Below, in pieces: positions 1-30,684 of a DNA stretch of 30,684 bases (its first letter is position 1; every line of letters begins with the position of its first letter). The position numbers and the translations under genes are program-made. The DNA comes from a virus. Location of the stretch: IMG/VR virus record IMGVR_UViG_3300020478_000041, positions 1 through 30,684 of that record; one strand, given 5' to 3'. The notes beneath the pieces are model-generated. The model worked only from the letters and a program-made list of their open reading frames with translations. It did no database searches and was not told the origin of the DNA.

Positions 1-890
1 TGATAGTCAGCGGGGTCAAGGGTGATCTTTTCCTCTTCCTCTTCTTCTTTCGCCGCATCACTCTTGGCCTCTTCAGGCGATTCTTCAGGATCCGGTTCGC
101 CCCCCTCATCGTGACTACGAACATCATCGGCAGCTTCCGCCTCCTCCCTAAGTTCCTCGGCCTGGGCTGCCCGTTCTTCCGCGGATTTTGCCGCGTCTGA
201 GCATGGGACTTCCGTCACCCTGGATTCATAAATCTCGATTAAATAGTCGTCAGGAGGGTCTCCGGTGCTCCAGTTGGTAAACAGTGTTGTAAACCCCTGC
301 AGGGTTGCACACTTGGTTTCTCCGTCATAAGGCTCGCTTTTATTAACATGCTCGGTTAGACGAGCTTTAGCCCAGAGCCGGGCTCGTTGTTGATCAATCC
401 CGCGGGCGACGGAGCTGTTGGACATCGGCCACCCAACCTCGATTTGGTAGGTGCCGTCGCCCAGGTCTGTGATCTTATAATCCCTTGAGCCCTTTGAAAA
501 CCAGCCCGGGCCGTCTAGGTCCCCCGATGGCGCGACTCCTTCCCGCACGGCCATGCCGCCGTCTGTCTGAATGTAATCAGCCTGTCCGTCTCCGTCGCTG
601 TCGATACCCGATTCGGCGGCCGTTATCTCGCTCACTGCAACTGACCATACGGCCTCAACGCGGCCCGAAGCTCTGGCGTCATCGTGGGAGGTTACGCTAT
701 CGAGGGTGGCGCCGCTTAAATTGTATGTGTTATCGGTGGTGTTATTTTTATTATTTATAAAGCCAGTGATCTCGCGCTTCGCAGCAAGTTCGAGTTGCTC
801 CTTGAGCTCAAGATACTCATCATACTCAACGAAATCAAGCTCGCCCGCAACGGTTGCAACATACCTGCCGCCTTGTTCAACAACAGCCAT
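1..890 (-). CDS. Acidic protein of unknown function, cut by the window edge (N-terminal 296 residues)
   Basis: The frame is open from an ATG at 890 to the left edge, so the C-terminus lies outside the window. The start has an AGGA ribosome site about 8 nt upstream and follows the stop of the LysM gene by only 2 nt, which implies translational coupling. No family is recognised. Residues about 20-40 look helical and charged. Residues 97-105 read DSDGDGQAD, a calcium-loop-like pattern of the EF-hand/thrombospondin type 3 kind. Residues 125-225 look like a compact mixed domain with two cysteines near 194 and 230. From about residue 235 the chain becomes a long Glu/Asp/Ala-rich stretch with a run of six Glu near 282-287, probably a flexible or coiled linker. 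Position after the LysM baseplate gene suggests a baseplate or tail-associated role, but that is inference only. Confidence 0.75.
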   Translation of the reverse strand, partial: MAVVEQGGRYVATVAGELDFVEYDEYLELKEQLELAAKREITGFINNKNNTTDNTYNLSGATLDSVTSHDDARASGRVEAVWSVAVSEITAAESGIDSDGDGQADYIQTDGGMAVREGVAPSGDLDGPGWFSKGSRDYKITDLGDGTYQIEVGWPMSNSSVARGIDQQRARLWAKARLTEHVNKSEPYDGETKCATLQGFTTLFTNWSTGDPPDDYLIEIYESRVTEVPCSDAAKSAEERAAQAEELREEAEAADDVRSHDEGGEPDPEESPEEAKSDAAKEEEEEEKITLDPADY

Positions 891-892
891 TT

Positions 893-1234
893 CTAATCCT
901 TATTATACAATCTCAAAATATTCTCCAGAGGGAGGGGGATATAGATCAGTTCGCCCACTTCAAGATCTGCTTCGGTAGGAGTTTTGTTGTATAGTGCAAT
1001 CACCCACCAATACTGTGCGCTGCCATAATAGTGAATGGCGAGTTTAAAAAAACGATCGCCAGTTTTCCATACATGACGCTTCCGAGTCACATCCGCAAGT
1101 TCGGCAGCAGTAGGGTAGCGCAGCGTGGGAGTACTATAGTGACGAATGCCTTGCGTATTTCTTTCATCCAAAAGCTTTTCATATAGGGGCTCTTGATTAA
1201 AAAAGATCCTTCGTGTGTCATATCTGGTCGGCAT
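893..1234 (-). CDS. LysM-domain baseplate wedge protein, gp53-like
   Basis: This 113-residue protein is dominated by a LysM-like fold at about residues 52-105. The visible pattern is WKTGDRFFKLAIHYYGS, then WWVIALYN, then VGELIYIPLP, the classic order of a LysM motif in phage baseplate proteins. In T4-like and Mu-like phages such small LysM proteins sit between the tape measure/tube-initiator genes and the wedge genes and help join baseplate parts; T4 gp53 is the nearest named analogue, though it is longer (about 196 residues). The ATG at 1234 follows the preceding stop (1246) by 11 nt and has an AGGGA ribosome site inside that gap. The domain call is solid; equivalence to gp53 rests on domain and position. 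Confidence 0.75.
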   Translation of the reverse strand: MPTRYDTRRIFFNQEPLYEKLLDERNTQGIRHYSTPTLRYPTAAELADVTRKRHVWKTGDRFFKLAIHYYGSAQYWWVIALYNKTPTEADLEVGELIYIPLPLENILRLYNKD

Positions 1235-1245
1235 TGTTTATTTCC

Positions 1246-2046
1246 CTACTTTAGTATCTCTGTTTGTGTGGCCGTCTCTTGCTCCACCAAACGGTCATTG
1301 TCGAATTCTCGAACTTCCTCGGTGGTCTTATGAACATAGAAAGCATTTGGAAACTTACCATCAATATCCGTGTTACCAAAAAGATATCCTGGATCAGTCA
1401 AAACTCCTTGGCCTTGTTCTGGAGCCCAGCCAGTTAAGTGAGTATGAAGAACAGTATACTGCAGCTGCAAAGTTAATACTTTAGGAACATAGGCGCGCTT
1501 GCTTTCAAAATACTGATCATATTGTTTGGACGTTGCCTCGTCAACATCAGAAGTTACCATGGGAGGAGTGCCTCCGACTGGTAAAAACCCACCATAAGAC
1601 ATGTCGGGATTGTAAGTCAAACCCCCAAGATACCCAATAAGATTTTTTCCGCTTAACGGACTAGCAGCCAAATTAGCCCATTTCATTCCAATCAAGGGAG
1701 CGGCCTTGAGTGTGTTCTGCACGCTGCGATCATCTTGTTCATATACGGGATATAAAAATTCAATCAACCTGTTAACATTTGCCAAGTTGGCTAGCGCTTC
1801 GTCGCGAGCACCAGACACCACATCAAAGCTTAAACTAATAATCCGCTGAGTGTTTTCAAAGGTCGCCAAAGGGTCCATGCGTCCATAAACCGTTTCAGTA
1901 TTCCATTTGGATTGATACTGATCGGAAAACTCTTTCACCCATCCCTTAAATTCCACCTTTTTTTGAGTTGGCAAATGAGTAATGATAATCTTAAAAAACT
2001 CATTGCCCGCGAGGCCGGGGTCAAAATATTTATTGGGTGCATTCAT
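1246..2046 (-). CDS. Baseplate/tail-tube initiator-like structural protein (gp48/gp54-type position)
   Basis: This 266-residue protein lies directly after the tape measure and before the LysM protein, where contractile phages encode the protein that caps the baseplate and starts tube growth. The N-terminal half carries FKGWVKEFSD, then VYGRMDPLATFENTQRIISL and a following Asn/Leu-rich helix leading to LIEFLYPVYEQ. I know this arrangement from phage proteins annotated as baseplate or tube-initiator proteins that precede LysM genes. The middle has APLIGMKWANL and a Gly/Tyr-rich segment. There is no signal peptide or membrane segment. An AAGGA ribosome site lies about 14 nt before the ATG at 2046, and a CTATTTA motif lies 34 nt upstream. 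The exact T4 counterpart (gp48 or gp54) cannot be decided by eye. Confidence 0.55.
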   Translation of the reverse strand: MNAPNKYFDPGLAGNEFFKIIITHLPTQKKVEFKGWVKEFSDQYQSKWNTETVYGRMDPLATFENTQRIISLSFDVVSGARDEALANLANVNRLIEFLYPVYEQDDRSVQNTLKAAPLIGMKWANLAASPLSGKNLIGYLGGLTYNPDMSYGGFLPVGGTPPMVTSDVDEATSKQYDQYFESKRAYVPKVLTLQLQYTVLHTHLTGWAPEQGQGVLTDPGYLFGNTDIDGKFPNAFYVHKTTEEVREFDNDRLVEQETATQTEILK

Positions 2047-2080
2047 CTGTTCTTTTCTTCCTTGCGCATAGGCTGTAAGT

Positions 2081-2087
2081 TAAATAG
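2081..2087 (-). promoter_or_regulatory. CTATTTA motif, candidate late promoter
   Basis: The coding strand reads GGCTATTTAAC, in the 53-nt gap after the tape measure stop and 34 nt before the ATG at 2046. It is one of nine such intergenic copies, all in the same orientation. Function is inferred from position only. Confidence 0.45.
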
Positions 2088-2099
2088 CCGCTGCATCAA

Positions 2100-5000
2100 T
2101 TAATGTGGTCGGTAGGGACTAATTGGTAGTTCCTCGATAACTTTCTCAACAATATTTTCGATGGGTGCGTCGCCCAGATATATCTTAATAACGGGAGCGG
2201 CTGCTTGTTGTTGCATCGCGGTCGTTGCGGCTGCCTGTGGCGTGGTCCCTGCGGCACCACCCGCGGCTCCAGGGGCTCCTGGCTGTCCTGCGGTGCCTGC
2301 GGCGCCGGGGGCGCCGGGGGGAGCAAATGTGCCGGCCGGTACCGGTTCGGGTGTGTACACTGACTTATTAAACTCAGTGAGCGCTTCAAGCTTCTTCACG
2401 TTCAATAGTAACAAGGCAGCAGAGAACTTAGCTAGGCCTCCAGCCATTTCACCAAAGGCGGCCCCAACCAACAACAGTTCCGGGGCGATCTCCGACAACA
2501 CACGCATCGAAGATGACATCTGTTCCATGCTGTTTCCGACTATTGCCAAAGCACCGCCCAAAGCATAAAGCGGCACAATCATGGCCACAATCGATGGGCC
2601 TGACATCAAGCTCGCGAGAGCAAATGCAGCGAAGCCGGCCGAAAGCACAACCAACCCCGCGCCGGCCTTCACTGCCTGGAGCGCAACAACAGTCAGCGCC
2701 GCGGCCAATTCGGCGACGACGGCGGGAGATACCTGTCGCATGCTTGCTGCAAACAAGTCAACCGCTTTCGCACCCAAAAACAGTGCCACACTAACCAAAG
2801 TCAATGCTGCGCCCCAGCCAAAGAGAACAAAAGTAGAAGCTGCTATAATCGGCATCGCGAAAACAAGCGTCGTTGCTATTGCCGTAAAGCCCACTGCGGC
2901 TATAACCAAAGAGGCGCCCAACAATAAAAGACTAGCACTGAGAGCGGCCACGCCCATGGCAAGCTGGACCATCTTTTCGGGGGGCACCATCATGATGGCT
3001 TCCATAAAGACTGCCATCCCGGCCGCGGCAATATTAATTCCGGTGGCCATCATAATAGCTGCCACACCCATGGCAAGCAAGATAGCTGCCAAGCTAAGCA
3101 AAACAGGAGCTGTTGCTGTAGCACCTGCAGCTGCGGCGATCAAGGCCCACACTGACACAGAAAAGGCTATAACCCCAATACTGGCCGCGATTAGTTCTTC
3201 TCCACTAAGTCCCTTGAAAGATTCCACCAAGATGGACAAGCCCACAGCCGCCAGGCCGATTCCGACGCCGAGCATCAAGAAGGCGGCACCTACGGCCAAA
3301 ATGCCGGGCGCTACACTATAGCTTGCAGCGCCGATCGCAGTGATTGCAGGAACCATTGCGTACATTATGGCCACGAAGCCTCCCATTACAACTGCCAACC
3401 CTAAGACAGCGCCCACAATTTGCCCCCCCGTTAGGTCTTGAAATGCTTCAACAAGGTGTGAAAGGCCAACCGCAGCGAGTCCGATTCCACCTCCAATCAT
3501 TAAAATCGCTGCTCCAAATGCAAGCATTTCTTTCCAGGTACCCTTGACCGCTTCACCAAGTTTTTTAATTCCCTCAGTAAACGAGTCCCATTTGCTTGTA
3601 GCATCAGGGGCGGGTGGCTCAGGTACGGGGGGTCCTCCTCCCGGGGCGCCGGGGGCACCGGGGAGAGAAGGCAACGCACTGCCCAAGCCTCCGAGCACAC
3701 CCATCACCTTGCTACCTATCGTGTAGGCAGACAACAAGCCAAGAGTTAATGCAGCGAGAGCACCGCCGAAGGTCCAGAAGCGTTTAACCCACTTGCCAAC
3801 TTCCCACTCATTGCCCCCGATCTCAATAGTAAACTGTCCCACCATATTAATAAAATCAGAGAGGCCGCCGACGATCGTCGAGAAGAAGCCTATAACTGGA
3901 TCCATGGCAACCACAAGACTCATGAATGCATTTCTCAGCTTGTCCATGGTCTTCTGGGCCTCTCGCGCTGTTTCTGCTATTTTCTCTTGGTTGCGGATCT
4001 CCAGTTCTTCGGCAGCAGATAGCTCGCCAAACATTCTACGAGCTGTATCAACATCAACGCCCAAAGCATCAGCAATTGCAAGTTGTTCGAACTTATTAAG
4101 CTCTGAATATGTTTGCCCTGCCATATCCATGGACTGCTTAAGCATGTCAATACGCTCTGCCTCTGAGGCGTTTAGCATATCAATAGAATTAAGGTAGGGG
4201 CCGCCTAATATTGCGTTTAGTTTGCCGACCTTTTTGGCTGCGCCATCAAAAGTATCAAATGCCTTGCCACTAATGTTCACTAGCTCAGTAACCGACAAAC
4301 CGGTGGCCTTTGATTGTTTTTGAAGATCCTGAAAAACGGTTACCACGTCTTTGCCGTAAAATGCTAGCTGTTTAGAGACTGCATTAAAATCCTCAAATAC
4401 CGCTTTAGTCGATTTTCCTAGACTTTGCGCTGTGGCGTGAAGGGTTTCGGTTAGGCCTTCCAATTGGTTCTCGTTGAACCCTAGCGATTTGGTCGCACGA
4501 TCAAAAATTTGACCAGAAGTTTGAGAACTAACTCCCAACGCATCCAAAGCAACCGTTTGGGCAAGGATCGCTTCCTTTTGATCGTCGTTTAGGGTAGTAA
4601 AGTCACTATATCCATCATACAGCGCCCCCATTGCGGCGGCAGCTTCTTTGTGTCCGGCTCCAAATATTGCCACTTGGTCTCGGGTATTGGAAAGAATCTT
4701 TCCGTAGGAACCCAAGCCTTCTTCGTCGGCGGCGCCGGTCATACGCCGGAAAGCAGCTGCCGATTCATCGGTGGCATATGCAAGATTAAAGCTTTCGCCA
4801 ATAAGTTTTCTAGCTATATTAAAGAAGAACTGGCCGCTTGCTATCGACTCAACCGTTGCGGTCGCGAAGCCTCTCATTTCTTTGGCCGATAAGGGGACTG
4901 TGCGAGCCACCTCTTCCGCTGCGCCACCAATACTTAGAAAACTGTTAGCTAAATATTCAGCTTTGCCGGCGCCGGCTTCCATTTCCTTTGCCTGTTTTCG

Positions 5001-5399
5001 TAAAAGTTCGTTACCGTCCTTAATAGCTTGATTATTATCTTCGCGTAATTTCAGAGCCGCTTTAAGCTCGTGCCTGTTCCGGGCCCGGGCGATTTTATCT
5101 TCACCTGCCATACGGGTCTTCAATTCCTGAAGCTCTCGCTGTTGTTCAATGCTTATGCCGACAAGATTCTGCTCTTCTTCGATGTCAGCGATAGCTTGCT
5201 TCATCTCCTCGCGAGCTATCTTGGCATTTTTGCGTACGCGATTCCAATATGACAGGTCGTCGTCGCCGTCGCCGCGAGCAGCACTAGAGGCGCGGGATTC
5301 CGTGCTGCTACGTCGAGAGCCCGAGCTGCCTTCCATGCCGGCTGCTAATTTTTCTAACTGTTGTATAAGGGCTTCAACCTGTGCGTCAGAAACCGCCAT
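2100..5399 (-). CDS. Tail tape measure protein
   Basis: This 1099-residue protein sets tail length and is threaded inside the tube. It is the expected long gene between the tail chaperone and the tube initiator. Residues 1-150 are charged and coiled-coil-like with a Ser/Arg-rich patch near 24-42. Residues 150-490 are mixed helical. From about 500 to 1000 the chain is strongly hydrophobic, with repeated Gly/Ala segments such as GIGLAAVGLS at about 638-647 and again at 713-722, spaced about 75 residues apart, as in tape measures that insert into the host membrane. Pro/Gly-rich stretches occur at about 576-599 and 1018-1050; the second is collagen-like with GAPGAAG units. At roughly 1.5 angstrom per residue (general rule) the tail would be about 165 nm, much longer than T4's (gp29 is about 590 residues). 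A GGGGG ribosome site precedes the ATG at 5399. Confidence 0.88.
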   Translation of the reverse strand: MAVSDAQVEALIQQLEKLAAGMEGSSGSRRSSTESRASSAARGDGDDDLSYWNRVRKNAKIAREEMKQAIADIEEEQNLVGISIEQQRELQELKTRMAGEDKIARARNRHELKAALKLREDNNQAIKDGNELLRKQAKEMEAGAGKAEYLANSFLSIGGAAEEVARTVPLSAKEMRGFATATVESIASGQFFFNIARKLIGESFNLAYATDESAAAFRRMTGAADEEGLGSYGKILSNTRDQVAIFGAGHKEAAAAMGALYDGYSDFTTLNDDQKEAILAQTVALDALGVSSQTSGQIFDRATKSLGFNENQLEGLTETLHATAQSLGKSTKAVFEDFNAVSKQLAFYGKDVVTVFQDLQKQSKATGLSVTELVNISGKAFDTFDGAAKKVGKLNAILGGPYLNSIDMLNASEAERIDMLKQSMDMAGQTYSELNKFEQLAIADALGVDVDTARRMFGELSAAEELEIRNQEKIAETAREAQKTMDKLRNAFMSLVVAMDPVIGFFSTIVGGLSDFINMVGQFTIEIGGNEWEVGKWVKRFWTFGGALAALTLGLLSAYTIGSKVMGVLGGLGSALPSLPGAPGAPGGGPPVPEPPAPDATSKWDSFTEGIKKLGEAVKGTWKEMLAFGAAILMIGGGIGLAAVGLSHLVEAFQDLTGGQIVGAVLGLAVVMGGFVAIMYAMVPAITAIGAASYSVAPGILAVGAAFLMLGVGIGLAAVGLSILVESFKGLSGEELIAASIGVIAFSVSVWALIAAAAGATATAPVLLSLAAILLAMGVAAIMMATGINIAAAGMAVFMEAIMMVPPEKMVQLAMGVAALSASLLLLGASLVIAAVGFTAIATTLVFAMPIIAASTFVLFGWGAALTLVSVALFLGAKAVDLFAASMRQVSPAVVAELAAALTVVALQAVKAGAGLVVLSAGFAAFALASLMSGPSIVAMIVPLYALGGALAIVGNSMEQMSSSMRVLSEIAPELLLVGAAFGEMAGGLAKFSAALLLLNVKKLEALTEFNKSVYTPEPVPAGTFAPPGAPGAAGTAGQPGAPGAAGGAAGTTPQAAATTAMQQQAAAPVIKIYLGDAPIENIVEKVIEELPISPYRPH

Positions 5400-5410
5400 C
5401 GCTCAACCCC

Positions 5411-5728
5411 CTAGTTTTTGAATGGCCACCTTAAGCCCGTCTCGCGCTCAAAGCCATTGACCGCCCTGGACAACTCATATTTGCTCATCATGGTGCGGCT
5501 ATCGCCTAGGCCATATTTCATATATGCATCCATATAGCGCTTTTCGGTACTCAGCGCCTTCATAAAAGATTCTACTTGTGCCTGCGTGCCCTTTATTGTA
5601 GTGGGAAAGTCAAATCCCGCATGGTATAAATCAATAAGCATTCTCCTTACACTTAAGGAGAAATCTGTGTAAAGACGCTCATTAAGAAGAAGTTCTTTGT
5701 TGTTTAAATTGATTACTGTTTTCTGCAT
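5411..5728 (-). CDS. Small protein of unknown function between tail chaperone and tape measure
   Basis: I do not recognise this protein of 105 residues. The preferred start is the ATG at 5728 (MQKTVINLNNKELL), which has GAGG 9 nt upstream. An in-frame ATG at 5743 and a TTG at 5746 lie upstream but would fall almost on top of the CTATTTA motif at 5747-5753, leaving no leader. The sequence is hydrophilic and helical, with Asn/Leu-rich N-terminus, a YTDFSLSVRRMLIDLYHAG segment and a Trp-containing end. Its stop is 11 nt before the tape measure start, so the two are likely translated together. Position between the chaperone and the tape measure suggests a tail-assembly role, without direct evidence. 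Confidence 0.7.
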   Translation of the reverse strand: MQKTVINLNNKELLLNERLYTDFSLSVRRMLIDLYHAGFDFPTTIKGTQAQVESFMKALSTEKRYMDAYMKYGLGDSRTMMSKYELSRAVNGFERETGLRWPFKN

Positions 5729-5746
5729 GCGGACATACCTCATCAA

Positions 5747-5753
5747 TAAATAG
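5747..5753 (-). promoter_or_regulatory. CTATTTA motif, candidate late promoter
   Basis: The coding strand reads AACTATTTATT, 18 nt before the ATG at 5728 and directly downstream of the hairpin at 5768-5789. The hairpin-then-motif order fits termination of one unit followed by a new start. Confidence 0.5.
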
Positions 5754-5761
5754 TTATATAA

Positions 5762-5789
5762 AGCAAAAGCCGCTCAAAAGCGAGCGGCT
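5762..5789 (-). terminator. Rho-independent terminator-like hairpin after the tail chaperone
   Basis: On the minus strand AGCCGCTC pairs perfectly with GAGCGGCT around a 6-nt loop (5768-5789) and is followed by TTTTGCTTT. It begins 1 nt after the stop of the chaperone extension frame. Confidence 0.75.
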
Positions 5790-5790
5790 C

Positions 5791-5994
5791 TTATTTCCTA
5801 TGTTTTGATTTAGCCGATCTTTGGGCCGACTCCATCTCTTCCTTTTGGGTTTTGAACTCCTTGATTAGCCTCTGAACGAACCATCTTCGCAATTGAGTAG
5901 GAATATTGTAGGCCTCGAATATAGACCAGCCGCCATGATGTTTTAAAACAAACAGCTCTTCGTAAACAGCCTCTTGATACTCAGGACTTAGGCC
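5791..5994 (-). CDS. Frameshift-encoded C-terminal extension of the tail-assembly chaperone
   Basis: The +1 frame relative to the upstream gene is open from before the T7 run to a TAA at 5791-5793. Downstream of the run it encodes 67 residues, GLSPEYQEAVYEELFVLKHH onward, including FEAYNIPTQLRRWFVQRL and a basic tail ending KSKHRK. This reads like a genuine protein: the pattern of a short HHG segment, an F-EAY turn and an L-RWF-RL helix resembles small proteins or extensions encoded after gp26-type genes in T4-like marine phages. There is no ATG, GTG or plausible ribosome site between the shift site and the conserved part; the first ATG is near the end. Upstream residues in this frame look like out-of-frame reading of the chaperone. 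The most economical explanation is a programmed frameshift that yields a product of about 350 residues. Confidence 0.65.
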   Translation of the reverse strand, partial: GLSPEYQEAVYEELFVLKHHGGWSIFEAYNIPTQLRRWFVQRLIKEFKTQKEEMESAQRSAKSKHRK

Positions 5995-6844
5995 AAAAAA
6001 ACTCTGCCGTAATCGGCATACCCACCTTCCCCATATGATTACAGCTTTCGCATTCGAAATCAAAGTTAAGATCCAAGTCCGGAACGAGCGTGTCATACGC
6101 TGCACGGAGTTCGCGTGAAAGGCGTGTGGGACACCTCTCAACAAATCGTTTTATTTGTGATCGATCGGTAATGTCATTAACTCGAACTATGATGGCTTCC
6201 AACTGATCAGTGATATTGGTATCTGGGAGCTTCAGCTTGCGCTTTTTCTCGCGCCTAAGAGTAAGTGTCTTCTCGTCGGCTCCCGTTAAAAGCTTTACTT
6301 CAATAGCCAGACCTTCGTATTTATCAAAAGTAAGAAGATAATTGCCATTTTCCAATACTTCAACCGCCTGAGGGGCTTCGTCTCGTGCTTTGGTCTCAAG
6401 GGCGCCCAGGTCGAGAATGGTCTCGTTTTGTGTAGCGCACGACGGGCATGTAATCGATGTATTGTATTCGGGACCGAAGCCAGTTACACGGGCGGCGATC
6501 AAAAGAGCATTTTTATCGCCTATTAAGAGCTGTCCTGCTTTAACTTTCTTGTCGACCACAAGCGAATCGATCAATCGATCAAGAGCAACTCCTTTTTTAA
6601 TTAAGGCCTCTGAGGTAAGAATGTCTTCTTCTTTGGCTGTCATGTGTCGGATCTCGACACTTTCAACTCCATGCAAAGGATGGCCTTCTCTATACAAGGC
6701 TCCCTTACTAGGAATGTCCACAAACTCTGTGGGAGTAATAAAGGAAAATATGTCGTCTGTTTGCTGTTCTGCCACAGCAGGAGGCGGAGTGGGGGCGTCT
6801 TGATGGGGAGCGCCTGTCCTCTCCGAGTTATTTCTTCGTGCCAA
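5981..6844 (-). CDS. gp26-type baseplate/tail-assembly chaperone, zero-frame product
   Basis: This 287-residue protein matches the T4 baseplate-protein family that includes gp26: an acidic/proline N-terminus, then FITPTEFVDIPSKGALY, EIRHMTAKEEDIL, a long central helical region and a terminal GMPITAEFFW. Four cysteines form two CxxC pairs at 133/136 (CPSC) and 265/268 (CESC), a probable zinc site. The start is a TTG at 6844 with AAGGTGA just upstream; no in-frame ATG occurs until residue 68, which would remove conserved sequence. It lies between the tube gene and the tape measure, the standard place of the tail-assembly chaperone. The frame ends WPKS-stop immediately after a T7 run, and a second frame continues the protein (5791-5994). 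T4 gp26 is about 208 residues, so this copy is longer. Confidence 0.75.
   Translation of the reverse strand: MARRNNSERTGAPHQDAPTPPPAVAEQQTDDIFSFITPTEFVDIPSKGALYREGHPLHGVESVEIRHMTAKEEDILTSEALIKKGVALDRLIDSLVVDKKVKAGQLLIGDKNALLIAARVTGFGPEYNTSITCPSCATQNETILDLGALETKARDEAPQAVEVLENGNYLLTFDKYEGLAIEVKLLTGADEKTLTLRREKKRKLKLPDTNITDQLEAIIVRVNDITDRSQIKRFVERCPTRLSRELRAAYDTLVPDLDLNFDFECESCNHMGKVGMPITAEFFWPKS
5995..6001 (-). other. Candidate programmed frameshift site (T7 run)
   Basis: The minus strand reads GAG TTT TTT TGG CCT. Skipping one T (+1), or slipping back two (-2), moves ribosomes from the 287-residue frame into the extension frame, and Phe-tRNA re-pairs with UUU in both cases. A -1 shift instead reads TTG GCC and then the stop TAA, so it gives no extension. 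Confidence 0.6.
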
Positions 6845-6870
6845 AAGTCACCTTCTTTCTAAGTTATACC

Positions 6871-7494
6871 CTATTCGCGACTTCGCTGTTCTGCCAGGTG
6901 TCGGCGAACACCGTCGGACATGGGAGCGCCGCCCTCTTTAGGAGTATACGTAGCCCAATCATACCTGATTGTCAGCTCAATATTAAGTAATTCTTCGCCG
7001 CTATAATCTAAATCGCCGAACTTAGCATTAGTGATGAAGGGGCTGTTGAGTACCCATTCACCAATTTCTTGTCCTTGACCGTTAATCTCTGTAATCAATA
7101 CAGCGCCCAATGTAGCCAGTGCAGCTTCTTTATTGGGAGTGCCAGGGCCAGGGCCCGGGCCGTTTTCTTCACCACCGCCACCGAAGAAGGCGGACTGGTC
7201 GCCGGGATCAAAGTAGCCGGCCTCATAAAGAGCCTTATAAAGAATATCATTGCCATCAGGCTCCACGGAATTAACTAAGGTTACAGTAATAGGATCCCAA
7301 GTAACGGCGCCTGGATAATAGTACGTATTACCAAGAAACTTGTGCTCGGTCTCGCTCAAAGTATAAGAAGGCTTTGTAACCGTCTTTGCCAGGTACCGAA
7401 GATCGCCTCCCGCTAGCGTACTCAAGTTGGGAAAATTCAATAGAAATCTATGTTGCCTGCGGGGCTCTGATGATGCTAAGTTCCAAAATGCCAT
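6871..7494 (-). CDS. gp19: Tail tube protein gp19
   Basis: This protein of 207 residues forms the inner tail tube. It carries the tube-protein signature near its start (MAFWNLASSEPRRQHRF, then LNFPNL), a KTVTKPSY-type strand, TWDPITVTLV and a C-terminal LNIELTIRYDWATY. It follows the sheath gene as in T4. The start is set at 7494: AGGAGA lies 8 nt upstream and the protein then begins with the conserved MAFWN. The longer frame from 7554 would include the hairpin and the CTATTTA motif and is rejected. T4 gp19 is 163 residues; part of the excess is a Gly/Pro-rich loop at about residues 104-120 (GGGGEENGPGPGPG), which may be surface exposed or face the sheath. Confidence 0.85.
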   Translation of the reverse strand: MAFWNLASSEPRRQHRFLLNFPNLSTLAGGDLRYLAKTVTKPSYTLSETEHKFLGNTYYYPGAVTWDPITVTLVNSVEPDGNDILYKALYEAGYFDPGDQSAFFGGGGEENGPGPGPGTPNKEAALATLGAVLITEINGQGQEIGEWVLNSPFITNAKFGDLDYSGEELLNIELTIRYDWATYTPKEGGAPMSDGVRRHLAEQRSRE

Positions 7495-7523
7495 TTTTAC
7501 ATGTCTCCTGTTAAGGTCTAGAT

Positions 7524-7530
7524 TAAATAG
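7524..7530 (-). promoter_or_regulatory. CTATTTA motif, candidate late promoter of the tube gene
   Basis: The coding strand reads ACACTATTTAATC, 29 nt before the ATG at 7494 and just downstream of the hairpin at 7536-7550. Confidence 0.5.
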
Positions 7531-7535
7531 TGTAA

Positions 7536-7550
7536 GGAGGTAAAACCTCC
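7536..7550 (-). terminator. Hairpin after the sheath gene, possible terminator or processing stem
   Basis: The minus strand reads GGAGGT-TTT-ACCTCC, a perfect 6-bp stem with a 3-nt loop, 13 nt past the sheath stop. The trailing TTACAC is weak for a U-run, so termination may be partial. Confidence 0.5.
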
Positions 7551-7563
7551 CCACATTTATTTA

Positions 7564-10443
7564 TTAATCGTCGAAAGATGCTCCCGTTCTTGTAATATTG
7601 AAATCGATTGCAATATATTCGATTGCACGCGTCGGCTTCAAGAAGATCTGAGCATACATAATGTTCCGATCGATGAGATCCGGCGTCGTGGTGGTTTCAT
7701 CCAGGACCACCTTAAAGTCAGAGAGACCAAAGTTAGTCTTGACAGACTGCAGCAAGGGCTCTACTTGAGCCTTGAAGCGGTCCCATGTCACCTTGACATT
7801 CGGATCGAAAAGGATTTGCGAAGCAATCTGCGAAATGCGCTTCTTCACGAAGATCATCAAGCGACGTACATTGATACGATCAAGTGCCGAAGCCGTCGTC
7901 TGAAGGGTCTTCTGACCGAAGATCACAATTCCTTCTGCAGGGAACTTCGCAATGGGGTTAATATTCGCTCCATAAAGGTCGTCGCGGTCCTTGCGGCGCA
8001 AGTGATGGGCCACATCTACCACCGGGATGCCAGCGGCACCCTCGGTGAGGCCGCCGCGGTTGAAGCCTGCGGGGGCGAACCAGACCTGAGTCTTCTGCTG
8101 GGAGCTTGAGAATGTTCCCAAAGCCGCAACAGAGGGGGGCAGCCACACGAAGGATCCGTTCAGGGTATCTCGTGCACGCACCCATGGGTAGAAGGCGCAA
8201 CCATACGAGGAGTTAAGGCCTCGGGAGCGCATTCCATTAACAGCTGCGCGAATGGTGGAAGCCCTGTTATTGCGTGCCTCGGCGAGGCCTTCGGCGCGAG
8301 GGGTGAAACCGCCCTCAAGGTCGATAATAGCCAAAGCATCGGCCCTCTCTTCGCACATGCGAATAAGATTGGTCGTAAGACCGGCTTGCTTGAGGCCAGG
8401 AATCGTAGCCAAGTTCATTTCAGCCACCTCAGGGTCGGCGACCGAATCGATGGATCGACGAATGCTATTGAAAACATAGCTATTCTGGTCTGTTGCAGCT
8501 GAGCCCAAGTAACGAGCACTGCTGTTGAAGGGATCCATCTCGTCAATTTCAGTTCCATCAAAGCCGCCGTACAGAGGCACAGTGAACCGATCGTAACCGG
8601 CATCGAGAACACCACTCACCGCTCCACTAACTGCTGTAAGCGACGTTCCGGCGCGAGTTCCGCCGGAGCCGGCGTGTGATCCACTCACCCAGGCGCCAAC
8701 CATGGAGCCTGAAATATCGTCAAGAGTAAACTCAACAGATGTTTCAGTCTTAAGCGTATTGCTGGCTCCGCCGAACATACTTCCAACGATGCCGCCGCGA
8801 GGACGGAGCATATCAATGGTAGAACTATCGAACACCGTGCTGCCAGCACCCTTGCTGGTCTGCAGTCCGAAGAATGCGTCAGTCTTATTGCTAAGATTGC
8901 CAGCGGAAGCGCTTGCGCGTAGCTCCGGAGCCGGGTAAAGAACCAAGAACTCGTTAGCAGCCTGATTATTGGTAGAAGCCGAGATGACAAAAATCGACCC
9001 ACTAGTAGCAAGGGGACTGCCGGGGACTGCCATGCGCGTAGCATTACTGAGGGAACCGGAAATCCAGTTGCCCTGCCCGGTAGTGCCAAGCGTCTCTTCA
9101 TCATCCCACTTGGTCATTCCACGGAAGCCAAAGGGCAGAAGAGCAGGGTTGGTAAGGCCCGCATTAACGTCCGAGTTCATCTCGACGCGAATGTAGGCAG
9201 AATTATTTGGCCAATCGCCTTCTTGAATATAGCGGCGCTCGGTCTCTTCCCACACGCGGCGCTGGTCGCCGACCTTGCGTGCAACATAGTTGGCCGAGTT
9301 GGGGTTAAGATCGCAGTTAGAAAACATTTCAACCACGCGAACCACATTATCGGAGTCGCTAAGGTGACGAACCACAAGAGTAAAAGTACCATAATCGCTG
9401 GAATCGGCAGAAGACCGCTGAATATCTTGGATAGATACCTTAAGGTTTCGGTTAGTCCAGTCGCCGGGCTCTTCGAGGGCTACAACCTTGAACAGATTTT
9501 GTGGAGCGTCTGCAGGGCCCAAGCGGCAGCTGATAATTTGAGGACTCTCCGCACCCTGAAGAGGGTCGGTGAAGTCACTCGCAGCAAGTGCGCTGGTACC
9601 GCCGGCCAACTTAACCAGGGCTCCATAAGTTGTACTAGACGTAATGTTCGACTTTAGATGACGATCAAAGGTCTCGCCGAGCCAGTAGTTAAGGGGGGTG
9701 GACGTCAAGCCAGAGTTAGTCAACTGAGGATTGGTGTTGAGAGACTTACGAATGTATCGTGAATCATTTTCATTAAAGTTAACAACCACAGTTGAATCCG
9801 AAGTGCCCTGATAATTGCTAAGATTAATCTTGAACTGATACTGGATGCCCGCATTGGAGCCCACCACGTAGTCAACACCCTGGACGGAGCTCGACGCGAC
9901 GGTGCCTCCGCCCGTGCTGCCCGTGGTATCCACGTAAATGGCTCCGGACAACTGAGGCTCAAAGGAGCTATCGCCATATATAATAGCCGCGAGGGCGCCG
10001 GTAAGCTGTGTTCCGGTAACGCCGGCAGGGCCACCGCCCTCAAACACGACCAGGCCCCATGCACTGGTGGAAGACCAGCCAGCAGGACCCTCTGTTCCGG
10101 TTGGACCACCGTCAGCAGTAGTCTCCGCGCCCAGGAGGCGAATATAAGTCAAAGGAGAACTGTTCTTAAGATAAGCTTGTGCGGCATACATGCCATAAGT
10201 GGGTGCCGACAAATCATTGCCAGTACGCCAGACATCATCGCCATCGCCACCAGCGGCAGGGGCGCCAAAGACGTTAACAAATTCTTCAAAAGAGTTAACA
10301 GTTATGGGCCGTAATGCTGGCCCTTTAGCGGCGCGGCCGATGACGACGGGGCCGATGCCCGCAGGGGAAGCGGGAAGTTGGGAGTTATCAATCTCATTGA
10401 CAAAAACTCCGGGTGAGACGAATCGATACTTTTTAGCTGACAT
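7564..10443 (-). CDS. gp18: Tail sheath protein gp18
   Basis: This 959-residue protein is the contractile sheath subunit. The N-terminus (KYRFVSPGVFVNEIDNSQLP, then GPVVIGRAAKGPA) is the standard sheath opening. The conserved C-terminal domain at about residues 680-959 includes AVNGMRSRGLNSSYGCAFYP, a WLPPSVAALG segment, the ANINPIAKFPAEGIVIFGQK strand, RRLMIFVKKRI and a terminal IEYIAIDFNI strand. T4 gp18 is 659 residues; the 300 extra residues lie mainly in the central region, about 80-640, rich in Gly, Ser and Thr, and probably form exposed insertion domains. AGGAGA lies 8 nt before the ATG at 10443. It follows gp15 and precedes gp19. Expression is probably high and late. Confidence 0.93.
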   Translation of the reverse strand: MSAKKYRFVSPGVFVNEIDNSQLPASPAGIGPVVIGRAAKGPALRPITVNSFEEFVNVFGAPAAGGDGDDVWRTGNDLSAPTYGMYAAQAYLKNSSPLTYIRLLGAETTADGGPTGTEGPAGWSSTSAWGLVVFEGGGPAGVTGTQLTGALAAIIYGDSSFEPQLSGAIYVDTTGSTGGGTVASSSVQGVDYVVGSNAGIQYQFKINLSNYQGTSDSTVVVNFNENDSRYIRKSLNTNPQLTNSGLTSTPLNYWLGETFDRHLKSNITSSTTYGALVKLAGGTSALAASDFTDPLQGAESPQIISCRLGPADAPQNLFKVVALEEPGDWTNRNLKVSIQDIQRSSADSSDYGTFTLVVRHLSDSDNVVRVVEMFSNCDLNPNSANYVARKVGDQRRVWEETERRYIQEGDWPNNSAYIRVEMNSDVNAGLTNPALLPFGFRGMTKWDDEETLGTTGQGNWISGSLSNATRMAVPGSPLATSGSIFVISASTNNQAANEFLVLYPAPELRASASAGNLSNKTDAFFGLQTSKGAGSTVFDSSTIDMLRPRGGIVGSMFGGASNTLKTETSVEFTLDDISGSMVGAWVSGSHAGSGGTRAGTSLTAVSGAVSGVLDAGYDRFTVPLYGGFDGTEIDEMDPFNSSARYLGSAATDQNSYVFNSIRRSIDSVADPEVAEMNLATIPGLKQAGLTTNLIRMCEERADALAIIDLEGGFTPRAEGLAEARNNRASTIRAAVNGMRSRGLNSSYGCAFYPWVRARDTLNGSFVWLPPSVAALGTFSSSQQKTQVWFAPAGFNRGGLTEGAAGIPVVDVAHHLRRKDRDDLYGANINPIAKFPAEGIVIFGQKTLQTTASALDRINVRRLMIFVKKRISQIASQILFDPNVKVTWDRFKAQVEPLLQSVKTNFGLSDFKVVLDETTTTPDLIDRNIMYAQIFLKPTRAIEYIAIDFNITRTGASFDD

Positions 10444-10479
10444 TTGTTATGTTCTCCTACACATTTGAAATGTTCAAAG

Positions 10480-10486
10480 TAAATAG
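10480..10486 (-). promoter_or_regulatory. CTATTTA motif, candidate late promoter of the sheath gene
   Basis: The coding strand reads ACACTATTTACTTT, 36 nt before the sheath ATG. A short inverted repeat (ACATTT/AAATGT) lies between the motif and the ribosome site at 10461-10473. Confidence 0.5.
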
Positions 10487-10507
10487 TGTTAAGTAGTCGC
10501 AATGGTA

Positions 10508-11449
10508 TTATTCTCTATAAAAACCATCCTTAATGGTACGGGGGATATCTCCAAGTACCGCCCTTTCTCTTCCAAACTTAAACTCGACGGCATTTTCGCG
10601 TCGGACAATTTTAGGTTTTTCTTGATTTTCCCCTTCTCCGATTAAATAACCCATCACTTCGATATTGATAGTGGTTTCGTAATTGCGCTGTTCCATTCCC
10701 AGCGCGGCTTTGTTGGACCCATTGCTAAAAGATCCGTCTATAAAAACCTCAAAGGCATGACCTTCGTTAGTAATTCTACGTGGCATGCGGGAATTACCAG
10801 GCACTGTTATAAACGGCCCAATAAGTTGATTAATCTGCTGTTGATACTCGGTTCTCAATGTTATCTCATATACTACTTTTATCCAGACTGGTAGCGGCAT
10901 CGTGATTGTTTCATAAACTGTCTTGGTTGTCATCTGCCGTTTATTAACATTAAGTTCTTTAGAAGAAACCGTGGCGGGGCTCCCAAATTTTCTATTTACT
11001 TTTGCATTTTGAAACTCAGCAGTCTTTTTCTGGTTAATCTGGCGGGCTACCGTGATGGTGCCCCCTTTGGCATCGTTAACCGGGTAAATATTGGCGTAGA
11101 CTGTGCCCCGAAAGTTGGGTTCTTTCGTTACACTAGCACGGTTGACCGTAATCAACGGCAAGATCAACATTTCTTCTGAATCTCTAAGATCTTTGTTGTG
11201 CTTAAGCTGGTATGCTCTTTCTGCAGAGACCCATAAAACTGGAACCTTTTTAAATCCCTTGTTTGTTCCCAAAGAAAGGTTGAGATCTTCATCGATAAAC
11301 TTCAGCATGGCGCCATCGATCGTTTCTAGCGTCGAAGGCATAAATTCTATTTCGCCTAGCTTACTTTCAACTTCCTTATCGCCAACCGCATCATACTTCT
11401 GCGCTGCGGTATCTTGAATCTGGTCTTGGGTCCGGCGGCTTCTAGACAT
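10508..11449 (-). CDS. gp15: Tail terminator / sheath stabiliser gp15
   Basis: This 313-residue protein resembles T4 gp15, the ring that caps the finished tail tube and sheath and joins it to the neck. The shared pattern is a VPVLWVSAERAYQLK segment followed by LPLITV, then a VVYEITLRTEYQQQINQLIG helix and, after PRRI, an FEVFIDGSFSNGSN region and an INIEVMGYLIGEG strand. T4 gp15 is 272 residues with the same order (PITYASKE, YELSIFTRYEDD, LTFEVNGW, as recalled). It lies 4 nt after the preceding neck gene and directly before the sheath, the T4 order gp13-gp15-gp18. The ribosome site is GGGG within the end of the previous gene. There is no membrane segment. Confidence 0.75.
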   Translation of the reverse strand: MSRSRRTQDQIQDTAAQKYDAVGDKEVESKLGEIEFMPSTLETIDGAMLKFIDEDLNLSLGTNKGFKKVPVLWVSAERAYQLKHNKDLRDSEEMLILPLITVNRASVTKEPNFRGTVYANIYPVNDAKGGTITVARQINQKKTAEFQNAKVNRKFGSPATVSSKELNVNKRQMTTKTVYETITMPLPVWIKVVYEITLRTEYQQQINQLIGPFITVPGNSRMPRRITNEGHAFEVFIDGSFSNGSNKAALGMEQRNYETTINIEVMGYLIGEGENQEKPKIVRRENAVEFKFGRERAVLGDIPRTIKDGFYRE

Positions 11450-11453
11450 TTAT

Positions 11454-12722
11454 CTACCCCACAAAAATGCCAGCAGGTATATTCGACAAAACCTTCTCTG
11501 CTGAATCTTGCATAGAGGAGTCGATGACCGCCAACTTGTCGTAAGTAGTCTCTTCGAGAATAGTTTTCAGTTCCTCTCTCAAGGCTGTCATTTCGGAAGC
11601 AGCTTGGCCCAAAAGCTCAGCAGCATTTAGATTAACACTTTCGCCCGGAATAGGAACTGTCGCAAACTTACCACGGATCTGGCCCAGCATCTCTTTGCTC
11701 AAAGCCAAAGCGAAGCGGCGGATCCATTGTTTGCCAATAGAGTTGATGTTGGGATAGGGTATATTCTGGAATGGCAGCGTATTAAGGTTGTTAATTCCCT
11801 CCACGCCTGCTTTGCCACGACCAGTTTCGTCCCATGGCTGATTTTCTCGATCAATAGTAAACTGCACCCAGATCTTAGCTGGGCTCGTGCTATCGGGCTG
11901 CGGGAAAAGACGTAACCAATTGTCTTTAATCTCGTAGGAATAATGAGAAATGCGAGTCCACAACGCATCTTCATACGCCATGGCTTGAAGTTTGTTTTGC
12001 CACGTAGGAACGATTTCAAAAGTGGAATCATCTGCATACTGACCATAAGTACGCATGTTGCCTACTACTGAAAACCCTCCATAATAACCATAGAACCGCC
12101 ACATAGCGCGGGGTGTCTTAAAAAACACCTTTCTGATTATCACACGCTTGTCCTGTATCTTGCCATAATACGGAACTGTCGTATCATTGGCAGATGATTG
12201 AGAAAGGAGCGTTTGCAAATCGTAATCCTGTACAGAAGCTGTGCGTTGTATAGAAGCTGAATAAATGGGGGTCAATCCGCCTAGGCCCGTGTCGGTGGCG
12301 ATGGCCTCCGAAACACGACGAACATATCCATAATCAAAACGCGGATAACGTAATTCGATGGTAGAGCCCGACAGCGCGTCGCCTGAAACAATTTGGCCGT
12401 CTTGGTCAAAAGAGGCGGTTGCAGCGCCGAGATAACTTGATAATGAGTTCTTGCTTTGATGCAGATTCACGATATAGGAATATTCTAAGACCGCTTCTTC
12501 ATATGCCGAATAAACATTACCCTCGGTTAGCTCGATATCTAATACATCTCCACCCAGCTTTTTATATGTATAAGCCACCTGATCGGCGGCACCAGACAAG
12601 AAAGCTGCTGAGCCTGCATAGATGCCAAAGGGTAGCGTCACGGCCACATTGGTGGTGCTTCCCGTAATAGGAAGAATGTTCGTGGTGGTGGTGGACGCAG
12701 GATTTAATTTTGGAATGGCCAT
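11454..12722 (-). CDS. Neck protein, gp13-like head-completion/connector protein
   Basis: This 422-residue protein carries a head-tail connector pattern near residues 48-85: VAYTYKKLGGDVLDIELTEG, then VYSAYEEAVLEYSYIVN. This resembles the N-terminal helix bundle of gp13-like and gp6/gp15-type adaptor proteins that dock under the portal. The middle has FFKTPRAMWRFYGYYGGFS and NWLRLFPQPDS, strands seen in gp13 homologues of T4-like phages. The C-terminal region (about 350-410) is helical. T4 gp13 is 309 residues, so the central region is expanded. It follows gp23 across a terminator and candidate promoter, and precedes gp15. GAGGA lies about 9 nt before the ATG at 12722. The connector role is likely; the precise identity is less sure. 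Confidence 0.6.
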   Translation of the reverse strand: MAIPKLNPASTTTTNILPITGSTTNVAVTLPFGIYAGSAAFLSGAADQVAYTYKKLGGDVLDIELTEGNVYSAYEEAVLEYSYIVNLHQSKNSLSSYLGAATASFDQDGQIVSGDALSGSTIELRYPRFDYGYVRRVSEAIATDTGLGGLTPIYSASIQRTASVQDYDLQTLLSQSSANDTTVPYYGKIQDKRVIIRKVFFKTPRAMWRFYGYYGGFSVVGNMRTYGQYADDSTFEIVPTWQNKLQAMAYEDALWTRISHYSYEIKDNWLRLFPQPDSTSPAKIWVQFTIDRENQPWDETGRGKAGVEGINNLNTLPFQNIPYPNINSIGKQWIRRFALALSKEMLGQIRGKFATVPIPGESVNLNAAELLGQAASEMTALREELKTILEETTYDKLAVIDSSMQDSAEKVLSNIPAGIFVG

Positions 12723-12749
12723 TTAATATTCCTCGGAGTGGTTCTTTAC

Positions 12750-12756
12750 TAAATAG
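12750..12756 (-). promoter_or_regulatory. CTATTTA motif, candidate late promoter of the neck-tail genes
   Basis: The coding strand reads TTTCTATTTAGT, 27 nt before the ATG at 12722. It abuts the terminator hairpin at 12757-12786, so the U-rich tail of the terminator merges with the motif. Confidence 0.5.
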
Positions 12757-12786
12757 AAAGCCCCGCCTCAAAAGAGACGGGGCTTT
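12757..12786 (-). terminator. Strong terminator after the major capsid gene
   Basis: A 13-bp stem (AAAGCCCCGTCTC with GAGGCGGGGCTTT on the minus strand, one G-U pair) closes a TTTT loop and is followed by CTATTT. It sits 28 nt after the capsid stop and should separate abundant capsid mRNA from the tail genes. Confidence 0.85.
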
Positions 12787-12814
12787 AACTATTTTGACCT
12801 TACGTCAGGTATGA

Positions 12815-14596
12815 CTAAACTAGGCTCTTAATAACAACCAGTCCATACATATCAGGACGCACCATCTTCTTGGCATATCGGGTCATGACGCCCTTACGAG
12901 GTACGAAGTCCTCGACGCCGAAGATAGTAGGCGTGGTCTGCAGCGGCACATAAGGTGCGTACACATAGCCACTCTCAAGGAAGCTACTTCCACGTCGGCC
13001 AACAAGGACCAAGTTACGCGGGAAGTAAGGATCGACGATAACGTCGAACTTCTTCGAAAGCGAACCAACCTTAACAGCACCCGCGTCGCCGCGGTCGCTA
13101 TCAGCAGTCACATTGGCACGGAAGCCAGCGGTGAACTCAAGGATGTTGGCAACTTCAGGTCCGCAGACGACGAAGTTAGCAGCACCACGGAGAGTCTTCC
13201 GATGGATCTGTGCGGAGACGTCATTGATAGTCTCAATGAGGGTCTCATACCACTCACTCACGTTACCGGTGAAGTCCGGAGGCGCAGTTCCAGTACCAAT
13301 CACAACACCCGTCTCACGATTCAAGAAATCGCCAGGGGAGCGCGACCAGTAGCGGACGCCTGCGGTAGCACCCACAACGAGATCCTCAAGGATCTCTTGA
13401 TCAATTTCAAGAGCAACCTGCTCAGACAGAATCTGAGTAAGCTCGACTTCAGCGTCAAGGTTGTGGTAGGCGTTAAGATCTTGTCCTAACTCCGGGGTCC
13501 ACTTGGCCTTGAGCTTCTTGGTGATCGCCGTGACGGCCACCGAGTCGACCTTGATGTCGATCTCAGGAATGTAGGCATTGCCTTCCAGTCCCCACTGCTG
13601 TGCGGGAAGAACAGCACCGATAGACGGTGACGTTCCACCAAAGTTATCAACGATCGGGAACGAAGCCGTGAGGCCTGAAGCCCACTCGGCATCAAGCTGA
13701 GCAACTGTAACAGTTCCAGTATCACCACCAACCAACACGAGCAGAACACGAGCAGAATCGGTCGGATCTTCGCGCTGGAGACGACGTGCCTGAATACCAT
13801 TGGTAGGCTCGACACCGGCTGCGGTGCGCACCTTAATGGCAACAGCATCCTCTTGGTTCCATGCGCCGCCCGCGCTGTCGGCGAGGTCGGTCTTAAGAAC
13901 GGAAACCACACTAAAGCTAGAACCAGATGCAAGATCCGGGTCAAACTCAAGCAGTCCGCGAAGCTGATAAGCAGCAGCGGTCTGGTTGCCGGGAGGCACG
14001 GAGAAGTCGCAAAGACCACCCACGCCGATAGAACCCGAAGCAATTTGCTCTAAGGCAGCCGGGGAAGGACCAACACCGGCAGAACCCGTCGGAGACGAGT
14101 AACCGTTGTTGAGTGCATACGGACCACGCTCAGCGTTCTGCCCCGTGAGGAGAACACCGCCGGTGATCTGGCTACCAACTCGTCCACCACCATAGAGGGA
14201 GGAGCCACGAGGATAACCCAAGCGGAACGTATCCGCGGTCTGGCCATCAGCGATCTCGTTAGAGACAGTGAAGTCCAGGAAGAAGATGAGGCCCGAGGGC
14301 AAACTCATCGGCTGAACGCTAACGAGATCGTTGGCGATCAAAGAGCCGAATACACGGCGAACGAGGGGGAATGCGACAGCCGCAAAGCCCTCCACATCAC
14401 CAGCAGCCATGCTACTGGACTCACGGAGAAGCTCACGTGCCTGGTTCTCAAGCAGTCGGGCCATTCCATTCCGAAGATCATCGCTTCCAAGTCCTTCGAG
14501 AAGTCCGGTCTGTTCCCACTTTCCAATGAGAGCAGTACCTTCCTTGCCGAGGTCACGGTTAACAATACCTTCAGTTAATTTCTGAACGATAGACAT
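12815..14596 (-). CDS. gp23: Major capsid protein gp23
   Basis: This 593-residue protein is the T4-type major capsid protein. The N-terminal part shows KWEQTGLLEGL, then MARLLENQARELLRE, and the highly conserved core AFPLVRRVFGSLIANDLVSV and QPMSLPSGLIFFLDF at about residues 74-110. Later conserved parts include LNAYHNLDAEVELTQILSEQ, the helix EIDQEILEDLV, VVCGPEVANILE and a final MYGLVVIKSL. T4 gp23 is 521 residues and is trimmed by gp21 after an I/L-x-E site at Glu65; here LRE at 57-59 is the matching candidate. AGGAGG lies 7 nt before the ATG, the best type of ribosome site in the window. It follows gp22 by 33 nt and is closed by the strong terminator at 12757-12786, consistent with very high late expression. 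Confidence 0.95.
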   Translation of the reverse strand: MSIVQKLTEGIVNRDLGKEGTALIGKWEQTGLLEGLGSDDLRNGMARLLENQARELLRESSSMAAGDVEGFAAVAFPLVRRVFGSLIANDLVSVQPMSLPSGLIFFLDFTVSNEIADGQTADTFRLGYPRGSSLYGGGRVGSQITGGVLLTGQNAERGPYALNNGYSSPTGSAGVGPSPAALEQIASGSIGVGGLCDFSVPPGNQTAAAYQLRGLLEFDPDLASGSSFSVVSVLKTDLADSAGGAWNQEDAVAIKVRTAAGVEPTNGIQARRLQREDPTDSARVLLVLVGGDTGTVTVAQLDAEWASGLTASFPIVDNFGGTSPSIGAVLPAQQWGLEGNAYIPEIDIKVDSVAVTAITKKLKAKWTPELGQDLNAYHNLDAEVELTQILSEQVALEIDQEILEDLVVGATAGVRYWSRSPGDFLNRETGVVIGTGTAPPDFTGNVSEWYETLIETINDVSAQIHRKTLRGAANFVVCGPEVANILEFTAGFRANVTADSDRGDAGAVKVGSLSKKFDVIVDPYFPRNLVLVGRRGSSFLESGYVYAPYVPLQTTPTIFGVEDFVPRKGVMTRYAKKMVRPDMYGLVVIKSLV

Positions 14597-14629
14597 TTTA
14601 AAACCTCCTATAATTGTTGAATGTCATTT

Positions 14630-15724
14630 TTATTTATTCAAACCTGCTAAGCGCAGCATTCGATCCATATTTGGATCTTTCGTTGCCTTTTTGTTTTTCT
14701 TAGAATTGATCAAAAGCGACGTAGGCCTCTGAACCGCTTCACGAAGTGTTTGTGGTCGTGTTCTCTGATCAGGAGTGGACCCCACTGCGTTTTGAATTGT
14801 TTCAAAGATCATGTTTGCTTCTTCAACAGAATTGGCAGATTGAACAGCTTCGACAATTTTATCTTTTTGTCGCTCATTCAAGGAGGCGCTGTTTAGTGCC
14901 TTGTTTTGATAAACAAGCTTGGCGTTGGCCAAGTTCAACTTCGTGAGTTGATTCTTGGCTTCCGTTAAAAGAGCACGGAGCTCTTTGTTGGATTCTGTAA
15001 GATTCGAGATTTTGCTCTCGAACAGTTCCGCATCCGATACAACATCAGGTGCGGTTGATACTTTTTCGATTTCCTCTTCTTCTTCAAGGTGGGCGGCTTG
15101 GGCCGCGGCCATGGCATCATTGTTGGCCTGCTCTATGCTGCTGTCAGCAGAGTTAACAGATGACCACCCTTGGGGTCGAGGAACCATGTCGACTACTAAT
15201 TCTTCAATAAGATCAGAAAGCATCTCTTCACTAAGAGTTATCTCTTCGTCATCAGACTCAGTCTGCACGTGCTCGTCGGGCTCCGCTTCGGCTTCGGCTT
15301 CGCCGGCACTGTCCTTCATCATCTCGTCTTCTGTGTCGACAAGTTCATTCCCTTCTTCTAAAGCAATCTCGTCGGCTAGGGCGGTAGCATCAGTAAGATC
15401 ATCGCCCTCAACAACTTCCTCTTCTTCATCAAGGCGCGTCTTCAAAGAATCAAAGTCAATCTCAATAATTTCGTCGACGGCTGGAGCATCGATCTCCTCG
15501 TTCTGAAATGCATAAGGAACTTCGTCCACAAACTCCATAAGCTCGTCGTGGTCTGTCTCTTCGGTTTCCGAGAGATCCTCCCCTAAGTCCTGCTCCAGTA
15601 ACGTATCTATAGCACTCTTCACTTCAGTCGAATACTTCTCTAACACTGCATTTTCGGCGTTTTTAAGGGCAGCTTCCTTCAGCGCTTTAGCATCTACAAT
15701 AGCTTCTTCTAATAGGGACGACAT
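14630..15724 (-). CDS. gp22: Prohead core scaffold protein gp22
   Basis: This 364-residue protein is highly acidic and helical, with Glu/Asp-rich stretches at about residues 48-175 and a coiled-coil-like segment at about 232-280. The C-terminus turns basic (NSKKNKKATKDPN) and ends RMLRLAGLNK. Composition, lack of hydrophobic core segments and position directly before gp23 are those of the T4 scaffold gp22, which fills the prohead and is then degraded by gp21. Many I/L-x-E tripeptides are present, the cleavage preference of that protease. T4 gp22 is about 269 residues; the acidic section accounts for the excess. GGAG lies about 9 nt before the ATG at 15724. The call relies on position and composition more than on sequence motifs. 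Confidence 0.75.
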   Translation of the reverse strand: MSSLLEEAIVDAKALKEAALKNAENAVLEKYSTEVKSAIDTLLEQDLGEDLSETEETDHDELMEFVDEVPYAFQNEEIDAPAVDEIIEIDFDSLKTRLDEEEEVVEGDDLTDATALADEIALEEGNELVDTEDEMMKDSAGEAEAEAEPDEHVQTESDDEEITLSEEMLSDLIEELVVDMVPRPQGWSSVNSADSSIEQANNDAMAAAQAAHLEEEEEIEKVSTAPDVVSDAELFESKISNLTESNKELRALLTEAKNQLTKLNLANAKLVYQNKALNSASLNERQKDKIVEAVQSANSVEEANMIFETIQNAVGSTPDQRTRPQTLREAVQRPTSLLINSKKNKKATKDPNMDRMLRLAGLNK

Positions 15725-15757
15725 AAAAATTACTCCAGTTCTGACATGTAATCAAAA

Positions 15758-15764
15758 TAAATAG
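15758..15764 (-). promoter_or_regulatory. CTATTTA motif, candidate late promoter of the scaffold-capsid genes
   Basis: The coding strand reads ACACTATTTATTTT, 33 nt before the scaffold ATG, in a 98-nt gap. The rest of the gap holds only weak inverted repeats. Confidence 0.5.
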
Positions 15765-15822
15765 TGTCTAAGATGGGGAAATGACTCTCAGAACTCATTT
15801 TGGTTAACCCGAACTTACCTCA

Positions 15823-18666
15823 CTAATATGTTCCGATGTTCTCCGGTAATGCAATTGCCTTCATTATTAGAGGCGGGTAGGCTCCCGACCATCGGAAGGT
15901 GGCTGAATCTCCCACATTGTAAATAGCAAGACCAAGATAAAAACTATAAGAGGTCCCGGGAGTTAAACCAGTGAGGGTCCACTCTACAACATGCTGCTGG
16001 ATGTCTGATTCATCAGCGAGGCATATAATCTGCTTCGATTCATAAACACTAGTGCCATCGAGTGGATCTGAATAGGTGGACCAACTACTTCCATTTGTAG
16101 AAAGTGCCATAACTGCATAATCGCCCGAGTTAACATCCACAACTATCTGTGCCGTGAGGAGCACGTTTCCACCCGGAGGTGCTGTAAAAGTAACAAACGA
16201 TTTGCTGCTGCCACTGACGGCATAAGTCGGTGTCTGGCTGGTTGTTGTTTGTTGGATCTGATCATTATTCCCGGAGGCTCCGACAAAATACCCCAGGACA
16301 GCGCCCGGAATGTCAGCTGTCGGTGCCGTAATTTTTACACTGGCCGAGACATTGTGGTCTTTGTCGATGGTGAGAGACGTTACGCCGGCATTATAGAATT
16401 CGAAAGAACCCGTAGTGGTTTCATTACGGAATGAATAAGCTTCATTGCCTGTAGATCCAAACCCAATCCATGCGGCACGAGTAAGAGCGCCGCCGGCATT
16501 AGTGTAATAGTAGTCTTGGTAGCTTACTACTCCCTGCCCATCACGAGTATCTGAATCATACCACCTGAGATTGGGTGCAGTACCAGTGACCATGAGGGTG
16601 CCGTCTACAACGCAGTTCCCGTCTATCTGAGTATTCCCCTTCACATGCAAGGATGCGGAAGGTTCGACGCCGTCGCTGAGACCAATGGAAAGTTTGCCCG
16701 TTGTGGGGATTATCAAGTTGCCGTTAGAGCATGTGACGTTTTGGTTGCCATCGAGGAGGAGCGCGGGCGTTCCGTTACCGCTTCTTAAGTAAAGAGAATG
16801 CCCTGCGACGCTGGTGCCAAATAGGGTATATCCAAGGTCGTATCCACTAATCCATTCTGCATGTTGCCCCACGGCAGGAGAAGATAGGTAAATTCGACTC
16901 GACCCGGCATTCGTACCCATAAGGGTCATGCCGGGGTAGCCATCCGACCCCTGTTCGAGGACCAATGTTCTAGCCGTCCAGTCAGGCGACCTGTTAACCG
17001 ACCCGGATTTAATGTGGAGAGAACCAGAGGGCTCCACTCCAGCTGCCAGACCGATACCGACGCGTGTTCCAGCAAACACGTGACCCTCCGTAACAAACGC
17101 CGAGCCACTTATGCCGCCGGATGCCGAAACGGCGCCGGCAACATCCAAGAGGTGAGTGGGCGACGAAGTTCCGATACCAAGTTTACCATCGCCCCTAAGC
17201 ATCATGCGCTCAGTTAAAGTAGTAGAACCCGACGTCACAGTGTGAAACGATATTCTTCCCCCCTGTGAGGCTCCATCGGCCCACGATGCATCGTCTGCCT
17301 CGCCAAGGATCATAGCAGCATATCCAAAACTCGTATTATCCTCGGAACCTGCGAAACGAATCTCTCCTAAATTCTCCCCGTTAGGCAACGAAGCATCGCC
17401 ATATTTGCGAAAGTCTAACTGCGCGCCATCGTTGATGCTTGTGTCTTCAGACCAAATAATGAGTTGAGGTATATCGGTTCCAGAAGTTGATCTGATTACT
17501 GCGTCACCCCTTACATCCAGTTCGACGGTGGGGACCGTCGTTCCAATACCGACGCGTGTTCCAGCAAACACATGGCCATCCGTAACAAACGATGAACCAC
17601 TCACCCCGGCAGAGGCTGACATAATACCGTCGACAGTAACATTGCCTCCTGCGGGGTCTAAAGTAATGTTTCCATCAACAGTAAATGTAAGATTAGCCGC
17701 AGTACCGTCATCATCAACTGTTGTGATGGTGGTTGCGCCGGCGGTGGTGGTTTGAATCTGGAAGTAATCGCCACTATCGGCTGAGCTTTGAATCCTAAGA
17801 TCGACATTGTTAGCGCCGTCCTCAACGTCAAGTTGGAGTCCATAGTTGAAGTCGCCGCCTTGTGCTGAGATCCTTGTGCCGGTGATGAGACTGCTGCCGT
17901 TTGTGCTACCTTGTGCATCAATACGCGCGCCGTATACATAGGCGGCGCCGGCGTCAGCAGCATGCGTAAGCGTCGGCGTGACAGTCAAACCATACATGGT
18001 GTTGGTGCCATTGGTGGCTGTGGTGTTATCCATGTCAACTTTGAGACCGTACATGGTGTTGTTTGATGTGGAAGCACCAGTTTTGTCAAAATCGATATCT
18101 ACTCCGACTAGTGTGGTTGCAGTAGTATCTGAGTGGCTCTTGACCATTTTGAGAGAACCAGAACCATCGTATGTCATGCCACTGTTCCCAGCGAAAGAGC
18201 CATTCTGATTGAACTGTATATTAGTATCAGAGCCCGCGGCGTCGCCGGTCGCGATTCCAGTAAGATTGCTGCCATCGCCATGGAAAGTGGATCCCGAAAC
18301 TTGACCGTCTGTTACGAAGGATGAGCCACTCAGTCCAGACGAAGCCGAAAGTGGGCCTTGAATGGCAACAGAGCCAGTAAATTGATGCAGATCAGTAGCG
18401 TCGTCGCCAAACTTGGAGGCACCACTAGCAGAAAGATAAGAAACCGTATGGTTTATGACATCATAGTTGTCGGATATAACCGTACCCGAAACATAGATAG
18501 ACCCAGTAAAGAAGAGAGAGTCGCTGCCCGTTACATATGTAAAATTAGAAGAGCCGGTTTGTGCGGTCCCGCTACCATATTTATATTGTACTGCGCCAAT
18601 AGGACCATCGGCGCCCTCGTCGGCGCTGCCGCTAACATACGCCCATCCTAAATACTTTCTAGCCAT
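15823..18666 (-). CDS. Large fibre/adhesin protein with repetitive shaft and tip domain
   Basis: This 947-residue protein is built from Gly/Ser/Thr-rich beta repeats. The N-terminus (MARKYLGWAYVSGSADEG) is a short adaptor-like segment. The shaft shows FHGDGSNLTGI, NIQFNQNGSFAGN, and recurring VTDGHVFAGTRVGIG plus VGIGTTVPTVELDV units, typical of trimeric phage fibres. Residues about 800-947 form a distinct domain (TFTAPPGGNVLLTAQIVVDV, then VEWTLTGLTPGTSYSFYLGL, ending PPLIMKAIALPENIGTY), a likely beta-sandwich tip for receptor or glycan binding. No S74 chaperone domain is seen. GGAGA lies about 9 nt before the ATG. It is the last of five repeat-rich fibre-like genes and immediately precedes gp22. 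Whether it is mounted on the head, neck or tail cannot be told from sequence. Confidence 0.75.
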   Translation of the reverse strand: MARKYLGWAYVSGSADEGADGPIGAVQYKYGSGTAQTGSSNFTYVTGSDSLFFTGSIYVSGTVISDNYDVINHTVSYLSASGASKFGDDATDLHQFTGSVAIQGPLSASSGLSGSSFVTDGQVSGSTFHGDGSNLTGIATGDAAGSDTNIQFNQNGSFAGNSGMTYDGSGSLKMVKSHSDTTATTLVGVDIDFDKTGASTSNNTMYGLKVDMDNTTATNGTNTMYGLTVTPTLTHAADAGAAYVYGARIDAQGSTNGSSLITGTRISAQGGDFNYGLQLDVEDGANNVDLRIQSSADSGDYFQIQTTTAGATTITTVDDDGTAANLTFTVDGNITLDPAGGNVTVDGIMSASAGVSGSSFVTDGHVFAGTRVGIGTTVPTVELDVRGDAVIRSTSGTDIPQLIIWSEDTSINDGAQLDFRKYGDASLPNGENLGEIRFAGSEDNTSFGYAAMILGEADDASWADGASQGGRISFHTVTSGSTTLTERMMLRGDGKLGIGTSSPTHLLDVAGAVSASGGISGSAFVTEGHVFAGTRVGIGLAAGVEPSGSLHIKSGSVNRSPDWTARTLVLEQGSDGYPGMTLMGTNAGSSRIYLSSPAVGQHAEWISGYDLGYTLFGTSVAGHSLYLRSGNGTPALLLDGNQNVTCSNGNLIIPTTGKLSIGLSDGVEPSASLHVKGNTQIDGNCVVDGTLMVTGTAPNLRWYDSDTRDGQGVVSYQDYYYTNAGGALTRAAWIGFGSTGNEAYSFRNETTTGSFEFYNAGVTSLTIDKDHNVSASVKITAPTADIPGAVLGYFVGASGNNDQIQQTTTSQTPTYAVSGSSKSFVTFTAPPGGNVLLTAQIVVDVNSGDYAVMALSTNGSSWSTYSDPLDGTSVYESKQIICLADESDIQQHVVEWTLTGLTPGTSYSFYLGLAIYNVGDSATFRWSGAYPPLIMKAIALPENIGTY

Positions 18667-18688
18667 TTTATAGTGTCTCCAACTCTAT

Positions 18689-18695
18689 TAAATAG
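18689..18695 (-). promoter_or_regulatory. CTATTTA motif, candidate late promoter
   Basis: The coding strand reads GGACTATTTAATAG, 22 nt before the ATG at 18666 in a 59-nt gap. Confidence 0.5.
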
Positions 18696-18725
18696 TCCAT
18701 CGTTGCTAGTACGGCTCAGGGATTA

Positions 18726-19955
18726 TCATTCCCCGTGCTCCGATCTGCCATCATGAAGAATGAACCAATGGGTTCCTGTACTAATTACGCTTAAACTTTG
18801 AGGAGTAGTGCCCTCAATATCCACCTTAGCTTGATCTGATTCCAAATTCGGGCCTTGGAACGTGGTCGAAGTCCCGGAACTAGTAACACTCAAAACATCG
18901 TTGGCCCCCTGAGCATGACTCACAACATGATACATACGCCCTGTGACCCCGGATGGATTAGGGAGAGTAAACGCAGCATCGCCGTTGCCCGTATAATCAA
19001 CCACATAATGAGTTTCGTCAACAGTAATACTTCCTGCTATTTGGGTATAGTTGCCGGCTTGAGATCCGCTTACTTCAAAAGTTGAGGCCGGAGTTGCACT
19101 GCCGATTCCCACCCTATCATTGGCGGCGTCAGTACGAAAAAGGTTAGCCTGATTTTCTCCTTTTACCTGAAGGTCAATATCTAGCGCTCCGTAATTAATC
19201 ATCAACTTATCAGTAGAATCTTCTTGACATTTTAAGAATCCCCTCCCGCCAACATAAAGAACTATTTCATCCTCTGAGAATTGGATGTATGTATCGGCAT
19301 CTCCGTTATGATAAATGTATTCGTCGACGCCGATGTTGCCTGCAACGTCAAGAGTGTAGTCGGGGGAATCTGTGCCGATGCCCACCCTGCCGGATCCGGT
19401 GACCGCCAAAACCGGACTCTGTGCCGAATCATGACAAATGAATATCATACTATCATCAGAAGAGGAAAGATGCATGAGAGACGTTGGGGTCCAGGCGAGG
19501 CCCGCATCGGGCCCAATACTAAAGAAACCATTGCTATCAATAGCAGCCTTTATTACGGCACCAATTCTGAAGTACATATCTTGACCAGCAACAGAGTTTA
19601 AACTGAGATCTCCCGCGGATCCAATTAAAAGGTTGTATTTCGCATGTCTGCCGGTGCCGTGATGATCTTGATTACTGTGCCCCAGAAACCCATATGTGGT
19701 GGACTGAGGCCATGCGCCCAGCTCTAAACGCCCCATTCTTACAATAGATGCAGATACAGGAACATCGAGAGCAAACGTAGAATCGGGTTGGGCGCCGATT
19801 CCAACCGTTGACGAGGATACCACTAGGGTAGCAGAGCCCCCAGTTACAACGCCGAAGGCATCTTCGCTCCAATCTAAAAATGTATTTCCCTGAGCATCAT
19901 CTTCGTTGTAGATGTCGCCCCGATTGACTTTGCCTTTTGTATATTTATAAGCCAT
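18726..19955 (-). CDS. Fibre-like structural protein
   Basis: This 409-residue protein begins MAYKYTKGKVNRGDIYNEDD, sharing the MAYK opening with the next gene upstream. The body has fibre-shaft units with the VGIGTDSPDYTLDVAGN, RVGIGSATPASTFEVSG and VGIGAQPDSTFALDV pattern, also seen in the 947-residue protein. The last 100 residues form a compact domain (VDETHYVVDYTGNGDAAFTL, then GRMYHVVSHAQG and TGTHWFILHDG) that loosely resembles the C-terminal domains of the two upstream fibre genes. No strong ribosome site is seen: only GTGTGAG just before the ATG, and the CTATTTA motif is merely 7 nt upstream, so the leader would be extremely short if the motif is a promoter. The function is probably a minor fibre or decoration protein. 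Confidence 0.65.
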   Translation of the reverse strand: MAYKYTKGKVNRGDIYNEDDAQGNTFLDWSEDAFGVVTGGSATLVVSSSTVGIGAQPDSTFALDVPVSASIVRMGRLELGAWPQSTTYGFLGHSNQDHHGTGRHAKYNLLIGSAGDLSLNSVAGQDMYFRIGAVIKAAIDSNGFFSIGPDAGLAWTPTSLMHLSSSDDSMIFICHDSAQSPVLAVTGSGRVGIGTDSPDYTLDVAGNIGVDEYIYHNGDADTYIQFSEDEIVLYVGGRGFLKCQEDSTDKLMINYGALDIDLQVKGENQANLFRTDAANDRVGIGSATPASTFEVSGSQAGNYTQIAGSITVDETHYVVDYTGNGDAAFTLPNPSGVTGRMYHVVSHAQGANDVLSVTSSGTSTTFQGPNLESDQAKVDIEGTTPQSLSVISTGTHWFILHDGRSEHGE

Positions 19956-19962
19956 CTCACAC

Positions 19963-19969
19963 TAAATAG
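19963..19969 (-). promoter_or_regulatory. CTATTTA motif close to a start codon
   Basis: The coding strand reads TTTCTATTTAGTGTG, 7 nt before the ATG at 19955 and 16 nt after a terminator stem. The short distance makes this the least convincing of the nine sites as a promoter. Confidence 0.35.
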
Positions 19970-19975
19970 AAACTA

Positions 19976-20016
19976 CCAAACAAAAAGGGTGGGTACCCCG
20001 AAAGATACCCACCCTT
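19976..20016 (-). terminator. Strong rho-independent terminator
   Basis: On the minus strand AAGGGTGGGTA pairs with TACCCACCCTT (11 bp, 19985-20016) around a 10-nt loop and is followed by TTTGTTTGG. It closes the 464-residue fibre gene, whose stop lies 31 nt upstream. Confidence 0.9.
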
Positions 20017-20047
20017 AAAATTGTCTATTTCTAGAGCGACTCTAATA

Positions 20048-21442
20048 TTAGAGGACTCTGAAAGTATTATCTGCAACCTTATACAACATCACAGCTGCAT
20101 ACGGCGATTCGAGACGAATCTCGGTTTCACCGTCAATATTATCAGCCGCGCCTACCGAGCAGGTAATCTTAGCGTAATTCGTATCAGACACACCACCGGC
20201 CATCTTCACGCGGACGACGTCACCATCGTCCAACGACGAGGCTGCCGGCAACGTGTATGTGCGGGCCGCACTAAGCGACGCGCTAGCATAGTTCGTACCT
20301 TCAACAAGATCACGATCTTGGTTACCAATAGCAGTAATGGTTCCAGCAGCAGCGAGGCTGATCTTACCATTAGCAGCGCTGAGGCCCGAGCCTACAACAC
20401 CGGTAACAAAAGTAGCCCAAGAAAGATAATCAAAGGCATTGTTAGAACTATTCCAGACCAAGAACGGCCTGTCGCCATTCGGATCGACAACGAGTTCACT
20501 CACGGAACTAACCACGATCTTACCATTAATGCCAAGTTCGCCAGAACTGAGTTCAAGCAAGTCAGTGTCGCTAGCAATACCAATGTGTTGACCGTCGTCA
20601 ATGATCAGCTCCTTACCAGCGAGCTGGCCAGAACCAGAGATGGTGCTCTCTGCAACAACAGCACCGGCAGTTGAAACGGTAAACTTCGAAGCATTAACAT
20701 CGATGCCACCATCGAGGTCAGAAACACCAACGACAGTAAGCTTGCCACCGAGGTCAGCAGCACCATCAAGATCAAAAGTGGTTGCGCTTAACAGACCAGA
20801 ACCAGAGATGTTTGTTGCACCAGCAATTGCACCGGCAGCGCTAATACCACCAGACTGAAGCGCCAACGAAGTGCCAGCCAGAGTGTCAAAAGTAGCAGCA
20901 GCACCGGAGACGGTGCTCTCTGCAACAACAGCACCGGCAGTTGAAACGGTGAACTTGGAACCATTAACATCAATGCCGCCGTCAAGGTCAGAAACACCAA
21001 CGACAGTAAGCTTGCCACCGAGGTCAGCAGCACCATCAAGATCAAAAGTGGTTGCGCTTAACAGACCAGAACCAGAAATGCTAGTTGCACCAGCAATCGC
21101 ATTAGCAGTTGTGATGCCGCCAGAGAAAACAGCACCAGCCTGAAAAGTAGGCACACCTTCAACATTTAAAGTACCATCGATGTCAGTGTCGCCGTCTGCA
21201 GCAACACTGAACTCAGCCATCGTGATTGTGCCAACCGTTAAGTCACCAGACGCATCGATTGTGGTTGCGCCGGCGATTGAGCCTGCGTTGGTGATGCCAC
21301 CAGCTTGAACGTTAAGGGCCGTAGCCGTAATAGCGTCGAAGCTTCCTGCGGCACCTGAAACCGCACCTTCTGCGGTTACTGTGTCTTCGTACGTTGTAGC
21401 TCCTTCGAGATACGCAGTACCTAATTGGAATTTATAAGCCAT
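20048..21442 (-). CDS. Repeat-rich fibre-like structural protein with tandem 90-residue units
   Basis: This 464-residue protein begins MAYKFQLGTAYLEGATTYED and then consists of Ala/Gly/Thr/Ser-rich beta repeats. Two nearly identical 90-residue units (about residues 113-177 and 203-267 are the most similar parts) contain GLLSATTFDLDGAADLGGKL and VVGVSDLDGGIDVN. The C-terminal domain, about residues 370-464, has ARTYTLPAASSLDDGDVVRV and IDGETEIRLESPYAAVMLY, the same kind of tip as in the 423-residue gene upstream. AGGAGG lies 8 nt before the ATG, so synthesis should be strong, and a strong terminator follows. A fibre or decoration role is inferred from architecture; the target is unknown. Confidence 0.7.
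   Translation of the reverse strand: MAYKFQLGTAYLEGATTYEDTVTAEGAVSGAAGSFDAITATALNVQAGGITNAGSIAGATTIDASGDLTVGTITMAEFSVAADGDTDIDGTLNVEGVPTFQAGAVFSGGITTANAIAGATSISGSGLLSATTFDLDGAADLGGKLTVVGVSDLDGGIDVNGSKFTVSTAGAVVAESTVSGAAATFDTLAGTSLALQSGGISAAGAIAGATNISGSGLLSATTFDLDGAADLGGKLTVVGVSDLDGGIDVNASKFTVSTAGAVVAESTISGSGQLAGKELIIDDGQHIGIASDTDLLELSSGELGINGKIVVSSVSELVVDPNGDRPFLVWNSSNNAFDYLSWATFVTGVVGSGLSAANGKISLAAAGTITAIGNQDRDLVEGTNYASASLSAARTYTLPAASSLDDGDVVRVKMAGGVSDTNYAKITCSVGAADNIDGETEIRLESPYAAVMLYKVADNTFRVL
20642..21105 (-). repeat. Near-identical tandem repeat, period 270 bp, inside a fibre gene
   Basis: The copies 20642-20835 and 20912-21105 are spaced exactly 270 bp. Within them 92 consecutive bases (20715-20806 and 20985-21076) and another 39 (20642-20680 and 20912-20950) are identical by direct comparison. 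The reading frame is kept, adding one 90-residue unit. Confidence 0.95.
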
Positions 21443-21597
21443 ATTTAAATCCTCCTATGTTATGGCAAAACGGGTGAAAAAATTATAAATCGGTTCGCGA
21501 ACACTCATCGGAGGAGTAGTAAATTTTAATTATAGAAATCCACATCCGTTTCTACTACATATAGTATTCCTTTGACGAAATATCCCATATATTTTTA
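21443..21597 (-). other. Longest intergenic gap (155 nt), AT-rich leader
   Basis: The gap lies ahead of the 464-residue fibre gene. It has AGGAGG at 21451-21456. About 40 nt before the ATG the coding strand reads CGATTTATAATTTTTT, which contains a TATAAT-like hexamer and resembles a degenerate CTATTTA site. No strong hairpin or small gene is seen. Confidence 0.4.
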
Positions 21598-22869
21598 TTA
21601 ATAAATAAACCAATTAGTGCCGTTCGAATAAAGCAAAATAGAACCATAAGGAGATTCGATAGTTACGTCACTCGCTCCGTCAATAGTCTGAGAAGCAGAA
21701 GCCGCAACCGATATAGTATTGGAGACACTTGCAGCGCCCGACTCATCCTTAATAACCAACACTTGACCTTCGGAAAACGAGGTTGCATCCACTTCAATTT
21801 CTGTCGGAACAGCACTTACTCCCAAAATATAATCAGTTACCGAAGCCGTATAGACGGTTGACACAGTCGTACGATGATGAACGACGCCTCCCGATAGATG
21901 AGAGCCCCCCTTTACCGTAACAGTAGAACCATCATAGGTTAGGTTAGCTGATGCCCCGAAAGATCCATTATTATTAAACTGTATCTGAGTGTTGGCGCCA
22001 TCGGGTGACGTCGTTCCGCCACCCCCAGTTGTTAAAACAACATTATTATCTGTGTCTAAGGATAAAAAACTGCCCGGACCGGCGATTGTTCCTGAAACTG
22101 GTTCTATATTAACTAATGACGCGGAAAGAGTTGTCATTTCCGCAACTGACCCAGTATAAGATCCGGTGAGAGTCGCCCCATTAAAAGTTAAATTAGCTGA
22201 GCCCCCAAACGAACCGGCATTATTGAACTGAATCTGCGTGGTGGCGCCACCAGGGGTTCCACCCCCTCCCGAGCCAGTTAGGCGTGTAAGCGCATAGTCC
22301 CCAACATAAATGAATGCATCCACATAAGCCGGATTTTCATCCGAATCAGTGGGAGGATCCTGTTGAAAAAAGATTCCGTTATAATAATCTAATACCCAGT
22401 CACGAGCATCAAGAGCGGGGATTTGAGTAATTCCGGAGGACGTATGATATACGAGAGCAGTATAGGCAGCACCAAAGGAAGGAGGGATAATCTGAAGGGT
22501 TCCGGTTGTTTCATTTAAAACCTGACCGTTAACATAGAAGCCGCTGCCAGCATTGGGATTGGATGATTTAGACTCATAGTCTGCTGGCAGGCTTAATGCA
22601 AATGCCTGATAGCGACCGTTCGAGTCTTTGGTGCCCGCCATTGGAGTAGCCACTAATGATACCATCTCAGCAACGCCCCCCAAAATAGTATAATATGAAC
22701 TCGAAACAGGTGTAGGGGGCTCATACCCAAAGATAGTGCTCGCCCCCATACTGATGTTGGAACCAATACCCTCGTTCGAAACTCCCTTTGTATTAGAGGT
22801 TTGTGCCTTTCCTAAGACCTTTTTGAACGAAAGATTAAGTTTTGAAGTATCTGTCAATGCAGTGGACAT
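21598..22869 (-). CDS. Fibre-like structural protein sharing shaft modules with the neck-fibre fusion
   Basis: This 423-residue protein has a non-repetitive N-terminal domain of about 195 residues (LTDTSKLNLSFKKVLGKAQT; later DWVLDYYNGIFFQQDPPTDS and VDAFIYVGDYAL). I have seen such a domain at the start of phage tail-fibre or adhesin genes. Residues about 205-310 are shaft modules, TTQIQFNNAGSFGGSANLTF, LTGSYTGSVAEMTTLSAS and FLSLDTDNNVVL, which also occur in the 1419-residue protein directly upstream. The C-terminal 110 residues form a tip domain with IDGASDVTIESPYGSILLY and SNGTNWFIY. The ATG directly abuts the upstream stop (TAA-ATG) with GGGGAG before it, so the two fibre genes are translationally coupled and their products may act together. 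Confidence 0.7.
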   Translation of the reverse strand: MSTALTDTSKLNLSFKKVLGKAQTSNTKGVSNEGIGSNISMGASTIFGYEPPTPVSSSYYTILGGVAEMVSLVATPMAGTKDSNGRYQAFALSLPADYESKSSNPNAGSGFYVNGQVLNETTGTLQIIPPSFGAAYTALVYHTSSGITQIPALDARDWVLDYYNGIFFQQDPPTDSDENPAYVDAFIYVGDYALTRLTGSGGGGTPGGATTQIQFNNAGSFGGSANLTFNGATLTGSYTGSVAEMTTLSASLVNIEPVSGTIAGPGSFLSLDTDNNVVLTTGGGGTTSPDGANTQIQFNNNGSFGASANLTYDGSTVTVKGGSHLSGGVVHHRTTVSTVYTASVTDYILGVSAVPTEIEVDATSFSEGQVLVIKDESGAASVSNTISVAASASQTIDGASDVTIESPYGSILLYSNGTNWFIY

Positions 22870-25800
22870 TTAGCTACTCCCCCATGATATACTTAGGGCC
22901 GAGATATATCCAGTCCACGCTGCGTCAGCGACTATTTTTATAACTATGTTCTCATTTTGCTCAACAGTTTGTGTAACAAAAGTGCCTTCATGAGTGTCAC
23001 TATTGATCTCTAGACCGCCTGCCGGTGGCGTACCCACATATGCCCCATCAAAATCGCCCAGCTGTGCTGGGTCACTGGCAGTGGCAGAACCTAAATCAAG
23101 CCATCCAGTGGCCTTTCCAGTGGATGTGGTAGGCAATTTAACAAATACATGTATGTTAGTGCTAGACAATGCGGTTGTCGCCGGGACAATACGCGTTGAG
23201 GAGTCACCCGTAAACGTAAGTTCAAAGTTAGTCTGAGAAGCTGCACCAGTATTAGTAAAGTAACGGAAAAGTGTACGAACACCTGAGATTCCCGAATAAT
23301 CAACATTTGAACTTGGACCATTGGAGACGGCACTGAAGTCTCCGCTATTAGGTATATCACTATCAATTGGAGAATAGAGTCGCTGGTTGTAGTATAAAAG
23401 GCCATCATTAGTAAGCAAAGAGCTTGTCGAGTTCCATGCATTTGAAGAAGACGTTACGTCAGTTTGTGCAGCATAAGAAGACAGGCTTCCCGAGATCACA
23501 CGATAATCTTCGCGCCTGAAGGTTTCACTAGTAGTGGTAGATGTGTTGGCTCTATTATATGCGAGAATACCACTGATCGACTGAGATCCTCCATTCGACA
23601 GATTAGACTTGAGAGGATGAGCAACATTGACGCCAGCCGCAATAGAACTATCTAAGATCGAAGTGGTATCAATCGTAAGGCTGCCCGTCAATTGCAAAAT
23701 CTTCGTTTCGTCTTCGCTCCCCACGCTAATGCTAGGCATCGCCTGTGACGGAATGGAACCATTTGTAACAGTATAGGAAATGTTCGTCGAAGTATAGACA
23801 TTTCTATACGCGTTCGACACATCAGTTCTGTACTGAGCAGTGCCGGCAGTGTGATACTTGACTCCGGATATACGTGTATCACCGCTCATGGACAAGGTAT
23901 CCAGCGCGCTGTTTGAGGCGGCCAGAGCATTACTATTAGAATCGTTAACCCAGGCAACAAAGTTAGTAGTGCGATCAAAGGTTGAAGAAGTATGAACCAC
24001 ACGCAAGTAGTTCCACCCTTCCCGCTGATCAGCTGCTACAACCTTGTATTTACCCGTACGATGTTGAAACAGATCCAATTCCGTTCCATCTGTAAACTCT
24101 GCTGACCCGGTTTGACTGAGATCATAAAAACCGGACCCATTGCCGTTTAGCTGAGTTCCAGTTCCAGAGCCGGGGACGCCGGTGCCGACTGCAGGGTCGG
24201 TCATGGAGGCAGTATGAAGCGTAGAACCGTTAACCTCTAATACTAAATTTCCAAGGTCAGCATCGCCAAATGAATTAGCTGGGTAGTTTACACCATCTGC
24301 AGAGACATCCTCGTTGAGGTCTCCGTTTATTACAGTACTACCATTGAAGGTGCCGCGTCGCAGGTTGTTGCTACTTGTAGAGGTGGAATACGTTCCGTTA
24401 ATGTCAACGGCCGAGAAGCCGGCATCCGTGCCTACGTTGGTATAACCACTAATGGACTGTGAAGACCCAAAGGAAAGTTCCGCCGACGCGCCACTATCAT
24501 TGCAATCAATGTCATCTAGATTAGGAGCGGGGCCTGGGGATAGAGCCTTTAAGATTTCATTGAATCGATCGACGGCTGTGCCGACTGGAGTGGTTACCGC
24601 AAAATCAGTAAAGAGACCATCCGCATAAGAACTATCCTCGGCAGCTCCGATAGTTAAACCGGTCAATGCGTCGCCGCCGCCATGATAAGAGCTGGCTGAC
24701 ACTGTACTAGAAGCCGTGATCCGGCCTGTTACGTTAAAGACAGATCCATCAAAAGCTAGGCCGGCGTTCGATATAACATCGTTGCTGTTCATGTATAAAA
24801 TTTGATTATTGGAAAAATCAGAACCCAGTAGTTCCATGCTATTAAAAGCCGCCGTATCGCCGTCAACCGCCGCGGAGCTTGATATAGCCCCACTGACTGT
24901 AAGCGTGCTCCCAAGAATGGCTGCGCCGACGACCTCCAAAGTGCTAGAACCAGACATCGTTCCTACTACGCCGAAGTTGCTGCCATCAAAGGTGAGGCCC
25001 GCATTTGACGTAACGTCGTTGCTGGACATATATAAAATACGATTCGTTGCAAAGTCTCCCCCCATTAATTCCATGCTATCGAATGCCGCAGAACTCGCAT
25101 CGACACTACTAGCACCGGATATGGCCCCACTCACCGTTAAGGTGCTTCCTAACGTAGCGGCACCCACGACTTGCAACGTGCTAGAGCCCGACACTGTTCC
25201 CACCACAGCGAAGTTGCTGCCATCGAAAGTAAGGTTACTAGAGCCACCAAATGCGCCGGCGTTATTAAACTGTATCTGAGTGTTGGCGCCTCCGGGGCTT
25301 GTGGTTGCCCCGTCGCCTGGAGACAAGACAACGTTGTTGTTTACATCTAGTGACAAGTAGCTGCCCGGGCCCGCAAGAGTGCCACTAGCCACGCTTAGGT
25401 TTACTGCTGAAGCTGACAGGGTTGACACCTCTGCGAGAGAGCCAGTATAAGATCCCGTCAGCGTTGTGCCGTTAAAAGTTAAATTAGCAGAGCCGGCAAA
25501 TGCACCCGCACTATTGTACTGCAACTGAGTTGTAGCGCCGGCGGCTGATGTGGTGATGCCACTCAGATTAGAGCCGTCGCCATAAAATGCAGAAGCCGAG
25601 ATATTAACCGAGGCCGACATAGAACCGCTTACTGAAACTTCGTGATCAGGTGCGGACGTACCTCCGATGGCCAGACTACTCGTTACATAAGCCTGACTTC
25701 CATTAATAGTGGTGAAGATGCCTCCGACGCCACCCCCAGTCGAGGAGGTTACAATAAAGTTATTATTTGCATCCAAAGCTAGATAACTGCCGGGGCCTCC

Positions 25801-27129
25801 CATCGAGCCCGAAGTCGGTACCAGATTCATTAAAGATGCCGAAAGTGTTGTCAGTTCTCCAACCGACCCAGTATAGGACCCTGTGAGAGTGGTACCATTA
25901 AAAGTAAGATTAGAAGATCCGGCAAAAGAGCCTGCGCTGTTAAACTGTATCTGCGTGGTGGCGCCGGCAGGCGAAGTTGTGATGCCGCTTAAATTTGATC
26001 CATCGCCGTAAAATGCAGAAGCCGATATATTCACCGATGCCGACACAGATCCGCTTACTGAAACCTGATGATCTGGGGCTGACGTACCTCCGATGGCTAA
26101 GCTGCTCGTTACATATGCTTGACTCCCATTAATGGTGGTGAAGATGCCATCGCCACCAACACTGGCTGCCGAGGAGGTGACAATAAAATTGTTGTTGGCA
26201 TCAAGGGCTAGGTAGCTTGCGGGGCCACCCATGGAGCCCGAAGTTGGAACTAGGTTAAAAGCAGACGCCGACAAGATACCGGTTTGAACGCCCACAGAGG
26301 ATGAAACAGTGCCCGAAACATTCAGGGCGCTGCTTCCTGTTAAAAACACCACATTAGCACTGCCACTAAAACTACCGGCACCAACTTGAAACTGCAGCGA
26401 GCCAGTTGGGCCCACAGCATTTTGCCCCGAAGCAGCGATTGTCAGGCTGCCACCAGCACCCCCATCGGTTAGGGTGATTCCCGTCCCGGCAGCGAGCTTT
26501 CGTTCATTAGGAAGCTGTGTATCGTTGGTAACAGTTATATAGGTCGCTGCCAGAGGCGGGTAAGGAGCAGCACGGGGAGCGGGGGCCGTGCCCTCTCCCG
26601 CCACAGTGGCGCGCTCCGTTGGTCGAGTAAGCGCAGGGGTCACCCTAAAGGCACCCTCTCTGGCACGAACGCACTCGGCACTTATCTGAAACTTATGTTC
26701 TACCTGGCCAAAATAGAAACGCGTATCATTATAGGTTCGAACAATCTCATAAAACAAATCGCCGTACTGCACAAAATCGCCGACACGGACATACAAGTCC
26801 TGATCTTCTACTAGGCGCCGACGATTAAAATTAACTGTGAGTTTTGTTTGGTACTCATAACCATAACGATCGTTATTTTGTTCGTTTTCAACTTCAACAA
26901 ATGCATATACGCGAATAGGGGGCAGAGAAACCTTTTCAACTGCCTCACCATATGTATCGTTAAAATTAGAATCTTTTATGCTTATGGGATAATAAGCAAT
27001 AGGTTGCCCAATTACTCGTTCTGCAAGCTCATCATTGATTTGCTTAACAAGGTTGCGCTCTTTCTCTCCAAAGAACATTGGAGCCGGTGGCGCTGCGGGT
27101 CTTTCCCACTTATTTTTTGGGTTTGCCAT
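22870..27129 (-). CDS. Giant neck-anchored fibre candidate: gp14-like domain fused to a repetitive fibre
   Basis: This 1419-residue protein opens with about 165 residues that are roughly three quarters identical, without gaps, to the whole small neck-like protein encoded 14 nt upstream (both begin MANPKNKW and share VRVGDF-QYGDLFYEIV and NDTRFYFGQVEHKFQ). A Pro/Ala linker follows (about 165-195), then shaft sequence (ITVTNDTQLPNERKLAAGTG) and multiple repeats to about residue 830: two 142-residue units containing FYGDGSNLSGI and AIGGTSAPDH, and two 79-residue units containing STLTVSGAIS and MELMGGDF. From about 850 a large non-repetitive C-terminal region begins (VDRFNEILKALSPGPAPNLD) and ends ISALSISWGSS. 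The N-domain should dock where the small protein docks, and the rest should project. GGAG lies about 12 nt before the ATG. Confidence 0.8.
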   Translation of the reverse strand: MANPKNKWERPAAPPAPMFFGEKERNLVKQINDELAERVIGQPIAYYPISIKDSNFNDTYGEAVEKVSLPPIRVYAFVEVENEQNNDRYGYEYQTKLTVNFNRRRLVEDQDLYVRVGDFVQYGDLFYEIVRTYNDTRFYFGQVEHKFQISAECVRAREGAFRVTPALTRPTERATVAGEGTAPAPRAAPYPPLAATYITVTNDTQLPNERKLAAGTGITLTDGGAGGSLTIAASGQNAVGPTGSLQFQVGAGSFSGSANVVFLTGSSALNVSGTVSSSVGVQTGILSASAFNLVPTSGSMGGPASYLALDANNNFIVTSSAASVGGDGIFTTINGSQAYVTSSLAIGGTSAPDHQVSVSGSVSASVNISASAFYGDGSNLSGITTSPAGATTQIQFNSAGSFAGSSNLTFNGTTLTGSYTGSVGELTTLSASLMNLVPTSGSMGGPGSYLALDANNNFIVTSSTGGGVGGIFTTINGSQAYVTSSLAIGGTSAPDHEVSVSGSMSASVNISASAFYGDGSNLSGITTSAAGATTQLQYNSAGAFAGSANLTFNGTTLTGSYTGSLAEVSTLSASAVNLSVASGTLAGPGSYLSLDVNNNVVLSPGDGATTSPGGANTQIQFNNAGAFGGSSNLTFDGSNFAVVGTVSGSSTLQVVGAATLGSTLTVSGAISGASSVDASSAAFDSMELMGGDFATNRILYMSSNDVTSNAGLTFDGSNFGVVGTMSGSSTLEVVGAAILGSTLTVSGAISSSAAVDGDTAAFNSMELLGSDFSNNQILYMNSNDVISNAGLAFDGSVFNVTGRITASSTVSASSYHGGGDALTGLTIGAAEDSSYADGLFTDFAVTTPVGTAVDRFNEILKALSPGPAPNLDDIDCNDSGASAELSFGSSQSISGYTNVGTDAGFSAVDINGTYSTSTSSNNLRRGTFNGSTVINGDLNEDVSADGVNYPANSFGDADLGNLVLEVNGSTLHTASMTDPAVGTGVPGSGTGTQLNGNGSGFYDLSQTGSAEFTDGTELDLFQHRTGKYKVVAADQREGWNYLRVVHTSSTFDRTTNFVAWVNDSNSNALAASNSALDTLSMSGDTRISGVKYHTAGTAQYRTDVSNAYRNVYTSTNISYTVTNGSIPSQAMPSISVGSEDETKILQLTGSLTIDTTSILDSSIAAGVNVAHPLKSNLSNGGSQSISGILAYNRANTSTTTSETFRREDYRVISGSLSSYAAQTDVTSSSNAWNSTSSLLTNDGLLYYNQRLYSPIDSDIPNSGDFSAVSNGPSSNVDYSGISGVRTLFRYFTNTGAASQTNFELTFTGDSSTRIVPATTALSSTNIHVFVKLPTTSTGKATGWLDLGSATASDPAQLGDFDGAYVGTPPAGGLEINSDTHEGTFVTQTVEQNENIVIKIVADAAWTGYISALSISWGSS
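24746..25210 (-). repeat. Diverged tandem repeat, period 237 bp, in the giant fibre gene
   Basis: Two in-frame copies begin near 24746 and 24983 and encode 79-residue units with matching features (NAGL-FDGS-F, S-STL-VVGAA-LGSTLTVSGA, FNSMEL or FDSMEL, ILYM-SNDV). They are clearly homologous but substantially diverged at the DNA level. Confidence 0.85.
25574..26255 (-). repeat. Diverged tandem repeat, period 426 bp, in the giant fibre gene
   Basis: The copies start near 25574 and 26000 and encode 142-residue units with FYGDGSNLSGITTS, VSVSGS, AIGGTSAPDH, FTTINGSQAYVTSS and SYLALDANNNFIVTSS. Single-base differences are scattered mostly at third codon positions, so purifying selection acts on the repeat protein. 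Confidence 0.9.
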
Positions 27130-27143
27130 TCATTCGATCTCCG

Positions 27144-27659
27144 TCATTCATCCCGAGTAAGCTGACGCTTAACTCGAAATGATCCTTGGCGTGCACGAAT
27201 GCATTCAGCACTCACCTGAAACTTGTGTTCCACTTGACCAAAATAGAACCTAGTATCATTATAGGTTTTAACTATTTCGTAAAAAAGATCACCATATTGA
27301 ATAAAGTCCCCCACGCGTACATAAAGGTCTTGATCATCAACAAGCCTTTTGCGATTAAAATTTACTGTGAGCTTTGATTGATACTCATAGCCATATCGCT
27401 CATTAGTTTGTTCACTGTCGACAATGACATATGCAAAAACGCGAATCGGTGGTAATGTAACCTTATCAATGGCCTCACCATATGTGGTGTTGAATTGTGT
27501 GTCTTTGACACTGATCGAATAATATGCAACAGGCTGTCCCACCACCCTCTCGGATAGTTCATCATTAACTTGTTTTACCAAGTCGCGCTCTTTTTTACCA
27601 AAGAAAAGAGGAGGCGGAGGTGCATCTGGCTGGTCCCATTTATTTTTTGGATTTGCCAC
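27144..27659 (-). CDS. Neck protein, gp14-like head-completion protein
   Basis: This 171-residue protein has no repeats or membrane segments. The C-terminal half reads VRVGDFIQYGDLFYEIVKTY, then TRFYFGQVEHKFQVSAEC. This parallels the conserved part of T4 gp14 as I recall it (GDLIYFP, LFEI, DPFYQLG), the neck protein that completes the head with gp13. The N-terminal half (ERDLVKQVNDELSERVVGQP, AYYSISVKD) also matches the gp14 layout in order. T4 gp14 is 256 residues, so this is a short version. The start is a GTG at 27659 with GGAGG about 9 nt upstream. The next gene, 14 nt downstream, begins with a paralogous copy of this entire protein. The gp14 assignment is by pattern, not by a search. Confidence 0.55.
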   Translation of the reverse strand: MANPKNKWDQPDAPPPPLFFGKKERDLVKQVNDELSERVVGQPVAYYSISVKDTQFNTTYGEAIDKVTLPPIRVFAYVIVDSEQTNERYGYEYQSKLTVNFNRKRLVDDQDLYVRVGDFIQYGDLFYEIVKTYNDTRFYFGQVEHKFQVSAECIRARQGSFRVKRQLTRDE

Positions 27660-27697
27660 TCACGTACCCTCCGATAAAAGGATTTAGTATATCCTCC

Positions 27698-28096
27698 TTA
27701 GCCTACCACTGCGTGTATAGACCCTGACCAATTAGATCCGGATGGTGATAAAGACGGATTATTAATGTAAGTCATGTCAATACCGGTCAGCCCCGCCATC
27801 ACATCGACCAAGGTGCCGCCAGAAAGATATAGCTCGGTTACTTTAACCTTATAAATCTGACTTTCATCGGCGTCAAGAAGGATATAGTTATTCCCAACTA
27901 CACCATTGGACGAAAAGCCAACCCTACAGTCAGCGGTACTGCCTATGTTGCTCACTATAACCCACTGAGTCACAGAGGGAAAACTTATTTTTATCGGTCC
28001 ATGAACCGCGTTGATACCGCCGCTGACAAAAGGAATGCCAGACGATTGATACGCCGCCACACTTCCTAGTCCTGGTTTATAATTATAAGTCGCCAT
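27698..28096 (-). CDS. Small virion structural protein (beta-rich), function unknown
   Basis: This 132-residue protein begins MATYNYKPGLGSVAAYQSSG, followed by PFVSGGI, ISFPSVTQWVIVSNIG and VKVTELYLSG. The pattern of a GLGxxxxYQxSGxPF start, a FPxVT strand and a later LYLS strand recalls small proteins annotated as structural in T4-like marine phages, probably a beta-sandwich decoration or neck component. It has no signal peptide or transmembrane segment. GGAGA lies about 9 nt before the ATG at 28096 and a CTATTTA motif lies 18 nt upstream, so it may head the transcript that includes the neck protein and the fibres. No exact function can be assigned. Confidence 0.6.
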   Translation of the reverse strand: MATYNYKPGLGSVAAYQSSGIPFVSGGINAVHGPIKISFPSVTQWVIVSNIGSTADCRVGFSSNGVVGNNYILLDADESQIYKVKVTELYLSGGTLVDVMAGLTGIDMTYINNPSLSPSGSNWSGSIHAVVG

Positions 28097-28114
28097 AGTT
28101 TTATCTCCGTCTAA

Positions 28115-28121
28115 TAAATAG
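28115..28121 (-). promoter_or_regulatory. CTATTTA motif, candidate late promoter of the neck/fibre block
   Basis: The coding strand reads TGTGCTATTTATTAG, 18 nt before the ATG at 28096, in the 41-nt gap after the bS21 gene. Confidence 0.5.
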
Positions 28122-28137
28122 CACAGTATAAACTGTT

Positions 28138-28359
28138 TTATCTAAACAATTTGTTATCCTTTTTTCTTTGAAGCTTTTGCGCTTCGCGTTTTGCTTTCTC
28201 TCTTTTCATTTTCCTGCGCACCGAGGGCTTAATAAAATGATCCGTGCGCGCTCTATAAGTTTCAATAACTTTAGCTTTTTTGCACTTTTTAATGAATCGC
28301 CTTATCAGTCTTTCTGACGTTTCGCCTCGTCGCAAATCTACTCTGATGTTTGTGGCCAC
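28138..28359 (-). CDS. rpsU: Ribosomal protein bS21 homologue
   Basis: This 73-residue, strongly basic protein matches bacterial bS21 along its length: a short beta start (TNIRVDLRRGETSERLIRRF), the IKKCKKAKVI helix, a hinge YRARTDHFIKPSVRRK, and a Lys/Arg-rich helical tail (MKREKAKREAQKLQRKKDNK) ending LFR. Bacterial bS21 is about 70 residues and sits on the 30S platform near the anti-Shine-Dalgarno sequence, where it affects initiation. Phage-encoded bS21 is known from cultured and uncultured viruses. The start is a GTG at 28359 with AGGTG about 5 nt upstream and a 7-nt gap from the preceding stop; no ATG alternative exists nearby. Its place inside a structural operon suggests late expression, when it could replace the host protein on ribosomes. 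Confidence 0.9.
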   Translation of the reverse strand: MATNIRVDLRRGETSERLIRRFIKKCKKAKVIETYRARTDHFIKPSVRRKMKREKAKREAQKLQRKKDNKLFR

Positions 28360-28366
28360 ACTGCAC

Positions 28367-28810
28367 CTACTTTCCTTCTTTTACGTCGCTCATGTGAGCA
28401 TTCCAGTTTCTACCAACTGACCCAAATAGCTTGCCTATATCAACGCCCGGATCAGTGGGTGCTTGACCCGCAAGGGGAGCTGCCATTTGTTGTGGTGATG
28501 TTTCGGATGCCGCGGGCATCGTTCCCTCAAAAAGGTCGACACCATTATAGGCGCTGGTTCCGATTGCTGACATAAGCTTGTTTTTGTGCTCTTGTAATTT
28601 CGTTTTTTGTTGGTTGTTAAACGCATTCTCAGTCATACGCGTGGCCACTGGGTCCGTCGCGACCGGGGCGGCGGTTTCGGTAACCGGATCAGCTATTCCA
28701 CGCGCCACCTCTCTAACTATCCCCGACAAAACCCCATCTTCAAGAATGGCCTCTTTGACACACTCTTTTATAAGGGGCTTCAGGATATTCTTTAGTTCTG
28801 CTTTTTTCAT
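28367..28810 (-). CDS. Small helical protein, possible prohead core component
   Basis: This 147-residue protein starts with an amphipathic helix (KKAELKNILKPLIKECVKEA, then ILEDGVLSGIVREVARG). A Pro/Ala/Thr-rich low-complexity part follows, then a Lys/Asn/Gln helix, NGVDLFEGTMPAA and a second Pro/Ala-rich part. Several I/L-x-E tripeptides occur (ILE, LQE, LFE), the motif cut by gp21-type proteases. It is encoded 12 nt after gp21, where T4-like phages often place small core proteins. I recall similar short genes with this helix and a GVDLFEGT-type segment beside gp21 in marine T4-like phages, but no function is known to me. GAGG lies 7 nt before the ATG at 28810. Confidence 0.65.
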   Translation of the reverse strand: MKKAELKNILKPLIKECVKEAILEDGVLSGIVREVARGIADPVTETAAPVATDPVATRMTENAFNNQQKTKLQEHKNKLMSAIGTSAYNGVDLFEGTMPAASETSPQQMAAPLAGQAPTDPGVDIGKLFGSVGRNWNAHMSDVKEGK

Positions 28811-28822
28811 TTAAACCTCGTA

Positions 28823-29419
28823 TTATTCTAAAATACTATCGATCAAAGATATGATTCGATTATTTTTAAGTACTTCCTTATCTCTCAGCTTGCCTTCCTG
28901 CAGGGCCATAAATGCATTTGGCGTCGAAGGTTCTGACACAATGTCAAAACAAATTAACTGAAAATCATCTTCAACGATTGTCTTACCCATTTGCTCACGA
29001 ACCGACCCCATTCCTCGCGACGAGATGCCAGTCTTAACTCCACACTCCACCAAAGATCGTAGAATCTGTCCCGAAGGGGTATTAAGAACCTTAATCTTTC
29101 CCATCACTGCGGGGCCTTCCATCCATACCTCGGTAACCATATGTGACACATTGGCAAGATTGATAATCGAAGAGTCCGGGTGGTCTAGTTCTCCCAAAGC
29201 ACGGTTGTCTTCAACCATTGCTGCGTACTTCGTAACTTCGCGTTCCATAATAGCATGCGGATAGATACGACCATTGCCGTTCTGAACGTCCGACTCTTGT
29301 AACTTGCCCGTAAGCATCATGCCGCCCTCTTTTACAAATTTCTTTTCGGCTTCCGTCAGCAGGTCCTGACAGACACCACCTTCGCATAGTTCATAAAATT
29401 CTCGTAGTAGCTGTGCCAT
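28823..29419 (-). CDS. gp21: Prohead protease gp21
   Basis: This 198-residue protein is the T4-type maturation protease that trims the prohead scaffold and capsid proteins. The start shows MLTGKLQESDVQNGNGRIYP, and the catalytic regions ALGELDHPDSSIINLANVSH (His80) and VKTGISSRGMGSV (Ser133/Ser134) are intact, matching the GELDHP and GISSRG motifs of T4 gp21. The later segment FQLICFDIVSEPSTPNAF is also typical. T4 gp21 is 212 residues, so this is a full-length enzyme. The ATG at 29419 is 3 nt after the previous stop, with GAGGAA in the end of that gene, so translation is coupled. Predicted substrates in this window are gp22, gp23 and perhaps the neighbouring 147-residue protein. Confidence 0.93.
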   Translation of the reverse strand: MAQLLREFYELCEGGVCQDLLTEAEKKFVKEGGMMLTGKLQESDVQNGNGRIYPHAIMEREVTKYAAMVEDNRALGELDHPDSSIINLANVSHMVTEVWMEGPAVMGKIKVLNTPSGQILRSLVECGVKTGISSRGMGSVREQMGKTIVEDDFQLICFDIVSEPSTPNAFMALQEGKLRDKEVLKNNRIISLIDSILE

Positions 29420-29422
29420 TGT

Positions 29423-30028
29423 TTATTCCTCGAAGCGGCTTACAGGAACCATCTCTGCCAGATCATTTAGCGTGGTCTGTATATTCTCGACCGAATTATT
29501 TATCTTGCGAAGTTCGGTCCAGATATCCACCCCCGCATCGATGTTGCTCGGTATAGCTCGGACAGGCTTTGAGGCACGGGCGAGGCTCTCGTTTATTGCG
29601 TCCACGGATGACTGGATCAATTCTATAGAGTCCGTCATGCCGCGTACCAAGTGTGGAGATGCTGCATCAAGTTTATGATCCAAATACGGAGTATCTAAAT
29701 AGGGTGTGTGCCTCATCGGATGGTCGGGGTGCCCTTTCAGCGGTTTGCCGCGGCGGGCCTCTTCCAACGGGACTTCGTCTTCCGGGTCGGGGCCCATGGC
29801 CTGGTCAATAGCATCGCGTGCGGCAGCCATACCTGCGCCAAAAGCTTCTTCAGGTGAAAGTTGGCTGATGTCGTCAACGTGCACTTCCATACCGGGAGCA
29901 CTAATATCAATTGCTTCGTCCCCTTCTTCGGCGTGAGGGCAGCCCTCCTCCAGCTCTTCGTCGTGATCTACTGTCTCGTGCAAGAAGTACCTGGGGTCTA
30001 TTCTTTTTACATTTTTTCTGCGTGCCAT
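29423..30028 (-). CDS. Acidic protein of unknown function upstream of the protease
   Basis: The preferred start is the ATG at 30028, giving 201 residues: AAGGGA lies about 10 nt upstream and the protein then opens MARRKNVKRIDPRYFLHETV, a compact basic-to-acidic N-terminus. The longer frame from 30073 would begin inside the hairpin at 30054-30073 and is disfavoured. Residues about 20-100 are rich in Glu/Asp with HAEEGDEAIDI and PDPEDEVPLEEARRG. The last 70 residues are helical and coiled-coil-like (TDSIELIQSSVDAINESLAR; LRKINNSVENIQTTLNDLAE). It occupies the place of the small prohead core genes 67/68 in T4, just ahead of gp21, but no sequence similarity to them is evident. A core or assembly role is a guess. 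Confidence 0.7.
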   Translation of the reverse strand: MARRKNVKRIDPRYFLHETVDHDEELEEGCPHAEEGDEAIDISAPGMEVHVDDISQLSPEEAFGAGMAAARDAIDQAMGPDPEDEVPLEEARRGKPLKGHPDHPMRHTPYLDTPYLDHKLDAASPHLVRGMTDSIELIQSSVDAINESLARASKPVRAIPSNIDAGVDIWTELRKINNSVENIQTTLNDLAEMVPVSRFEE

Positions 30029-30053
30029 TGTTTTAATTCCCTTAAAGTTTAAC

Positions 30054-30073
30054 GTGGGGCCTTTCGGCCCCAC
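30054..30073 (-). terminator. Perfect GC-rich hairpin with GAAA loop, terminator or stabilising stem
   Basis: The minus strand reads GTGGGGCC-GAAA-GGCCCCAC, an 8-bp perfect stem with a GNRA tetraloop, then GTTAAACTTT. It lies 25 nt after the membrane-protein stop and 25 nt before the ATG at 30028. The U-run is poor, so an mRNA-stabilising or processing role is as likely as termination. Confidence 0.6.
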
Positions 30074-30098
30074 CTAAAGTATGCTACCTGAGCAGCAC

Positions 30099-30446
30099 CT
30101 ACGAACTGGTTGGATCATCCATTTTGTCATGATTCTCACCTCCTTTATGGACCACTCGGATCCCGTAATCCTCTACCAACATACTCAAAAAGTATGAGGT
30201 TCCAGCACTAATGCAACCGCACATAAACGCCGTCATGGGCTGATTGCTAAAACTAAATAGTTCTGTATAGGGACTTATGCCCCACAGAAACACGCCAACC
30301 CAAAATCCCATGCACAAATGGCAGTGGAATAAACGGCCAAAGCCGCCCATTGATTTACAGGGTGGCCGGATCTTATTAAAAATGTGTCCGTGTATAATAA
30401 TAAATGTCATGCCGTATGCGGCAAGTATAAAATGTAGTAATTCCAT
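30099..30446 (-). CDS. Small Cys-rich membrane protein (DUF1360-like pattern)
   Basis: This 115-residue protein has three hydrophobic segments at about residues 3-20, 44-58 and 71-90, with a hydrophilic C-terminus. Between the first two lie CKSMGGFGRLFHCHLCMGFW and GV, with Cys at 30, 42 and 45; two more cysteines (76, 78) are in the third segment. The C-x-x-C-x-GFW-G pattern at the membrane boundary resembles the small bacterial membrane proteins grouped as DUF1360, of unknown function. AAGGA precedes the ATG at 30446 and the upstream stop is 13 nt away, so it belongs to the same transcript as the head genes. A membrane protein in a late head operon could act at the host envelope, but nothing here shows how. 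Confidence 0.7.
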   Translation of the reverse strand: MELLHFILAAYGMTFIIIHGHIFNKIRPPCKSMGGFGRLFHCHLCMGFWVGVFLWGISPYTELFSFSNQPMTAFMCGCISAGTSYFLSMLVEDYGIRVVHKGGENHDKMDDPTSS

Positions 30447-30459
30447 TAATCCTTCTTTC

Positions 30460-30684
30460 TTATTTAAAGTAACCGGTGCTTCCGAGGATCATGTGGTAAT
30501 TTAGATCGACTGCGGTTGGGCTCGCAGGCTCCAAGTTTTTTGGCACCTCGGCATCTGCGGGATAAGCTGTTACGTACCCGGTATCGGGAAAAACAAAAAA
30601 TACATAATCTGTTTTCCAAGATTTGGAAGAATCCGTGCCTTCTTTTTTATCCTTTTTTTGAATCCTAGACCCAAGGATGCCCCA
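30460..30684 (-). CDS. 3' end of an unidentified gene, cut by the window edge
   Basis: An open frame enters from the right edge and ends at a TAA at 30460-30462, giving the last 74 residues. They begin WGILGSRIQKKDKKEGTDSS, with a charged, low-complexity start, and continue KTDYVFFVFPDTGYVTAYPA and LNYHMILGSTGYFK. No family is recognised. The even codon structure, clean stop and 13-nt distance to the next start support a real gene. In T4-like phages the portal or small core genes precede gp21, so this could be a head gene, but the C-terminus does not resemble a portal end I know. Confidence 0.65.
   Translation of the reverse strand, partial: WGILGSRIQKKDKKEGTDSSKSWKTDYVFFVFPDTGYVTAYPADAEVPKNLEPASPTAVDLNYHMILGSTGYFK

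Follow-up and report, generated by a model that had tools for sequence, protein, structure and literature searches.

A T4 gp14-type head-closure domain, duplicated in tandem and in one copy fused to a fibre-like chain, probably sets fibres on the neck of uncultured T4-related phages

A giant fibre-like protein whose first domain nearly repeats the small protein encoded directly upstream raises the question of what this domain is, and where on the virion it would hold the fibre. The pair lies in a viral DNA stretch of 30,684 nucleotides (IMG/VR record IMGVR_UViG_3300020478_000041; here referred to as the window) from a group of uncultured, T4-related phages. SHORT denotes the small protein and LONG the giant one, and this part of the window contains:

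27144..27659, minus strand: SHORT, a putative gp14-type head-closure (stopper) protein of 171 aa, GTG start
27130..27143, minus strand: spacer of 14 nt from the SHORT stop to the LONG start, with GGAG
22870..27129, minus strand: LONG, a fibre-like chain preceded in the same protein by a putative gp14-type N-domain, 1419 aa, ATG start
26635..27129, minus strand: LONG residues 1-165, the gp14-type domain, 128/165 identical to SHORT
26428..26634, minus strand: LONG residues 166-234, comprising a Pro/Ala linker and a stretch following it
24583..26427, minus strand: LONG residues 235-849, repetitive S/G/T/A/N-rich shaft, with segments in common with 21598-22869
22873..24582, minus strand: LONG residues 850-1419, portable C-terminal module
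21598..22869, minus strand: next fibre gene, its start codon abutting the LONG stop, with shaft repeats in common with LONG

The original prediction held that SHORT and the first about 165 residues of LONG align without gaps at about three quarters identity, with mostly conservative changes, and that the second copy runs through a Pro/Ala linker into repetitive fibre sequence. Measurement agrees on each point: the alignment has 0 gaps and 77.6% identity, 156/165 positions are identical or similar (BLOSUM62), and both the linker and an S/G/T/A-rich part follow the domain. At the DNA level 356/495 nucleotides are identical, the differences at codon positions 1/2/3 number 35/12/92, and pN and pS over codons 2-165 are 0.13 and 0.82. 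Because of this identity, codon-position pattern and low pN relative to pS, the pair is recognized as a tandem duplication that is old and strongly constrained at the protein level, and neither as chance nor as an assembly echo. When SHORT was searched across the record, LONG was the second match (E 6.7e-97), without an internal stop, and the GGAG in the gap is a ribosome-binding-like stretch before LONG.

Fold, gene order in relatives and a weak profile match support the view, also part of the original prediction, that SHORT and the LONG N-domain are T4 gp14-type head-closure (stopper) domains. An AF2 model of SHORT, the AlphaFold analysis suggested earlier, was built from a 65-row alignment and is of moderate confidence (pLDDT 71.6, pTM 0.60). 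Its first-ranked Foldseek match in the PDB is T4 gp14 (head closure Hc2, a neck protein; PF11649, phrog_679; 9mkb_0, E 1.8e-5, TMq 0.61), and the 8 PDB matches with E<=0.001 are without exception phage neck, stopper or connector entries, so that a baseplate or tail adaptor, the contrary outcome envisaged at the outset, is unsupported. VIA-align gave Z 8.6-9.2 against T4 gp14 and Z 10.6 against the Chi neck protein; the rmsd on T4 gp14 is high, at 6.0-13.5 A by Foldseek and 6.2-8.4 A by VIA-align. In the model a helix (residues 22-40) precedes a beta core, the N-loop/helix/beta-core order described for T4 gp14 (PMC12270204). Among ten T4 proteins compared by hhalign, gp14 ranked first with each of the two family alignments (P 2.8e-4 and 2.8e-3, at low probabilities of 41% and 11%), and the nine others, six of whose families are single sequences, gave P of at least 0.09 and at least 0.19, respectively. 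The weaker gp14 value lies within the range of unrelated pairs, since the control pair of the gp13-like family and T4 gp22 reached P 3.9e-3. SHORT had no match among Pfam and PHROG head-closure profiles, those of T4 gp14 included; a Pfam TssN match (E 0.0069, below the cut-off) was taken as chance beta-sheet similarity. T4 gp14 also differs in being a separate protein of 256 aa, whose C-terminal region (178-256) is described as contacting gp15 in the virion (excerpts of PMC12270204), whereas the SHORT/LONG core stops near residue 170 and LONG proteins add a chain of about 200-1250 aa.

The neighbours that a gp14 would have in T4 are found elsewhere in the window:

11454..12722, minus strand: gp13-like neck adaptor (Ad2), phrog_211 E 3e-12, hhalign to the T4 gp13 family P 1e-9
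10508..11449, minus strand: gp15-like tail terminator, separated from the gp13-like gene by 4 nt, hhalign best match gp15 with P 7e-5

These two genes are adjacent, and the gp14 slot between them is thus empty. The gp15-like gene and its positional counterpart in Mel-JY01 are 25% identical over 220 aa. The 313-aa product of the window gene was also considered as the true gp14 and rejected, as it matches gp15 best among the T4 profiles, against P 0.35 for gp14 (hhalign).

Relatives were collected by a pattern derived from SHORT; the best 80 of 87 viral loci were used and near-duplicates are included, so that the layout counts are no census. Among these best 80, 24 loci carry SHORT, 67-79% identical, between the gp13- and gp15-like genes in T4 order; in 12 the gene has moved but is unfused; 29, plus one that is cut, have the fused form only; and 14 have SHORT and LONG in tandem, the two-gene layout that the original prediction proposed to look for, with the window as the 15th. 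The gp13-gp14-gp15 order is likewise present in Mel-JY01 and in LR756508, L185 and L186, which comprise an uncultured phage of 484 kb and two contigs from MAGs. Among phage records, protein searches with members of the SHORT family yielded matches only in Mel-JY01, LR756508 and four immuto records, and a DNA search with 22870-30684 gave 0 matches.

By coordinates, the slot is empty in 13/16 records including the window, with a gp13-gp15 gap of at most about 20 nt, and the sole gp14-like genes found in these 13 sit about 6-14 kb away. A family profile search of 15 records revealed no gp14 apart from the copy or tandem pair already counted. That a gp14-like domain was co-opted as an adaptor elsewhere (e.g., the baseplate or sheath end), another, undetected protein closing the head, would agree with the relocation into a fibre cluster and with stopper-like folds in some tail and baseplate proteins (lower-Z VIA-align rows); it is nevertheless very improbable, considering that such close SHORT relatives sit exactly between gp13 and gp15 in the 24 in-slot loci and that the slot is empty in records where the gene has moved.

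Eight fused-only records have gp13 and gp15 adjacent and no other detected gp14; they are contigs of 41-194 kb, possibly incomplete, in which a second gp14 may be missed, and two of them (G006 and G010) have the same N-domain. In these eight, the fibre-bearing protein is therefore probably the head-closure protein itself. With 29 of the best 80 loci fused-only, and eight records of this kind, a mixed ring of short and long subunits, as first imagined for the window, is unnecessary for the main idea.

Every locus with LONG is a metagenomic virus contig, and repeats can confuse assembly, which might make the fused-only and tandem layouts look like products of assembly or annotation. This is scarcely credible, in view of 37 distinct LONG N-domains in open frames, a consistent distance of 12-18 nt from the SHORT stop to the LONG domain start in 15/15 tandem pairs (window counted), and a DNA identity of 72% within the window pair, which is too low for a collapse artefact. 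In one tandem contig of 165 kb (L001), the SHORT and LONG N-domains are identical.

The copies in tandem pairs differ at a few positions in a patterned way. Residue 10 is Arg in 13/13 tandem LONG proteins and in 0/60 other rows, across two tandem lineages that are separated in the tree. Since only 2-3 tree changes underlie this pattern (sign test p 0.5), convergence at this residue is no more than suggested in these alignments; the pattern possibly stems from recombination, and crossovers between the copies of a tandem could likewise account for the Gln10 of long-only rows. LONG proteins of the main tandem clade have Asn26 in 10/11 and Lys64 in 9/11, residues that a few rows of other groups share. 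Consistent differences of this kind (Arg10, Asn26, Lys64) might be expected if SHORT alone were the gate and the LONG N-domain, a former gp14, docked at a second site as an outer collar subunit outside the gate ring. We regard this arrangement as unlikely, though the most serious of the competitors, as LONG stands alone in 29 of the best 80 loci, eight fused-only records combine gp13 and gp15 with no other detected gp14, and the N-domain of the window LONG is still 78% identical to SHORT at pN 0.13, so that its ring and gp13 contacts are probably kept. The tree, whose rooting is unsure owing to very long outgroup branches, places L014, L020 and L025 beside slot-type rows. It suggests two separate fusion origins, but one origin is not rejected by an AU test whose groups were named after the tree was seen (p 0.081), and neither is the hypothesis that the gene left the slot only once (p 0.397).

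Behind the domain, LONG residues 166-234 comprise the linker and the stretch 'PAPR.APYPPL.A.YITV...NER.L.AGTGI..TDGGAGG..TI', similar forms of which come after the gp14 domain in the other LONG proteins compared. About 50% of the S/G/T/A-rich part is S+G+T+A, and the shaft is 70.9% identical over 110 aa to the next fibre gene, the end of which matches phrog_20556 (baseplate protein, E 8.9e-6). The window LONG itself had no match among PHROG profiles at E<=1; tail-fibre PHROG matches were obtained for 2/6 other LONG proteins scanned (L032, E 2.4e-18; L015, E 1.6e-7). The fibritin family is absent from the LONG matches to Pfam (E<=1) and PHROG, an absence that excludes nothing. The last 570 aa have counterparts in giant ORFs of other phages, and in 10/12 ORFs compared this module sits on non-gp14 N-termini. 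Its single-chain AF2 model is poor (pLDDT 39.8); a structure search gave some phage tail and carbohydrate-binding rows, all at Z < 8, with an Eph ligand-binding domain best (Z 7.9), and no fold is claimed. As far as protein comparison reaches, fibre parts (shafts and tips) have been swapped between phages under a conserved N-domain anchor: L047 and L048 have N-domains that are 99% identical, and a counterpart exists for only 0.35 of the L047 tail (best segment 60%), while L047 and the window are 78% identical in their N-domains and 86% in the last 570 aa. Exchange of shaft and tip with a kept anchor would be the usual host-contact pattern.

A long, probably flexible linker, together with a prohead protease gene upstream (phrog_207, E 7.2e-55), brings up the idea that cleavage of a LONG precursor within the linker releases a normal gp14 and a separate fibre, the fusion being only an expression arrangement. 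The T4 prohead protease cleaves at the consensus [IL]-x-E, and this T4 motif is absent from LONG residues 160-205. Moreover, LONG proteins resemble one another in the linker and just beyond it, as in a structural joint, and unfused fibre genes at the same place start with other N-termini, a start that a released fibre would lack. Cleavage therefore appears improbable.

As judged from genes, profiles and single-chain models, we consider it probable that these are gp14-type gate proteins whose gene moved and was fused to a fibre, and that the fibres leave from the neck. If T4 is a guide, SHORT and LONG N-domains would assemble as a ring onto the gp13-like adaptor after packaging, and the ring would close the DNA exit until the tail joins. 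The layouts suggest that in an ancestor the gene left the gp13-gp15 place and landed in front of fibre genes, and that in many lineages it was then joined in frame to a fibre via a Pro/Ala-rich linker. With a ring subunit joined to a fibre in frame, the chain would leave the neck ring, presumably near the tail-terminator junction, where T4 gp14 has its C-terminal arm. In fused-only phages the whole ring would consist of fibre-bearing subunits. In tandem phages SHORT and LONG would be co-expressed from neighbouring, probably translationally coupled genes; mixed rings are possible there and would be the most likely form, and mixing would lower the number of fibres per neck. Most phage fibres are homotrimers, and if LONG is typical in this respect, six chains per ring would be an awkward count. 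The fibres are probable neck-borne adhesins or whiskers. Where gate and fibre are one polypeptide, as would hold for fused-only phages, a fibre that binds might tug at the gate or reshape it without any intermediary, so that the receptor would trigger the gate and bypass the baseplate, with tandem mixing tuning fibre number; this extension is speculative and unlikely.

Known neck appendages resemble this arrangement in part. The whiskers of T4 fibritin (gp wac) are also neck fibres, and the wac gene neighbours 13-14-15; however, Wac forms trimers of its own that domain III of gp13 holds in place (PMC12270204), whereas LONG is covalently joined to the gp14 domain. Anabaena phage A-1(L) likewise has long, flexible fibres on a neck ring, gp82-gp81-gp80 on a gp5 pentadecamer, but there the fibre is a protein of its own, whose N-terminal domain attaches to the ring of fifteen subunits, and the hexameric neck protein gp7 is described without a fibre in the excerpts available (PMC10966104). 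The phage Milano collar and the XM1 collar spikes are rings surrounding the neck, made of separate proteins by the description excerpted (PMC10491603). The neck protein of Tenacibaculum phage PTm1 (BBI90684.1, 619 aa), the one inspected of 7 matches of at least 549 aa among the 50 BFVD matches listed, similarly combines a gp14 core with extra domains: residues 119-324 match phrog_679 (E 2.3e-9) and PF11649 (E 5.8e-4, below the Pfam cut-off), and an extra domain is weakly like laminin-G (E 0.0032, below the cut-off). It differs in having ~300 extra C-terminal residues, and its gp14 role comes from annotation and profile. HFTV1 and moraphages, as covered in the excerpts compared, were of no help for the head-closure-fibre question.

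A literature search over titles and abstract openings, with most subscription journals and bioRxiv outside its scope, found no description of a fusion between a head-closure protein and a fibre. In T4, A-1(L), XM1 and Milano, as far as the excerpted sources describe them, neck fibres and collars consist of proteins of their own that dock onto the neck. What is new here is that the head-closure protein, part of the seal on pressurised DNA, would itself bear a long chain open to exchange, and the fused protein is the only gp14 detected in many relatives; the fibres would then probably grow straight out of the virus neck. This raises the questions of how a six-fold ring accommodates a probably three-fold fibre, whether short and long forms mix, and whether neck fibres contact the host. 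By the gene-fusion argument, the separate fibre-like genes that follow a moved, unfused gp14 become candidate neck fibres. Lastly, since the stages in slot, moved, fused and tandem all survive in living relatives, the history of this gene may be traced step by step.

A gp14-type head-closure (stopper) domain occurs twice in the window, once as a protein of its own and once extended in frame into a fibre-like chain, while its ancestral slot between the gp13-like and gp15-like genes is empty; in relatives, the domain takes several layouts and its tails reassort. In this 30,684-base IMG/VR virus record, the minus strand encodes T4-type head and tail proteins (prohead protease, major capsid protein, sheath, tube, and hub), and the pair is located among their genes. 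The relevant features are:

27144-27659 (-), 171-aa gp14-type protein (short protein)
22870-27129 (-), 1419-aa protein, residues 1-165 gp14-type (N-domain), then fibre-like chain (long protein)
11454-12722, gp13-like gene
10508-11449, gp15-like gene
15823-18666, fibre gene with a GWAYVSGS-like start
27698-28096 (-), 132-aa protein
28138-28359 (-), ribosomal protein bS21 gene (PF01165, E 5.7e-11)

The coordinates of the pair in the original prediction were verified, and its gapless identity of about three quarters was confirmed, with 128 identical and 156 identical or similar positions among 165 residues. At the DNA level, 356 of 495 positions are identical; pS is 0.82, i.e., synonymous sites are near saturation, and pN is 0.13, and therefore, judged from these substitutions, both the short protein and the N-domain are old and under constraint.

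PHROG and Pfam searches gave no head-closure profile match for the short protein. An AlphaFold2 model, built from an alignment of 65 sequences from the window and the viral loci, reached moderate confidence (pLDDT 71.6, pTM 0.60), and bore out the proposed gp14-like nature: all eight Foldseek PDB matches at E<=0.001 were neck, stopper, or connector entries, with T4 gp14 at ranks 1 (9mkb_0, E 1.8e-5, TMq 0.61) and 2 (9lu7). A second examination of the matches with VIA-align put the Chi neck protein at Z 10.6 with an rmsd of 3.2 A, and T4 gp14 at Z 8.6-9.2 with an rmsd of 6.2-8.4 A; several annotated neck proteins were among the matching predicted viral structures. The short protein also follows the element order of T4 gp14, namely, N-terminal loop, helix, and beta core, as reported in PMC12270204. 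With hhalign, the T4 gp14 family was the best of ten T4 proteins for family alignments A1/A2 (P 2.8e-4/2.8e-3, probability only 41%/11%; the other nine P >=0.09/>=0.19), a line that is weak by itself, because six of the nine control families consisted of one sequence each and an unrelated pair, the gp13-like family and T4 gp22, gave P 3.9e-3.

Gene order settles the gp14-type identity. In 24 of the best 80 of 87 related viral loci, a short protein (67-79% identical to that of the window) is encoded directly between the gp13-like and gp15-like genes, which match T4 gp13 (P 1e-9) and gp15 (P 7e-5) by hhalign. The T4 genes are likewise ordered 13-14-15, and the same order occurs in Microcystis phage Mel-JY01, the uncultured 484-kb phage LR756508, and two MAG contigs. 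Flavobacterium phage immuto has its homologue in an unannotated frame (11992-12447) after a head-completion gene and a 99-aa ORF; the annotation places two small opposite-strand ORFs there. One of the MAG contigs carries the gp13-gp14-gp15-sheath genes of this phage group (9129-12680) on a candidate-division WOR-3 chromosome (CP070664), as a prophage or a mis-binned phage.

In the window, 4 nt separate the gp13-like and gp15-like genes, and the gp14-like domains are ~14 kb away. Both flanking genes were found in 13 of 16 records searched, always adjacent (within ~20 nt, from coordinates) and 6-14 kb from the gp14-like gene; the remaining three had neither. A family-profile search of 15 records found no gp14-like domain beyond a single one or a tandem pair each, as did a search with the short protein alone in 31 records (those 15 included). 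Eight of the 13 are fused-only records of 41 to 194 kb, two sharing one N-domain, that may be partial genomes, so that a second gp14 may have gone undetected in them.

Among the best 80 loci, near-duplicate contigs included, four layouts were distinguished: I) the slot layout; II) moved but unfused (12 loci, 11 with a separate fibre-like ORF directly after); III) fused only (29 loci, plus one cut at its N-domain); and IV) the tandem pair (14 loci, to which the window adds one), so that the two-gene arrangement recurs in relatives. The short protein ends 12-18 nt before the gp14 domain of the long one in all 15 tandem pairs. In a tree rooted on Mel-type and MAG rows, whose branches are very long, and with many weak inner branches, slot rows lie near the base, followed by clades of moved short, tandem short, and long proteins. 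Most tandem short rows group apart from tandem long rows, and the main duplication is therefore old; a second tandem lineage (L064/L068) is nested in the long group. Neither a single origin of all fusions (p 0.081) nor a single departure from the slot (p 0.397) was rejected.

The 132-aa protein, which has no significant PHROG or Pfam family match, usually has its gene immediately before the moved gp14 or the fused gene; in L067 and L072, both of the slot type, that gene immediately precedes the first fibre gene instead. The protein is a candidate fibre partner or head decoration. The bS21 gene lies inside the head/neck cluster and occupies the same position in many relatives and in Mel-JY01.

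After the gp14 domain, long proteins continue through a Pro-rich linker into a recurrent stretch, and their tails measure 194 to 1256 aa where no contig end truncates the ORF. Tail-fibre PHROG matches were found in two of six other long proteins scanned; that of the window had none, and has repeats in common with the fibre gene that follows it. Anchors and tails reassort: relatives L047 and L048 have 99% identical N-domains, and only about one third of the L047 tail has an L048 counterpart; L047 and the window are 86% identical over the last 570 aa and 78% in the N-domain. Of 12 ORFs compared that contain this 570-aa module, near-duplicates and one truncated ORF included, 10 join it to an N-terminus other than gp14. 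The module also occurs in five records of uncultured phages, 462-735 kb in length. The fibre gene at the same place in two slot loci (L067, L072) and three moved-unfused loci (L002, L011, L042) has a short GWAYVSGS-like start; several fused and tandem phages, the window included, carry such genes elsewhere, and tandem phage L041 also has one (3304-6570) upstream of its short protein.

The whiskers of T4, the neck fibres of A-1(L), and the spikes of XM1 have been described as separate proteins, unlike the fused long protein. The 619-aa neck protein of cultured phage PTm1 resembles it in that a gp14 core bears extra domains (26941-28800; the core is preceded by ~119 and followed by ~300 additional residues, which show a weak match to laminin-G). 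At least six further BFVD matches, among those listed, have 549 aa or more, a hint that further phages may have enlarged stopper proteins as well. Searches of a library of open-access papers, judged by title and the opening of the abstract, gave no description of a fibre-bearing head-closure protein.

Residue 10, in the N-terminal loop, is Arg in 13 of 13 tandem long domains and in none of 60 other rows, including those of the fused-only phages related to the second tandem lineage. In T4 gp14 this loop contacts gp13 and the C-terminal arm touches gp15 (PMC12270204). The tandem-specific Arg10 is suggestive of subunit mixing; the pattern may also reflect common descent, recombination, or a crossover within the tandem pair. 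Most likely, the long protein would sit in the neck ring, with its fibre leaving between gp14 and gp15 at the site taken by the arm in T4 gp14; tandem phages would build this ring from both short and long proteins, and the fibres would touch hosts.
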